Assembly: GCA_001464915.1 (NCBI GenBank)
Contig: LNED01000022.1
Span: 211,256-275,255 of the forward strand
Length of the DNA: 64,000 bases
Origin: Sphingomonadales bacterium Ga0077531
GTDB lineage: Bacteria; Pseudomonadota; Alphaproteobacteria; Sphingomonadales; Sphingomonadaceae
Direction of reading: 5' to 3'
Below the pieces are notes generated by a model. The model did not search any database. It was not told the DNA's origin and saw only the letters and a list, made by a program, of their open reading frames with translations. Shown piece by piece: positions 1 through 64,000 of this stretch. A program made the position numbers and the translations under genes. Position 1 is the first letter of the stretch; each line of letters starts with the position of its first letter.

Positions 1-48
1 AATGTCGCGCCGCCTGCCGAGTGCAGGCGACGTGCGTTCATGATCTGA

Positions 49-189
49 TCAAAGCCAGGGCTTGTAAGCCCACATCAGGCCATGGGCGACCACAGCGATG
101 GCCACATAAAGGACGAATGTCCCCATGAAGCCCTTGTGGATTTCCTGTGCCTCTTCGGGCGTCAGGTGAGTTGCGATGCGTTCATTCAT
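49..189 (-). CDS. pufB: Light-harvesting LH1 beta subunit PufB
   Basis: 46-aa product MNERIATHLTPEEAQEIHKGFMGTFVLYVAIAVVAHGLMWAYKPWL: EAQEIHKGF...HGLMW..KPWL is the LH1 beta signature; downstream of bchZ on the same strand. The longer 81-aa ORF start is unlikely. Confidence 0.9.
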   Translation of the reverse strand: MNERIATHLTPEEAQEIHKGFMGTFVLYVAIAVVAHGLMWAYKPWL

Positions 190-360
190 CGGGTTGTCTC
201 CGCTTAGTTGGGTGAGAATGAGAACCCGAAGGCCCCCGTCGGCATCCCCGCGTGATCCCCCACGTGGATTGGATAGCCCCCTTTGGGAGGGCATTCGCTT
301 GTGCTGCCGCGGACAGTGTCCGCAGCGGCGACAAAGGGTTGGGACGGGCGAGCATCATGA

Positions 361-1821
361 TCATGCTCCCGCTCCTTCAAGCAGCGCCTCTTCGAGGCAA
401 TCTGCGGTAACTGTGGTTACGCCGCGCGCGCGCGCGGTTCGTTCGGCCGTATCGCGCAGGCGCTTGGCAGCGGAAATCCGCACCAGCACCGGCTGGGCTT
501 CCACCAACCTGTCGAGCGTCGCCTTGGCGTCGGTGTCCCAGGTCAGTTGGGCCTCGCCGCGCGGCGGTGTCGGCTCGATCTGGTCGAGCTCGGTGCCCAG
601 CGGCAGGATGTGGAACAGCGCGTCAAACAGCGCATTGCACACTTCCTGCACCAGATAGGTCGCGCCCGAATAACCCATGAAGGGCGTGCCGGTATGGCGG
701 CGGATCGCCGCGCCGGGGAAGCTGGCCGGAATGAACTGCGTGCTCGGGCCGTACCCGCCGCCAGTCTTTTCCGCCAGATACATCCGCTCGTTATAGCTGC
801 CGAACATGACCAGCGGCGGGTTGGTGTGCAATGATGTGCGCACCGCGTCATTATCGGTCTTCACCCCGGCGCAGCGCGACGCTGCGATGGTGCAGGGCAG
901 TCCCATATCGTCTTCAAGAAACTGGCGGATGCCGCGCGCATAGGTTTCATTGGCGACGATGCCAAAGCTTGCCGTGCCGAAGAAATCCTGCGTGACCGAA
1001 CGCCACAGATCCCACAACGGTTTGATCGTGGTGTGCTTTTCGCGCTCGATAAACGGTTCGGGGTCGAGCCCGAGTTCGGCGGCGAGTGCGCGCAGGAACT
1101 TGGTGGTCTGGGTCAGGCCGATGGGGGCCTGGAAATAGGGCCGCTCCAGCGTTTCGCACAGGTTGCGGCCAAACTCGCGGTAAAGGCAGACATTGGCGTC
1201 CGAGGTGGCGAGGTCGCGGATATCAGCGAGGTGGCTGCCCAAGGGGAACACCATGCCGACTTCAGCGCCGATGCCTTCGATCAGGCGGCGGATCTCGGCC
1301 AGATCGGACGGCATGTTGAACATGCCGTAACTGGGGCCGATAATGTTGACGCGCGGCTTTTGGCCTTCCTTGCGTTCACGCGGGGCAGGCATTTTCTTGG
1401 GGCCGAATTCGGTCCACAGCCAGGTCAGCGCGCGGTCAGCCGATTGCCACTGATCTTCGTCAATGGTGCGCGGCAGGAAGCGTTTGATGTTGGTGCCTTC
1501 GGGCGTCACGCCGCCGCCGATCATTTCGGCGATCGATCCGGTGACCACGACGCAGGGCAATTCGGTGTCGAGCGCTTTCCATGCGCGTTTCATCGCGCCT
1601 TCAGTGCCGGTCTTACCAAGCTCTTCTTCGCCAAGGCCGGTGACGACGATGGGGAGTTCATGCGGCGGCAGTGCGTCGGTGTAGTGCAGCACGCTGGTGA
1701 CCGGCAGGTTCTCGCAGCCCACCGGCCCATCGATGATGACCTGCAAGCCCTTCACCGCGGTGAAGACATAGGTTGCGCCCCAATAGCCGCCGGCCCGATC
1801 ATGATCGAGAACGAGGGTCAT
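361..1821 (-). CDS. bchZ: Chlorophyllide reductase subunit BchZ
   Basis: [75 protein letters not shown]; nitrogenase-like subunit; start overlaps bchY stop by 4 nt. Confidence 0.95.
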
Positions 1822-3365
1822 GATCCCACCGCCTCTGACGCCTTGCGCGCCGCTTCGTTCAGGGCCGCATATTTCTTGCGGAACTTGGGACGGTCGACGG
1901 GGAGGGTTTCCCACACGCCCGCCGCATGTTCGGTGCCGACGCCCTCAAAGAAGTCGCGCATCGCATCGAAACGTTCTTTATTGCCCATCGCCGCGTTGAT
2001 CACGGTCGCAAGGCTGCCAGCGCCCGCCGGGCCCATCAGCGGTCGTGCCGAGATGAGGTTGGTGAAATACAGCGAAGGGATCGCGCGCGATTTCGCATAT
2101 TGCACCACCGGGGTGGTGCCGATGGCGAGATCGGGGCGGTATTCTTCAACCGCTGCGATGTCCTGTTCAAGGCTGGCGCGGAACTGCACATGGACACCGC
2201 GCGCTTCGAGCCATTCGCGGTCGGGATCCGACCATTTGGTGCGCGGGGTTGCGGTGCCGACATAAGGCACATCAGCGCCGCTTTCGACCAGCAGGCGGGC
2301 GACCAGCAATTCCGAGCCTTCGTAGCCTGAAACCGTGATCCGGCCCTTGATCGGCATCGCGGACAACGCGCCCTTGCAGGCGGCGATCATGGTGTTCTTG
2401 ACCGCGTCGACCTTGTCCTGCGGCAGGCCCAGTGTGTCGCCGATGGATTGCAGCCATGCCGCGGTGCCATCTGCGCCGACGGGGGCCGAGCCGATAATCG
2501 GGCGTCCGGCAGCTTCGAATTCGCGGATGCTGGCGGTGTAGAACGGGTGGATCGCGGCGACCACTGCGCAATCGAGCGCCGCGTAAAGCTCGCGCCATTC
2601 GCGGGTCGGCACAACCGGGCCAGCGGCGAGGCCGAGCGGTGCGAGCATTTGCCCGATTACCACCGGATCAGCCGGGAACATTTCACCGAGCAGTGTCACT
2701 GTCGGCAGGTCAGACCGCTCACGCGGCGCGGCGACAGGGCCAGCGGCGACTTCCTCGCGCGCGTAATTGAGCATTGCGCCCGCCAGCACGTCTTTCGCTT
2801 CGGCGTGGGTCGGAATGCCGAAACCGGGGACATCAATGCCGATGATCCGCACGCCATTGATCGCCTTGCCCAGCAGCCGCAGCGGCACGCCGCTCGCGGT
2901 GGGCACGCACAGGTTGGTGACGATGATCGCGTCGTAATTGGCAGGATCGGCGAGGCCTTCGACCGCTTCCTTGATGTCTTCGAACAGCTTGCCCGTGACC
3001 AGCGTTTCGCTGGAGAACGGAACGTAGCCGACCGTGCGCCGCGCGCCGTAGAAGTGCGAGGTGAAGGTCAGCCCATAAACGCAGCAGGCCGAGCCTGACA
3101 GCACCGTGGCGGTGCGGCGCATCCGCAAACCGACGCGCAATGACCCGAAGGCCGGGCACATCGATTGCGGCTGATCATGCGGGCCTGCCTGCGGATCGAC
3201 CGGATAATCGGCGGCGTATTGATCGAGAATGTCGCTCTTGCCCGCAGTGCGCGCGGCATCGAGCATCGTGTCCTTGGAAGAACATGCGCCACCAGCAGCC
3301 GCGCCGGTATCGAGTTCGATCCGGTCAGGGGCGCGCGAGGGCTCAAAGGCGTTATGGCTGCTCAT
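1818..3365 (-). CDS. bchY: Chlorophyllide reductase subunit BchY
   Basis: 515 aa, [48 protein letters not shown]; between bchX and bchZ with 4-nt overlaps. Confidence 0.95.
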
Positions 3366-4366
3366 GCTTCGTCGTAGATCACTTCGAGGCTGGGGCGGGT
3401 TTCAAACACGCCGCCGCGCATATCGGCCTGCGTCGCGGGGACGAGCTCGACATTGGCGCCGGTCACGTCGGCACTGAACAGGCCGAGCAGGCCGTCCTGC
3501 GTCAGCGGGGTGGGGCGTACCGGGGGCGCTTCGGCGACGTTGACGGCGAGGTCTTCAAACAGGCTCGCCCATTCGCCGCCAGGGATGCCGATGATCTGGT
3601 AATTCGCGCTCTTGCGGCGGATGTCTTCGTTCGCGGGGATCGCGGTGAGCACCGGGATGCCGACCGCTTCGGCGAAGGCATGGGCTTCGCCGGTGCCGTC
3701 ATCCTTGTTGATGATCATGCCCGCCACGCCGACATTGCCGCCCATCTTGCGGAAGTATTCCACCGCCTGGCAGACATTGTTGGCGACATAGAGCGATTGC
3801 AGATCGTTCGATCCGACCACGATCACCTTCTGACACATGTCGCGGGCGATCGGCAGGCCGAACCCGCCGCACACCACATCGCCGAGGAAATCAAGCAGGA
3901 CGTAATCAAAGCCCCAATCGTGGAAACCCAGTTTTTCGAGCAGTTCGAACCCGTGGATGATCCCGCGACCACCGCAACCGCGCCCAACTTCAGGCCCGCC
4001 GAGTTCCATCGCGAAGACGCCGTCGCGCTGGAAGCACACATCTTCGATGCGGACTTCTTCGCCAGCGGCCTTTTTCTTCGACGATGTTTCGATGATCGTC
4101 GGGCAGCTTTTGCCGCCGAACAGCAGGCTGGTAGTGTCGGATTTCGGATCGCACCCGATCAGCAGCACGCGCTTGCCCTGCTGGGCCATCATGTAGCTGA
4201 GGTTCGACAGCGCAAAGCTTTTGCCCGAACCGCCCTTGCCGTAGATCGCAATGACCTGCGTTTCGCTTTTGATTTCGCCGGTGTGAACCGGATCGGGTTC
4301 AAAGCTGGCTTCTTCGCGCAAAGCTGCCGTTTGGGTATCAAGCACGGTCATCAGCATTCGCTCCAA
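3362..4366 (-). CDS. bchX: Chlorophyllide reductase iron protein BchX
   Basis: NifH-like: [47 protein letters not shown]. Exact start among MERM/MLM/MTV uncertain. Confidence 0.95.
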
Positions 4367-5298
4367 TCGAGAACCATTTTAAGACAATCAGGGTCAGTGA
4401 AGGCCTGTGGGTAGGCCTCCGTCGCTTCACCGGCAGGGCGCCGGTTGGTGATGAGCCCTTTGAGATCGAGCCGCCCGCATTCAATCAGCGCGCGGGTTTC
4501 AGCCAGGTCGCCCGGCTGCCATTCGGCGGCCACGCGGAAATGCGCTTCGCGCATGAAAGCCGCCGGGAAGGCGAAGCTCACACGGTCGGAATAGAAGCCT
4601 GCCAGCACGATCTCGCCGCCTTTGGCGAGGCGGGTGACGAGCGTGTCGATGAGGTTTGCATCGCCACTGGCATCATAGATGGCGTGATAATCGCGGCGCT
4701 CATCAGCGGCGGGATCAATCACGTCGTAACCAAGCGCGCCGGTGCGGCGGGCGGGGTTGGTTTCCCACACGGTCGGCGCTTTGCCGCCCATCGCCACCGT
4801 CAGCCGGGCGAGCAGGCGGCCCAATACGCCGTGGCCGATGATCAGGTCAGGCAGCGCCTCACGCCGGGCAAAGCCGCCCTTGATCGCATGGAGCGCCGTG
4901 GCGGCCAGCGCGCACAGCACGCCGGATTCGCCGAGATGTTCAGGGATGGGAAGGGCGCGGGCCGACGGGACAATCACTGTCTTGGCCGTGCCGCCGAACA
5001 GGCCGCGCGCATCGGTGTAGCAATTGGCGCCGGGTACGAACACCCAATCGCCAACCCGTCCGCGCGCATCGTTGCCGGCGTCGATGATCCGGCCAACCGA
5101 TTCGTAACCGGGCACCAGCGGGTAACCAAGGCCGGGGAAGGGCGGCATCCGCCCGGTCCACAACAGCTTTTCGGTGCCGGTGCTGATCCCGCTGAAGGTG
5201 ATTTCTACGACGACATCTGATGCTTCCACAGGCTTCATCTCGAGCGAACGGAGCGCCATGCGCTCCGGTGCTTCGAGAATGACGGCCAGCGTATGCAT
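4351..5298 (-). CDS. bchC: Bacteriochlorophyllide a dehydrogenase BchC
   Basis: 315 aa zinc-type dehydrogenase, [32 protein letters not shown]; first gene of bchCXYZ. Confidence 0.92.
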
Positions 5299-5398
5299 TA
5301 TGTCGGTCTCCCCCGAAGGCTTTTCGCGCTGCTTTTGCCGAGTCGAAAACTCCGCAGCTACGTTCTGCCGAGTGTTTGCTACGCCTTACGTATTTGAC

Positions 5399-5416
5399 TG
5401 TCAAATAATTTGGACA
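5399..5416. promoter_or_regulatory. Candidate PpsR/CrtJ box upstream of bchC
   Basis: TGTCAAATAATTTGGACA = TGT-N12-ACA, in the crtF/bchC intergenic region. Confidence 0.7.
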
Positions 5417-5424
5417 AGTTTCCC

Positions 5425-6555
5425 TCAGGCTTGCGCAATGATAATGCTTGCGTTGACCGGTTGCGCTGTTGCGACGGGACGAGCGGCTGAAAAGCCCGCA
5501 GCGCGCAGCATGGCGATGATTTCCGCCGGGCTGCGCGGGCGGCCTGAACCCATCGCCCACAGGTAAAGGCCAAAAAACGCCTCCCCCATCGGTTCAGCGC
5601 CGGGGATGCGCGCCATCGGCTCGGCAATCAGCAGCCGTGCGCCGGGGGTGAGGCTCTTGCGGATATTGCCAAGCAGCGACTGCGCGGGCGCATCATCGTG
5701 ATCATGCAGGATGCGGATCAGCGATACCAGATCGTAACCTTGAGGTATGGAATCGCTGAAGAAATTGCCCGGATGGGTGGAGACACGCACCTCCCCCACT
5801 GCCGCCGCCAGCACCGGACCACCAGTGGCGACGACTTCTGGCAGATCGAACAATCCGAGGCTCAGATGCGGGTGCGCCGTGCCGATCGCTTTGAGGAAGG
5901 CGCCATGCCCGCCGCCAACATCAAGCAGCCGTTTGACCCCTTTGAAGCTGACCGAAGCCAGGACTTCATCGGCTACAAAGTGCTGCGATGCGGCCATCAG
6001 CTGCGAATATTCGGCGGTGTCCTCGCCGCGCTCGGTCGCGCCTTGCAGTGCGCCCGCATACGTCCAGAAGCGCGACAGATCGGTCGGCTCCTTCCGGTCG
6101 GCGCGCAGCAAGGCCATCGGATCGGCGAGGTCGGCGTAGAGCAGTCGGTGGTGCCGTACCATCGCCTGCACGCCGGGATTGGCAGCGAATACAGCGCCTT
6201 GTTCTCCCAGCATCCATTGGTCAGGCGCGGCTTCTTCGGACAGTTTCAGCGGCCGCCCGGCGCGGAGAAGGGTCAACGTCGCCTGTTCGCTCAGGCCCAT
6301 GCGCGGCGCAATGGCGGCGGCGCTCAGCGGGCCATTGTGCAACACATCGAACAACCCGCCTTCGACATAGGCGCGCAGCACCTGCGCATAGGCAAAGCCC
6401 GCCAGCAGATCGAACGCTGCATCGGCGCGGCTCCGCGCGATCCAGCGGATCACCGGCAAGCGCGCGGCCCAATGTTGAAAGCGGGGATTGGCGAACACCG
6501 CGTTGCGCCGGGCGATCCATCCGATCCGCAAGGCGGCCCAATTGCTCACGAACAA
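5425..6555 (-). CDS. crtF: Demethylspheroidene/hydroxyneurosporene O-methyltransferase CrtF
   Basis: 376 aa SAM O-methyltransferase (LLDVGGGHGAFLKAIG; RILHDHDDAPAQSLLGNIRKSLTPGARLLIAEPM) next to bchC. Confidence 0.9.
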   Translation of the reverse strand: MFVSNWAALRIGWIARRNAVFANPRFQHWAARLPVIRWIARSRADAAFDLLAGFAYAQVLRAYVEGGLFDVLHNGPLSAAAIAPRMGLSEQATLTLLRAGRPLKLSEEAAPDQWMLGEQGAVFAANPGVQAMVRHHRLLYADLADPMALLRADRKEPTDLSRFWTYAGALQGATERGEDTAEYSQLMAASQHFVADEVLASVSFKGVKRLLDVGGGHGAFLKAIGTAHPHLSLGLFDLPEVVATGGPVLAAAVGEVRVSTHPGNFFSDSIPQGYDLVSLIRILHDHDDAPAQSLLGNIRKSLTPGARLLIAEPMARIPGAEPMGEAFFGLYLWAMGSGRPRSPAEIIAMLRAAGFSAARPVATAQPVNASIIIAQA

Positions 6556-6573
6556 GAAGTTTCACACATCATA

Positions 6574-6591
6574 TGTCTAAACAATTGGACA
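6574..6591. promoter_or_regulatory. Candidate PpsR/CrtJ box between divergent crtF and crtD
   Basis: TGTCTAAACAATTGGACA = TGT-N12-ACA. Confidence 0.7.
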
Positions 6592-6629
6592 GATGACATG
6601 GTAAGGTCAATGATATTCGCGGGATTTGA

Positions 6630-8210
6630 ATGAGGGGAAGACGGGTGAACGCGCGAGTCGCCGTCATCGGGGCAGGGATTGGCGGGCTGACCAGCGCCGC
6701 GCTGCTGGCGGCGCGCGGCGCGGACGTCACTGTGTTCGAAAAAGAAAGCTGGGTCGGCGGGAAAGCGCGCCGCGTGGCGGTGGATGGCGCCGAGATTGAC
6801 GGCGGGCCAACCGTGTTCACTTACCGCGACGTGTTCGACGAGGTGTTCGCCGCCTGCGGCGCGCGACTGGAAGATCACGTGACCATCGCTCAGGCCGAAG
6901 TCATCGCGCGCCATGCGTGGGGGCCGGACGAACGGCTCGACCTGTTTGCCGATCCTTTGCGCAGCGAAGACGCCATCGGCACCTTTGCCGGGGCCGGGGC
7001 GGCGCGCGGTTACCGCAATTTCCGCCATGAAGCGCAGCGCATCTTCAACGTGCTCGAAGACCCGTTCCTGCGCGGCGACAAGGCCAGCACGCCGCTGCCG
7101 ATGATGTGGCGGATCGGGCCGTGGAAGCTGGGCGATATGCTCGCGATGCGCCCGTTTGATGGGATGTGGAACGCGCTCGGCCAGCATTTCAAAGACCCGC
7201 GTTTGCAGCAATTATTTGGCCGCTATGCCACCTATTGCGGATCATCGCCGTTTGCCGCGCCCGCCACGCTGATGCTGATCGCGCACGTGGAGGCGCGCGG
7301 CGTGTGGCTGATCGAAGGCGGCATCCATGCGCTCGCCAAGGCGCTGGCGGGGCTTGCGACACGCCAAGGCGCGCGCATCCGCACCAATGCGCCAGTGTCC
7401 GAGGTGCTCACGCATAATGGCCGCGTGAGCGGGGTGCGGCTGGCATCGGGCGAAGTCATCCCCGCTGATATCGTCATCTGCAACGGTGATCCCGCCGCCT
7501 TGGCCACTGCGCGGTTTGGTGCAGGCGCAGCGCGGGCTGTGCCGCAGGTGCCGCCCGCCAAACGCTCACTCTCGGCAATGGTGTGGTACGCCCATGCCGA
7601 GACGAGCGGGTTCGACCTCAGCCACCACAACGTGTTTTTCTCGCCCGATTACGCCCGCGAATTCCGCGAGATTGCCGCAGGCCAGCCGCCGTCCGATCCA
7701 ACCGTTTACCTGTGCGCCACCGATCGCGGTGCGCACGCCAGCGCCGCGCCCCCAATCGGAACGCGTGAACGCATCCAGATCATCGTCAACGCGCCCGCCA
7801 ACGGCGACGCCCACGACTATACACCCGAGGAGAGAGCCCGATGCACCGACGCCATGATGGCCACGCTGAAGCGTTGCGGTCTGACACTGGAAGATCCGGC
7901 CCCGCACCAGCTGATGACCCCGCAGGATTGGGAAGCCCTCTTCCCGGCCACGGGCGGCGCCCTTTATGGGCGAGCGTCGCACGGCTGGGCGGCCTCTTTC
8001 CAGCGGCAGGGGCCCAAGACCCGGCTGCCCGGTCTTTATTGCACGGGCGGGGCGACCCATCCGGCGGCTGGGGTGCCCATGGCAGCCTTGTCCGGGCAGC
8101 TGGCAGCGCGGGTGATCGAGAAGGACCTCGCTTCGATGAAGCCATCCCGGCGGGCGGTTACAGCTGGTGGTATGTCGATGCCATCAGCGAGGACGGGCAG
8201 CACGGGCTGA
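6630..8210 (+). CDS. crtD: Methoxyneurosporene dehydrogenase CrtD
   Basis: FAD desaturase: VAVIGAGIGGLTSAALLAARGADVTVFEKESWVGGKARRV and C-terminal GLYCTGGATHPAAGVPMAALSGQLAARVI. Confidence 0.9.
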   Translation: MRGRRVNARVAVIGAGIGGLTSAALLAARGADVTVFEKESWVGGKARRVAVDGAEIDGGPTVFTYRDVFDEVFAACGARLEDHVTIAQAEVIARHAWGPDERLDLFADPLRSEDAIGTFAGAGAARGYRNFRHEAQRIFNVLEDPFLRGDKASTPLPMMWRIGPWKLGDMLAMRPFDGMWNALGQHFKDPRLQQLFGRYATYCGSSPFAAPATLMLIAHVEARGVWLIEGGIHALAKALAGLATRQGARIRTNAPVSEVLTHNGRVSGVRLASGEVIPADIVICNGDPAALATARFGAGAARAVPQVPPAKRSLSAMVWYAHAETSGFDLSHHNVFFSPDYAREFREIAAGQPPSDPTVYLCATDRGAHASAAPPIGTRERIQIIVNAPANGDAHDYTPEERARCTDAMMATLKRCGLTLEDPAPHQLMTPQDWEALFPATGGALYGRASHGWAASFQRQGPKTRLPGLYCTGGATHPAAGVPMAALSGQLAARVIEKDLASMKPSRRAVTAGGMSMPSARTGSTG

Positions 8211-9049
8211 CAATCATCGCCTTTTTGGGCAGCGTGTTCTCACCCTATTACAAGAAGAGCGGGCGCAGCGAACCGCTCAACCATACTTCGCTCAACGTCG
8301 CGCTTTATGGCCCGCAGCACCGCTGGGTGATGACCGAGCGCGGCAGCGGCGCAGTGGAGCGTGATGCGAGCAATCTGATGATCGGGCCAAGTAGTGTGCG
8401 CTGGGAGAACGGCGCGCTCACCATCGATATAGTCGAAGGTGACACCCGCCTGTTCGTGCCGTGGCAGCGCCCGGTGGTTGGGCGCGTGCGGGTTTACCCC
8501 GAGGCATTGAACCGGGTCGCCTTCGCGCTCGACAGTCAGGAGAACCACATTTGGCACTGCCTCGCCCCGCGTGCGCGGATCGAGGTGGAGATGACGTCGC
8601 CTGGCGTGTCGTGGAGCGGCAAGGCCTATCTCGACCACAATCGCGGCAGCGAGCCGTTGGAGAAAGGCTTTAACACCTGGCACTGGTCGCGCGCCCATCT
8701 GAATGAAGGCGCGCTGGTCTGTTACGAAGGCGAGCGCGGCGATGGCTCGCTGTTTGCCAGCGCCCTGCGGTTTGATCGCGACGCGGTGCCCGAACCGGTC
8801 GATCTGCCGCCCATCGCACACCTGCCGCGCAGCAAATGGGGCGTGGCGCGCCGCACAAGGTCCGACATCGGCGTGGCCGAAGTGCGCCGCACGTGGGAGG
8901 ACACGCCGTTCTACGCCCGCTCCGAACTCGCTTCGCGCTTTGCCGGTGAAGAAGTGGTGACGGTGCAGGAGAGCCTCGACATGCAGCGGTTTTCATCGCC
9001 GCTGGTGCAGTTCATGCTGCCGTATCGGATGCCGCGACGGAAAGGTTAG
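8039..9049 (+). CDS. crtC: Hydroxyneurosporene synthase (carotenoid 1,2-hydratase) CrtC
   Basis: RFDEAIPAGGYSWWYVDAISEDGQHGLTIIAFLGSVFSPYYKKSGR...NHTSLNVALYGP is CrtC-like. Start is uncertain (TTG at 8039 is the nearest in-frame alternative); overlaps the 3' end of crtD. Confidence 0.85.
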   Translation: MHGRGDPSGGWGAHGSLVRAAGSAGDREGPRFDEAIPAGGYSWWYVDAISEDGQHGLTIIAFLGSVFSPYYKKSGRSEPLNHTSLNVALYGPQHRWVMTERGSGAVERDASNLMIGPSSVRWENGALTIDIVEGDTRLFVPWQRPVVGRVRVYPEALNRVAFALDSQENHIWHCLAPRARIEVEMTSPGVSWSGKAYLDHNRGSEPLEKGFNTWHWSRAHLNEGALVCYEGERGDGSLFASALRFDRDAVPEPVDLPPIAHLPRSKWGVARRTRSDIGVAEVRRTWEDTPFYARSELASRFAGEEVVTVQESLDMQRFSSPLVQFMLPYRMPRRKG

Positions 9050-9052
9050 GCC

Positions 9053-9078
9053 GGGAGGGGCGCGAGCCCCCCCCTCCG
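9053..9078. terminator. GC hairpin between convergent crtC and fapF-like gene
   Basis: GGGAGGGG-CGCGAG-CCCCCCCCTCC inverted repeat directly after the crtC stop. Confidence 0.45.
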
Positions 9079-9136
9079 TCGCCCCGTGCGTTTCACCGGG
9101 CTTGGCTTTTTTCCTACGCTTCATCCGCCATCGCTG

Positions 9137-10495
9137 TCAGAACCGATACGGCACTCTCACCCCGACGACCATGTCAGGGCTATCATCGGTAAGTCCGATG
9201 CCCACCGTCGTGACCAGAGAGATGTTCTGCCCAAGCGTAAAGGTCGCGCCCAGATTGACCAGTGCGATGTTGGCCTGACTGCCGATCACACGCTGGAAAT
9301 CTTCAGCCGTATCCAGCTTGAGCCGCGACCGTTCGACCAGGCGCTGCGAATACGACATCGAGATGCTGGAACTTTCGTTCAATGCATAGGCAAGCCCTGC
9401 GCCGAATTGCAACGCATTGCCGATTGCAACCCGGCCGGGTTGCTCGCCGGGGTTTTCATCAATGTCGGCAAAGCCCCGTTCGAAATTGCGGAAGTAATTG
9501 ATGCTGCCAAACACGACCATCGGATCGATGGTCTTGAGAGCCGAAACGCCAAGCGATGCACCCCACACGCCGCTGCCAGTCGCCAGCGCCTGCGGCACTT
9601 GCAGATTGCCTTCGCTGCCCTCAACCTCGACAAAATCGATCCCGAACGGTTCCCGGCCCGTCGGCGGCTTCACCCGCGCACTGACCACGATGTTGGGGCG
9701 GCGCGCGGTTTCGGCCAGCACCTGATAGCTGGCGCCGAAACTGATATCGCCCAGTCCCTGATCGCTGACCCGTGTTTCGACCGGTTGATTGGCGGCACCG
9801 CCTGCACCGCCGCTGCGAAAGTTCGATGTGCGATACAGGAACGGAATGCTGGCATCGATAAACAGGCTGTCGCTGACGCCATACCGCAGCGTTAGGTCCG
9901 ACGTGAAGATATCGGCGTCCACTTCGTCGATGCTGATCGTGCCGAGGAAAATCGCGTCCAGCGCCAGAAACCCGTCAAGGTTGATCCGGGCATCGCCGAA
10001 ATGCGAATAGCCGAACGAAAATTCCGCGCCAAAGCGGCTGCGTTGGGTGCCCTGTTGCTGCTGCACGATATCCTGCACAGCCTCGGTCGGGTCGGGCGCT
10101 TTCTGCACCGGATCTTCGCCGGATGGCTGGTCTGGCTTCACATCTTGAATGGCCGCAAAGCCGCCTGACTTTTCGAGCGGATATGACGGCGGATCTTGCC
10201 GGAACTGGTCAAGCGCAGGGTTGAGGGTCATCGCGCGGCTGGTTGGTTCTGCAAACCGCCCGCGGATGGTCACCGCCTCGTCAAGCGTGATTGGTTGAAC
10301 ATCAAGCCGTAGCAGCCGATCCTCAAGCGCTTTGAGCCGGGCGTTGCTTTCAGCCTCGCGCGCCTGCAATTCCGCCACCTCAGCCCTTAGCGCCTCGATT
10401 TCGGCGTCACGTTCCTGCGCTTGGGCGGCGCTGGGCATAACAATCAATGCGGCGCTCCCCAACGCCAAAGCCCGGATCAGACGTTGCTCAATCAT
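9137..10495 (-). CDS. fapF: FapF-like outer-membrane amyloid exporter
   Basis: Signal peptide (MIEQRLIRALALGSAALIVMPSAAQA), coiled coil (ERDAEIEALRAEVAELQAREAESNARLKALEDRLLRLD), linker, then beta-barrel-like C-terminus ending VPYRF; last gene of a Fap-like operon. Confidence 0.75.
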   Translation of the reverse strand: MIEQRLIRALALGSAALIVMPSAAQAQERDAEIEALRAEVAELQAREAESNARLKALEDRLLRLDVQPITLDEAVTIRGRFAEPTSRAMTLNPALDQFRQDPPSYPLEKSGGFAAIQDVKPDQPSGEDPVQKAPDPTEAVQDIVQQQQGTQRSRFGAEFSFGYSHFGDARINLDGFLALDAIFLGTISIDEVDADIFTSDLTLRYGVSDSLFIDASIPFLYRTSNFRSGGAGGAANQPVETRVSDQGLGDISFGASYQVLAETARRPNIVVSARVKPPTGREPFGIDFVEVEGSEGNLQVPQALATGSGVWGASLGVSALKTIDPMVVFGSINYFRNFERGFADIDENPGEQPGRVAIGNALQFGAGLAYALNESSSISMSYSQRLVERSRLKLDTAEDFQRVIGSQANIALVNLGATFTLGQNISLVTTVGIGLTDDSPDMVVGVRVPYRF

Positions 10496-10543
10496 AGCCT
10501 TCCCTCCCTTACAAGGCGACCCGCATCATCGACGCTGCCCGTG

Positions 10544-11167
10544 TTACGGGTTCAGCAAAGTCCACAGGGTTGCCGGATCCGGCACGCCTGTTTCGTAAAG
10601 ATTGGCGCTGCGTTGAAACGCGCGCAAAGCATCGCGCATCTGGGGCGAATAGACGCCGTCTTCTTCGCCGCGATAAAGCCCGCGCGCGCCAAGGGCTGCC
10701 TGCGCGCGTTTGAGGATCGTCTGATAGACAAACGCCCGGTTCTCACCCGTGCCAACCTCGATCAGCGGCGAAAAATCGGCAATGCGAACGGGCCGGAACG
10801 CGCCCACCATCTTTTGCACCACGGACACGATGATATCGTCAGGATGTTCCGAACAATGCTTGTCGAGGATCAGGTCGAAGGCGGCGGCATTGTGCCACGG
10901 CGACAGATCGAAAGTGTTGGGTTCATACCGGTTGGCCGCGCTCAGATACCCTTCGACAAAGCCGATCAGGCGCTGATACTCTGCTGATCCCTTGTCGGCG
11001 CGCGCCGCCGTGAATGCAGCGCAATCGAGCCTGCCCGATCCTTCGACAGCGAATTGCTTGCTGGTGTTGTCGGCGCTGGCCGGAACGCTGGCTGCCACAG
11101 CCAGCGCCGCTGCCGCCGCGCTGAAAGCTGCGAACCGAGCGTGCTTTGATCTGCCCCCAATGCGCAT
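10544..11167 (-). CDS. Secreted protein with C-terminal peptidoglycan-binding-like domain
   Basis: Signal peptide; FVEGYLSAANRYEPNTFDLSPW segment; C-terminal ALGARGLYRGEEDGVYSPQMRDALRAFQRSANLYETGVPDPATLWTLL resembles a PG_binding_1 repeat. Confidence 0.65.
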   Translation of the reverse strand: MRIGGRSKHARFAAFSAAAAALAVAASVPASADNTSKQFAVEGSGRLDCAAFTAARADKGSAEYQRLIGFVEGYLSAANRYEPNTFDLSPWHNAAAFDLILDKHCSEHPDDIIVSVVQKMVGAFRPVRIADFSPLIEVGTGENRAFVYQTILKRAQAALGARGLYRGEEDGVYSPQMRDALRAFQRSANLYETGVPDPATLWTLLNP

Positions 11168-11169
11168 GA

Positions 11170-12033
11170 TCAGAACCCGTGGCCCTTCATCGCCGACAAC
11201 GCCTCTGTCGCGCGAACCGCATCAAATCCTGCGCCGGTCATATCAGTGCCGATGATGATCGCGCTGGTGTTGAGCACGGTGTTGCCGTCGCTGTTGATCA
11301 TCGATTGCTGCAACAACCGCCCGAAATCGCCGCCAATATTCTGCAAGGCTGTATCGCCGCCTTGATTGCCGGACAGCGCCAAGCCAAGCTCATTGGGGCC
11401 GAGGCGGAATTGCAGCTCATCGCCATCGGCAAAGCTGAACCCGGTGCTGGCATCGATCGCCGTCAGGCTCGATCCGTCAAACCGTGCAATCTGCGACGTC
11501 GGGACCAGCGCGATCTGCAAGCTGTTGCGCGCAGAGTTGTCGGCGCCTGCAATGACATTGGCCTGCGCCGCGCCTTGCGTTGTGCCGAGCCCGCCCACCG
11601 GCAACACCTGCTGCGCCGTGAACAGCGGCGTGTAGCCGCTGTGGCTGTCCGTCACGTCCATCGCTGGATCGCCTTCACGCAGCCAGCCGATCATCAGCTG
11701 CGGGACAGGATTTCCGTCGGAGCCCGAATTGAGGAAATCGACGTTGAACACCAACCGGGCGACGGTGGTGATGCCGTTTTCATCCTGCCAACTGGTCAGC
11801 ATTGAAATGCCGAAATACGAAATCGAATCCGGCCGGATGAATTTTCCTCGAATGCCTTCCAGCTCCGCATCAGGGATCGGAGCGCCCAATTGCGCAAGCC
11901 CTTGCGCTGCCAGAAGGCCGCGCTCCTGACCGTTTGCGGAAACCGGCACGATGACCATCGCAGCCGCGCCAACCACGGCAAGGATTGAACCTGTGCATCT
12001 GCGGATGGGGCCGGGGTTTGGTGATGTTTTCAT
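11170..12033 (-). CDS. fapE: FapE-like secreted protein
   Basis: Signal peptide, then ELEGIRGKFIRPDSISYFGISMLTSWQDENG; located between C39 protease and exporter genes. Confidence 0.6.
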   Translation of the reverse strand: MKTSPNPGPIRRCTGSILAVVGAAAMVIVPVSANGQERGLLAAQGLAQLGAPIPDAELEGIRGKFIRPDSISYFGISMLTSWQDENGITTVARLVFNVDFLNSGSDGNPVPQLMIGWLREGDPAMDVTDSHSGYTPLFTAQQVLPVGGLGTTQGAAQANVIAGADNSARNSLQIALVPTSQIARFDGSSLTAIDASTGFSFADGDELQFRLGPNELGLALSGNQGGDTALQNIGGDFGRLLQQSMINSDGNTVLNTSAIIIGTDMTGAGFDAVRATEALSAMKGHGF

Positions 12034-12043
12034 GGCATCCTCC

Positions 12044-12781
12044 TCAAAACGAAAAATCGTAACCGGGCGCAAAGCCGAACTCGGCGGCTTGGGCGGCCGG
12101 AAGGCTCGCGGTTGTTCGCAGCAATTGCCGGGCAGAAAGCGGTGAAGGCGGATCGATCAGGACGTTGTCCGGATCGTAGTTCGCGCCGATCACCACAAAC
12201 GCGATATTGTTCCACGCCTGTTCAAACTGCGCCCGCGTCATCGTACGATTGCCCAGCGCTGGATCGCCAATTGCGATCTGATCGCCGAATACCTTGCGGA
12301 CGACGACGAAGTGTTTGTATCCCCGCACGTCGATCAACACGATCACCGGGATATTAAGCTGGGCCAAGGCCGGATAGTCGATCCGGTATCCTTCGGCGTT
12401 CAAACCTACGGATTGCGCGTAGGTTTTCATATCCAGCAGCGAAAATCCCTTCTGCCGCACAGTATCGGGATCAGCGACCTTCAGCATGTTGACCAGCACC
12501 TGGCGCTCGGTCGTCTGATAGCCATAAGCGCCGTTGAATATCGTCGCCATGACGGCGGCTCCGCAGCTGAAATCTGTCTGCTGACGGACGAGATCCTCGA
12601 ATTTCATCGCCTTCCAACTGACCGGGCGCGCGCTCAGCGTCGGCGCTCCGTTGACCAATTGTCCCAGCCATACCGGCGTCTTTTCAGCCGGCGCGTTCGC
12701 ACACCCGGCCAGCGCAAATGCAGCCGTAAGCGACAGCACGACTGCACGTGGGTTTGACCGGAAGGCGTGATTATGAAACAC
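12044..12781 (-). CDS. fapD: FapD-like C39-family cysteine protease, probable lipoprotein
   Basis: RQQTDFSCGAAVMATIFNGAYGYQTTERQV (Cys), RGYKHFVVVRKVFGDQIAIGDPALGNRTM (His/Asp); lipobox LAGC. GTG start at 12781 preferred. Confidence 0.8.
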   Translation of the reverse strand: MFHNHAFRSNPRAVVLSLTAAFALAGCANAPAEKTPVWLGQLVNGAPTLSARPVSWKAMKFEDLVRQQTDFSCGAAVMATIFNGAYGYQTTERQVLVNMLKVADPDTVRQKGFSLLDMKTYAQSVGLNAEGYRIDYPALAQLNIPVIVLIDVRGYKHFVVVRKVFGDQIAIGDPALGNRTMTRAQFEQAWNNIAFVVIGANYDPDNVLIDPPSPLSARQLLRTTASLPAAQAAEFGFAPGYDFSF

Positions 12782-12867
12782 CGAATGGACTACCTTTGCT
12801 TCGGGTAGAGGGCAGCTGCACTGACCATCAGCGCAGCGTTTCCGTAGTCGCAATGCGACGGGGGATT

Positions 12868-12902
12868 GGGGAGGAAGAGTGTAAGGGACTCTCTTCCTCC
12901 CC
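12868..12902. promoter_or_regulatory. 12-bp perfect stem-loop between fapC and fapD
   Basis: GGGGAGGAAGAG (12868-12879) / CTCTTCCTCCCC (12891-12902), 11-nt loop, no following T tract on the fap coding strand. Confidence 0.7.
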
Positions 12903-12920
12903 GCCCGACGACGACGCGCG

Positions 12921-13961
12921 TTAGCTGGGGTCGCCACCACCGCCATTGCCGTCAGGAGCACCACCCTGTGACGCAGCAATCGTCAGCGAATTGAGCTGCT
13001 GATTGCCGACACCAGCCGCCATATTCACGCCGATATTGCCGGACGCACCCGACACATCGAGGCCGCTGATCGAGTTGATGCTATCCTGTTGCTCGACACC
13101 GCTCAGCAGCGCCGTCTGGATCAGCCCGGCATTGGCCTCTGCCAGATCGGCGTTGGAAGCCGTTGCCAGCGTCAGCAGGTTGGCCTGCTGATTCAGGCTG
13201 CCCGTTGCAACGTTGACACCGATGTTGCCCGAACCGGTGATGGTTGCGCCCAACACCGTGTTGCGATCGCGGAAATTGTTGCTTCCGCCACCTTCTTCGG
13301 GATCATCTTCGTTAAGCACATCGCCCGGCGTTGCGAACTGGCGAACACCGATCAACGATTGCAGACCGGTGGTGGACGCTTCTGCCCAACCGCCCGAAGC
13401 CTCGTCGTTGCTGTCTTCCGACACCGCGATCGAAGCGCTGTTCATCTGCATGTTGAAGTAACCTGCCGCCAGGTTGACCCCGACATTGCCCGACGAATCC
13501 ACGTTGAACGTGTCCACCGTGTTGACGATCGGAGCAAAGAACCCGGCCCGGATCTGAGGTTGCACCACGCCGTCGGTCAGATTGTCGTTCGGGTTCTGAC
13601 CAGCTTCGCTGACGCCGGGGCCAAAGACCTCGTCGACGAAGCCGTTTTCAGCGTTCAGCTCGTTTTCTTCACGATAGTTGACGACGACACCGGTCAGGAA
13701 CTGCTTGGCGTCAGTCACAGCGACAGCCGAACTGTCCACTGCGATATCGCCGTCCAAGGTAACGGTACCGCGCAGGGCAACGTCCTTGTTGTAGGTGATA
13801 TCGGTCGTGATGCTGGTGTCGATGTTGTTGGCATACCGCAGATCGACCTCAACGCTCGAACGGCCATCAGCGCCGCCTTCATCGTCGTCCTGACTGGCCA
13901 TTGCGGGCATGGCAAACGCCAGCGCCGAGACTGCCACAGCAGTTAACATTGCAGTTTTCAT
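12921..13961 (-). CDS. fapC: FapC-like major amyloid subunit
   Basis: Signal peptide plus three repeats: GNVGVNLAAGYFNMQMNSASIAV, GNIGVNVATGSLNQQANLLTLAT, GNIGVNMAAGVGNQQLNSLTIAA; Gly/Asn/Gln rich. Confidence 0.8.
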   Translation of the reverse strand: MKTAMLTAVAVSALAFAMPAMASQDDDEGGADGRSSVEVDLRYANNIDTSITTDITYNKDVALRGTVTLDGDIAVDSSAVAVTDAKQFLTGVVVNYREENELNAENGFVDEVFGPGVSEAGQNPNDNLTDGVVQPQIRAGFFAPIVNTVDTFNVDSSGNVGVNLAAGYFNMQMNSASIAVSEDSNDEASGGWAEASTTGLQSLIGVRQFATPGDVLNEDDPEEGGGSNNFRDRNTVLGATITGSGNIGVNVATGSLNQQANLLTLATASNADLAEANAGLIQTALLSGVEQQDSINSISGLDVSGASGNIGVNMAAGVGNQQLNSLTIAASQGGAPDGNGGGGDPS

Positions 13962-13984
13962 AATCCTTACTCCTTTGCTTCGGG

Positions 13985-14599
13985 TTATGGATTTCCCCCG
14001 GCCGAAACGTTCAGCGCGAAGGTATTGGCAGAGGAATTCCTCTCGCCCCCAATCAGGTTGATCTGCACAAGGCCGCTGTTTCCGCCCAAGGCCGTGTCAT
14101 CGACGATGACACTGTCATTGCGCGGATCGAGGCTTTGGGCAGATGGCCCTGACGGTTCCGTTGGAGCGCGCGCCTGGGCGAGCATTAGGTCAGAGACCGC
14201 TCCGAGATTGCCGATGACCAGTGCCGCAAGATTGGCGGACTGGTTCTGGTTGCCGGCGGTGAGGTTGATGCTCACCATCCCGCTGTTATTGGAAAGGGCG
14301 CCGGGCCCGATTGCGATGCTGGTCGCACGGTCTGCCTGGTCGGCATTGGCGATGACCTGCTGCACCGCAATGGCCTGCGAGGCGAAATCGCCGATCGCAA
14401 TCGTCGCAGCAGCGGCCTGCTGGTTTTGCGATCCTGACGCGATGTTGATGGCCAGACGGCCACTATTGCCGCTGCCATCTTCCGCCGCGATGACGACTTC
14501 ATCTTGGGCAGCCGGAAGTTCCTGCGCTTGGCCCGCGCCAGCAGATGCGGTCAACGCAGCCGCGATTGCGATCGCTTTGATGATAGGGCGATGGGTCAT
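13985..14599 (-). CDS. fapB: FapB-like amyloid subunit
   Basis: Signal peptide plus repeats GNSGRLAINIASGSQNQQAAAATIAIG, NNSGMVSINLTAGNQNQSANLAALVIG, GNSGLVQINLIGGERNSSANTFALNVS. Confidence 0.78.
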   Translation of the reverse strand: MTHRPIIKAIAIAAALTASAGAGQAQELPAAQDEVVIAAEDGSGNSGRLAINIASGSQNQQAAAATIAIGDFASQAIAVQQVIANADQADRATSIAIGPGALSNNSGMVSINLTAGNQNQSANLAALVIGNLGAVSDLMLAQARAPTEPSGPSAQSLDPRNDSVIVDDTALGGNSGLVQINLIGGERNSSANTFALNVSAGGNP

Positions 14600-15123
14600 T
14601 GGCCGTCCCCAAGCACTTTGCCGATCACGCCAAGCGATGACGATAAGGCGTTAAGGCTGCTACCGATCAACCCGCCAACGCCGGTGCCCCCGCTTTCCGC
14701 GCGGGTGAAATCACCATCCGATGTTCGGGAAGACGACAGCGCCGACAGGCCGGTTTGCAGGGCCGATTGTGTGGTGCCGAGGGCTTGGCTCAGCGGCGCT
14801 GATACCGACGCCTGTTCAGCATCACTCAGCGGCTCAAGCCCAACCAGCAAGGAATGCGAAATCAGCGCCGAATGATCGAGCGACACCGTGCTGGCTTCAC
14901 CCTGATCAAATCTGCGAGTGGCGGTGCCATAGGGAACCTCACGGGCAAAAACGAGCTGGCCGGGATGGGTGTCCGCATTCGAGGGATACTCAGCCTCTTG
15001 CGCGCTCAGATGATGAACCGGCCCAAGACCGATTGCCGCGGCTGCGGAGCACGCAATCGCCATCGCGCGGCAAATGCCGCTGGTTCGGTAAAGTCGCACT
15101 TGGCCACTCCTCGCAAAACGCAA
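14596..15123 (-). CDS. FapA-position secreted protein
   Basis: 175 aa with N-terminal export signal; overlaps the next gene by 4 nt; first gene of the fap-like unit. Family not recognised from sequence alone. Confidence 0.6.
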   Translation of the reverse strand: MRFARSGQVRLYRTSGICRAMAIACSAAAAIGLGPVHHLSAQEAEYPSNADTHPGQLVFAREVPYGTATRRFDQGEASTVSLDHSALISHSLLVGLEPLSDAEQASVSAPLSQALGTTQSALQTGLSALSSSRTSDGDFTRAESGGTGVGGLIGSSLNALSSSLGVIGKVLGDGQ

Positions 15124-15338
15124 GATATCGGTGCCAATCCCGCTGCTATGCGGAGATCGTCACGATGATGGATCCGAAGATCCCGCAGCCCGTTTTATGG
15201 TTATGGATTTTTAAGTATGCCGAGTCGGCCCGATTCGCATCGCCCGATTGGATTAGTCAAATCTGACATTAGCAATTTGAACTACAACTTAGATCAAATT
15301 TCAAATCGGCCTTTATGCCGCTGACTATGACAAGGGCC

Positions 15339-15992
15339 CTAGTTCAGATGGTACGGCGCAAGACGGTGCCACAGTTCTTCGCGTGAACTGACTTGAAGTT
15401 TGTCATAGCAGTGTCGGATGTGAGCGCGCACGGTGTGAACAGAGATCTCGAGTTCATCTGCGATCTGCTGCGGTACATGCCCGCGTATGAGTTTTTCAAG
15501 CACGAGCACTTCGCTGGGGGTCAGGCCAAATGCCTCTTCCAGATCTGCGAGCACGGTTACAAATTCGTCGTCCGCTACACGCATCGACACCGCAATGGCG
15601 CCCGCAGTGATCCCAGTGGCGGAGATAATGAAATGCCCGTCGCCAGATCGTTTTCGCAGCGTCACCGTTTCAACCGCGCCCACTGCCACATCGAAAATGT
15701 GCCGCAGGCGTTTGTCTGATGACGGCGTGCACGCAAGAGCCAAAGCGTTCTTTAAGGAAAATCCTTCTTCCTGGTCGAAGAACTGTCCGGCGCCCGCGCT
15801 CTGCGCGATCAACTCGCCTTCACGCGAAAGGATCAGCCTGACTCGACCGTCCAACACCTCCCAACAGGAAAGCAAGGGTTCGAAATTGGTCGAAACGTCG
15901 TTGGATGGGGGCCGAGTCTTTGCGTGGCCCGCCGAGTTTTGCCCTAGCGTTCCCACTGTTTCGGGACGCTTTCCAGATACTAAGCTTTTCAT
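15339..15992 (-). CDS. LuxR-family transcriptional regulator (GerE HTH)
   Basis: C-terminus FGLTPSEVLVLEKLIRGHVPQQIADELEISVHTVRAHIRHCYDKLQVSSREELWHRL. Confidence 0.8.
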   Translation of the reverse strand: MKSLVSGKRPETVGTLGQNSAGHAKTRPPSNDVSTNFEPLLSCWEVLDGRVRLILSREGELIAQSAGAGQFFDQEEGFSLKNALALACTPSSDKRLRHIFDVAVGAVETVTLRKRSGDGHFIISATGITAGAIAVSMRVADDEFVTVLADLEEAFGLTPSEVLVLEKLIRGHVPQQIADELEISVHTVRAHIRHCYDKLQVSSREELWHRLAPYHLN

Positions 15993-16432
15993 GTCGCGTA
16001 CGCTCCCTCGAGCTTCGCGAACACCTGCAAGCGCATACCACAACATGGCGCCTGTGATGTTCGATTAGAACAACCACTTGCTGACCAGTCCGTGTATCAG
16101 GTCCCTTACATCCCGCCACAGATCTTTATAAATTTCTATTCCACTTCCAGCCTCGTTCGCCGTGCGATCACTTTGGCTATCCGAAGATGGTGCCCAAAGA
16201 ATGGCGAACGAACAGGGTGCAAATATATCAACTGACTCAACTTATTGCAAACATTGCTTTTACGAACGCTGCCGCAAGAGGCAGAAGGTTGGATTTGGCC
16301 GATAAGCTGAACGGCGGGCACGCAAGTCCGGGGCCACGAGGAGATGGATAACGGCTTTGGGGAGTGCGAAGGTTAGGCGCGCGTGGCGGGTATTGGGTGG
16401 AAAATCGCCGTTGAAGCGCATAAGGTTTAGTT

Positions 16433-16828
16433 ATGCGGCTTCTGGTCTCACTGTTAGCAGTCACATGCGCGTTACCGCTCTTTGCCTGCGGTGGACCGAC
16501 AGCCGGGTCCAAGATTTACGATCGAAGTGGCTCAATCCAAGCCGAAAGTCTTGTCGAATTAGAAGGATCCGTCCTTTCTATTTCTCGCGCCGCGCAAGCT
16601 CCAATCCGTGATACGATGCAAGACCTCGATAATTTGCCAATGTATTTGCTGTCGAATGACGACGTGACGATCTTGGTGAAACATAAGGCATTCGGCGAAC
16701 CGTGCGACTGGAGCAAGAGATGCGATTGGGAATATAGCCTCTCGTCCACCAACGCCTCTCTAGATCAGGCTGCTCAGCGGAAGGTGGTAGATCAATCCTT
16801 TGCCGTGCTTTCTCAGCTGAAATTCTAG
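16433..16828 (+). CDS. Small lipoprotein-like hypothetical protein
   Basis: MRLLVSLLAVTCALPLFACGG signal/lipobox-like N-terminus, 131 aa. Confidence 0.55.
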   Translation: MRLLVSLLAVTCALPLFACGGPTAGSKIYDRSGSIQAESLVELEGSVLSISRAAQAPIRDTMQDLDNLPMYLLSNDDVTILVKHKAFGEPCDWSKRCDWEYSLSSTNASLDQAAQRKVVDQSFAVLSQLKF

Positions 16829-16920
16829 TGCCCATATCGCTTACACCGATATCCGCTATGGGGTCGCTAACTGAAGGGCAGCTTTTTTATTGGCTCGAAC
16901 AGGAGGGGACATTGCCCCCC

Positions 16921-17085
16921 TTAAGCAGCAGGCGGCCCGCCCTCATTTTCCGCCGCTGCCTTCGCTGCGTTCTCCGCGCGTGTCTTCTTGAGCAGGCGGT
17001 CGGTTTTCCAGAATTGCCACACGCCAAAACCGATGGCGATGCCGTAGAACAGCACGATTTCGATCCAGCCCATATTGCCCATCAT
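16921..17085 (-). CDS. 54-aa membrane protein, not in supplied ORF list
   Basis: MMGNMGWIEIVLFYGIAIGFGVWQFWKTDRLLKKTRAENAAKAAAENEGGPPAA; single TM plus charged tail, just downstream of bchO. Confidence 0.7.
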   Translation of the reverse strand: MMGNMGWIEIVLFYGIAIGFGVWQFWKTDRLLKKTRAENAAKAAAENEGGPPAA

Positions 17086-17118
17086 CGTCTCCGTAGCGCG
17101 GCTTAGCGTGACTGGGGT

Positions 17119-18006
17119 CTATACCCGCTCCGCCAGAAATGCGGAAATCAGCGCCGCGACTTTGTCGGGCGCTTCTTCGTGGGCGAGGTGGCCGAGGCCT
17201 GCCAGCACCTCCAGCTGCGCGTTCGGCATCCACCCCTGCGCCTCACGCGCCCAGCTGAGCGGGATCGCCGGGTCGCTTTCGCCGTGGACCATCAGCACCG
17301 GGTTGGCGACGCTGCCCATCCGATCCCGTAGGCCGGGCAGATCCCAATTCGCCATCATCGCCAGCGCACCGCCTGCGTGGCCGGGGTGCTTCAGCAGCGT
17401 GCGGTAACAGGCCAGCCCCTCAGCACTGATGCGCGAGTGAGTGGAGCGCCACAGGAACCGCCCCGCGCCGCCGGTCAGATCGACCGTGCTGGCAAAGATG
17501 CGCGGCACCAGCGGGTTGATGAACAATGCCTTCGCCACCGCCGGGAAGATCTGCGCGAAGGGGCCGGGAAAGGGGCGCAATGCGGAATTGAGGCCGACAA
17601 TCGGCCCGGTGAACCCGTGGGCGAGGCCCAATTGCAGCGCCAGCGCCGCGCCTGCCGAATGGCCGATGATCGCGGCGGGGGTGATGTCGAGATGCTTGAG
17701 CAACCCCGCCACTTCACCCGCCATCGCGGGCAGGCCCATCGCATAGGCATTGTGGCCGGTGGTGAAGGCGTGGCGCGGCAGGTCGATGGCGATGACCTCG
17801 TTGCTCTTGGCCAGCAGCGGCATCAGATCGCGCCATGAATGCACCGATGCGCCGGTGCCGTGGAGCAGCAGTAGCGGAGGACCGTCCCTTTTGTTTTTTG
17901 GCGCCATCCGCTGAACATGCCAACGCGCGCCGCCAATCGTAATAAATTCGCTGGCATCGCGGTGCGGCCAGATCAGGCCTTCGCGGTTCCAATCAAGACT
18001 GCTCAT
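17119..18006 (-). CDS. bchO: Alpha/beta hydrolase BchO (putative Mg chelatase accessory)
   Basis: LLLLHGTGASVHSWRDLMPLLA, IGHSAGAALALQLG; overlaps bchD by 4 nt. Confidence 0.9.
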   Translation of the reverse strand: MSSLDWNREGLIWPHRDASEFITIGGARWHVQRMAPKNKRDGPPLLLLHGTGASVHSWRDLMPLLAKSNEVIAIDLPRHAFTTGHNAYAMGLPAMAGEVAGLLKHLDITPAAIIGHSAGAALALQLGLAHGFTGPIVGLNSALRPFPGPFAQIFPAVAKALFINPLVPRIFASTVDLTGGAGRFLWRSTHSRISAEGLACYRTLLKHPGHAGGALAMMANWDLPGLRDRMGSVANPVLMVHGESDPAIPLSWAREAQGWMPNAQLEVLAGLGHLAHEEAPDKVAALISAFLAERV

Positions 18007-19694
18007 GCCGCCTTGCCGATCGGTTGGACGGCGTTGATCGCTGCCTGGATCATCCGCGCATCGGCGCGCGGTAGCGCGAGGTAGCGTCCGCCCATCGCGC
18101 GGGCCAATTCTGCGCCTTCGGGGCCGGGTCGGGCGGAGATGTCGACCACCAGCGAATCGATCCCGCGCGCCATGATCGCCCGCGCGGCGGCTTCGGTATC
18201 GAGCTTGGCTTGCGGCCGGCCGGGGGAGCCATCGGCGGCGATATTGGCGCGGCCATCGGTCAGGATAACCAGCGCCGCGCTGCGCCCGCGTGCAATCACC
18301 GCTTCGGCCACTTCACGCGCGGCGTTGAGGCCCAATGCAAGCGGAGTGCCGCCGCCGCCAGGGAGTTCTGCCAGCGCCCGCCGCGCGCGGGTGAGCGAGC
18401 GGGTGGGGGGCAGCAGCAATTCGGCGCTCGACCCACGAAACGCGACCAGCGCGACTTCGGAACGAGTGACGTAAGCCTGCCCCAGCATCAATTCGACCGC
18501 GCCCTTGGCCTCGGCGAGGCGTGCTGCTGCGGCCGAACCCGAGGCGTCGACGGCAAAAATCGTGACCCGCGCGGCGCGTTCTTCAAAGCGGCGGATACGC
18601 AGGTCTTCTTTGCGCATCAGGATCGCCGCGTCGTTGCCCGCGCCTGCTTCTCGCCGCCGCACTGCTTGCCACGGCACGGCGGCGCGCAGGCTGTCGATCA
18701 GTGCCAGCTTGGCCCCGCCGCGTGGCATTCCGGGACGCGCGCCCAATGGCTTGCCGCGCGTCGCCGCCTTGCGTTTCTGCCCGGTGCCGCTGCTGGATGA
18801 GCGGCGCGGCGCGTTGCCTTGGGCGAGTTGTGCGAGCAGGTCTGCCGGGATCGCGGCCTTGGCGGCTTCGACCAGAATATCACTGAGGTCGAGCTCTTGC
18901 TGCTGTTGCTCGCTGTCGGATTGCTCGTCCCGTTCGCCATCGGGGGGCGGGGGCGGCTGGTCTTCCGGCGGAGCGGCGTCCTCTTCCTGCGGCAATTGCG
19001 TGGCGCGCGGGGCGAGCACCAGCCGCACCGCGCCGGTCAGATCAGCCTTGGACGCCGCATCGCGGCCCGCCAGCGCGGCAAGCCCGCGCGCCGCTTCGCC
19101 AGCAAAGATCAGCGCCCTGAGCGAATCCACCCCCAGCGCGGCGGCGGTCGCAGCCAGCGCGCGAAGGGCGTCATCATCCAATGGCGCGACTGCCGCGAGT
19201 GTGCCTTTCGCTGCGTCCAATTCCACCGCGCGCCATTCGCGCGAATGGGTGAGCTCGCAGGCAAACGCGAGCCGCTCGGTCAGGCTGACCGGCGGGGCTT
19301 CGTCGGGCTCGGTGGCATCATCGAGTAGCACCAGCGCGGCGCGGTCATCATCGAGCGCCTGCACCAGCCGCCCGGCGATGCGCGTGTCCATCCGCTCCGC
19401 CATTCCGGCGAGCAACGCGCCGCCTGTGGCTTCATCGATCAGTCCGCGCTGCCGGATCGGACGGCCTGCGGAAAGGCTCGCGGCCAGATCAATTCCGCCG
19501 AGCAGGCGTTCGTCATCGACATGGCCGGGCAGGCGGCGCAGAGCGACGACTTCGCCCAAACCCGCCACCAAAGCATCGCGCGCCGGGCTTCCCCCGCGCA
19601 ACACCATGCCGCCGAATGTGCGCGGGGAGAGAGCAAACAGCCGCGCCGCCAGCACCGCGTCGTGCAGCGGGTCGGCGGCATCGGTAAGGCTCAT
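18003..19694 (-). CDS. bchD: Magnesium chelatase subunit BchD
   Basis: 563 aa, acidic/proline linker plus VWA domain (TIFAVDASGSAAAARLAEAKGAVELML). Confidence 0.93.
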   Translation of the reverse strand: MSLTDAADPLHDAVLAARLFALSPRTFGGMVLRGGSPARDALVAGLGEVVALRRLPGHVDDERLLGGIDLAASLSAGRPIRQRGLIDEATGGALLAGMAERMDTRIAGRLVQALDDDRAALVLLDDATEPDEAPPVSLTERLAFACELTHSREWRAVELDAAKGTLAAVAPLDDDALRALAATAAALGVDSLRALIFAGEAARGLAALAGRDAASKADLTGAVRLVLAPRATQLPQEEDAAPPEDQPPPPPDGERDEQSDSEQQQQELDLSDILVEAAKAAIPADLLAQLAQGNAPRRSSSSGTGQKRKAATRGKPLGARPGMPRGGAKLALIDSLRAAVPWQAVRRREAGAGNDAAILMRKEDLRIRRFEERAARVTIFAVDASGSAAAARLAEAKGAVELMLGQAYVTRSEVALVAFRGSSAELLLPPTRSLTRARRALAELPGGGGTPLALGLNAAREVAEAVIARGRSAALVILTDGRANIAADGSPGRPQAKLDTEAAARAIMARGIDSLVVDISARPGPEGAELARAMGGRYLALPRADARMIQAAINAVQPIGKAA

Positions 19695-20692
19695 CCGAAC
19701 AGTTCGCCCATCGCGCGGGTGATCCGCACGGTTGAGCCGGTTTCATCGAGCACATCGCGCCGCAGCCGGTGCCGCAGCGCCGAGGGGGCAATCGCGATCA
19801 GATGCTTGCGCGTGACCGACTTCGCGCCGTCCAGCGCAGCCAAGGCGCGCGCCGCTCGCATCAGCGTGAGTTCACCGCGCAGCCCGTCTGCACCCACCGC
19901 AAGGCACAGCTCGGCGGCATCGCGCAGCACATCATCGCCCGCCTCAAGCTTTGGCAAACGCGCCTTGCCCTTGGCGACGCGCTTGAGGATTTTCTCATCT
20001 TCCCCCGCCCAGCGCGCGGCGAAACTTTCGGGGTCACGCTCATTCTCGGCCACCAGCCGCATGATCGCGATCCGCACTTCGATGTCCTTGGGGCTGCGCA
20101 CTTCGACCGACAGGCCGAAACGGTCGAGCAATTGCGGGCGCAATTCGCCCTCTTCTGGGTTGCCGCTGCCGATCAGCACGAATTTGGCCGGATGGCGCAC
20201 CGATAGCCCCTCGCGCTCGACCACGTTTTCGCCCGAGGCTGCCACGTCCAGCAGCAGATCGACCAAGTGATCTTCGAGCAGGTTGATCTCGTCGATGTAA
20301 AGGAACCCGCGATGCGCTTTCGCCAGCAGGCCGGGTTCAAACGCCTTTTCGCCCGACCGCAGCGCGCGTTCCAAGTCGAGGCTGCCGATCACGCGGTCTT
20401 CGGTCGCGCCCAATGGCAGGTCGACGAAGGGCACCGCGCGGCTTTTCATTTTCCCCGTGCCGCACACGCCGGGATAGCGCGCCTGATCCTGCGTGGAGCA
20501 GCCGTAAAGGCACCCGTCTGCTGCCATGATCGGCGGGAGCAATCCGGCCAACGCGCGCGCGGCGGTGGATTTGCCCGTTCCCCGGTCGCCAAACACCATC
20601 ACCCCGCCAATGCTGGGGTCGACCGCTGCAATCAGCAGGGCCAGTTTCATCTCGTCCTGACCGACGATCGCGGAAAATGGGAAGCGTGCCAT
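19691..20692 (-). CDS. bchI: Magnesium chelatase ATPase subunit BchI
   Basis: FPFSAIVGQDEMKLALLIAAVDPSIGGVMVFGDRGTGKSTAARALAGLLPPI; AAA+. Confidence 0.96.
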   Translation of the reverse strand: MARFPFSAIVGQDEMKLALLIAAVDPSIGGVMVFGDRGTGKSTAARALAGLLPPIMAADGCLYGCSTQDQARYPGVCGTGKMKSRAVPFVDLPLGATEDRVIGSLDLERALRSGEKAFEPGLLAKAHRGFLYIDEINLLEDHLVDLLLDVAASGENVVEREGLSVRHPAKFVLIGSGNPEEGELRPQLLDRFGLSVEVRSPKDIEVRIAIMRLVAENERDPESFAARWAGEDEKILKRVAKGKARLPKLEAGDDVLRDAAELCLAVGADGLRGELTLMRAARALAALDGAKSVTRKHLIAIAPSALRHRLRRDVLDETGSTVRITRAMGELFG

Positions 20693-20748
20693 AGGGGTGG
20701 CCTTGTGGACGTTCCAGCGGCGGCGGACAAGCCCCGAACAGGCCCAAC

Positions 20749-20766
20749 TGACAGGCTGGCTGGACA
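20749..20766. promoter_or_regulatory. Degenerate PpsR/CrtJ-like box upstream of bchI
   Basis: TGACAGGCTGGCTGGACA: one mismatch to TGT-N12-ACA, 57 bp upstream of bchI. Confidence 0.4.
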
Positions 20767-20788
20767 GTTTTCTGCGGGAAAAACGCCG

Positions 20789-22492
20789 CTATCGCTTCCC
20801 CAGCCGGTTCAGCACCAGCACGGGCAGCAGCCCGGCGGCCAGCAGGATCAGCGCGGGGATCGACGCTTCGACCAGCCGTTCGTCACTCGCCAGCCGATAG
20901 GTGCGGGTCGCCAGCGTTTCGAGGTTGAAGGGTCGCAGGATCAACGTCGCGGGCAGTTCGCGCAGGGTATCGATGAACACCAGCGCGGCGGCTCCCGCAA
21001 GGCTCGGCGCGAGCAGAGGGGCGTAAATGCGCGCCAGTACCCGCGATGGCGATGCGCCAAGGCTGCGCGCGGCGGCATCGAGGCCGGGGGGCATGCGCGA
21101 GAGGCCCCCACTCACAGTGTTGTACGCCACGGTCAGGAACCGCACGCTTAGCGCATAGATCAGGATCGCGCCGGTGCCCGTCAGCATCAATCCGCCGCCC
21201 CAACCGAAGGTGTCGCGCGCGAACCGCGTGATGCTTTGATCAAATGCTCCCAATGGCGCCAGCAGACCGACTGCGAGCAAGGCTCCCGGCAACGCGTAAC
21301 CGAGCGTTGCCAGTCGGATCGCGCCATTGGTCAGCCGCGAGCCTGACCGTGCGCGGGCGAAAGCCAGCAGCAGCGCGGCAACCAGACACAGGCTCGCCGC
21401 CGCCAGCCCCAGCCACAGGCTGCCCTGCGCATAAGTCGCCAACTCGCCCGCCGCAGATTGCGCCGCATCGGTGAGTGCGAGGGTGCCGAGATAGGCAACC
21501 GGCACCACAAACCCCAGCAGCACCGGTGTCAGGCAGGCAAGCAGCGCCAGCGCCTTGCCCAAGGGGGACAGTGCCACCAGCGGCTCGCCAGTGTGGCGCG
21601 CGGCCAGCCCATCGCGGCTGTCGGTCCGCCCGCGCCGGGTTGCGGCTTCCAGTGCCACCAGCGCGATCACGAACAGCAGCATTACTGCGGCCAGCTTGAG
21701 TGCCGCAGCCTTGTCGCCCGCCGCCAGCCAGCTGCGGAAAATGCCGGTGCTGAAGGTGGGGATGGCGAAATATTCCGCCACGCCAAAGTCGGCGAGCACT
21801 TCCATCAACACCAGCGCCAGCCCGCCTGCAATGGCGGGGCGCGCAGCGGGCAGAGCGACGCGCCAGAAGGCAGTGCGGGGCGATGCGCCAAGGCTGCGTG
21901 CGGCGCGGAACTGGGTTTGGCTTTGGGTCGCGAACGCCGTGCGGGCGAGCAGGTAGACGTAAGGGTAGAGCACAAGGCCAAGCACCAACGCCCCGCCGCC
22001 CAGTGATCGGATGTCGGGCAGAGCATAATCGTCCGCTGCCCATCCGGTTGCGGCGCGCAGCGCGCTTTGCACCGGCCCGGCGAAATCCAGCATGTCGGCA
22101 TAGATATAGGCCGCGATATAGGCGGGCACGGCAAGCGGCAGCACCAACGCCCAGCCCAGCACGCGGCGTCCCGGAAAGGCGGTCGCCGCGACCAACCACG
22201 CGCAGCCGGTGCCGGTAATCGCGGCGAACCCGCCCGCCAGCAGCATCAGCAGTGCGGTGTTGGCGATATAGGTCGGCAGCACCGTCGCTGCGAGATCGGC
22301 GATGGTCTCTCCGCCCCCCGCCAACGAAGACCACGCAATCGCGGCGATCGGCAGCCCCGCCAGCGCCGCAATCGCCAGCGCAGCGGGAGCCCAACCGGCG
22401 CTCCAACCACCTGTGCTTGCCTCTGCCCGTGCAAATTGCCTAAGGCGGCTCACCGGGAACCCCCAGCGATGATGACGGGCAGGATCAGCCAT
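20789..22492 (-). CDS. Fe(III)-type ABC transporter permease (two fused permease halves)
   Basis: 567 aa multi-TM; two permease loops with LGASP (RSLGASPRTAFWRVALPAARPAIAGG; RSLGASPSRVLARIYAPLLAPS). A GTG near 22456 may be the true start. Confidence 0.85.
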   Translation of the reverse strand: MADPARHHRWGFPVSRLRQFARAEASTGGWSAGWAPAALAIAALAGLPIAAIAWSSLAGGGETIADLAATVLPTYIANTALLMLLAGGFAAITGTGCAWLVAATAFPGRRVLGWALVLPLAVPAYIAAYIYADMLDFAGPVQSALRAATGWAADDYALPDIRSLGGGALVLGLVLYPYVYLLARTAFATQSQTQFRAARSLGASPRTAFWRVALPAARPAIAGGLALVLMEVLADFGVAEYFAIPTFSTGIFRSWLAAGDKAAALKLAAVMLLFVIALVALEAATRRGRTDSRDGLAARHTGEPLVALSPLGKALALLACLTPVLLGFVVPVAYLGTLALTDAAQSAAGELATYAQGSLWLGLAAASLCLVAALLLAFARARSGSRLTNGAIRLATLGYALPGALLAVGLLAPLGAFDQSITRFARDTFGWGGGLMLTGTGAILIYALSVRFLTVAYNTVSGGLSRMPPGLDAAARSLGASPSRVLARIYAPLLAPSLAGAAALVFIDTLRELPATLILRPFNLETLATRTYRLASDERLVEASIPALILLAAGLLPVLVLNRLGKR

Positions 22493-23523
22493 TGAGCCTT
22501 GAGTTTCGACATATTGCCCATGCTTACGGTCAGGTGCGGGCGCTGGTGGACATCAGTTTCGCCGCGCCGACGGGAGAGATTACCTGCCTGCTTGGCGCGT
22601 CGGGTTGCGGGAAGTCAACGCTTTTGGGGTTGGCGGCGGGCTTGCTGACAGTTCAGCAGGGCAGCATCGTGCTGGATGGAGAGACGCTCGCCGATGAGCG
22701 CCGCAGCCCTCCGCCCGAAGCCCGTCCGGTGGGTCTGGTGTTTCAGGATGGCGCGCTGTTCCCGCACATGACCATTGCCGCCAACGTCGCCTTTGGTTTG
22801 CCAAAGAGCCGGCGCGGTGAGGCGGAAAGCTGGCTCGCCAAGGTTGGGCTGGACGGCATGTGCGCACGCTATCCGCATGAATTGTCGGGCGGACAGCAGC
22901 AACGCGCCGCGCTCGCCCGCGCAATGGCGCCGGGGCCGCGCGTGTTGTTGATGGATGAACCCTTCGCCAGCGTCGATATCGTACTGCGCCGCAAGCTGCG
23001 CCGCGATTGCCGCATCCTGCTGCGCGAAGCGGGCGCAACCGTTGTGCTGGTAACGCATGATCCGGCCGAGGCGCTGGATATTGCCGACCGGATCGCAGTG
23101 ATGGAGGCGGGGCGGATCGTGCAATTCGGCACCCCGCACGATCTTCATCATTCGCCGCAGACGGCCGCCGTCGGCGCGATTTTCAGCGGGGCGCAGGTGA
23201 TCGCGGGCAAGTTCACGGGTGAAGGGTTGGATACCCCGTTCGGTTTGTGGCCGCTCGCCAGCCTGATTGGCGATTTGCCCGATGCAGCCCCCCAATCACA
23301 GCCGTTCGATCTGCTGGTGCAGGCCGATCGGCTGGTACCGGTGGCCGATGTGCGCGGGTGCATGGTTCGCGATGTGCACCCGCTTGGGCCGCGCAGCCGG
23401 GTGCTGCTTCAGGGGAACGAGGGCGCAACGATCACGGTTGAAACGGCGGTGCCGGTCGATCCCGCACGGCGTTACAGCGTCATGCCGGATCCCGAAAGCG
23501 TGCGGGCTTTCGCGCGCAGTTAG
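22492..23523 (+). CDS. ABC transporter ATP-binding protein (Fe(III) type)
   Basis: Walker A LLGASGCGKSTLLGL, LSGGQQQRAALARAMAPGPRVLLMDEPFASVD; TTG start. Confidence 0.9.
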   Translation: MSLEFRHIAHAYGQVRALVDISFAAPTGEITCLLGASGCGKSTLLGLAAGLLTVQQGSIVLDGETLADERRSPPPEARPVGLVFQDGALFPHMTIAANVAFGLPKSRRGEAESWLAKVGLDGMCARYPHELSGGQQQRAALARAMAPGPRVLLMDEPFASVDIVLRRKLRRDCRILLREAGATVVLVTHDPAEALDIADRIAVMEAGRIVQFGTPHDLHHSPQTAAVGAIFSGAQVIAGKFTGEGLDTPFGLWPLASLIGDLPDAAPQSQPFDLLVQADRLVPVADVRGCMVRDVHPLGPRSRVLLQGNEGATITVETAVPVDPARRYSVMPDPESVRAFARS

Positions 23524-23546
23524 CGCTTGCGCAGGTCGAGATTATA

Positions 23547-23563
23547 TTGCAAGTCATTCGCAA
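23547..23563. promoter_or_regulatory. Candidate Fur-family operator
   Basis: TTGCAAGTCATTCGCAA near-palindrome 25 bp upstream of the Fe-binding protein gene. Confidence 0.45.
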
Positions 23564-23587
23564 CTTGTAACAGAAAGCCTCTCTCTG

Positions 23588-24631
23588 ATGAAGAATCTGC
23601 TGCTCTCCGCCTTTGCTTGCGTCAGCATTGCCGCGCTGTCTGCCTGCGCCGAAACTGACGACGCCGCGCCGGTTGGCGATAATGGCGAAGTGAACCTCTA
23701 TTCCTCGCGCCACTACGATACCGATCTGGCGTTGTACGAGGATTTCACCAAGCAAACCGGGATCAAGGTCAACCGGATCGAAGCTGATGCCGATGCGCTG
23801 ATCGAACGCATCCAGTCCGAAGGCGAATTCAGCCCCGCCGATATCCTGATCACGGTCGATGCCGGACGGTTGTGGCGCGCCGAAGAAGCGGGCGTGCTTG
23901 CCCCGACCGAATCCGCGATCCTGAAAGAACGCATCCCCGCGCACCTGCGCCACCCCGAAGGGCTATGGTTCGGCCTGTCGACCCGCGCGCGGATCATCAT
24001 TTACAACAAGGCAGCGGGCGCGCCCGCAGGCCTCGCCAACTACGCTGATCTGGCGAACCCGGCGTTCAAGGGCGACATCTGCGTGCGCTCGTCCTCGAAC
24101 ATCTACAACATCTCGCTGCTGTCGAGCATTGTTGCCCACAACGGCGCGACTGAGGCGGAAGGCTGGGCCAAGGGCGTGGTCGCCAACTTCAAACAGGCAC
24201 CGCAGGGCAATGACACCTCGATGATCGAAGCGGTCGCCGCCGGGCAGTGCCGCATCTCGGTGGTCAACACCTATTACCTTGCGCGCTATGCCGGCGGCGA
24301 TGCCAAGGAACAGGCGATCTTCGATGCGGTCGGCGTGATCTTCCCCGATCAGAACGGAAACGGCACGCACGTGAACATCAGCGGCGCAGGCGTGGTCAAG
24401 ACCGCGCCCAACCGCGAAAACGCGGTGAAGTTCCTCGAATACCTCACTTCGGAAAGCGCGCAGCGGTATCTTGCCGATGGCAATAACGAGTATCCGGCAG
24501 TGGTGGGTTTGAAGGCCAATTCGGCGGTCGAAAAGCTCGGCGCGTTCAAGGCCGATACGCTCAACGCCGCTGAAATCGGGCGCAATCAGGCCGAGGCGGT
24601 AAAGATTTTCGACCGCGCCGGCTGGAACTAA
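23588..24631 (+). CDS. Fe(III) ABC transporter substrate-binding lipoprotein
   Basis: Lipobox LSAC; EVNLYSSRHYDTDLALYEDFTKQTGIKVNRIEADADALIERIQSEG. Confidence 0.88.
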   Translation: MKNLLLSAFACVSIAALSACAETDDAAPVGDNGEVNLYSSRHYDTDLALYEDFTKQTGIKVNRIEADADALIERIQSEGEFSPADILITVDAGRLWRAEEAGVLAPTESAILKERIPAHLRHPEGLWFGLSTRARIIIYNKAAGAPAGLANYADLANPAFKGDICVRSSSNIYNISLLSSIVAHNGATEAEGWAKGVVANFKQAPQGNDTSMIEAVAAGQCRISVVNTYYLARYAGGDAKEQAIFDAVGVIFPDQNGNGTHVNISGAGVVKTAPNRENAVKFLEYLTSESAQRYLADGNNEYPAVVGLKANSAVEKLGAFKADTLNAAEIGRNQAEAVKIFDRAGWN

Positions 24632-24787
24632 TCGGGACGGGTTATCGGGGGGCGGGGCGGGCTGCATCAAGGCCCGCTTTCACCCCTTAACACTAAACTG
24701 TCTTGAAGGGGGCGCGGGCTTAGTCCATTTGCGCCCCCATTCTGCCGCTCGCTCTGGGCGGCACAGACTTTTGCACCCGAGGCCATT

Positions 24788-25603
24788 TTGAACCAGCCCA
24801 TTATCGACCGCGACCAGTTCACCGAAAGCGCGGCGCTCTCTGTTGAGACGATCACCTATGTCCACCATTGGTGCGAGGGGCTGTTCACGCTGAAGATGAC
24901 CCGCCCGCCAAGCTTCCGCTTCCGCTCGGGTGAGTTCGTGATGATTGGGCTGCCGGGTGATAACGGAAAGCCGCTGCTGCGCGCCTATTCGGTTGCTTCG
25001 CCGAGCTATGACGAGGAATTGGAGTTCCTCTCGATCAAGGTGCAGGACGGCCCGTTGACCTCGCGGTTGCAGCACATCAAGGTCGGCGATCCGATCTACC
25101 TCGGCAAAAAGCCGACTGGCACGCTCGTCACCGACGCGTTGTTGCCGGGCAAGCGGCTGTTCATGCTGTCGACCGGCACCGGCCTTGCGCCATTCCTGAG
25201 CCTGGTGCGCGATCCTGACGTCTACCAGATGTTCGAGGAAGTGATCGTGGTGCACTCGGTGCGCAACGTGAACGAGCTGGCCTACCGTGAGCTGTTAGAA
25301 AGCAAGCTCGAAGGCGACCCGCTGCTCGAAGACGAAGACCGTGCCAAGATGATCTACGTCCCCACCGTGACCCGCGAGCCGTTCCGCACGCAGGGCCGGA
25401 TTCAGGCGCTGATCGACGATGGCCGGCTATTCGAACAGAGCAAGGGCCCGCAGCGGTTCGTGCCCGATGAAGACCGCGTGATGCTGTGCGGATCAATGGC
25501 GATGATCAAGGATCACGCCGCCGATCTGGAACGGCGCGGGTTTGAGGAAGGCGCGAACAACAAGCCGGGGCAGTTCGTGATCGAACGCGCGTTTGTGGGC
25601 TAA
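24788..25603 (+). CDS. fpr: Ferredoxin--NADP+ reductase
   Basis: FRSGEFVMIGLPGDNGKPLLRAYSVASPSYDEELEFLSIKVQDGPLTSRLQHIKVGD; STGTGLAPFLSL; C-terminal FVIERAFVG. Confidence 0.9.
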   Translation: MNQPIIDRDQFTESAALSVETITYVHHWCEGLFTLKMTRPPSFRFRSGEFVMIGLPGDNGKPLLRAYSVASPSYDEELEFLSIKVQDGPLTSRLQHIKVGDPIYLGKKPTGTLVTDALLPGKRLFMLSTGTGLAPFLSLVRDPDVYQMFEEVIVVHSVRNVNELAYRELLESKLEGDPLLEDEDRAKMIYVPTVTREPFRTQGRIQALIDDGRLFEQSKGPQRFVPDEDRVMLCGSMAMIKDHAADLERRGFEEGANNKPGQFVIERAFVG

Positions 25604-25610
25604 TCCCTAA

Positions 25611-25858
25611 CGTCGTCCCGGACTTGATCCGGGGCCCCGCTGCCTTTTTTGCGCCCTTAGACCTGTGGGGCAGAAGAATCGGGATCCCTGGTCAAGCCCG
25701 GGACGACGTAGGTGGGTGGGTTGTCTTCTCCCTCGTCACCCCAGCGGTTGCGAAGCACAACCGAAGGTTGAACGCTGGGGCCCAGAGCGTCATAGAGCGG
25801 CCCTTGCCGAGCTAGGCCCCAGCTTCCGCTGGGATGACGGTAGGTGGCTGAACATGGA
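25611..25858. repeat. Two adjacent REP-like inverted repeats
   Basis: ACGTCGTCCCGGACTTGATCCGGGG ... GGGATCCCTGGTCAAGCCCGGGACGACGT, followed by CGTCACCCCAGCGG ... CCCCAGCTTCCGCTGGGATGACG. Confidence 0.6.
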
Positions 25859-25874
25859 GAGAACAAGCTTCGCG

Positions 25875-26252
25875 TCAGAGGCAGCCCGCCTCACGCACGA
25901 CTGCACTACTTTCGCTTATCGTCCCATCGATCGCCGTCCACGAAACGTCGATAATCTCATTGCAGGGCAGGCCTTGAATTCGGCGGCTAGCTCCGCTGGT
26001 GCCATCCAATTCAAAACCATTCTCGGAGAGCCAGCGCAGCAGTTCTGTCTCATTAGCTCCAGGGCTAAAGCGCTTTTGGAACGAAGGGTCGGGCGCTCCC
26101 CAATCCGCATCACGCAATAGTTCCGGTCGGCTCTCTGAGCTCGCAACAGCACTCGCGAATATGATATCTTTCCAAAATATCGCTGCAATGAACAATGCGG
26201 CGAAGGTCGCAAGCAAGAGCAATTTTGCAGGCGATCCAAGAATGCGGCTCAT
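25875..26252 (-). CDS. Hypothetical protein with N-terminal TM
   Basis: MSRILGSPAKLLLLATFAALFIAAIFWKDIIF...; 125 aa. Opposite-strand ORFs less protein-like. Confidence 0.5.
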   Translation of the reverse strand: MSRILGSPAKLLLLATFAALFIAAIFWKDIIFASAVASSESRPELLRDADWGAPDPSFQKRFSPGANETELLRWLSENGFELDGTSGASRRIQGLPCNEIIDVSWTAIDGTISESSAVVREAGCL

Positions 26253-26446
26253 TTTCAGGGCGTAGCTTGTTTGGTCGCAGGAGAAAAGTGGTCCTTAGCA
26301 GAGCCGAGACTCTCGGTAGCCAATAATGGCTCGCCGCCCATCCTCACCTCCACCCCCCCAATTGCATCTTTCCCGCTTGACCCCCGCCGTCGCGCGCTGT
26401 TCTATCGTGGCAAATCAAAACCAATTTGCCCGGAGAGACCCCCGCC

Positions 26447-27589
26447 ATGCTCGGAACATCATACCGCACCGCCTATAACGAAGACCACGAGGCCTTCCGC
26501 GACACCGTGCGCAAGGTGTTTGCCGAACACATCACTCCGTTTCTCGATGAGCACGAAGCCAACGGCATCGTCCCGCGCGAAGCGTGGAAAGCCGTGGGGG
26601 AGGCCGGGCTGCTGTGTCCGACGGTGAAGGAAGAAAACGGCGGCCTCGGCCTCGATTTCGGGTTCAACTGCATTGTGGCGGAAGAACTGTCGTACCTCGG
26701 ATCGTCGGCGGGCTTCACCTTGCAGAGCGATATCACCGCCAATTACTTTGAACGCCTCGGCACGCCCGAACAGCGCGAAAAGTATATGCCGGGCATGGTC
26801 AGCGGCGATGTGATCACCGCCATCGCGATGACCGAACCGGGCGCAGGCTCCGACCTTCAGGGCATCCGCACCACCGCCAAGAAGGACGGCAATCACCTCG
26901 TCATCAACGGGTCGAAAACCTACATCACCAACGGCCAGAACGCCGATTGCGTGATCGTGGTGGCCAAAACCGATCCTTCGTTGGGTTCGAAGGGCATTTC
27001 GCTGGTGCTGGTCGATGCCGACACGCCGGGGTTTGAACGCGGGCGCAATCTCGACAAGATCGGGCAGCACGGCGCCGATACGTCCGAACTGTTCTTCAAT
27101 GAATGCCGCGTGCCGATGACCAATATCCTCGGCGCGGAAGGCATGGGGTTTGTCCACCTGATGCAGGAACTGCCGCAGGAACGGCTAAGCATCGCAGTCG
27201 GCGCGCAGGCGGCGGCGCAGCGGGCGTTTGATGAAGCGGTGACATTCACCAAGGACCGCAAGGCGTTTGGCAAGACCGTGTTCGAATTCCAGAACACCAA
27301 GTTCACGCTGGCAGATCTCAAGTCGAAACTGCAAGTCGGCTGGGCGCACTTGGATTGGGCGATCCGCAAGCACCTCGCCGGCGAACTTACCACCGACGAG
27401 GCGAGCGCCGCCAAGCTGTGGCACACCGAACTGCAATGGGAAGCCTGCGACACCTCGCTGCAACTCCACGGCGGTGCGGGCTACATGAACGAATATGCCA
27501 TCGCCCGCCTGTGGCGCGACGCGCGCGTGACGCGGATTTTTGGCGGGACGAACGAGATCATGAAAGAAGTGATCTCGCGGAGTATCTGA
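26447..27589 (+). CDS. Acyl-CoA dehydrogenase
   Basis: ITAIAMTEPGAGSDLQGIRTTAKKDGNHLVINGSKTYITNGQNADCVIVVAKT; LHGGAGYMNEYAIARLWRDARVTRIFGGTNEIMKEVISRSI. Confidence 0.92.
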   Translation: MLGTSYRTAYNEDHEAFRDTVRKVFAEHITPFLDEHEANGIVPREAWKAVGEAGLLCPTVKEENGGLGLDFGFNCIVAEELSYLGSSAGFTLQSDITANYFERLGTPEQREKYMPGMVSGDVITAIAMTEPGAGSDLQGIRTTAKKDGNHLVINGSKTYITNGQNADCVIVVAKTDPSLGSKGISLVLVDADTPGFERGRNLDKIGQHGADTSELFFNECRVPMTNILGAEGMGFVHLMQELPQERLSIAVGAQAAAQRAFDEAVTFTKDRKAFGKTVFEFQNTKFTLADLKSKLQVGWAHLDWAIRKHLAGELTTDEASAAKLWHTELQWEACDTSLQLHGGAGYMNEYAIARLWRDARVTRIFGGTNEIMKEVISRSI

Positions 27590-27590
27590 G

Positions 27591-28343
27591 GTGCCCGAGC
27601 CGCTCAACAATCCGCTCGACTTCACCAGCAAACGCGTCCTCGTCATCGGCGGATCGAGCGGGATCGGCAATGGCATTGCGCATGGGTTCAGGGCGCGGGG
27701 GGCGAGCGTGACTGTCACCGGCACCCGGCCCGATTTCGGCGATTATCTTGAGGCTGAGGATAGCGATTTCACTGGGCTGGATTACCGGCAGATCGACCTG
27801 ATGGAGCGCGACGCGGCTGACCGGCTGGCGGCGGATTTGGGCGCCCTCGATGTGCTGGTGCTCAGCCAAGGAACGGTGCGCTACGGGCGACAGGAGTTCA
27901 CCCGCGAAGGCTGGGATGCGGTGGTTGATATCAACCTCAATTCGGTGATGGATTGCGCCCGCGCCTTTCACGCCGCGCTGGCCCAAGCCAAGGGTGCGAT
28001 CATCATTGTCTCAAGCGTTGCGGCCTTCAAATCGACCATCGGCACCCCCGCCTACGCCGCATCCAAAGCAGGCGCGGCGAGCCTCACAAAGACGCTGGGC
28101 GAGGCCTGGGCGCGCGACGGCATCCGGGTCAACGGCATCGCGCCGGGACTGGTGCCGACCAAGCTCACATCGGTGACCACCGACAACCCCGAACGGCTCG
28201 AAGCGAGCATTAAGGCGATCCCCCTACGCCGCATGGGCACGCCTGAGGATATGGCGGGTGCGGCGCTGTTTCTCGCCTCGCTGCTGTCGAGTTACATTAC
28301 CGGGCAGACGCTGGTGGTGGATGGCGGGCTGACGCTGTCCTGA
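27591..28343 (+). CDS. Short-chain dehydrogenase/reductase
   Basis: VLVIGGSSGIGNGIAHGF, YAASKAGAASLTKTLGEAWARDGIRVNGIAPG. Confidence 0.9.
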   Translation: MPEPLNNPLDFTSKRVLVIGGSSGIGNGIAHGFRARGASVTVTGTRPDFGDYLEAEDSDFTGLDYRQIDLMERDAADRLAADLGALDVLVLSQGTVRYGRQEFTREGWDAVVDINLNSVMDCARAFHAALAQAKGAIIIVSSVAAFKSTIGTPAYAASKAGAASLTKTLGEAWARDGIRVNGIAPGLVPTKLTSVTTDNPERLEASIKAIPLRRMGTPEDMAGAALFLASLLSSYITGQTLVVDGGLTLS

Positions 28344-28388
28344 GCGCTGACAAGCGGTGAATCCGACGTGTTACATGCAACTGAAATC

Positions 28389-28406
28389 CAGTCACAATCG
28401 CGTCAC
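28389..28406 (+). promoter_or_regulatory. Candidate Pho box upstream of response regulator
   Basis: CAGTCAC-AATC-GCGTCAC: 7-4-7 direct repeat, 11-bp period, 42 bp before the start codon. Confidence 0.5.
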
Positions 28407-28447
28407 ATCACTCCGCCAACCGGTTACGAAACCGGGGCTGGCTGCAC

Positions 28448-29122
28448 ATGGACGTCGTCAATATCTTCCTGACCAGTGATCTTGGCGAAAGCCTGGAGGA
28501 TTTCGTCCACGATCAGCGGCGTTTCACCTTTGATCGGTTGGGAGCAGGCGGCCCGCGCCGCTTGGTCGAAGGGCCGATGTGGGCGTTTATTGACTGGGTG
28601 CTGTCCGATCTTGCGGGCCTTGAACTGTGCCGACGCCTGCGCGCCGACCCACGCACCAACGATGCCCACATCACGATGGTGCTGGAGGAGGACGATGCCG
28701 AGGATCGCCGCCGGGCCTTGCGGGCAGGCGCCGATGATTATGTGATTGGCCCGCTCACCCGCACCGCCGTGCTCGACCGAGTGCTGGCGCTGCAATCGCG
28801 CGGGGCCGAGCGGCACGCGACACAACGGTTCGAACTCGGCGCGTTGACGATTGACATGGCGGCTTTGCAGGCGCGCTGGAACGAGGCGCCGATCGTGCTG
28901 CGTCCCAACGAATTCCGGCTGCTGCGGTTCTTTGCCGAAAATCCCAACCGGGTGCTGACGCGAGACGATCTGATCAGCGGCCTTGGCAAGCGCGAACCTG
29001 CGATTGATGAACGCACCGTCGATGTCTGGATCGGCCGATTGCGGCGCGCGATCAAATCAGCCGGCGGCGGCAACCCGCTGCGCACTGTGCGATCACTCGG
29101 GTATGTGTTTGATCTGGGATAG
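28448..29122 (+). CDS. OmpR/PhoB-family response regulator with degenerate receiver
   Basis: C-terminal winged helix PIVLRPNEFRLLRFFAENPNRVLTRDDLISGLGKREPAIDERTVDVWIGRLRRAIKSAGGGNPLRTVRSLGYVFDLG; receiver lacks the canonical N-terminal acidic pair. Confidence 0.85.
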   Translation: MDVVNIFLTSDLGESLEDFVHDQRRFTFDRLGAGGPRRLVEGPMWAFIDWVLSDLAGLELCRRLRADPRTNDAHITMVLEEDDAEDRRRALRAGADDYVIGPLTRTAVLDRVLALQSRGAERHATQRFELGALTIDMAALQARWNEAPIVLRPNEFRLLRFFAENPNRVLTRDDLISGLGKREPAIDERTVDVWIGRLRRAIKSAGGGNPLRTVRSLGYVFDLG

Positions 29123-29145
29123 TCTGGATGGACTGCCCAAGACCG

Positions 29146-29244
29146 TTCCGTTCGCCCTGAGCTTGTCGAAGGGCTGTCCTTCCCTTTGAATGGTGATCAG
29201 CACGTCAGAAGAAAAGCAGTGCTTCGACAAGCTCAGCACGAACG
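29146..29244. repeat. Inverted GAGCTTGTCGAAG repeat pair between convergent genes
   Basis: CCGTTCGCCCTGAGCTTGTCGAAGGGC ... GCTTCGACAAGCTCAGCACGAACGG. Confidence 0.65.
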
Positions 29245-29286
29245 GGGAAGGGAGGGGCGAAGCAATCGCTCCGCCCCCACCTTCAA

Positions 29287-32001
29287 TCAGAACTCAGCCT
29301 TCAGCCCGATCGAGAAGCTCGTGCCGACCTGGAAGGTGTTGATCTCGGCGCGGTTGCCGTTGATCTCCTGGAATTCAAAATTGTCGCGCCCGAAGATGTT
29401 GCGGGCCTCCAGCGACAATTCGAGCGGCACGCCGCCGAGCTTGATCGCCGAACGTCCCACCACATCGACGGTGAGGCCAGGATTTTCGACCACATCGGGC
29501 AGTGCCCCGCCGCGCAACGTCACACGCTCACTTGCGTAGTTGAGCAGCACGGTGAACTGCTGCACCTTGTCGAGATCCTCGATCCCGAGCGACAGGTTTG
29601 CCACGTGATCCGACTGGCCGACCAACGGTGACCCTTCGTCGAACAGCTGGCTCGCCACCTGCGTCGGCGCACCGGGGATCGGCGCAAGGTCAGTCGCGCC
29701 CACCGAAATGCTCGACTGGGTGTAGGTGTAGTTGGCGATGATCAGGAACTGCTTGGTTTCAAAGAACCCGCCCCAATCAGCCAGATCGATCCCGTAGGCG
29801 ACATCAAGCTCGGCTCCGTACAACTCAGCCGACGGCGCGTTGGCGTAGCTGGTTTCGATGACCCCCGGAGCGGTGATCAGGAAGTTTTCGATCGGGTTGT
29901 CGATTTCCTTGTAGAAGCCTGCAAGGCTGATCCGGCTTGGCCCACCGAGGTAATATTCGGCGCGCGCTTCGGCGTTGATCAACTCGCTGTCCTGCAGGAA
30001 CGGGTTCCCGCGGAAACGGCGGTTGGAGTCCGGATCGAAATAGGTCTGCTCCACCAGCTCGCGGAACTGCGGGCGGGCGATGGTCCGCGATGCGGCAAGG
30101 CGCAGTTGCAGATCGTCGATCACTTCCCAGGTGATCGTGGCCGACGGCAGGAAGTAATCGTTGGCAATCCGCGTCGGGTTGGCAAGGTTGCCGCCGCCGA
30201 AGGTGAGATCAGGCGCAGCCACCTGCAATGCGTCTTCATAACGCACGCCGGCTTCGATGTTCAGCCGGTCGGTCGCGCGGAAGCGGGCAAGGCCGTATCC
30301 AGCATGGATCGTCAGCGCCGCATCGAACACCGGGAACGGGGTCGGGTCCGACACGGTGACGTTGAAGAACGGCGTGCCGTCCGGGAAAGTCGCCAGCGTT
30401 GACCCGTTGATGATCTGCCCCGGCTGACGCAGCCCCAATGCCCGCAGCGCGGTGTTGAGATCCGCAGTGGAATCGATCAGCGGACGGATGATGAACGACA
30501 GCGAGCGCCGCTCCGTATCGGTGTAGGCATAGCCTGCAGTAACTGACAGCGTGTCGGTCAGTTCATAGGAAAGGTCGGCGCCGCCGAAGATCAGCTCTTC
30601 TTGCAGATCTTCAAACCCGACCTGAATGCGCTCCGTCCCGCCAATCTGGGCGCCGACATCGACAACGAACAGGCTGCCAAATGGATCGCCCGCGATGTTG
30701 GTGCGGATATAGGGGATGGTGGCATTGTAGGGCGCTTCACGATCGGTGCGGGCATAGCCGCCGCGCAGGTCGAGTTCGAGCTTGTCGAATTCAAATTCGG
30801 CCACGATCTGCGAATCGACCAATTGGCGTTCGAAATAGCCGGTCTGCTGGGTCTGGAAATCGAACCCGGTTACGCGGTCGGTGAAGAAATCGGTGCCTTG
30901 GGCAAAGCGCGCGGTCTTCAATGAGTCGCGGATATACAGGTTGGTCCAACGGATCGTGTGCTCGCCAATGTCGAGCCCGATGCCGATCAAACCATTCACC
31001 AGCACCTTGTTATCGGTGATGAAGGTGTTCGAATCGAAGATGATATCGCCCGCCTCTGCATCACCGAACTGCTGGCTGATGACCGAGCGGTTGCGCCAGG
31101 TGTTGGTGATCCCGGCGGTGGCGATGATGCCGAGGTAGTTGCCGTCGCCCACTTCGAACGAACCACCACCGGTGATGTTGGCGGTAAAGTTGATCGGCAG
31201 TTCGTCATTGCGCTGCAAGGTCACGAGGTTGATCGGCAGGATCTGCCCGGCAAGCTGACGCTGCACATCGGCAGGCGCATCATTCACGCGGGTGCCGCTG
31301 GCGATCAGGCCTTGTAGCGCGCTCGGAAGGTCGCGGTTGCCGTTGTCGAAGCCGAAGGTGTCGAGCCGCGATCCGAAATAGGTCAGCCCGTTTTCAAACG
31401 TAGTTTCAGTGTCGCCGCTGGCGGTGAAGCCGAGCGTGAGGAAATCCTCGGTCGGGATCGCCTTGGTGGTGAGGTTGATCACCCCGCCGCCGAATTCACC
31501 CGGGAAGTTGGCCGAGTAGGTTTTCTGCACCAGCGATGATGCGATCACGCTGGTCGGGAAAATGTCGAGCGGAACCACGCGGCTCAACGGTTCGGGGCTC
31601 GGCAGCGGCAGGCCGTTCAGCAGCGCGAGCGAGTAACGATCACCCAAGCCGCGCACGAACACGCGGCCATTGCCCACCAGCGAGAGGCCGCTGACGCGGC
31701 TCAAGGCGCCGGCGATGTCGCCTTCGCCGGTGCGGGCGATATCGGCTTCGGACAGCACGTTGAGCACCTGGCCCGAATTGCGCGCCGGATCGCGGTTGCG
31801 CCGTCCGGTGACGATGATCCCGCCGCCGGGCACCGAAATATCGGTGTCCTCCAGCTGCTCCTCCGGTGGGGTATCCTCGACCTGCTCGGTCAGTTCATCC
31901 TCGCTCGGCGGAGTGCCCGCGTCTTGCGCGTGCAGAAGCGATGGCATGGTGAGCGCGGTGGTGAAGAGCAGCAAACCTGCAAGGCGCGTGCCGTTCGACA
32001 T
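29287..32001 (-). CDS. TonB-dependent receptor
   Basis: Signal peptide; plug IIVTGRRNRDPARNSGQVLNVLSEADIARTGEGDIAGALSRVSGLSLVGNGRVFVRGLGDRYSLALLNGLPLPSPEP; C-terminal FSIGLKAEF. Confidence 0.9.
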   Translation of the reverse strand: MSNGTRLAGLLLFTTALTMPSLLHAQDAGTPPSEDELTEQVEDTPPEEQLEDTDISVPGGGIIVTGRRNRDPARNSGQVLNVLSEADIARTGEGDIAGALSRVSGLSLVGNGRVFVRGLGDRYSLALLNGLPLPSPEPLSRVVPLDIFPTSVIASSLVQKTYSANFPGEFGGGVINLTTKAIPTEDFLTLGFTASGDTETTFENGLTYFGSRLDTFGFDNGNRDLPSALQGLIASGTRVNDAPADVQRQLAGQILPINLVTLQRNDELPINFTANITGGGSFEVGDGNYLGIIATAGITNTWRNRSVISQQFGDAEAGDIIFDSNTFITDNKVLVNGLIGIGLDIGEHTIRWTNLYIRDSLKTARFAQGTDFFTDRVTGFDFQTQQTGYFERQLVDSQIVAEFEFDKLELDLRGGYARTDREAPYNATIPYIRTNIAGDPFGSLFVVDVGAQIGGTERIQVGFEDLQEELIFGGADLSYELTDTLSVTAGYAYTDTERRSLSFIIRPLIDSTADLNTALRALGLRQPGQIINGSTLATFPDGTPFFNVTVSDPTPFPVFDAALTIHAGYGLARFRATDRLNIEAGVRYEDALQVAAPDLTFGGGNLANPTRIANDYFLPSATITWEVIDDLQLRLAASRTIARPQFRELVEQTYFDPDSNRRFRGNPFLQDSELINAEARAEYYLGGPSRISLAGFYKEIDNPIENFLITAPGVIETSYANAPSAELYGAELDVAYGIDLADWGGFFETKQFLIIANYTYTQSSISVGATDLAPIPGAPTQVASQLFDEGSPLVGQSDHVANLSLGIEDLDKVQQFTVLLNYASERVTLRGGALPDVVENPGLTVDVVGRSAIKLGGVPLELSLEARNIFGRDNFEFQEINGNRAEINTFQVGTSFSIGLKAEF

Positions 32002-32125
32002 TGGTGAGGATCCCCTCATGATAGGCCTAGATGATGTGAGCAGCAGAGCGCCGCCCGGAATATGGAAAAAGGGGAGGCGCGGCACACACACGTGGCCGCA
32101 CCTCCCCACATTATTCACTCAGCGA

Positions 32126-33688
32126 TTAGCTGAAGACCGGCAGCGAGGTGCAGGCGCCGGTTGCGCTGCTGAAGTTCTGGGTTGCCGAGTTGCAGGTCCA
32201 GTTGCCGAAGATGCTGGTCAGCGCCGCGGCGTTCTGGATCGCGCCGATGAAGGTGCGGGTCGGGAAGAAGGTCGAGCGGGTGTTGGCATTGAACGCCGTC
32301 CGGCCCGCTTCGCCCGTGCCGTTCACCACATTGTTGGTGAGCGTGATCATGAACGCGAAGTTGTTGTTGGTGCCAGCGTTGATCGCTGCCGCCGCATCTG
32401 CGTTGGTCACGCCGGCGCCGCCGCGGATCGGATCGACTGCGGGACAATCGCCCACCACCGAATCAACCCCGATGAGTGCAGCCAAAGTGGCCGGCTCGTC
32501 GATCTGGAAGCACTGGTTGGTGCCAGCGTTGATTACACCATTGGTCAGACCCAAAGCTGCACCGCCGCGCGCCTGCACCACCTGCGGCGAAGCGTCGCGG
32601 GTGACGAAGGTGAAGTTGTTCAGCTGGAAGCGGGTCTGCGGGATGTTGTTCGACGGGGTACGGTCGGCAACGTTGGGCGAATCGAGTTCGATCAAGCGGT
32701 CACCCGTGGTCGAACGCTGCACAGCGATCATGGTGTCGACATTGACGATCGCGCCGGTGTCGACATCGATCGAATCGTCCGATGCGCCGATGATCGCAAA
32801 GTTGCGGGCATTGAAGCCGCCGCCGAAGAATTCGACGCCATCATCCGAGCTGTTGAACGATAGCAGGTTTTCGATGGTGGTGCCCGAACCCGCGCCGCCG
32901 GTGGTCAGCGACTGGAGTTCGTTGTTCGGAGCAAGTTCAAAGCCCGAGAAACGGATCTGGTTGAACCGGAACGAGCCCGAGCTATCAGCAGCGTTGGTGC
33001 CGCCAAACGGCGTTGCGGTGGCGGCGCCTTCAAGGCGGCCTTCGCAAGTGGGGTTGTTGGTCGGCGCAGCAACGGTGTTGAACACGCCGTTCGAGCAATC
33101 CGAAATCGGCGCACGGCCGAGCAGCACGACGCCGCCCCACTGTTGCTGGCTGTTGTCATTCGACAGGCCGATGATGTTGTCACGGCTGGTCCAGATGATC
33201 GGACGATCAGCGGTGCCGTTCGACTGGATCGCGTTGCCGCGATTCACCACCAGGAACGAATCCTGCTGCGCGAAGAAGATCACGCCGGGCTCTACGGTCA
33301 GCGTGACAGTGGTGCCGGTGCTGGCGAAGCCGCGATCCGTGCCCACGTCGACGCGGCCATTGATCTGGTAAACCAGACCCGGAATGCGCGGCAGAGTGTC
33401 GGTGCTGGTGAAGCGGGCGGGCAACTGGCAGACTCGGTAAGTACCGGTCGGGCCGCTGATCGTACCAGCGTCGACGAGGCCGCCAGCGGTCGCAATGGTC
33501 GGGCAACCAGCAGCCGGGGTCACGAGCGACTGAGTCGGCGTCGGGGTCGGCGTGGGGGTCGGTGTCGGGGCCGGATTGTTGATGATGATGTCACCGCCGG
33601 TGCCTGGCGAGACGATTTCATCCGCGCCGCAACCTGCCAATGCCAGCAGGCTGCAACCCAGTACGAGAGTGCGTTGAATGTTTTTCAC
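32126..33688 (-). CDS. Surface lipoprotein, beta-helix-like, with Pro-Thr linker
   Basis: Lipobox LAGCG; PAPTPTPTPTPTPTQ linker; Asn/Gly-rich body; upstream of the TonB receptor on the same strand. Confidence 0.75.
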   Translation of the reverse strand: MKNIQRTLVLGCSLLALAGCGADEIVSPGTGGDIIINNPAPTPTPTPTPTPTQSLVTPAAGCPTIATAGGLVDAGTISGPTGTYRVCQLPARFTSTDTLPRIPGLVYQINGRVDVGTDRGFASTGTTVTLTVEPGVIFFAQQDSFLVVNRGNAIQSNGTADRPIIWTSRDNIIGLSNDNSQQQWGGVVLLGRAPISDCSNGVFNTVAAPTNNPTCEGRLEGAATATPFGGTNAADSSGSFRFNQIRFSGFELAPNNELQSLTTGGAGSGTTIENLLSFNSSDDGVEFFGGGFNARNFAIIGASDDSIDVDTGAIVNVDTMIAVQRSTTGDRLIELDSPNVADRTPSNNIPQTRFQLNNFTFVTRDASPQVVQARGGAALGLTNGVINAGTNQCFQIDEPATLAALIGVDSVVGDCPAVDPIRGGAGVTNADAAAAINAGTNNNFAFMITLTNNVVNGTGEAGRTAFNANTRSTFFPTRTFIGAIQNAAALTSIFGNWTCNSATQNFSSATGACTSLPVFS

Positions 33689-33812
33689 AGCGAGCGGTCC
33701 CCTCAGAAGCCGAGAATCAAAAAGGCGCGGTCAATCGGCGCTGAGTGGTGCGCTAGGGGCGCTGCATGACAGAATTCTTGCAGCATGACAGTCGTGTGGC
33801 AATTCGTGTAAT

Positions 33813-33830
33813 ATGACCGAAGAATGACAA
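33813..33830 (-). promoter_or_regulatory. Candidate Pho box upstream of lipoprotein/TonB unit
   Basis: Minus strand TTGTCAT-TCTT-CGGTCAT, 7-4-7; further GTCAT copies at 33833, 33785 and 33766. Confidence 0.5.
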
Positions 33831-34007
33831 AAATGACCAAAAAGAATTTTTCAGAGCGCCGCTGAGAGCGCGCATATGTCATATATAAAACGCTAAAAAA
33901 CAGATGGTTGAAGCATCAAATTACAAATAAAAGACAATATTGCAGTTTTATTGCATTCACGTTGAAGGTGAGTCACTATGCTCCTCAGTTAGAGAGGGAG
34001 CTTGCCC

Positions 34008-34409
34008 ATGTCCGTTACCGCCTTCGCCATTGCGCTGATCGCCGCCACCCCGTTGGCAGAGCCTGCTGCGGTGCATTTGCAGTCACCGGGTCAGGTGACC
34101 GAACTCGCTGCCCAGCCGCTTGCCGCCGGACGAGGGGATCAGGCGCTCGCGATGTTGGAGAAAGCCAGCGCTGCCGATCCACACGATGCCGCAGTGCTGA
34201 TCAACCTCGGTATTGCCTATGCCCAGATGGGTGACGAGCCGAAGGCCCGCGCGGCGTTCGAACAAGCGCTGGCCTGCCATGAAGTGGTCGAGCTTGAAAT
34301 CGCAGATGGCACCGCCACCGATTCGCGCCGCCTCGCGCGCAAAGCGATCAAGATGCTCGATCGCGGCGAGTTTCGCAGCGCCAGCCAACAGCTGACCTAT
34401 CGCGATTGA
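34008..34409 (+). CDS. Small TPR-repeat protein
   Basis: QALAMLEKASAADPHDAAVLINLGIAYAQMGDEPKARAAFEQAL; N-terminal signal-like segment. Confidence 0.7.
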   Translation: MSVTAFAIALIAATPLAEPAAVHLQSPGQVTELAAQPLAAGRGDQALAMLEKASAADPHDAAVLINLGIAYAQMGDEPKARAAFEQALACHEVVELEIADGTATDSRRLARKAIKMLDRGEFRSASQQLTYRD

Positions 34410-34454
34410 ATAAAGCGCGGCCCTTCGGGTCGCACCGGACCGGACGACGCTTAC

Positions 34455-34486
34455 GGGCGGGCTGCGACACGCGGCCCGCCCGTTTT
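34455..34486 (+). terminator. Rho-independent terminator after TPR gene
   Basis: GGGCGGGC-tgcgacacgcg-GCCCGCCC-GTTTT. Confidence 0.7.
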
Positions 34487-34555
34487 GCTGCCTGAAATCG
34501 GCGCTGTGCACCGCCGGTGCGTTTGGCCTTGTTCGCCGTCATGTTCACCACCCCG

Positions 34556-34582
34556 TTCACCGGGCTGTCACCTGTCTGTCAT
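34556..34582 (+). promoter_or_regulatory. Strong candidate Pho box upstream of the T4SS operon
   Basis: CTGTCAC (34565)-CTGT-CTGTCAT (34576), 7-4-7; weaker third unit TTCAC in phase at 34556; 40 bp upstream of the first T4SS gene. Confidence 0.65.
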
Positions 34583-34621
34583 TTAGGTTAGACAAAGGGA
34601 GGCATTCTGGAGGCTTCGGGA

Positions 34622-35263
34622 ATGATTCTCGCCGCGGTTCGCCGCGTCATGTTTGCTGCGCTAGTGCTCGGTCTTGCGACCGGAGCGCGGGCCGACGTGC
34701 TCGAAATCGGCCCCGACGGCGCGCGCTGGGTGGCAGGGCCGCTTGTGCAAAGCGCGGCGGCCGATCCGGCGCTGGTCGATGCGGCTGGGTTCGAGCCGGT
34801 GGTGATCGAAGGCGTGTCGGTGCCAGATAGCGCCATCGCCGATCCCGCGCGCCATGCTGCAGGCGTCCCCTTGCGCTACACCGCCAAAATTCAGGAACTG
34901 GCCGCGCGCTTCGACCTCTCACCCAGCTTGCTCGAAGCACTGGTGTGGCAGGAAAGCCGCTGGCGCGAAGATGCCCGCTCGCCGGTCGGTGCGCAGGGGC
35001 TGGCGCAATTGATGCCGGGCACGGCGCGTTATCTGGGTGTGAACCCGGCTGATCCCTTCGCCAATCTGGAAGGCGGGGCGCGGTACCTGCGCGAACAGCT
35101 CGACCGGTTTGACGGTGATCTGGAAAAGGCGCTCGCCGCCTATAATGCCGGGCCGGGGCGCGTCGAACGCGCGAACGGTATCCCGAATATCCGCGAGACA
35201 AAGCAATATGTTGCCGCCATTATGGGGCGGCTCGCCAACCATTCGCGTCCGTCGCCGCAATAG
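34622..35263 (+). CDS. virB1: VirB1-like lytic transglycosylase
   Basis: LSPSLLEALVWQESRWREDARSPVGAQGLAQLMPGTARYLGVNPADPFANLEGGARYLREQLDRF...ALAAYNAGPGRVERANGIP. Confidence 0.85.
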   Translation: MILAAVRRVMFAALVLGLATGARADVLEIGPDGARWVAGPLVQSAAADPALVDAAGFEPVVIEGVSVPDSAIADPARHAAGVPLRYTAKIQELAARFDLSPSLLEALVWQESRWREDARSPVGAQGLAQLMPGTARYLGVNPADPFANLEGGARYLREQLDRFDGDLEKALAAYNAGPGRVERANGIPNIRETKQYVAAIMGRLANHSRPSPQ

Positions 35264-35314
35264 GCGCCGGATGATTGCCCCGATGATCGCTCAGTTGAAA
35301 GTGTCGAGAAAGAA

Positions 35315-35626
35315 ATGATGTCGCTGTTTCGTATACCTGCCCGTCTGATCGCGCTTGTCATGTTTGCGCTCACCCCGAGCGCAGCTTTTGCCCAAGCCGC
35401 CGACCCTGCCGGTTCCGGCCCGATCAATAACGCGCTGCTGTGGTTGCAGGGCACGCTGCTGGGCACGGTGGCGACCACCGTTGCCGTCATGGCGGTCGCG
35501 GCCATCGGCTTCATGATGCTGACCGGCCGGATGAACTGGCGCTTTGGCGCAACCGTGATCGTCGGCGTGTTCATCCTGTTCGGCGCGACCACCATCGTCG
35601 CTGGCATCCAATCGGCCGCCGGGTAG
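35315..35626 (+). CDS. virB2: VirB2/TrbC-like pilin
   Basis: Signal peptide then two TM segments, NNALLWLQGTLLGTVATTVAVMAVAAIGFMMLTGRMNWRFGATVIVGVFILFGATTIVAGIQ. Confidence 0.85.
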   Translation: MMSLFRIPARLIALVMFALTPSAAFAQAADPAGSGPINNALLWLQGTLLGTVATTVAVMAVAAIGFMMLTGRMNWRFGATVIVGVFILFGATTIVAGIQSAAG

Positions 35627-35633
35627 AATTGCG

Positions 35634-35918
35634 ATGAGCGAGCTCACCCGCAACCCGGTGCACCGCGCGCTCACCCGCCCGCAGATGTTCATGGGCGTGA
35701 CGATGAATTTCTTCATCATCAACCTGATGGTGACGACGATCGCCTTCCTCGTGCTCAAAAGCTTCTGGATCATCCCAGTGCCGATTGCGATGCACGTGGT
35801 CGGCTACTTCGGTTCGCTGCGCGAACCGCGCATTTTCGACCTGTGGATCACCAAGGTCAGCAAATGCCCGCGCGTGCCCAATTTCAAGCGCTGGGGATGC
35901 AATTCCTATGCTCCTTAG
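35634..35918 (+). CDS. virB3: VirB3-like protein
   Basis: NPVHRALTRPQMFMGVTMNFFIINLMVTTIAFLV; between virB2 and virB4. Confidence 0.85.
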   Translation: MSELTRNPVHRALTRPQMFMGVTMNFFIINLMVTTIAFLVLKSFWIIPVPIAMHVVGYFGSLREPRIFDLWITKVSKCPRVPNFKRWGCNSYAP

Positions 35919-35930
35919 AGAGTCCCGCAC

Positions 35931-38375
35931 ATGAAGAAATGGATCGGAGCCGCCGCCTGGAGCGCGAAGGAAGCCCGCGTCGGCGACCGGCTGCCCTATG
36001 CGCGCCTGGTCGACGAGAACACCGTGCTGCTGCGCGATGGATCGGTGATGAGCGCGATCCAGGTGCCAGGCCTGTTGTTCGAAACCGAGGATTCGGACGC
36101 GCTCAATTCCCACGCCGCCACGCGCGAAGTGATGCTGCGTTCAACGCTCGATGCGCGGTTCGTGATGTATCACCACGTCATCCGCCGCCGGGTCGAAGTA
36201 GAGCTGGATGCCGAGTTTCCCGACGCCCTGTCGCGCCATATCGATGCGCGCTGGAAGCAGCGGCTGGCGGGCGGATCGCTGTTCATCAATGATCAGTTCG
36301 TCACCTTGATCCGCCGCCCTGCACGCGGCAAGACGGGGTTGCCGGAACGCTTCTCCAAGTTCTTCTCGCGTCAGGGTCAGGATGAGCTTGAAGCCGATCC
36401 CAAGGACATCCGCAGCCTGAAAGCCGCGATCACAGGGTTGGTCGCCTCGCTGCAAAGTTACGGTGCGGCGGTGCTGGGCGATTACCAATCGCCCGGGAGC
36501 ACGCAGGGCGGCACCAATTCGGAAATGCTCGAACTGCTGTCGGCGCTTTATAATGGCGAGATGCGCCCGGTGCGGCGCCCGTCTGAGGATACCGATATCG
36601 GCCACATGCTGCCCTATCGCCGGGCGAGCTTCGGGCTCGATGCGATGGAACTGCGCGGGTCAGCCGCTCCTGATTTTGCCGCGATCCTTGGGCTGAAAGA
36701 TTACCCCGAGGCAACCTCGCCCGGTCTGCTCGACAACCTGCTGCGCCTGCCGTTCGAGATGGTCGTATCGGAAAGCTACGCCCCCAACGAACGCACCACT
36801 GCGCGCGAACGGATTGACCTCGCGCTGCGCCGGTCGCGCTCGGTGGACGAGGAAGCTGCTGCCGAACGCAACGAAATGATGGCTGCGCGCGATGCGCTCG
36901 GCAACGGCGGCGTCGGGTTTGGTGACCACCACCTGACCGTACTGGTGCGCGAACGCTCGCTCGACCGGCTCGACGACGCGATGGCGTCCTGCGCGGCGGC
37001 GCTGGCGGATACCGGCGCGATTGCGGTGCGCGAAGATACCAACCTCGAACCCGCGTTCTGGGCACAATTCCCCGGTAATGAGGAATATATCGTGCGCCGC
37101 GCGCTGATATCCTCGGCCAATATGGCGGGTTTTGGCAGCTTCCACGGGTTCGCGCTGGGGCAGGCCAGCGGCAACCACTGGGGCGAAGCGGTGACGCTGC
37201 TGGAAACGACCAGCGCCACCCCGTTCTTCTTCAATTTCCACCACGGTGATCTGGGCAATTTCTCGGTCATCGGCCCGTCGGGTTCGGGCAAGACCGTGGT
37301 GATGAACTTCCTTGCCGCGCAGGCGCAGAAGTTCAAACCGCGCACCATTCTGTTCGACAAGGATCGCGGCGCGGAGCTGTTCATTCGCGGTATCGGCGGG
37401 CGGTATGACCGCATCTCGCCGGGTGAGCCGACCGGATTTAACCCGCTTTCCCTGCCCGATACGCCCGCGAACCGCGCTTTTCTGCGCGATTGGCTCGCGG
37501 TGCTGCTCAATGCCGATGGGCCAGAGGAATTCGCGCTGGTCAGCGGCGCGGTGGATGCGACCTATGCCAATGATCCGAGCCTGCGGCGGCTGCGGCATTT
37601 CAAGGAATTGCTGGCGGGCGCGCGGCGGCCTGAACCGGGCGATCTGGCTGACCGGCTGAGCGCCTGGATCGGTTCGCCCAGCGGGGATGGCGGCGAACAC
37701 GCGTGGCTGTTCGATAATGAGCGCGACCGGCTTGATCTCGGCACGCGCGTGCTCGGCTTCGACATGACCGCGCTGCTTGAAAACCCGCGCCTGCGCACGC
37801 CGACGATGATGTATCTGTTCCACCGCATCGACGAACGGTTGGATGGTCAGCCGACCATGATCCTGATCGATGAAGGCTGGAAGGCGCTGGATGACGAGGT
37901 GTTCGCCGCGCGCATCCGCGATTGGCTCAAGACGCTGCGGAAACGCAACGCGCTGGTGGGATTTGCGACACAGTCGGCGCGCGATGCGCTCGATAGCCGC
38001 ATTTCGACCGCATTGGTCGAACAGACCGCGACAATGGTGTTCATGCCCAACAGTCGCGCCCGGCCTGAGGATTACTGCGACGGGTTCGGCCTGACCGATC
38101 ACGAATTCGCGCTGATCCGCTCGCTCCCGGCACACAGCCGCTGCTTCCTCGTGCGGCAGCCCGATGCCAGCGTTGTCGTGCGGCTCGACCTGTCGGGCGC
38201 GCCTGAGGTGCTGACGATCCTGTCGGGCCGCGAAAGCGCGGTGCGCAGGCTCGATCTGCTGCGCGAAGCGGTCGGCGATGAACCTTCGGCGTGGTATCCG
38301 GCGCTGACCGGGCGCGAATGGCCCGATGGCGAAGTGGACGAAGATGGTCAGCCGATCTGGCAGGCAGCCGAATGA
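35931..38375 (+). CDS. virB4: T4SS ATPase VirB4
   Basis: 814 aa; Walker A VIGPSGSGKTVVMNFLAAQ; Walker B TMILIDEGWKALDDEVF. Confidence 0.95.
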   Translation: MKKWIGAAAWSAKEARVGDRLPYARLVDENTVLLRDGSVMSAIQVPGLLFETEDSDALNSHAATREVMLRSTLDARFVMYHHVIRRRVEVELDAEFPDALSRHIDARWKQRLAGGSLFINDQFVTLIRRPARGKTGLPERFSKFFSRQGQDELEADPKDIRSLKAAITGLVASLQSYGAAVLGDYQSPGSTQGGTNSEMLELLSALYNGEMRPVRRPSEDTDIGHMLPYRRASFGLDAMELRGSAAPDFAAILGLKDYPEATSPGLLDNLLRLPFEMVVSESYAPNERTTARERIDLALRRSRSVDEEAAAERNEMMAARDALGNGGVGFGDHHLTVLVRERSLDRLDDAMASCAAALADTGAIAVREDTNLEPAFWAQFPGNEEYIVRRALISSANMAGFGSFHGFALGQASGNHWGEAVTLLETTSATPFFFNFHHGDLGNFSVIGPSGSGKTVVMNFLAAQAQKFKPRTILFDKDRGAELFIRGIGGRYDRISPGEPTGFNPLSLPDTPANRAFLRDWLAVLLNADGPEEFALVSGAVDATYANDPSLRRLRHFKELLAGARRPEPGDLADRLSAWIGSPSGDGGEHAWLFDNERDRLDLGTRVLGFDMTALLENPRLRTPTMMYLFHRIDERLDGQPTMILIDEGWKALDDEVFAARIRDWLKTLRKRNALVGFATQSARDALDSRISTALVEQTATMVFMPNSRARPEDYCDGFGLTDHEFALIRSLPAHSRCFLVRQPDASVVVRLDLSGAPEVLTILSGRESAVRRLDLLREAVGDEPSAWYPALTGREWPDGEVDEDGQPIWQAAE

Positions 38376-39571
38376 GCACCGCGTGTGATCTTGCCGCCCA
38401 GTCGATGGGCACCGGGGTTTCATCGGCACTGACGGCGGTGGACTGCATCGCCAGCGGTGTCAGCGAACAGGCCTTCAACCGCCTGTTCGGTACCGAAGGT
38501 CAGCTGACCTTCGCGCTGACCATGATGCTGGTGTTGTATGTGGCGTTCTTCGGCATCTCGCTGATGCTGGGGCGGTCGAACCTGTCGGTGCGCGCGCTGC
38601 TGCCCAAGATGGTGACGCTGGGGCTGGTGGTCGGTTTTGCGACCAGCTTTGTCACGTTTTCAACATTCTTCTACAACATCTTCGTTGGCGGGCCGGATCA
38701 GATCGCGGGCATTTTGACCGGCACCCAAGGTTCGGCCACCGCGACCTTCGCGCAGAAACTCGACGTGGTGTTTCTGGCGATCCAGCAAGCGAGCGGGCCG
38801 ACCACCGATATCAACGCCTTCTCCCCGCCGGGGATGATGTGGCTGGGTGCGATGCTGCTGCTGCTCGGCACGGTCGGCCTGCTGGTGACAGCGCGGATTG
38901 CGCTGGCGCTGTTGCTGGCGGTGGGGCCGATTTTTGTGGTGATGGCGTTGTTCGAAGGCACGCGCGGGCTGTTCACCGGCTGGCTCAAGGGGCTGACGAT
39001 GATGGCGCTGGCGCCGCTGTTCGCGGTGCTGGGCGGATCGATCGTGCTTGAACTTGCCGTGCCGATCCTCGCCGCGCTGGTGGCGGTGCCGGGGCAGATC
39101 GATCAGCAGGCGGCAATGGCGTTCTTCCTCGTCGGCGCGGTGCATGTGGCGCTGATGTTCATGGCGTTAAAGGTCGCAGGCACGATGGTGGCGGGCTGGC
39201 AGGTGTTCGGCCTGGTGCCGAACAAAGAACGTGACCGCGACAGTGATGCGCCGCGCAATGTGCCGCTGGCCGCGCCGGCGGCGACCACCATGCCGCGCAA
39301 CATGAATGTTGCCCCGGCTAGCCCTGCCGCAGGCTCGCGCAGGGTTGATGTTGCCCCCACTTTGCCCACGCAGGCAGCCAATGATGCCGGGCCCGCGGGC
39401 AATGTTTCACGTGAAACGCGGATCTATGCCACCAGCGATGCAGGCGGGCAGGTGGTGCCGCTCAATCCTGCCACATCGCGCACCCGCGGTATCGGCAACC
39501 GCTTCCGTTCGGCCAGCAGCACCCCCGCTGCCAAGCCGAAAGTGCAACCGCCTACGGAGACTTACCAATGA
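38372..39571 (+). CDS. virB6: VirB6-like polytopic T4SS protein
   Basis: MSTACDLAAQSMGTGVSSALTAVDCIASGVSEQAFNRLFG...; multiple TMs (LLVTARIALALLLAVGPIFVVMALFEGTRGLFTGWLKG); 4-nt overlap with virB4. Confidence 0.9.
   Translation: MSTACDLAAQSMGTGVSSALTAVDCIASGVSEQAFNRLFGTEGQLTFALTMMLVLYVAFFGISLMLGRSNLSVRALLPKMVTLGLVVGFATSFVTFSTFFYNIFVGGPDQIAGILTGTQGSATATFAQKLDVVFLAIQQASGPTTDINAFSPPGMMWLGAMLLLLGTVGLLVTARIALALLLAVGPIFVVMALFEGTRGLFTGWLKGLTMMALAPLFAVLGGSIVLELAVPILAALVAVPGQIDQQAAMAFFLVGAVHVALMFMALKVAGTMVAGWQVFGLVPNKERDRDSDAPRNVPLAAPAATTMPRNMNVAPASPAAGSRRVDVAPTLPTQAANDAGPAGNVSRETRIYATSDAGGQVVPLNPATSRTRGIGNRFRSASSTPAAKPKVQPPTETYQ
39403..39418. promoter_or_regulatory. Near-perfect parS-like palindrome inside virB6
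   Basis: TGTTTCACGTGAAACG, one mismatch to TGTTTCACGTGAAACA. Confidence 0.55.
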
Positions 39572-40392
39572 CCCGCGCCGCGCTCCTCTCCGCGCTTGCC
39601 CCAATGCTGGCGACGCTGCTCGCCGCACCCGTCGTAGCGCAGGATAACCGCTTGCAAACGCTCGTCTTCAACGAAGAAGCCGTGGTGCGCATCGATGGCA
39701 AGGTGAAGGTGCAGACCACCATCAAATTCGCCCCCGATGAAGCGATTGAAAACGTCGCCATCGGCGATAGCGCGGCATGGCAGGTGCAGCCGAACAAGGC
39801 GCAGACGATCCTGTTCGTCAAACCGCTCGAACCGGCCGCGCGCACCAATATGACCGTGGTGACCGACAAGCGCACCTACCTGTTCGATCTGGTCGCCAGC
39901 CCCCGCAACGCGCCGCTATATGTGCTGCAATTCCGCTACCCCGAGCTGGAAAAAGCCGAGGAAGAAGCGCGGCTTGCGCTGGCTGCCGAGGTTGAGGCAG
40001 CGGCCTTGCGCGAAGCGGCCAATCCGACCGAATTGGCCGCTGCCAATGATCGCTTTGCCGTGGTCGATCCGGCCAGCCTCAACTTTGCATGGGCCAGCGC
40101 CGGCACTGCCGGACTGCTCCCGACGCGTGCTTATGATGATGGCGAAGCGTTGTTCCTGACCTGGCCGCAGGGCATCGAAATCCCCGCGATCCTGATTACC
40201 AATGATGATGGCGACGAAGGCCCGGTCAACTTCACTGTGCGCGGCGATACGGTGGTGGTTGACGGGGTACCCCCGCAGATCATCCTGCGATTAGGCCGCG
40301 ACACCGCGACGCTGACCAACACCGGCCCTGCCAAGCCCAATGCTCGTAGCGCTGCACTCAATCTGTCCAAGCCTGCAACGGAGACCAACTGA
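39568..40392 (+). CDS. virB9: VirB9-like outer-membrane complex protein
   Basis: Signal peptide; QVQPNKAQTILFVKPLEPAARTNMTVVTDKRTYLFDLVAS; ILITNDDGDEGPVNFTVRGDTVVVDGVPPQIILRLG. Confidence 0.9.
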   Translation: MTRAALLSALAPMLATLLAAPVVAQDNRLQTLVFNEEAVVRIDGKVKVQTTIKFAPDEAIENVAIGDSAAWQVQPNKAQTILFVKPLEPAARTNMTVVTDKRTYLFDLVASPRNAPLYVLQFRYPELEKAEEEARLALAAEVEAAALREAANPTELAAANDRFAVVDPASLNFAWASAGTAGLLPTRAYDDGEALFLTWPQGIEIPAILITNDDGDEGPVNFTVRGDTVVVDGVPPQIILRLGRDTATLTNTGPAKPNARSAALNLSKPATETN

Positions 40393-41528
40393 TGCGTCTG
40401 GCCATGCGTTTGCCGCCCAAAAAGGGCGATGGTGCCACCAGTGAAACCGGCGATCCGCGGGAACGTGAATCCGCCGAAATCATCGATCTCGCCAGTCGTG
40501 CGGCGTTCCCCGCCGTCACTGACCGGAAGGCCAAGGGCGACAGCCTTGGTCTTGCCGCCGGGGTGGCAGTGGTTGCTGGGATTGGCGCGGTCACTTTCTG
40601 GGCGATGAGTTCAACTAGCCTGCCCGATCAGCAGGGTGTGGGCAATCCGGCGGTGGCACCAACGACTGCGGCGGTAACGCCTGCGGTTGCGCCGCCGTCC
40701 ACCAATCCTGCGGTGGTTCCGACCACCGCGCCGCAGCCTGATCCTGCGCCCGCACCCGTGCTTGCCAACAACCCGTCGTTCCAGACTGTTACGGCCATCA
40801 ACCCCTATGCCAGCCCGAGCCTGATTTTTGATGGCAGCACGGCGGCAAGCAGCTTTGGGCAGGCCGTAGCGCCGGTTCCGGCGGCCGCAGCAGCAGGGAC
40901 GGGCGTTACCGCTGGCACCGGCGGCGCTGCCGCTTTCGCCAGCCAGATCGGCGGCGTGGGCGGCGCGCCCGCTCGGGCCCGTCCGATGACCAATCCATCG
41001 ACCACCGTGACCGAAGGCACGCTGATACCTGCGATCCTCGAAACCGCGATCAACACCGATGTGCCCGGCTTTGTCCGCGCGGTGGTGAGCCAGGACGTGC
41101 GCAGCTTTGACGGCAAGCGCGTGCTGGTGCCGCGTTCGTCGCGGCTGATCGGGCAGTATCAGGCCGGTGTGCAGCAGGGCCAGCGCCGCGCCTATGTGAT
41201 CTGGACGCGGTTGATCCGGCCCGATGGCGTTTCGGTCAACCTCGCGTCCCCTGCAATCGCATTTGACGGAACCACCGGGCTTCAAGGCGACGTCAACAGC
41301 CACTTCTTCAAACGCTTCGGTTCGGGCCTGCTGCTGTCGGTAGTTGGCGGGCTTGGCGCATTGGCGACCGGTGGGGTCGGCGGCGTGATCGTTGCGGGCG
41401 GCGCGCAAAGCGCGGCCAGTTCGGCGGTGCAATCGCAGGGCGAAATCAGCCCCACCATCCGCGTGCGGATGGGCGAGCCGATCCGCGTGTTCACCGCGCG
41501 CGATCTCGATTTCAGCACGGTTAGCTGA
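40392..41528 (+). CDS. virB10: VirB10-like protein
   Basis: Single TM, Pro/Ala-rich linker, C-terminal VTEGTLIPAILETAINTDVPGFVRAVVSQDVRSFDGKRVLVPRSSRLIGQYQAGVQQGQRRAYVIWTRLIRPDGVSVNL. Confidence 0.95.
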   Translation: MRLAMRLPPKKGDGATSETGDPRERESAEIIDLASRAAFPAVTDRKAKGDSLGLAAGVAVVAGIGAVTFWAMSSTSLPDQQGVGNPAVAPTTAAVTPAVAPPSTNPAVVPTTAPQPDPAPAPVLANNPSFQTVTAINPYASPSLIFDGSTAASSFGQAVAPVPAAAAAGTGVTAGTGGAAAFASQIGGVGGAPARARPMTNPSTTVTEGTLIPAILETAINTDVPGFVRAVVSQDVRSFDGKRVLVPRSSRLIGQYQAGVQQGQRRAYVIWTRLIRPDGVSVNLASPAIAFDGTTGLQGDVNSHFFKRFGSGLLLSVVGGLGALATGGVGGVIVAGGAQSAASSAVQSQGEISPTIRVRMGEPIRVFTARDLDFSTVS

Positions 41529-41536
41529 GCGGTAGC

Positions 41537-42556
41537 GTGAGCGCGGATATCCATCGGTTGACGGCAATGGGCGAGGATGAAGCCAGCGCAGCGCCGCTGT
41601 CGGCTGAACGCAGCGTCTATCTCGACGCCTATCTCGCGCCGTTCCGTCGTTGGCTTGACCGCGACACGGTGACCGAAATCATGGTCAATCGCCCGGGCGA
41701 AGTGTGGATTGAAGACGCCGCCAGCCCGGGAATGCAGCGGATCGAAACGCCTGAGATTGACGACCGGCTGGTGCAGCGCCTCGCCGAGCAGGTGGCGCGG
41801 GTCAGCCATCAGGGGATCAACCGCGAACACCCTTTGCTTGGCGCGACATTGCCCGATGGCGCGCGCGTGCAGTTCTGCGGGCCGCCAGCCAGCCGTAAGC
41901 ATTGGGTGATGGCGATCCGCCGCCACCGCCGGCTTGATCTGCCGCTTGACGCCTATGATACCGGCCCGCTGGTGGGGGAGGGCGTGATTGACCTGCCCGA
42001 TCCGCAGTTCCAGCCGATCGCCTTTCTGCGCGAAGCCATCCGTGCGCGCCGCACCATCCTGATTTCGGGCGGGACGAGCACCGGCAAGACGACGTTCCTC
42101 AACGCCATGCTCGGCGAAATCCCGCGCGCCGAACGCGTGGTGCTGGTGGAAGATACGCCGGAGCTGAAATTCCCCGGCGAAAACGCCGTCGGCCTCGTCG
42201 CGATCAAGGGCGAATTGGGTGAGGCCAAGGTCACCGCCAACGAATTGCTGCAAGCCGCGCTTCGCCTGCGGCCCGACCGGATCGTGCTGGGCGAATTGCG
42301 CGGCGCGGAAAGCGTCAGCTTCTTGCGAGCGATCAACACCGGGCACCCGGGCAGCTTTTCGACAATCCACGCCAACAGCTTGCGCGGAGCGCTCGAACAA
42401 TTATCGTTGATGGTGATGCAGACCGGGATCGGGCTGACCCGGTCGGACACGATCGCCTATGCTGCCAGCGTGATCGACGTGCTGGTGCAACTGGGCCGCG
42501 ATGCCAATGGCAAACGCGGCATCACGCAGATTGCGAACAGCCGCGATCTGGTTTGA
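41537..42556 (+). CDS. virB11: T4SS ATPase VirB11
   Basis: ILISGGTSTGKTTFLNAMLGEIPRAERVVLVEDTPELKF; RPDRIVLGELRGAESVSFLRAINTGHPGSFSTIHAN. Confidence 0.95.
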   Translation: MSADIHRLTAMGEDEASAAPLSAERSVYLDAYLAPFRRWLDRDTVTEIMVNRPGEVWIEDAASPGMQRIETPEIDDRLVQRLAEQVARVSHQGINREHPLLGATLPDGARVQFCGPPASRKHWVMAIRRHRRLDLPLDAYDTGPLVGEGVIDLPDPQFQPIAFLREAIRARRTILISGGTSTGKTTFLNAMLGEIPRAERVVLVEDTPELKFPGENAVGLVAIKGELGEAKVTANELLQAALRLRPDRIVLGELRGAESVSFLRAINTGHPGSFSTIHANSLRGALEQLSLMVMQTGIGLTRSDTIAYAASVIDVLVQLGRDANGKRGITQIANSRDLV

Positions 42557-42594
42557 GTTTCGGTCAGCGCCGCCAAAGCTGGTCCCCAACGAAA

Positions 42595-42612
42595 TTGACA
42601 TTGTTGTGACAA
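42595..42612 (-). promoter_or_regulatory. Candidate Pho box upstream of ppk
   Basis: Minus strand TTGTCAC-AACA-ATGTCAA, 7-4-7, 93 bp upstream of ppk. Confidence 0.45.
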
Positions 42613-42704
42613 GCACTTCAAGGTGATTTACACCTTGCTGCGCAGCGAACATTGGGGCGGGGCGCCGCATCGAATGCAACGGCGCGAGGCAGAACAGGAA
42701 AGCG

Positions 42705-44909
42705 ATGAGCACGTCACCGATTGCCAGCCATGATGGTGGCGCCAACGCAGGCACCGTGCAGATGGCTGAGCTTGGCCCCGACGAATCGCCTTATTTCAAT
42801 CGCGAGCTATCGTGGCTGCAATTCAATCAGCGGGTGCTGGCCGAAGCCTGCAACGAAAAATATCCGCTGCTTGAACGGCTGCGGTTCCTGTCGATTTCAG
42901 GCAGCAATCTTGATGAATTCATGATGATCCGCGTCGCCGGGCTGGTGGGTCAGGTGCAGCGCGGGCTGGAGGCCCCCTCGCTCGACGGGCGCAGTCCTTC
43001 GCAGCAATTGGCCGCGATCCGCGAAAAGCTGGCCGAATTGTCCCAGCGTCAACAGGCAATCTGGCGATCCGTGCGCGAAGGGCTAGCAGGCGCAGATATT
43101 CACATTGCGGATGAACAGCGCGTCAGCCCCGCTGCACACAAGTGGCTGAAAACGTTCTTCCTCAACGAAATTCTGCCGATCATCACCCCGCAGGCGCTCG
43201 ACCCCGCGCACCCGTTCCCATTCGTCCAGAACGAGGGAATGGGCCTATTGTTCACGCTGACCCGTGACGCCACCCGCGAACAGCTGATCGAGATGGTGCT
43301 GATCCCCAGTGCGCTGCCGCGGTTTGTGCGCGTGCCCGATACGGTGACTGGCGAAAGCGGTGTCCTCTACATCTCGATCGCGCGCATGATCCAGCGTTAT
43401 GCCGAGGCATTGTTCCCCGGCTTCACCATTCAGGGTGACGGGTTGTTCCGGGTGCTGCGCGACAGCGACATCGAAATCGAGGAAGAAGCCGAAGACCTCG
43501 TGCGCACTTTCCACAGCGCGATCCAGCGGCGGCGGCGGGGGCAGGTGATCCAGCTGGAGATCGAAGAGGATTTCGATCCTGCCGCTGAGGCATTGTTGCT
43601 CGACCAGCTCGGCATCAACGAAGCGGCGTTGATCAAGACCGATGGCATCATCGGCGTCGATGGCCTGGCCGAAATCGTCCGCGAAGACCGGCCCGATCTC
43701 AAATTCGACGCCTATTCCCCGCGCCTGCCTGAACGTGTGCGCGAACATGATGGCGATGTTTTTTCCGCCATCCGCGAGAAAGACATAGTCATCCACCACC
43801 CCTACGAAAGTTTCGAAGTGGTGGTCGATTTCATCCGGCAAGCCGCCGCCGATCCCGATGTCGTGGCGATCAAGCAGACGCTGTACCGCGCGGGTTCGCA
43901 ATCCGCAGTGATCGGCGCGCTGATCGAGGCGGCTGAGGCCGGCAAATCGGTGACCGCCGTGGTCGAATTAAAGGCCCGGTTCGACGAGGAACAGAACCTC
44001 AAATGGGCGAGCGCGCTGGAACGTGCGGGCGTGCAGGTGATCTATGGCTTCACCGACTGGAAAACCCACGCCAAGGTGGCAATGGTGGTGCGCCGCGAAG
44101 GTGATGGTTTCCGCAGTTACTGCCATTTCGGCACCGGCAATTACCACCCGGTCACCGCCAAGATTTACACCGATCTGAGCTTCTTCACCGCTGATCCCAA
44201 GCTGGCGCGTGATGCGGCCAAGATGTTCAATTTCGTCACGGGTTATGTCGAGCCCCACGCGCTTGAACGGATCCATATCGCGCCGATTGATCTACGCGAT
44301 GAAATCTACCGCCGGATCGACACTGAAATCGCCAATGCGCAGGCCGGGCAACCGGCCGCGATCTGGTTCAAGTGCAATCAACTGACCGACGAAGGCGTGA
44401 TCGACCGGCTTTATGCTGCCAGCAATGCCGGCGTGCAGGTCGAATTGGTGGTGCGCGGGATCTGCTGTTTACGACCGGGCATTGTCGGCCTTTCCGAGAA
44501 TATCCGGGTCAAATCGATCATCGGCCGCTTCCTTGAACACAGCCGCATTTATGCCTTTGCCAATGGTCACAAGATGCCCAGCGCCCAAGCTGCGGTCTTC
44601 ATCGCATCGGCTGACATGATGGGCCGCAATCTTGATCGCCGGGTCGAGGCGCTGATCCCGATCCTTAACCGCACGGTGCATGATCAGGTGCTGCAACAGG
44701 TGCTGCTCGCCAATATGCTCGATACCGAACAAAGCTGGTGGCTGCATCCCGATGGTTCGTATTCGCGGGTCGAGGCTGCCAAAGAGGATGGGGCCAAGCC
44801 GTTCAACTGCCACCGCTATTTCATGACGAACCCATCGCTATCAGGGCGCGGCGGGGCGTTGGAGGCGGGCGCTGTGCCCAAACTGACGATGCGCCGAGGG
44901 GCGGCTTAG
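42705..44909 (+). CDS. ppk1: Polyphosphate kinase 1
   Basis: YFNRELSWLQFNQRVLAEA; IHHPYESFEVVVDFIRQAAADPDVVAIKQTLYRAG; HFGTGNYHPVTAKIYTDLSFFTADP. Confidence 0.97.
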   Translation: MSTSPIASHDGGANAGTVQMAELGPDESPYFNRELSWLQFNQRVLAEACNEKYPLLERLRFLSISGSNLDEFMMIRVAGLVGQVQRGLEAPSLDGRSPSQQLAAIREKLAELSQRQQAIWRSVREGLAGADIHIADEQRVSPAAHKWLKTFFLNEILPIITPQALDPAHPFPFVQNEGMGLLFTLTRDATREQLIEMVLIPSALPRFVRVPDTVTGESGVLYISIARMIQRYAEALFPGFTIQGDGLFRVLRDSDIEIEEEAEDLVRTFHSAIQRRRRGQVIQLEIEEDFDPAAEALLLDQLGINEAALIKTDGIIGVDGLAEIVREDRPDLKFDAYSPRLPERVREHDGDVFSAIREKDIVIHHPYESFEVVVDFIRQAAADPDVVAIKQTLYRAGSQSAVIGALIEAAEAGKSVTAVVELKARFDEEQNLKWASALERAGVQVIYGFTDWKTHAKVAMVVRREGDGFRSYCHFGTGNYHPVTAKIYTDLSFFTADPKLARDAAKMFNFVTGYVEPHALERIHIAPIDLRDEIYRRIDTEIANAQAGQPAAIWFKCNQLTDEGVIDRLYAASNAGVQVELVVRGICCLRPGIVGLSENIRVKSIIGRFLEHSRIYAFANGHKMPSAQAAVFIASADMMGRNLDRRVEALIPILNRTVHDQVLQQVLLANMLDTEQSWWLHPDGSYSRVEAAKEDGAKPFNCHRYFMTNPSLSGRGGALEAGAVPKLTMRRGAA

Positions 44910-46438
44910 TGACCTACGGAAAGCGGCGGGGGGACAAGAACGGTGCGATTGCCGGCAGCCGGCCCGAACGCGCGATTATCGACATCGGATCGAACACCGT
45001 GCGGCTGGTCGTCTATGGCGGCACGATGCGCGCGCCCACGGTGCTGCTCAACGAAAAAGTCACCGCCAAGCTGGGGCGCGAGATTGCCGCGACCGGCCGG
45101 CTGGCGGACGAGGCAATGGCGCTGGCGCTGCGGGGGCTGAAGCGGTTTGCGCTGCTGCTCACCGATCTTGGCATCAATGATATTGATACCGTGGCGACGG
45201 CGGCTGTGCGCGATGCGGCCAACGGCCCGGAATTCGTCGAACAGCTGCGCGCTATTGGCCTGAACCCCCGCGTGATTTCTGGCGAGCAAGAAGCACTGCT
45301 CAGCGCCCACGGGGTGATCGGCGCATTTCCCGATGCGCGCGGGATCGTGGCCGATCTGGGCGGCGGCAGCCTTGAACTGGTGCGCGTTTCCGGCGGCAAA
45401 ACTGACAGCGCGAGTACCCTGCCATTGGGCACGCTGCGCCTGCCCGATCACCGCAAGGATGGCCGGGCCGAAATGAAAAAGTCGCTCGACAAGGCAATCC
45501 GCAAAGGCGGGTGGGATCTGGCTGCGAACCCGCCGCAAGCGAACGGTGCGCTTTATCTGGTCGGCGGAACATGGCGCGCGATGGCAGTGTTTGCGATGGC
45601 GGCACAAGGCTATCCGCTCAGCGATCCGCACGGGTTTGAGCTGGACGCCGCCGCCGCGCTCGAACTCGCAAACAGCCTTGCCGCAAGCGAAACCGAATTG
45701 ATCAAGGGGCGCGAACGGATATCTGCCATGCGCGCGGAAAAGCTGCCTGATGCGGCCGTGCTGCTCCAGTCCTTGCTGACGCAGTTGAACCCCGAACGGG
45801 TGGTGTTTTCATCATGGGGCCTGCGCGAAGGGCTGCTTTATGATCGCCTGCCCGCGCACACCCGGGCGCAGGATCCGTTGCTGGCCGGGGTTGCGGTGTT
45901 TGCGAGCCATCGCGGGTCAGAGCCGACTTTGGCGACCCGGATGGCGGCTTGGACGCTCGACGCTGCACCAGCGCGCGAGCATGGCAGCGAACGGCTGCGG
46001 CTGGCGGCGACGATGCTGGCGCTGGCGGCGATGCAGATCGAGCCCAATATCCGCCTGCCGCAAGCGATCAACTGGGCGCTGCACAAGCGCTGGGTCGGGA
46101 TTGATGGCAAGGGCCGAGCGATGCTGGCGGCGGCGATTGCCGCCAATGGCAATCAGCTTAATTTGCCAGCGCGGGTGCGCGCCTTGGCGAGCGAGGAGGC
46201 GCTGGAGGAAGCGGTGCGCTGGGGTCTCGCGCTGCGGATCGCGCGGCGGCTGGGCGCACAATCGCGCCGCTCGCTTGAGGTGAGCCGATTGGGAGTAGAA
46301 GACGGCGCGTTGGTGCTCAAGCTGGCGGAAAGCCACGCTGCCCTGCTTGGCCAACCGACCGAAAAGGACATGAAGCTGCTCGCCGGAAGGCTGGGCCTCG
46401 GCTGGCGGGTCGATATCGTCCCCGAAATTGCGGCTTAA
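44909..46438 (+). CDS. ppx: Exopolyphosphatase / Ppx-GppA family
   Basis: AIIDIGSNTVRLVVYGG, ISGEQEALLSAHGVIG, GIVADLGGGSLELVRV; GTG start overlaps the ppk stop (TAGTG). Confidence 0.92.
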   Translation: MTYGKRRGDKNGAIAGSRPERAIIDIGSNTVRLVVYGGTMRAPTVLLNEKVTAKLGREIAATGRLADEAMALALRGLKRFALLLTDLGINDIDTVATAAVRDAANGPEFVEQLRAIGLNPRVISGEQEALLSAHGVIGAFPDARGIVADLGGGSLELVRVSGGKTDSASTLPLGTLRLPDHRKDGRAEMKKSLDKAIRKGGWDLAANPPQANGALYLVGGTWRAMAVFAMAAQGYPLSDPHGFELDAAAALELANSLAASETELIKGRERISAMRAEKLPDAAVLLQSLLTQLNPERVVFSSWGLREGLLYDRLPAHTRAQDPLLAGVAVFASHRGSEPTLATRMAAWTLDAAPAREHGSERLRLAATMLALAAMQIEPNIRLPQAINWALHKRWVGIDGKGRAMLAAAIAANGNQLNLPARVRALASEEALEEAVRWGLALRIARRLGAQSRRSLEVSRLGVEDGALVLKLAESHAALLGQPTEKDMKLLAGRLGLGWRVDIVPEIAA

Positions 46439-47364
46439 GCGGGTTTCACTTCGCTGCTGGCGAAGGGCGAGAAATCGGTGTCGAGATCGTACAGGTCGAC
46501 GCCTTCTGCCTTCTTCAGCCGGTTCACCACGGCGTAGGTCACCGGGGTCAGCGCGGCCTCCCACAGCACTTTCAGCGCCCAATTGGTGATCATCACCGTC
46601 ACCACCGCTTGCGTCGTCCAGATGCCGAGGAAGGCGACGGGGTAGAAGATCAGGCTGTCCACGCCTTGGCCGACAAAGGTTGACCCGATCGTGCGCGTCC
46701 ACAGCATCCGGCCTTTGGTGAGCACCTTCATTTTGGCCATCACGAAAGAATTGACGAACTCACCCACCCAGAACGCGGTGATTGACGCGATGACAATCCG
46801 CCAGGTGCTGCCGAACACGCTCTCGTAGGTGCTCTGGCAGATCGCACCGACGGGGATAGCCGGGTCGGCAGTGGAAGTGAGGGGGCGCGGGCCGCCAAAG
46901 CCGCTCGCGCTGCATTCCCACCCGTCGAAAGCGGGCAGGGCGGTGACGACAAAGCTCATGAAGGCAAGAAACGTCAGCGCGCCAAATCCGACCCAGATCA
47001 CCCGCCGCGCTTTGGCGAAGCCGTAAATCTCGGTCAGCACATCCCCGATCACGTAACCCAGCGGGAAGAACAGGATTCCCGCGCCATAGATGAACACGCC
47101 GTCGGCGGCGGGCCACCATCCCTGCGGCCAGAACGGCACATCGACATAGGTCAGTTTAGCCGCGCCGATGATATTCGACAGCAGCAGGATCGCGACAAAT
47201 GCCGCCATCACCAAATCGTAGTAGCGGAAGGTGACCGGCGGGTGCGAGGTGGCGACGATCCCATCAGCGGGATCGCGGTCAAACAGGGCTGCGGGATCGG
47301 CGGCGGGCGCAGGAGCGGTGTTTTCCATCGCAGCGATGGTTAGCGCGATTCCCTTATCGGGCAA
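46435..47364 (-). CDS. Queuosine precursor transporter (YhhQ/DUF165 family)
   Basis: YYDLVMAAFVAILLLSNIIGAAKLTYVDV, FFPLGYVIGDVLTEIYGFAKARRVIW; FWVGEFVNSFVMAKMKVLTKGRMLWTRTIGSTFVGQGVDSLIF. Confidence 0.9.
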   Translation of the reverse strand: MPDKGIALTIAAMENTAPAPAADPAALFDRDPADGIVATSHPPVTFRYYDLVMAAFVAILLLSNIIGAAKLTYVDVPFWPQGWWPAADGVFIYGAGILFFPLGYVIGDVLTEIYGFAKARRVIWVGFGALTFLAFMSFVVTALPAFDGWECSASGFGGPRPLTSTADPAIPVGAICQSTYESVFGSTWRIVIASITAFWVGEFVNSFVMAKMKVLTKGRMLWTRTIGSTFVGQGVDSLIFYPVAFLGIWTTQAVVTVMITNWALKVLWEAALTPVTYAVVNRLKKAEGVDLYDLDTDFSPFASSEVKPA

Positions 47365-47389
47365 AGCGCGCTATTGGCCGGGACGGCGC

Positions 47390-47466
47390 GCGCCCGTAGC
47401 TCATCTGGATAGAGCGCGAGACTTCTAATCTTGAGGCAGCAGGTTCGAGTCCTGCCGGGCGCGCCA
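47390..47466 (+). tRNA. tRNA-Arg (anticodon TCT)
   Basis: Cloverleaf: acceptor GCGCCCG/CGGGCGC, D arm GCTC..GAGC, anticodon stem CGAGA/TCTTG loop CTTCTAA, T arm GCAGG-TTCGAGT-CCTGC, encoded CCA. Confidence 0.97.
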
Positions 47467-47472
47467 AATTAC

Positions 47473-48255
47473 TCACCCCCGCGCGACATTCTCCAGCAGT
47501 TCTGCCGTGACCGGGTAGCCCGCATCGCCGAGGATCGTCAGCCATGATTGGCCGCCTTCTTCCACCACCTGCGGCATAATCGTGCGCACCGGGATTGCTT
47601 CGGCCTGGGCGCGGGCTTCTTCGTAGCTGGCGAACAGGGCGAGGCGTTCCAGATTGCGGCGGGTGGGGAAGATCAGCTTGATCTCGCCGCGCTCCGCCGC
47701 ATCCAGCGCGCCTTGGGCGGAGACCCAGAACAGCCGGGTGTTTTCGGCGTGATCAATCGACACGTCGACCGCCCCGGTGCCGAGATTGGCGAGATAGAAG
47801 CGGGTGTCATACACGCGCGTGATGTTCTCGTTCTTGGGGAACCAGCGCGCAAACGGCGTGACCTGCGCAAGGTCGATTTGCCAGCCGAAGGCGTCCAGCA
47901 CCGGGGCCAGTGCGCCGACTTCGGCCAGCATCGCGCGGGCTTCGGCGGCGCGGGCCGCGTCAATATTGCCCGCCAGCCCCAGCGCGAGGCCGGTTTCCTC
48001 CAGCGTCTCACGCACGGCCGCAATCTGGTGCGCGGCTTCATCGGCCGAGATGCCGCTTGTCGCTGCGATCTGTTCGCCCAGCGCGTAGTCCGCCGGATCG
48101 ACCCGCCCGCCGGGAAACACGGCCATGCCGCCCGCAAAGCTCATGTTGCGCGAACGCACAGTCATCAGCACTTCCGGCGCGCCGCCATTCGGGCAGTTGC
48201 GGAAGATGATGATGGTGGCGGCGGGGATGCCCTGTCGGCTGGAATCGGTGTTCAT
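47473..48255 (-). CDS. NUDIX hydrolase family protein
   Basis: MSFAGGMAVFPGGRVDPADY...AAVRETLEETGLALG (Nudix-box-like). Confidence 0.8.
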   Translation of the reverse strand: MNTDSSRQGIPAATIIIFRNCPNGGAPEVLMTVRSRNMSFAGGMAVFPGGRVDPADYALGEQIAATSGISADEAAHQIAAVRETLEETGLALGLAGNIDAARAAEARAMLAEVGALAPVLDAFGWQIDLAQVTPFARWFPKNENITRVYDTRFYLANLGTGAVDVSIDHAENTRLFWVSAQGALDAAERGEIKLIFPTRRNLERLALFASYEEARAQAEAIPVRTIMPQVVEEGGQSWLTILGDAGYPVTAELLENVARG

Positions 48256-48501
48256 CGCGGCAAATGATGGCCCTCCGGCAAGGACTTGCCAAGAGCCAAG
48301 GCGCAACCCTGCCGGTTTCGACAGGGGGTGTCGGGATGCTTTACAACCGCCGGGTTTAGGCTGCCCTAGTGAGCCAGAAAAATGGCGGAATTCCGTAGGT
48401 TTTCAAGTTTGGCACGGGCCATGCATAACAGGAAGCGGTCCTAATGGTCTTTATTGTGAGACGCGATCCTTCCTGGTCTCCGGGTCGCGGCTCCCCGAAA
48501 T

Positions 48502-48539
48502 GAAAAACGCCCCGCACTGGTCCTGCGGGGCGTTTTTTC
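48502..48539. terminator. Bidirectional terminator hairpin
   Basis: GAAAAACGCCCCGCA-ctggtcc-TGCGGGGCGTTTTTTC. Confidence 0.85.
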
Positions 48540-48658
48540 GTTTGCGCCTTAAGCGCCGGCGCGGGCCGTCCGGCCCGCTTGGCTTTCCTCCGGGACCCGG
48601 CCCTTTCAGGGCCATCCCTCCGGACGCGCAGTCGCGCTTGCGGCCCTGCGGGCCGATT

Positions 48659-48988
48659 TTATCCCGCTTTGGTAACGCCGCTTTCATCCATCAGCTGCTG
48701 CAATTCGCCCGCCTCGAACATCTCCATCATGATGTCGCTGCCGCCGACGAATTCGCCTTTGACGTAAAGCTGCGGGATGGTGGGCCAATCCGAGAACGCC
48801 TTGATCCCCTGACGGATTTCCATGTCCTGCAACACATCGACGCTTTCAAAAGCGACGCCGCAGTGATCGAGGATCGCAATCGCGCGGCTGGAAAAACCGC
48901 ATTGCGGGAACAGCGGAGTGCCTTTCATGAACAGCACGACATCATTGCTTGAAACGAGTTCGGTAAGGCGGGTGTTAACGTCGGTCAT
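48659..48988 (-). CDS. grxD: Monothiol glutaredoxin (Grx4/GrxD type)
   Basis: VVLFMKGTPLFPQCGFSSRAIAILDHCGVAFESVDVLQDMEIRQGIKAFSDWPTIPQLYVKGEFVGGSDIMMEMFEAGEL. Confidence 0.95.
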   Translation of the reverse strand: MTDVNTRLTELVSSNDVVLFMKGTPLFPQCGFSSRAIAILDHCGVAFESVDVLQDMEIRQGIKAFSDWPTIPQLYVKGEFVGGSDIMMEMFEAGELQQLMDESGVTKAG

Positions 48989-49030
48989 GGTGCGTGGCAG
49001 CCCCTGATACATGTGGATGAGTGTTGCAGT

Positions 49031-49264
49031 TTACGTGGGGACCACGGTGGTGACTTGCAAGGCGTGCAGTTCGCCGCCCATGCGTCCGCCGAACGCGGCA
49101 TAGACCAATTTGTGCTGCGCCACGCGGGTCAGCCCGGCAAATTGGGGCGCAGTAACGGTCGCGGCCCAATGGTCGTCGTCGCCTGCCAAATCGGTCAGTG
49201 CCACGGTCGCGCCGGGCAATGCAGTGAGGATCGCGTCTTCGATTGCGGCGGCACTCATCGGCAT
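49031..49264 (-). CDS. BolA family protein
   Basis: 77 aa, IEDAILTALPGATVALTDLAGDDDHWAATVTAPQFAGLTRVAQHKLVYAAFGGRMGGELHALQVTT; next to grxD. Confidence 0.93.
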   Translation of the reverse strand: MPMSAAAIEDAILTALPGATVALTDLAGDDDHWAATVTAPQFAGLTRVAQHKLVYAAFGGRMGGELHALQVTTVVPT

Positions 49265-49292
49265 GGGGAACTCTCCAGAAGGCGGCGGCGGA

Positions 49293-49616
49293 TCATTCGT
49301 CGCCGAGCAATTGGCGGCGCGATTCGATCGTCATTTCGTCAAGCTTGGCGCGGATATCGGCTTCGGTGACGTCGGCGCCCCCGGCGGTAAGATCGCCGAG
49401 CAGCTTGCGCACCACGTCTTCATCGCCCGATTCCTCGAAATCGGCCTGCACCACCGCCTTGCTATAGGCGTCGGATTCTTCGGGCGTCAGCTTCATCAGG
49501 GCCGCAGCCCATTCGCCCAGCAACCGGTTACGGCGCGCAGCGATGCGGAAAGCGGTTTCGCCGTCGAGCGCGAATTTGGCTTCTTCAGCGCGCTCGCGGT
49601 CTTTGAAATCGGTCAT
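49293..49616 (-). CDS. DUF1476 / F1-ATPase zeta-type inhibitor
   Basis: MTDFKDRERAEEAKFALDGETAFRIAARRNRLLGEWAA. Confidence 0.9.
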   Translation of the reverse strand: MTDFKDRERAEEAKFALDGETAFRIAARRNRLLGEWAAALMKLTPEESDAYSKAVVQADFEESGDEDVVRKLLGDLTAGGADVTEADIRAKLDEMTIESRRQLLGDE

Positions 49617-49700
49617 GTGAGTGTCCCTTCGGATACGATCCGCGCCTTCGATAGAGGCGGCGGCGCGCGGCTTCAAGCACCAAGCCGCGCGCGAGACGTC

Positions 49701-50699
49701 CTAATCCATCATCACCACCAGCTTGCCCACCGCCTCACGGTTTTCAAGCTTGGCAATGGCATCGCCTGCGCGCGCCAGCGGGAAGGTTTCGCTGACCAGC
49801 GGGTCGATCGTCCCCGCTTTCATCAGCGCGAAAAGTTCGTCCACCTGCGCGCGGAATTTCACCGGTTCACGCGCGGTGAAAGCGCCCCAGAACACGCCGC
49901 AAATATCGCAGCTTTTGAGCAGGGTGAGGTTGAGCGGCATCTTGGCGATCCCGGCGGGGAAGCCGACCACCAGGAAGCGGCCTTCCCACGCGATAGAGCG
50001 CAGCGCGGGTTCGGAATATTGCCCGCCGACAATGTCATAGACGATGTTCGCGCCGTTCGGGCCGCAGGCGGATTTGAACGCTTCGGCCAGCGCCTTGGAC
50101 GCATCCTTGTCCATGTCGCCGCGCGGGTAGATTACCACTTCGTCGGCCCCGGCCTTCCGCGCGACTTCGCCCTTGGCCTCGGAGGAGACAGCGGCAACCA
50201 CGCGCGCGCCGAATGCCTTGGCCAGCTCGACCGCCGACAGGCCAACGCCGCCCGCCGCGCCGAGGATCAGCACGGTGTCACCGGATTTGATGTGCCCGCG
50301 ATCCTTCAGCCCGTGGATCGTGGTGCCGTAAGTCATCAGCAGGCTGGCGGCTTTTTCAAACGGCACGCCTTCGGGGACGTGGAACATCCGGCCCGCTGGC
50401 ACGATCGCCTTTTCGGCAAGCCCGCCGTTGCCAAGCCCGGCCATCACGCGGTCGCCCACGGCAAAGCCTTCGACGCCTTCGCCCACGGCTTCAATCACGC
50501 CCGCAATTTCGCCGCCGGGTGAGAAGGGGCGCTGCGGCTTGAACTGATACAGATCGCGGATGATCAACCCATCGGGATAGTTGATTGCGCAGGCCTTGAC
50601 CGCGACCAGCACTTCGCCCGCGCCGGGGGTTGGGGTTTCAATTTCGTCGAGCGTCAGGGTTTCTGGCCCGCCTGTGGCGTGGCTACGAATGGCTTTCAT
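49701..50699 (-). CDS. NADPH:quinone oxidoreductase family protein
   Basis: PFSPGGEIAGVIEAVGEGVEGFAVGDRVMA; DTVLILGAAGGVGLSAVELAKAFGARVVAA. Confidence 0.9.
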   Translation of the reverse strand: MKAIRSHATGGPETLTLDEIETPTPGAGEVLVAVKACAINYPDGLIIRDLYQFKPQRPFSPGGEIAGVIEAVGEGVEGFAVGDRVMAGLGNGGLAEKAIVPAGRMFHVPEGVPFEKAASLLMTYGTTIHGLKDRGHIKSGDTVLILGAAGGVGLSAVELAKAFGARVVAAVSSEAKGEVARKAGADEVVIYPRGDMDKDASKALAEAFKSACGPNGANIVYDIVGGQYSEPALRSIAWEGRFLVVGFPAGIAKMPLNLTLLKSCDICGVFWGAFTAREPVKFRAQVDELFALMKAGTIDPLVSETFPLARAGDAIAKLENREAVGKLVVMMD

Positions 50700-50724
50700 G
50701 GTGTCCTCTCCCTTGGACTGTTTT

Positions 50725-51324
50725 TTAAATTGCGGTGCCGCGCATCAGCCACGGTTGGCCGGATGTGCGGGCTGCCTCGAAGGTGCTGATCGCCTCGCCC
50801 CGCGCCATCGTCAGGCCGACCTCGTCAAGCCCGCCCAGCAGGCACTCGCGGCGGAACGGATCGAGGTTGAAGGTGAAGCGATCCTGATACGGCGTGGTGA
50901 CGGTCTGGTGTTCGAGATCGACCGAAATGGGCTGGCCTTCGCGCGCGACCTCCAGCAGGCGGTCAACCGCCTGCTGCGGCAAGACGACGGGCAGGATCCC
51001 GTTCTTGACCGCGTTGCCCGAAAAGATGTCCGAGAAGCTTGGCGCGATCACCACCCGGATGCCGAGATCGCCCAATGCCCAAGCGGCGTGTTCGCGGCTC
51101 GATCCGCAGCCGAAATTGTCGCCCGCGATCAGCACCGGCGCACCGGCATAGGCGGGATCGTCGATCACATTGCCCGGTTCCGCCCGCAACGTCTCAAACG
51201 CGCCGACGCCCAAGCCTTCGCGGCTGATGGTCTTGAGCCATTTGGCCGGGATGATGATGTCGGTATCGACATTCTTGAGGCCAAGCGGAATGGCGCGGCC
51301 TTCGACGCGGGTGAGCGGTTGCAT
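50725..51324 (-). CDS. leuD: 3-isopropylmalate dehydratase small subunit
   Basis: [60 protein letters not shown]. Confidence 0.96.
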
Positions 51325-51333
51325 CGTGATCCT

Positions 51334-51510
51334 TTAATCGGTTTGCGGCGGCTCGCCCGAAGGGATCGGGCCAGGCTGGGTCGGCTCGTTCGGCTTTTTC
51401 TTGCGCTTGCCCGCATAAAGCAGCGCAGCGGCCACGGCTGCCGATCCGATTGCTCCGGCAGCAGCAATTGCGGCGTTGCGAGCGGTGTTGTTTTTGGGCT
51501 TGTCGGTCAT
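51334..51510 (-). CDS. Small hypothetical membrane protein
   Basis: MTDKPKNNTARNAAIAAAGAIGSAAVAAALLYAGKRKKKPNEPTQPGPIPSGEPPQTD. Confidence 0.65.
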   Translation of the reverse strand: MTDKPKNNTARNAAIAAAGAIGSAAVAAALLYAGKRKKKPNEPTQPGPIPSGEPPQTD

Positions 51511-51556
51511 AACAATCTCTTGGGGTGCAATTGCGTGGCTTGCAAGCCGCCGCTTT

Positions 51557-52081
51557 TCAAAACAAGTCAGGAGAAGGCTGGCGTGAGTTGTTGAGACCTT
51601 TCCAGCTTTCGAGCGCACCGGAATGGCTTTGTGCGCCATCGTGGACGAGAGGCCGGATCGAGGCGGAAGTGGCTTCATCGATTACGGCGCCGTCCGAAGA
51701 CAGAAAGACTTCGTCTCCAAGCAAATGCATTCGATCGTCTTTCTTGTAAGGCTGGATCATCGTCAGCACATGCGCACCGGAATCATCCGACAAGTCGATT
51801 AAAAGCACATCGATGGCACTTCCATCCTTGCGAACAAGTCCATCCCGGGCAAAGGCACAAGCTTCAAAATTCACCGCCTCGGTTTCCATGAAAGCCTTCC
51901 CCTTGGAGACGGCCTCTACCTGCGTTTCAGCCTCGAATACGTTGAGCACGAGTTCACCGCTCTTCAGACACATTGCTTGCGGGACGTAATTTTCGGCCGG
52001 GCCAAGATCGGCAATGATCCATGTTGCGTGGGCCAGAAGAAACCCACCGATATTAAGCATATTCTCCGATATCACGGTCAT
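51557..52081 (-). CDS. Hypothetical protein, 4-nt overlap with leuC stop
   Basis: 174 aa, [81 protein letters not shown]... Confidence 0.7.
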
Positions 52082-53511
52082 TTGCTTAACTCCCGCACGT
52101 CGGTGAGCCGACCCGTGACAGCGGCAGCCGCCGCCATCGCGGGAGAGACCAGATGCGTGCGCGCGCCTGGCCCCTGCCGTCCTACAAAATTGCGGTTGCT
52201 GGTCGAAGCGCAGCGTTCGCCCGGCGGCACCTTGTCGGGGTTCATGCCGAGGCAGGCCGAGCACCCCGGTTCGCGCCATTCGAACCCCGCGTCGATGAAC
52301 ACGCGGTCGAGGCCTTCGTCCTCGGCCTGCGCTTTCACCAGACCCGATCCCGGCACGACGATTGCCCAGCGCACGTTGGCGGCTTTGTGGCGACCTTTCA
52401 GCACAGCGGCGGCGGCGCGCAGGTCTTCGATCCGGCTGTTGGTGCAGCTGCCGATGAAGACGTTTTCGATGGCGACCTCGGTCATCGGGGTTCCGGCGGT
52501 GAGGCCCATGTAGTCGAGGCTTTTCTGCGCCGCGACCCGCTTCGATTCGTCGGCGAAATCAGCGGGGGAGGGCACGCATCCGCCAATCGGCACGACGTCC
52601 TCGGGGCTGGTACCCCAAGTGACGCTCGGCTCGACATCGGCGGCGTTGATGGTGACCGACTTGGCGAACACTGCGCCGTCATCGGAATGGAGCGTGCGCC
52701 AGTATGCCACAGCCGCGTCCCATTCCGCGCCCTGTGGAGCCATCGGGCGGCCCTTGAGATAGGCGAAGGTCACGTCATCGGGCGCGATCAACCCGGCGCG
52801 CGCGCCAGCCTCAATGCTCATGTTGCAGACGGTCAGCCGCTGCTCGACGCTCATGCTTTCAAACACCGCGCCGCGATATTCGATCACGTAGCCAGAGCCG
52901 CCCGCCGCGCCAATCTGGCCGATGATATGGAGGATCAGATCCTTGGCGCTCACTCCGGGGCCGAGGTCGCCTGTCACCCGCACTTCCATCGATTTGGATT
53001 GCTGGAGCAGCAGCGTCTGCGTCGCCAGCACGTGCTCAACTTCGCTGGTGCCGATCCCGAAGGCGAGCGCGCCCAGCCCACCGTGACACGCGGTGTGCGA
53101 ATCGCCGCAGACGATGGTGGTGCCGGGCAGCGAGAAACCCTGTTCGGGGCCGACCACATGGACGATCCCCTGTTCCTTGGCGGTCGCGGGAATGTAGCGG
53201 ATGCCGTAAGCTGGCGCGTTCATCTCAAGCGCGGCAAGCTGTGCGGCGCTTTCAGGGTCAGCGATGGGCAGCACTGCGCCATCTGCACCGCGCCGCGCGG
53301 TGGTCGGCAGGTTGTGATCGGGGACGGCCAGCGTCAATTCCGGCCGCCGCACCGGGCGCCCGGCCACCCGCAGCGCCTCAAACGCCTGCGGGCTGGTCAC
53401 TTCGTGCACCAGATGTCGGTCGATATAGATCAGAGCGGTGCCATCATCGCGCACCTCCACCACATGCGCATCCCAGATCTTTTCGTACAAGGTGCGGGGG
53501 CGGCTCGCCAT
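52078..53511 (-). CDS. leuC: 3-isopropylmalate dehydratase large subunit
   Basis: [18 protein letters not shown]...; [59 protein letters not shown]. Confidence 0.96.
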
Positions 53512-53619
53512 GATTGTATCATCCGGTTGGGGTGTCTGGAGCGGCCCATTACTCACGATTGCCGAGCCGTGGCAAGATTGCGGCGTTTTCATCGCAATCG
53601 CGGGTGGAAATTGTAACAT

Positions 53620-54066
53620 TTGATCGCTACATTTACACCTATGTTAGCAACCCTCCCCCCAGCATCCGCGTTTTTCCACCCGATCAAGGTTGAGGCGGCG
53701 GACATCGACTTCATGGGTCATGTCAATAATGCCCGCTATCTCAATTGGGTGCAGGATGCGGTGCTGGCGCACTGGAACAACCTTGCCCCGGCTGAAGATG
53801 TGGCGAGCAAGGCGTGGGTCGCGCTGAAGCACGAGATCACCTACCGCAAACCAGCCTTCCTTGAAGATGATGTGATGGCGCAAACCGTGCTCGAACGTTT
53901 CAACGGCGCGCGCGCGTTCTATTCGACGCTGATCAAGCGCGGCGAAGACGTGCTCGCAGAAGTGCAATCGAGCTGGTGCTGCATCGACGCAGAAACCCTG
54001 CGCCCGGCGCGGATAGGCGAGCACTTGCGCGAGTTTTTCTTCCCCGCACCCGCTCCGACCGAATAG
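53620..54066 (+). CDS. Acyl-CoA thioesterase (4HBT hotdog)
   Basis: [29 protein letters not shown]. Confidence 0.85.
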
Positions 54067-54072
54067 GCCGCT

Positions 54073-56124
54073 CTACCCAAACACCCGCCGCCCGAAGGTC
54101 ACCCGATCCGCCATCGCCATGGTGGTGAGCTGCGCATTGACGCGGATGCAGCTTGGCATCACGCTGGCGTCGGTGATCAGCACGTTGGCGGTGCCATGCA
54201 CCCGCTGATCGAGATCGACCACGCCCTTGGCCGGATCTTCATTGATCGCATTGCCGCCATGCGGATGGCTTGAAGACAGCACGACATCATCGGGCTCCCG
54301 GATCTTGTCGCGCATCAACTGATCGATGGCCTCATCGCTGATCCCGGCCTCGATCGTGTCGCCTTTGAGCAGCGCTGGATAGACTTCCTGCGCGCCGCCC
54401 GCGAGGTGCACCTTGGTGAGGAGCGCCAGCGCGCGGCGCAGCACCTCAAGGTCGGCCTCCTGAAGCTTGAAGCTGAGCTTGCCGTTCTTGATCGTGCCGC
54501 GCCGGTCAGCAGGAAACAGCACCCCGGCCGATGCCAGCCGGTTATAGTTCAGCATCCGCTGGAAGTGATCCCCAAACCAGCCGGGCACCAGCGTCGCCAT
54601 GCTCATCGGGGGCTGGAAATGGCTCTCGATCAGGAAATCGCCGCGATCGATGAAGGTCGCCATCTGGTCTTCGTCCCACGCCCGCACCGGATCAACCATC
54701 AGGGCAGGGACGGGGCAGGCGATGTTGAGCGATATGTCCTTACCGGTTCCCATGATCCCGCTGGCCGAAAGGATGTTGCTGGATGCGATGGTGCCCGCAG
54801 CGACCACCACGCCCTTCGTCACGCCGATCCGCTTGCCGCGGCCATCGGGCAGCAGGATCTGCACCGATGTCGCCACGCGGCGGCCATCGGCAGCGCGCGG
54901 CCCCCAGCCGATTTCGAGCACCTGCGCATGGGCGAGAATCCGCGCCTTGCGCGGCGCGCTTAGCGCGGCGTGATGCAGAAAGCTTTCGGGCATCGCGCGC
55001 TTGCGGCCATAGGGGCAGCCGGTGTTGCAATAGCCGCAGGATATGCAGCGATTATCTTCGGACTTCGCGCCCCAGTTCTTGCGGAACCAGCCTGAAATGG
55101 CGCGTTGATCAAGCGGGTCGGCGGAGCCCGCCCGGTAGGCCTGCCAGCCGGTCAGCATCCGCGTGCCATTGTTTTGCCCTAGCCGCCGGTCGATCTCGTG
55201 AATGCCGAGCCGCGTCTCGATCCGCTCGTAAGAGGAATCGAGCATATCGCTCGCGATTCCCGCGCCCAGCCCCTGCCAGGTCGCCAGCACATCATTGGCA
55301 TCAGGATGGGTCTCGCCCTCGCGTGCAAGCCGCAGGCAGATGCCGTTGTTGATCACGGTCGATCCGCCCACCGTGCGGCCCTGGAACACGATGATATCGC
55401 GGTCACGCGTGGTCTGGATCGCGCCGTCCTTGTAGAGGCTCGACGACATCCGCAGCTCATGCGGGGTGATGGCGGTGCTTGGGAGATAGGGCCCGGCCTC
55501 GATCACCAGCACCTCGTATCCCTGATCGGCAAGGTTTGCAGCCGCCACCGCGCCGCCTGCGCCCGAACCGATTACGATCACCTCGACACTTTCGGGGATG
55601 GCGTCCTCGCTGACGAAGACCTGCGGGGGCAGATCATTGCCCGAATACTCGTCGATCTCCGGATCGTCGGGCGTGCCGGCGCGGGTGCGGTGGCGGGGCA
55701 GGGTGAAGCCGATTGCGGCGAACACCGGATTGCCAGCGTTGGCGTCTTCTTCCGCCGCCTGATCCGCGTCAGGCCCGGCGGCATCAAGCCAGTGGCCATA
55801 ATAGCCTGCATAAACAATGCCGCGAATACGGGCCATGTCCTGAAACAGATCGACCCGGCTGTTCTTCAGCCGCCGTTCGATCCGCCAGATGCGAAATCTA
55901 CGCGGCGCAAAGTGCCACACTGGCCCGCCCAGAACCACCCATGCGGCCAGCACTGACAGGCCGGTTTCAAACGGGGTGCGCCCTTCGATATTGCCGAACA
56001 TGGTTTGCAGATTGTCGACAACCTGTTGCGGGGTGATCGCCATTTCTGCGGGTTCGACGAACATGGTCTCGGCCATCTTGCGCCAGATCGCGGCAATGAA
56101 CGGATTGAACGGTTTGGTCTGCAT
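54073..56124 (-). CDS. GMC-family FAD oxidoreductase
   Basis: VEVIVIGSGAGGAVAAANLADQGYEVLVIEAGPY; VFQGRTVGGSTVINNGICLR; C-terminal VLITDASVMPSCIRVNAQLTTMAMADRV. Confidence 0.9.
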   Translation of the reverse strand: MQTKPFNPFIAAIWRKMAETMFVEPAEMAITPQQVVDNLQTMFGNIEGRTPFETGLSVLAAWVVLGGPVWHFAPRRFRIWRIERRLKNSRVDLFQDMARIRGIVYAGYYGHWLDAAGPDADQAAEEDANAGNPVFAAIGFTLPRHRTRAGTPDDPEIDEYSGNDLPPQVFVSEDAIPESVEVIVIGSGAGGAVAAANLADQGYEVLVIEAGPYLPSTAITPHELRMSSSLYKDGAIQTTRDRDIIVFQGRTVGGSTVINNGICLRLAREGETHPDANDVLATWQGLGAGIASDMLDSSYERIETRLGIHEIDRRLGQNNGTRMLTGWQAYRAGSADPLDQRAISGWFRKNWGAKSEDNRCISCGYCNTGCPYGRKRAMPESFLHHAALSAPRKARILAHAQVLEIGWGPRAADGRRVATSVQILLPDGRGKRIGVTKGVVVAAGTIASSNILSASGIMGTGKDISLNIACPVPALMVDPVRAWDEDQMATFIDRGDFLIESHFQPPMSMATLVPGWFGDHFQRMLNYNRLASAGVLFPADRRGTIKNGKLSFKLQEADLEVLRRALALLTKVHLAGGAQEVYPALLKGDTIEAGISDEAIDQLMRDKIREPDDVVLSSSHPHGGNAINEDPAKGVVDLDQRVHGTANVLITDASVMPSCIRVNAQLTTMAMADRVTFGRRVFG

Positions 56125-56255
56125 GATGTGATCGGCCCCCTGTCACTCTTCGCTATCCTGACACAGCGCCAAGCAATTGTAACCTTGCGCCGATTTTCGT
56201 CCTACAAAGCGAGGCGCGCGGCACCGGGTGCAACCCCACCCGCCGCGAAACGCAA

Positions 56256-56283
56256 TTGCGCGTCCGGGTCAGGCTTCTATACC
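56256..56283 (+). promoter_or_regulatory. Candidate promoter of DUF427 gene
   Basis: TTGCGC-N16-TATACC. Confidence 0.45.
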
Positions 56284-56355
56284 CAATCCCAAGTCCCGTT
56301 GGCACGGTCTGCGCACGCTGCGGCGGCGCGCTGGATCACGAAAGGTAGAAGACGC

Positions 56356-56637
56356 ATGGTCAAGGCAACGTGGAACGGCGCGGTTATCGCCGAAAGCGAC
56401 GATACGGTGGTGGTTGAAGGCAACCACTATTTCCCGCGCAAGGATGTGCGCGCGCAATATCTGATCGACAGCAACACCCAAACGACCTGCGGGTGGAAGG
56501 GCGTTGCGTCCTACCATTCGCTCAGCGTCGATGGCGCGAACAATACCGACGCCGCGTGGTACTATCCCGATCCCAAGGACGCTGCCGCCGAAATCACGGA
56601 CCGCATCGCCTTTTGGAAAGGGGTCGAAGTGCGTTGA
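56356..56637 (+). CDS. DUF427 domain protein
   Basis: 93 aa, VKATWNGAVIAESDDTVVVEGNHYFPRKDVRAQYLIDSNTQTTCGWKGVASYHSLSVDG. Confidence 0.88.
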   Translation: MVKATWNGAVIAESDDTVVVEGNHYFPRKDVRAQYLIDSNTQTTCGWKGVASYHSLSVDGANNTDAAWYYPDPKDAAAEITDRIAFWKGVEVR

Positions 56638-56658
56638 CGTCGCCCCCGCGAAACGCCT

Positions 56659-56686
56659 TTGCCACTTTGTGCGAGGGTTCTATACG
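56659..56686 (+). promoter_or_regulatory. Candidate promoter of crtW-crtZ
   Basis: TTGCCA-N16-TATACG; flanks share TTCTATACNCAA with the DUF427 promoter. Confidence 0.45.
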
Positions 56687-56721
56687 CAACCACATGCCCC
56701 CCGCGTGCGTATCCTTTTGAC

Positions 56722-57507
56722 ATGACCACTCAGCTCTCCCTTCCCGTTCGTGCGCAACAGGGCGCGATTGGCCTTGCGTTGGCGCTCGCTATCGCCGGGA
56801 GCTGGCTGGGCATTCACGCATACGGGATGTTCGTGTTCGAACTCACTTGGAGCAACTGGCCCTTCGCGCTGATGCTGGCGATGGTGCAATGCTGGCTTTC
56901 GGTCGGCGTATTCATCGTCTGCCATGATGCGATGCATGGCAGCCTGGTGCCGGGCAAGCCGCGCGTGAACGGCGCGATCGGTACGGTGCTGCTGGCGCTT
57001 TATGCGGGCTTTGCTTGGAAGCAGCTGCGCGATGCGCATTTCGCGCACCACAAGCTGGCGGGCCGCGCGGGCGATCCTGATTTTGACGAGCATCACCCCG
57101 ATAATTTTCGCCGCTGGTATGCGACCTTTTTCCGGCGCTATTTCGGCTGGCGCTCGATCCTGTTCGTCCACACGGTGGTCGGCATCTACTGGCTGGTGCT
57201 GCACATTCCGATGGTGCAGATCGTGATGCTGTACGGCCTGCCCGCGCTCGCATCATCGCTGCAATTGTTTTACTTCGGCACCTTCCGCCCGCACCGCCAT
57301 ATGCCGGGTGAGGATGCGGATGATTTCGCTGACCGCCATAATACCCGTAGCGAGGATTTCGGCACGCTGGCGAGCCTCGCCACGTGCTTCCATTTCGGCT
57401 ATCATCTCGAACACCACCGCCGCCCCGATGTGCCGTGGTGGGCGCTGCCGCGCGCGCGCCGGGCCGGGGTGGGGCAGGTAGATTTGACTGAGAAGGTGCC
57501 CGCATGA
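56722..57507 (+). CDS. crtW: Beta-carotene ketolase CrtW
   Basis: VFIVCHDAMHGSLVPGKPRVN; RDAHFAHHKLAGRAGDPDFDE; CFHFGYHLEHHRRPDVPWWALPRAR. Confidence 0.93.
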   Translation: MTTQLSLPVRAQQGAIGLALALAIAGSWLGIHAYGMFVFELTWSNWPFALMLAMVQCWLSVGVFIVCHDAMHGSLVPGKPRVNGAIGTVLLALYAGFAWKQLRDAHFAHHKLAGRAGDPDFDEHHPDNFRRWYATFFRRYFGWRSILFVHTVVGIYWLVLHIPMVQIVMLYGLPALASSLQLFYFGTFRPHRHMPGEDADDFADRHNTRSEDFGTLASLATCFHFGYHLEHHRRPDVPWWALPRARRAGVGQVDLTEKVPA

Positions 57508-58001
57508 GCTGGCTCGAAATTACGCTGACCGTCCTGTCCTCGCTGATCGGCATGGAGATTTTTGCGTGGGTCGCGCACAAATATATCATGCACGGCTGGG
57601 GCTGGGGCTGGCACCGCGATCATCACGAACCGCACGACAAGGTGTTGGAAAAGAACGATCTGTTCGCGGTTGTCTTCGGCACAATCAATGCCGCGATGTA
57701 TATCTACGGCTCGCTGTACTGGGACTGGCTGTGGTGGTTCGCGGTCGGGATCACGCTGTACGGGGTGATCTACACGCTGGTGCATGACGGGTTGGTGCAC
57801 CAACGCTATTGGCGCTGGGTGCCGCGCAAAGGCTACGCCAAGCGGTTGGTGCAGGCGCACAAGCTGCACCATGCCACCATCGGCAAGGAAGGTGGGGTCA
57901 GCTTCGGCTTCGTGATCGCGCGCGATCCGGCCAAGCTGAAGGCCGAATTGAAGGCGCAGAAAGCGGCTGGGATTGCGGTTGTGCGGGATGCAGCGATCTG
58001 A
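57504..58001 (+). CDS. crtZ: Beta-carotene hydroxylase CrtZ
   Basis: EIFAWVAHKYIMHGWGWGWHRDHHEPHDKVLEKNDLFAVVFG; YTLVHDGLVHQR; AHKLHHATIGKEGGVSFGF. Confidence 0.96.
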   Translation: MSWLEITLTVLSSLIGMEIFAWVAHKYIMHGWGWGWHRDHHEPHDKVLEKNDLFAVVFGTINAAMYIYGSLYWDWLWWFAVGITLYGVIYTLVHDGLVHQRYWRWVPRKGYAKRLVQAHKLHHATIGKEGGVSFGFVIARDPAKLKAELKAQKAAGIAVVRDAAI

Positions 58002-58092
58002 TCGTTCGCAGGTTCGTCTAGGCCATCGTTAGACCCTGTTTAGACCCCTGCTAGGCCCGCTCTAGCCCCCATCTTGCCCTATGTTCTCTAAA

Positions 58093-58108
58093 TGTTTCAC
58101 GTGAAACA
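58093..58108. promoter_or_regulatory. Perfect parS-like palindrome
   Basis: TGTTTCACGTGAAACA, intergenic between convergent crtZ and sufE. Confidence 0.75.
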
Positions 58109-58135
58109 TTGACGGCGGAGCGCAGGAAACGGCGA

Positions 58136-58555
58136 TCAGGCAGCCGCCAGCCGCGCAGCATGTTCCTTCACCAGCGCGATCATGTTCGGCACGCCCTGCG
58201 TGCGGTTGCTCGATAGCTGGCTTTTCAGGTCGAACGGGGCAAGCGCGCCCATCACGTCCATCTGCGCCACTTCACCGGCAGGCTTGTCCTGCACCGCAGA
58301 AATCACCAGCGCGACGATCCCCTTGGTGATTGCGGCGTTGCTGTCAGCGAGGAAGTGGAGCGTCTCACCATCCGCCCCGGCAGGATAGACCCAAACCGCC
58401 GCTGAACACCCGCGCACCAAAGTCGCATCGGTTTTTAGCGCATCGGGCATGGGTTCCAGCGTCCGGCCCAGCTCGATCAGCAGGCCGTAACGATCATCGC
58501 CTTCGAGGAATTCATATTCCTCAAGAATGTCGGAAAGTGTGCGCATTCCGCGCAA
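58136..58555 (-). CDS. sufE: SufE family sulfur acceptor
   Basis: DILEEYEFLEGDDRYGLLIELGRTLEPMPDALKTDATLVRGCSAAVWVYP. Confidence 0.93.
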   Translation of the reverse strand: MRGMRTLSDILEEYEFLEGDDRYGLLIELGRTLEPMPDALKTDATLVRGCSAAVWVYPAGADGETLHFLADSNAAITKGIVALVISAVQDKPAGEVAQMDVMGALAPFDLKSQLSSNRTQGVPNMIALVKEHAARLAAA

Positions 58556-58600
58556 TTAGGCATGCCGGACGCGAAACGGAAGGGGGATTTACCCGCAATG

Positions 58601-58777
58601 CTACCCGCTCAGGCCGCCGGGCCTGGTGAAGGCGTAATAGATCACATAGAACCAGCTGAAGAACCCATGGACGATGGCCCAGATGATCGACTTGTGCAGG
58701 CTCCAGCTGATCGCCACAGCAATGGCGCTGCCAAGCCCGATCCCAGCTTGCGCCGCGGTGTTGGTGGCGCCGCTCAC
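58601..58777 (-). CDS. 58-aa membrane protein at the end of the psp unit, not in supplied ORF list
   Basis: GTG start overlapping the upstream gene by 4 nt; VSGATNTAAQAGIGLGSAIAVAISWSLHKSIIWAIVHGFFSWFYVIYYAFTRPGGLSG. Confidence 0.65.
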   Translation of the reverse strand: MSGATNTAAQAGIGLGSAIAVAISWSLHKSIIWAIVHGFFSWFYVIYYAFTRPGGLSG

Positions 58778-59025
58778 AGTTCCACGCCGCTGGCGATGGC
58801 TTCGAGCTTGCGGATGCGTTCCTTGAGGTCGGCGAGTTCGATCCGGGCAGTGCCGATGGTGGAGCCTTCGTCGGTGGCGGGGCGATGCGCGGTGCGATCA
58901 AGCTCCTGCCGCTTCAGATCAAGCCAGCCCTGCCAGCCGCGCAGCAGCGCCGCCGCGATGACGATGATAGCAATCAGGCCGGATGTAGCCGTGATCACAC
59001 TCGGGTCGAGAAGGGGCGTTATCAT
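58774..59025 (-). CDS. Small TM/coiled-coil protein, psp cassette
   Basis: 83 aa: N-terminal TM and ARIELADLKERIRKLEAIASG coil; 4-nt overlap. Confidence 0.75.
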   Translation of the reverse strand: MITPLLDPSVITATSGLIAIIVIAAALLRGWQGWLDLKRQELDRTAHRPATDEGSTIGTARIELADLKERIRKLEAIASGVEL

Positions 59026-59336
59026 TCGCTCGGTTCCTTCCTGCTGGCGGGAAGCCCCCGCAAGGCTTCGATTTCGGCGGAGATGCGGGCCTGTTCGCGC
59101 GCGTCGCCGCCGTTGCTGTCGGTGACGATGCGTTCGAGCACTTTCACCCGTTCGCGCAGTTCCGTGACTTCGCGCCGGGCGGCGTCGATTTCGGCCAGAC
59201 TGCGGCCATCATCGCGCGGGGCGAGGCGTTCGTTGCCGTTCTCGTCACTGATGATACCAGCGCGGGCCTTGGCGTATTGCACCGCGCCCCACACGACGAT
59301 CGCGATGATCGCGACTATGGCCCAACTGCTGATCAT
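59022..59336 (-). CDS. PspB-like TM/coiled-coil protein, psp cassette
   Basis: 104 aa: TM plus LRERVKVLERIVTDSNGGDAREQARISAEIEALRG. Confidence 0.8.
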   Translation of the reverse strand: MISSWAIVAIIAIVVWGAVQYAKARAGIISDENGNERLAPRDDGRSLAEIDAARREVTELRERVKVLERIVTDSNGGDAREQARISAEIEALRGLPASRKEPSE

Positions 59337-59698
59337 GCCTCACCTTTGTCCTTGAGGTTCGACAGGGCCCGATCCCGCAGCGCGTCAATCTCGGCGCCTA
59401 GATGATAGCCGCCGTCGGTGACGATCCGTTCGACATTGGCGAGCCGGTCTTTCATCGATCCCAGCTCAGCGCGCAGTTCGGCGTTTTCCTGGGTCAGCAA
59501 GGTGACGCGATGCGCAGTTTCCTTGTCCGAACCGGGCTTCAAGGATTGGCCCCACATCCCTTCGAGCGGGTAGCCGTTCTTGATCTTCATCCGGGTGGTC
59601 TGGAACGACGCGAGGATGCCCATCGCGCTCAGCACGGCACAGGCAAATATGATCCAGCCAAGATAGGGGAGAAAGTCGATAAAGCTCACTTCCATCAC
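59333..59698 (-). CDS. PspB-like TM/coiled-coil protein, psp cassette
   Basis: 121 aa: TM plus MKDRLANVERIVTDGGYHLGAEIDALRD; 4-nt overlaps both sides. Confidence 0.8.
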   Translation of the reverse strand: MMEVSFIDFLPYLGWIIFACAVLSAMGILASFQTTRMKIKNGYPLEGMWGQSLKPGSDKETAHRVTLLTQENAELRAELGSMKDRLANVERIVTDGGYHLGAEIDALRDRALSNLKDKGEA

Positions 59699-60003
59699 AC
59701 ACGCTCCTTGCGTTCGAGGCCGAGTGGGACGCCCGCATCTGCATCGACCCGCCGTGTATCACGCAGCGCTTCGATCTGGGTGGCGATGTCATAGCCGCGG
59801 TCGGTGACGATCCGTTCGAGCACCTGCACCCGGTCTTCAAGCCGCTGAATGTGGCTGGCATATTGCGCCGCCTTTTCGGCCGTGTGTTCAGCCGTTGCGC
59901 CGATCTGCATTTCGGCGATCTTCTGCTGGTGCTTGGTCCAGATCGCCACCATCGGGATCGACAGTGCGAAGATCGGGATCAAAAGAGCAAGGATGCCTTC
60001 CAT
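59695..60003 (-). CDS. PspB-like TM/coiled-coil protein, psp cassette
   Basis: 102 aa: TM plus LEDRVQVLERIVTDRGYDIATQIEALRD. Confidence 0.8.
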   Translation of the reverse strand: MEGILALLIPIFALSIPMVAIWTKHQQKIAEMQIGATAEHTAEKAAQYASHIQRLEDRVQVLERIVTDRGYDIATQIEALRDTRRVDADAGVPLGLERKERV

Positions 60004-60033
60004 AATTCTAGTCCCCTATTGCGTGTATTCAGT

Positions 60034-60411
60034 TCAGCGCAGCCGCTCGATTTCGGCGGTCAGGCGCGGGTTGCTGCTGACATAGTGGGTTTCCACTGCG
60101 GCCAGCCGCCGGTCGATATCGCGGAAGTTGGCGCGGATTTCGCGGGCGGTGCGCTTGGGATTCTGGCGCACGCCCTGCCAGTACTTCTGCTCGCTGGCGT
60201 CGCGGTAGAGGTGCGGCGGTTTTTTGTTCAACACGAACCCGGCGACGAAATAGGCGAGGATCGACCAGCCACCGGTGATGAACATCGAGAAGAACGCCGC
60301 CATCCGCACCCAGAAGACGTTGACCCCGGTATAGTCGGCGATGCCGGAACATACGCCCATCAGCTTCGCATTGTGCTTGTCGCGGTAGAGTGTGGTGCGG
60401 GGCGTGTTCAT
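60034..60411 (-). CDS. pspC: Phage shock protein C
   Basis: TLYRDKHNAKLMGVCSGIADYTGVNVFWVRMAAFFSMFITGGWSILAYFVAGFVL. Confidence 0.93.
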   Translation of the reverse strand: MNTPRTTLYRDKHNAKLMGVCSGIADYTGVNVFWVRMAAFFSMFITGGWSILAYFVAGFVLNKKPPHLYRDASEQKYWQGVRQNPKRTAREIRANFRDIDRRLAAVETHYVSSNPRLTAEIERLR

Positions 60412-60713
60412 GCGCGGGTTCCCTTCTTCTCGGCCATCAGCGCTTCCAATTCGCGCAGCTGGGCATTGTCGTCCTGATGTTCGGCGATCAGCCGGCGGGC
60501 CGGGGTGAAATCGGGCGAGTCAGACGCGACCAACCGTTCCACCGTTTCCATCCGCTGATCGAGCCGTTTGGCGAGGTTGTAGAGTTCTTCCAGCAACACC
60601 TCGTCATCGGCGGTGATGGTCGGCGCGGTCTTCCACTTGGTTACGTAGTGCAGAATGACCCACGGGAGGCCAATGAACAGCATCGCTACGACCAGGACAG
60701 CTTCGAATGGCAT
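60408..60713 (-). CDS. pspB: Phage shock protein B
   Basis: 101 aa, TM then LLEELYNLAKRLDQRMETVERLVASDSPDFTP. Confidence 0.88.
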   Translation of the reverse strand: MPFEAVLVVAMLFIGLPWVILHYVTKWKTAPTITADDEVLLEELYNLAKRLDQRMETVERLVASDSPDFTPARRLIAEHQDDNAQLRELEALMAEKKGTRA

Positions 60714-60716
60714 GGC

Positions 60717-61403
60717 TTATTCCCCCTGTTCCGGCGCGGCTTTGCCCAGCGCCTTCTTCATTTCAGCAAGTTCATCATCAATCGCGTCCGATCCGGCGAG
60801 TGCCGCGATTTCATCGGCGAGCGACGGCATCTTGCCTTCTGCGATCTGCAAAGCGTCGGCGCGGCCCTCGGCGTAATCGACCCGGCGTTCGAGCTGGTCG
60901 AACCGGGCAAGTGCTTCGTCAGTGCGCTCGGTGCTCATCAGCGTGCGCAGCTTGACGCGGTTCTCGGCGCTTTCGAGGCGGGCGGCGATGGCAGTCTGGC
61001 GGCTGCGGGCTTCGCGCAGGCGGTGCTGCAACTTGGCAATGTCGTCTTCGTAGGCCCGCAGCGCATCGTCGAGCACGGCGATTTCAGTCTTGAGCTGATC
61101 GCCCATGTCACCGGCCTTCTTCTTTTCGACCAATGCGGCACGGGCGAGGTCTTCGCGATCCTTGCTGAGGGCGAGCTGCGCCTTCTCAGCCCAATCGGCC
61201 TGAAGGCGGTCAAGCTTGACGCAGTGGCGGTGCATTTCCTTCTGATCCGCGATTGTGCGCGCCGCGCTGGCGCGGACTTCGACCAGGGTTTCCTCCATTT
61301 CGAGGATGATCATGCGGATCATCTTGGTCGGATCATCGGCCTTGTCGAGCATATCGTTGAAATTGGCGGCAATGATGTCGCGGGTGCGGCTGAAAATGCC
61401 CAT
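60717..61403 (-). CDS. pspA: Phage shock protein A
   Basis: MGIFSRTRDIIAANFNDMLDKADDPTKMIRMIILEMEETLVEVRASAARTIADQKE. ORF is open a further 90 codons upstream. Confidence 0.94.
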   Translation of the reverse strand: MGIFSRTRDIIAANFNDMLDKADDPTKMIRMIILEMEETLVEVRASAARTIADQKEMHRHCVKLDRLQADWAEKAQLALSKDREDLARAALVEKKKAGDMGDQLKTEIAVLDDALRAYEDDIAKLQHRLREARSRQTAIAARLESAENRVKLRTLMSTERTDEALARFDQLERRVDYAEGRADALQIAEGKMPSLADEIAALAGSDAIDDELAEMKKALGKAAPEQGE

Positions 61404-61665
61404 GAAGGCTACTCCATCGAGAAACGAATTGGCGCGGTCGCGGGCGGTGCCGCGGTCTTGTTCAGAACTGCTGGCGCGGCCGCTCGATTGCGTCGGGGTG
61501 GGGCTGCGGCGCAAGGCTTCGATTTCCTCATCAAGCCGCGACAGCCGTCCTGACGACAGTGGGCTGAGGTGCGGGCTGAGATTGTGGGCCGAAGCATCGC
61601 CGGTGGCAGCGTCTGCGCGGGGGGCATTACGCTCCGGCCCCAAGGGATCGCGGGGATCGCCCATC

Positions 61666-61851
61666 TCAGGCAATCTCGCTCATCGCGCCGGCATCGGACG
61701 CCGGGTTGGCAACCGGGGCAGCGCTAACCGCGCCGGGCTGAATCTGCGATGACAGCGCAATCATCATCACCATCGCGGCAATGCTGGCCATTGCGGCCTG
61801 CCCAAGCTTGCTGTTCCAGAAGCTGGCGGCGGCGGGTTTGCGGTCGATCAT
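61666..61851 (-). CDS. Small single-TM hypothetical protein, first gene after the sigma-54 promoter
   Basis: MIDRKPAAASFWNSKLGQAAMASIAAMVMMIALSSQIQPGAVSAAPVANPASDAGAMSEIA. Confidence 0.65.
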   Translation of the reverse strand: MIDRKPAAASFWNSKLGQAAMASIAAMVMMIALSSQIQPGAVSAAPVANPASDAGAMSEIA

Positions 61852-61893
61852 GCTAGGCCTCCCAAGTGGTGTTCGTGGTCTTGCAAGGTCTTC

Positions 61894-61909
61894 TGCAACC
61901 GCTGTGCCA
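61894..61909 (-). promoter_or_regulatory. Sigma-54 (-24/-12) promoter of the psp unit
   Basis: Minus strand TGGCAC-AGCGG-TTGCA, matching TGGCAC-N5-TTGCW. Confidence 0.85.
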
Positions 61910-61986
61910 AAGTGAGGGAATGGCGGAACTCCGGGGTTTTTGTATGGCCATCATGTGACTATGTTGGCGGCTATTGCCAAGCATTG

Positions 61987-61997
61987 GTGAATTTCAC
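61987..61997. promoter_or_regulatory. Candidate PspF upstream activating site
   Basis: GTGAA-T-TTCAC about 90-100 bp upstream of the sigma-54 promoter and just before pspF. Confidence 0.6.
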
Positions 61998-62009
61998 TAT
62001 AGTTTGGAT

Positions 62010-63056
<1,047 letters not shown>

Positions 63057-63113
63057 CTAAATCGCAAGGGTTTGCCGCTAGTTCGGACAGGGTATTCGGC
63101 TCGGAGCAGGGTT

Positions 63114-63428
63114 ATGCGTGCATTCGTCGACATTGTTCAAAATCTGACCAGCAGCATCCGTTTTATCATCGGCGCCGTTGTGTTGGGCCTGATGGCGGTC
63201 GGCTTGTTCATGACCATCGGCGCGACCTATGTCAGTCACAAGGCGGTCGATTCGATCGGTGAGCGGGTCGAGCGGCTCGGCGAAGAAGCGATCCGTGCCG
63301 AACAGGAAGCGCGCCGTGCGGAAGAGCTTGCCAAGGATGGCTGGGGCTATCGTCCGGTGGACGCCAATGGCAAACCTGCCCCTCGCCAGCGCGATTCCGA
63401 AAGCGTCAAGAACGGCTGGGGCGACTGA
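63114..63428 (+). CDS. Small membrane protein with coiled-coil segment
   Basis: MRAFVDIVQNLTSSIRFIIGAVVLGLMAVGLFMTIGATYVSHKAVDSIGERVERLGEEAIRAEQEARRAEEL. Confidence 0.7.
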   Translation: MRAFVDIVQNLTSSIRFIIGAVVLGLMAVGLFMTIGATYVSHKAVDSIGERVERLGEEAIRAEQEARRAEELAKDGWGYRPVDANGKPAPRQRDSESVKNGWGD

Positions 63429-63647
63429 CGCGTCCGAACAACTGTGGCGCGCTCGCGTAGTGCTCCACACAGCCAAATTTCCCTGAATTTGCCCCCATAG
63501 TCTCTCGGTTCGCTCTTGCCAAAGACTGCGCCCGCGCCTAAGTGACGCTCCAATCCCGGCATTGTCGTGACAAGGTTTGGATGCTGGCGCCTCCCGGGGC
63601 CGGCACGAAACTGCGTTTTCAGCAATGACGACTCGTATGGAGCAAGA

Positions 63648-64000
63648 ATGGCCGATATCGCGCGCCTGACCCAGTTGATCGAACCCGAAGCGGCCACGCT
63701 CGGGTTTGAACTGGTGCGCGTGGCAATGATCGCGTCCGAAGCGGGTGATGGCGGTATGGCCTTGCAGATCATGGCCGAAGACCCTGCGACCGGGCAGTTG
63801 GTGCTCGATCAATGCGCCGCGTTGTCGCGCCGCGTGTCGGAAGTGATTGATACAGCCGAAGAAGCTGGCGAAGCGCTGATCGAAGGGGCTTACCACCTCG
63901 AAGTCAGTTCGCCGGGGATCGACCGTCCACTGACCCGCGACAAGGATTTCGCCAATTGGGCGGGCCATGAAGTGCGGGTCGTGATGGTCAAAGGCTATGA
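63648..64000 (+). CDS. rimP: Ribosome maturation factor RimP (truncated by window end)
   Basis: MADIARLTQLIEPEAATLGFELVRVAMIASEAGDGGMALQIMAEDPATGQLVLDQCAALSRRVSEVID...YHLEVSSPGIDRPLTRDKDF. Confidence 0.93.
   Translation, partial: MADIARLTQLIEPEAATLGFELVRVAMIASEAGDGGMALQIMAEDPATGQLVLDQCAALSRRVSEVIDTAEEAGEALIEGAYHLEVSSPGIDRPLTRDKDFANWAGHEVRVVMVKGY

Follow-up and report, generated by a model that had tools for sequence, protein, structure and literature searches.

Nearly all characterised type IV secretion systems (T4SSs) are, to our knowledge, associated with conjugation, virulence, killing or competence. Brucella VirB, pertussis Ptl and H. pylori ComB are coupling-protein-independent T4SSs, consisting of a VirB apparatus without VirD4; the core virB system described here shares this lack, but the three known systems have a VirB8-type subunit, of which none was detected in our case. 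In Agrobacterium, a VirB-type T4SS is also tied to phosphate starvation, since the P1 promoter of virG is induced under this condition (PMC4285021); there, however, the effect is indirect and passes through the regulator gene virG, whereas here a chromosomal core operon has a putative Pho-type box immediately upstream of virB1. In Caulobacter, type II secretion and the ElpS lipoprotein are under phosphate starvation control (PMC2996285, PMC11208175); there, the PhoB regulon includes a secretion system, close to which a TonB-dependent receptor is encoded, though this system is type II and not type IV, i.e., another machine with another cargo. For Erythrobacter, the accessible part of one account describes a core T4SS, present as a single virB4-bearing copy in each of the 14 genomes and evolving together with the genome, and contains no mention of regulation or of missing VirB8 and VirD4 (PMC4919336). 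A report on a phosphate-regulated T4SS in this group was not found in the literature, as far as our partial coverage extended.

The window, a stretch of 64,000 nucleotides from a contig of Sphingomonadales bacterium Ga0077531, contains the operon virB1-B2-B3-B4-B6-B9-B10-B11 on the + strand (34622 to 42556), followed by ppk and ppx (Table 1). Pfam confirmed this gene set, as already listed in an earlier note on this DNA. VirB5 and VirB7 are absent from the operon, and neither VirD4 (PF02534) nor VirB8 (PF04335) was matched in the window genome (G000) or in nine further genomes with the core virB, the nine being the same for both; by contrast, VirD4 is matched in many relatives and VirB8 in 29 of 61 genomes. 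The operon leaves no room for a VirB8 gene, and a fusion of VirB8 into the C-terminus of VirB6 was rejected, that stretch being of low complexity and showing no match to a VirB8-like domain. Because VirB5, VirB7, VirB8 and VirD4 are missing, conjugation is an unlikely role for this T4SS; its gene set would fit better to coupling-protein-independent export or surface assembly. The earlier note had also argued against conjugation, with which the absence of VirB8 and VirD4 in this genome and in nine other species with the operon would agree, but nothing was found in support of the alternative it had offered, namely that phosphatases or nucleases are exported or that DNA traffic serves as a phosphorus source. 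The virB apparatus is vertically inherited and core chromosomal in Erythrobacter and its marine and freshwater relatives, and its lack of VirB8 bears on the question of which T4SS parts are truly essential.

Table 1. Genes, Pho-type boxes and putative promoter elements around the virB operon (positions in the window; scores are those of the pstS matrix).
Feature	Position	Strand	Remarks
Orphan PhoB-like OmpR-family response regulator	28448..29122	+	degenerate receiver; candidate reader of the box, instead of PhoB or in addition to it
TonB-dependent receptor	29287..32118	-	conserved neighbour
Putative surface lipoprotein	32126..33688	-	predicted beta-helix, model pLDDT 85.6; conserved neighbour
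virB1, lytic transglycosylase (SLT)	34622..35263	+	Pfam PF01464
virB2, pilin	35315..35626	+	Pfam PF04956
virB3	35634..35918	+	Pfam PF05101
virB4, ATPase	35931..38375	+	Pfam PF03135; TIGR00929 over cut-off
virB6	38375..39571	+	Pfam PF04610; C-terminal third of low complexity
virB9	39568..40392	+	Pfam PF03524
virB10	40392..41528	+	Pfam PF03743
virB11, ATPase	41537..42556	+	Pfam PF00437; TIGR02788 over cut-off
ppk, polyphosphate kinase	42705..44909	+	
ppx, exopolyphosphatase	44738..46438	+	
Pho-type box CAGTCAC-AATC-GCGTCAC before orphan regulator	28389..28406	+	score 14.9
Pho-type box before lipoprotein/TonB-receptor pair	33785..33802	-	score 16.0
Second Pho-type box before lipoprotein/TonB-receptor pair	33813..33830	-	score 14.3
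AT-rich Pho-type box (TTGTCTTTTATTTGTAAT)	33920..33937	-	score 16.6
Pho-type box CTGTCAC-CTGT-CTGTCAT before virB1	34565..34582	+	CTGTCAC 34565-34571, CTGTCAT 34576-34582; top site of window, score 19.8
Alternative -10 candidate TAGGTT (TANNNT)	34584..34589	+	directly after the box
Putative -10 CAAAGG	34593..34598	+	starts at box+11, where pstS promoters have Y-A
Pho-type site in virB11-ppk gap	42595..42612	-	strand opposite ppk; score 16.6; recurs in many relatives

The box before virB1, read directly from the sequence, ends 39 bp ahead of the ATG, in agreement with the roughly 40 bp given earlier, and is composed of two CTGTCAY-like repeats with an 11-bp period and a perfect consensus. Its exact 18-mer occurs once in the genome of 2,838,754 bp, and no other site in these 2.84 Mb displays CTGTCAY-N4-CTGTCAY with zero mismatches. 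At up to two mismatches to the box consensus, 45 genome sites were obtained versus 16 for the reversed control; the remaining near-perfect sites form no clean set of phosphate genes, one of them (C43:3262) preceding a ribonucleotide reductase gene. Since loose matches are common (16 sites at three or fewer mismatches in the window, with 10.1 expected), the virB box in one genome can only be suggestive, and its conservation is decisive.

The box is present in 63 of 71 core virB operons (63/71 species) but in none of 19 paralogous T4SS operons (Fisher P 1.5e-13, species kinship being ignored). In the 63 virB promoters the repeats are near-invariant, with a mean information of 1.87 bits versus 0.23 in the spacer and 0.14 in the upstream flank, and the distance to virB1 is nearly fixed among the orthologues. 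The repeat is, in other words, conserved upstream of orthologous loci, a point on which the earlier note had made its proposal depend. More distant VirB4 relatives (63-67% identity), whether within the family or beyond it, revealed no convincing box before virB, and the box is therefore specific to the core clade.

In the form YTGTCAY-N4-YTGTCAY, the same repeat is also found in the pstS promoters of this family, which are expected PhoB targets: 25 of the 31 pstS loci examined carry a site of at least 12/14, compared with 1.3% of random 260-bp windows. A scoring matrix was trained solely on pstS promoters from the family of the window genome; it leans towards the motif because its training sites were picked by consensus. 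Among 74 orthologous loci (up to about 45,000 positions each), the virB site obtained the top rank in 59 and the second in seven. What had been called a strong Pho box is a genuine Pho-type one, judging from its pstS-like motif and likely -10 spacing and from its retention at orthologous loci.

We consider it likely, with some reservation, that the box is a functional PhoB-type binding site, so that in Erythrobacter and its relatives a VirB system without VirB8 and VirD4 would belong to the phosphate-starvation regulon. The predicted phosphate control of virB is well supported by the comparison, and the T4SS is probably built by the cells when phosphate is scarce; binding, the sign of activation, the phosphate signal and promoter activity at the box are what we infer here. 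Most likely, PhoB phosphorylated by PhoR would bind the two repeats, substitute for a -35 element and recruit RNA polymerase to the weak -10 starting at box+11, virB1-B11 then being transcribed under scarce phosphate. Elsewhere, the window genome encodes a PhoB-like regulator whose helix is the canonical RTVDVHIRRLRKAI.

The main reader of the box could instead be the linked orphan regulator, which reaches 145.4 bits against the PhoB equivalog TIGR02154 of NCBIfam (cut-off 296.2) and is, therefore, PhoB-like but not PhoB. With its damaged receiver, this paralogue would probably be deaf to the phosphate phosphorelay, responding to a different signal or acting one level beneath PhoB, and its local regulon would comprise itself, the TonB receptor/lipoprotein pair, virB and perhaps ppk. 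It is syntenic with virB in many loci, its recognition helix RTVDVWIGRLRRAI is near that of PhoB and almost fixed across relatives, its own promoter bears a conserved GTCAC-N6-GTCAC box, and all six of the window's strong Pho-type sites lie near it, inside one 14-kb block. The virB box is kept in 50 of 52 species with the orphan regulator and in 13 of 19 without it; the commoner loss in the latter (6/19 versus 2/52, P 0.004, uncorrected) hints that the orphan may matter. Survival of a strong box in those 13 species, however, favours PhoB as the reader, and all three further genomes sampled from the genus of the window (G043, G123 and G182) lack the orphan while displaying virB-box scores of 22.8-23.9. 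As the motif is shared by the pstS promoters, and in some genomes the orphan is present though no core virB was detected, we regard it as rather unlikely that this regulator is the main reader.

Returning to PhoB, the virB promoter resembles pstS-type PhoB promoters in its two repeats with an 11-bp period and in a putative -10 that begins 11 bp downstream of the box, Y-A being found at this position in 21 of 25 pstS and 58 of 63 virB promoters. Unlike them, it drives a T4SS operon and reveals a weak putative -10 hexamer with CA, not TA, in most orthologues, with which a TANNNT at box+2 competes. The latter, present in 36 of 63 virB promoters versus one of 25 pstS promoters, raised the early worry of a non-canonical promoter, against which the Y-A shared with pstS spoke. 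Were TANNNT, 1 bp past the box, the real -10, the box would be set over the -35/spacer and repression could result, the bound regulator blocking the polymerase and switching virB off in phosphate starvation; repressed CenR targets in Rhodobacter indeed have sites overlapping promoter elements (PMC9275681). Yet TANNNT is less conserved than Y-A at +11 and fades in more distant orthologues that retain the box, making a repressor site improbable. The canonical spacing is preferred, though not proved, because Y-A at +11 is common to both promoter sets.

Even less probable is a reading of the box by ChvI or another OmpR-family regulator with no phosphate link. The genome encodes seven OmpR-type DNA-binding domains, including one regulator which, from reading its sequence, we take to be ChvI-like. 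Agrobacterium ChvI complements an E. coli phoB mutant, going by a title cited in PMC4285021, and one of the regulators acting on the virB promoter of Brucella is BvrR, an orthologue of ChvI (PMC10538546). The published ChvI motifs GCC-N8-GCC and TTGC-N3-GCAA (PMC9731502), however, are unlike the box and were not seen in it. The CenR motif TGA-N8-TGA resembles the geometry of the box read backwards, but CenR was dropped as a reader, CenKR being reported absent from Sphingomonadales (PMC9275681). That the repeat is chance or non-functional sequence is hardly credible: degenerate versions are common, as stated above, but a chance origin is contradicted by the near-invariance of the repeats in 63 species, whose spacer varies freely, by the nearly fixed distance to virB1, by the top rank in most loci and by the lack of the box in paralogues.

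If true, phosphate control would provide a testable induction condition for a core T4SS that was found in all 14 Erythrobacter genomes and has no established function (PMC4919336), and would connect secretion with TonB-dependent uptake and polyphosphate metabolism in bacteria that include aerobic anoxygenic phototrophs. It is conceivable, as a tentative extension, that the T4SS without VirB8 and VirD4 was co-opted group-wide as a phosphorus-acquisition machine and not for conjugation or virulence, with PhoB and/or a phosphorylation-independent PhoB paralogue in charge, together with the TonB receptor/lipoprotein pair and ppk-ppx. The lipoprotein of this pair showed no Pfam or NCBIfam match, and its predicted model had no significant match in the PDB; sites like the AT-rich box recur about 250 bp before its gene in relatives. 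New with respect to the earlier note are the orphan regulator, Pho-type sites at adjacent promoters, and the ppk-ppx genes, which lie just outside the interval it covered.

The earlier note had described a tandem repeat before the first virB gene, and direct reading of the sequence bore it out in both position and composition. The exact 18-mer of this box is present as a single copy in the 2.84-Mb genome, and no other perfect CTGTCAY-N4-CTGTCAY was found there. Looser matches to the repeat are common, and one site on its own is therefore weak proof. In orthologous loci retrieved via VirB4 (n=80; the ones bearing a usable organism name belong to Erythrobacter, Porphyrobacter and relatives), the repeat is nearly always present where virB1 is, mostly 52-58 bp upstream of it. 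As an independent yardstick, the pstS promoters of 31 loci of the same family were used, 25 of which carry a site with at least 12 of 14 consensus letters, compared to 1.3% of random 260-bp windows. With a matrix built from those 25 sites alone, themselves picked by consensus, the virB site came out on top among up to ~45,000 positions per locus in 59 of 74 loci, and in second place in another seven. Conservation before virB, on which the earlier claim also hinged, was found in 63 of 71 species and in 0 of 19 paralogous T4SS operons (score at least 14, reached by random sequence 0 times in 2,000 trials); this species set overlaps in part with the named loci, and the counts ignore phylogeny. 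Mean information is 1.87 bits over six positions per repeat, 0.23 in the spacer and 0.14 in the 25 bp upstream, a profile typical of tandem binding sites. Judged by sequence and conservation, the box is a real, conserved Pho-type promoter element of the core T4SS operon.

Features of the virB region and their positions in the window
Feature	Position	Strand	Remarks
Regulated block (putative)	28389-42612
Orphan regulator	28448-29122	+	PhoB-like, degenerate receiver
Lipoprotein	32126-33688	-	lipobox, PT-rich linker; adjoins TonB receptor across relatives
Box	34565-34582	+	CTGTCAC 34565-34571, spacer CTGT, CTGTCAT 34576-34582; ends 39 bp upstream of the virB1 ATG (34622)
virB operon	34622-42556		virB1, 2, 3, 4, 6, 9, 10, 11; then ppk, ppx
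Pho-type site, virB11-ppk gap	42595-42612	-	opposite strand to ppk; pstS matrix; conserved

A Y-A dinucleotide begins at box+11 in 21 of the 25 pstS promoters (any other offset, at most seven) and in 58 of the 63 virB promoters; this spacing would correspond to the classic PhoB arrangement, with the box in place of the -35. TANNNT, 1 bp downstream of the box, is the other candidate -10, but lies there in only 36 of 63 virB promoters and fades among distant orthologues.

Seven OmpR-type DNA-binding domains are encoded in the genome, among them that of the orphan and one at locus L183 which, by its sequence, looks like PhoB. The orphan, encoded within the conserved virB neighbourhood and syntenic with it in many loci, has PhoB as its best NCBIfam model (145 bits, below the cut-off of 296). 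Its receiver is without the conserved lysine (DDYVIGPL versus DDYLTKPF of PhoB), while its recognition helix, RTVDVWIGRLRRAI, is near PhoB's RTVDVHIRRLRKAI; both traits are kept across relatives. The orphan's promoter in turn contains a conserved GTCAC-N6-GTCAC box. The orphan is missing from 19 of the 71 core-virB species, 13 of which keep the virB box, versus 50 of the 52 with the orphan (P 0.004, uncorrected). The orphan is thus not required for the box, which favours PhoB as the reader, and the association across species suggests that the orphan may contribute.

The eight virB genes are so tightly packed that VirB5, VirB7 or VirB8 would not fit between them. VirB8 (PF04335) and VirD4 (PF02534), both readily detected elsewhere in the family, were not found in the window's genome or in nine other sampled core-operon species (G002, G009, G014, G015, G019, G027, G034, G039 and G049, two single-contig). 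By predicted gene content, this is a T4SS subtype without VirB5, VirB7, VirB8 and VirD4; the absence of VirD4 argues against conjugation, in line with the earlier note. A virB4-bearing T4SS has been described as vertically inherited in all 14 Erythrobacter genomes (PMC4919336). In more distant operons (L257-L260; 63-67% VirB4 identity, two from outside the family), a VirB8 gene between virB6 and virB9 is seemingly missing too. A PhoB-like DNA-binding domain, ~43-45% identical to the orphan's, lies beside virB in L257 (~11720-11941), L258 (~11351-11572) and L260 (~12354-12575); upstream of virB, none of these three yielded a Pho-type box.

Directly observed were the sequence itself, how well it is conserved, the identity of its motif with that of the pstS promoters, the spacing and the neighbourhood; the best reading is that virB would be activated in phosphate starvation by PhoB, perhaps acting with its orphan paralogue, with binding, activation and phosphate as the signal being what we infer. 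Partial precedents come from Agrobacterium, where phosphate starvation acts on the virG P1 promoter (PMC4285021), and from Caulobacter, whose type II secretion system belongs to the PhoB regulon (PMC11208175). That the system exports phosphatases or nucleases, or serves to use DNA as a source of P, would be compatible with the data but is speculative.

Six window sites score at least 14 by the pstS matrix (next best 10.7), located in the orphan promoter, before the lipoprotein/TonB-receptor pair (three), before virB and in the virB11-ppk gap; clustered as they are, they look like one regulated block. Many loci share one succession of genes, with losses: the regulator, then the TonB receptor/lipoprotein pair, a TPR gene, virB, ppk and ppx. 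The lipoprotein, a predicted beta-helix (model pLDDT 85.6), gave no Pfam or NCBIfam match and no significant PDB match. Elsewhere in the genome (G000:C43), a triple Pho-like repeat, TTGTCAC-CTTTCAC-CTGTCAT (L143:3262-3290), lies upstream of a ribonucleotide reductase large-subunit gene.
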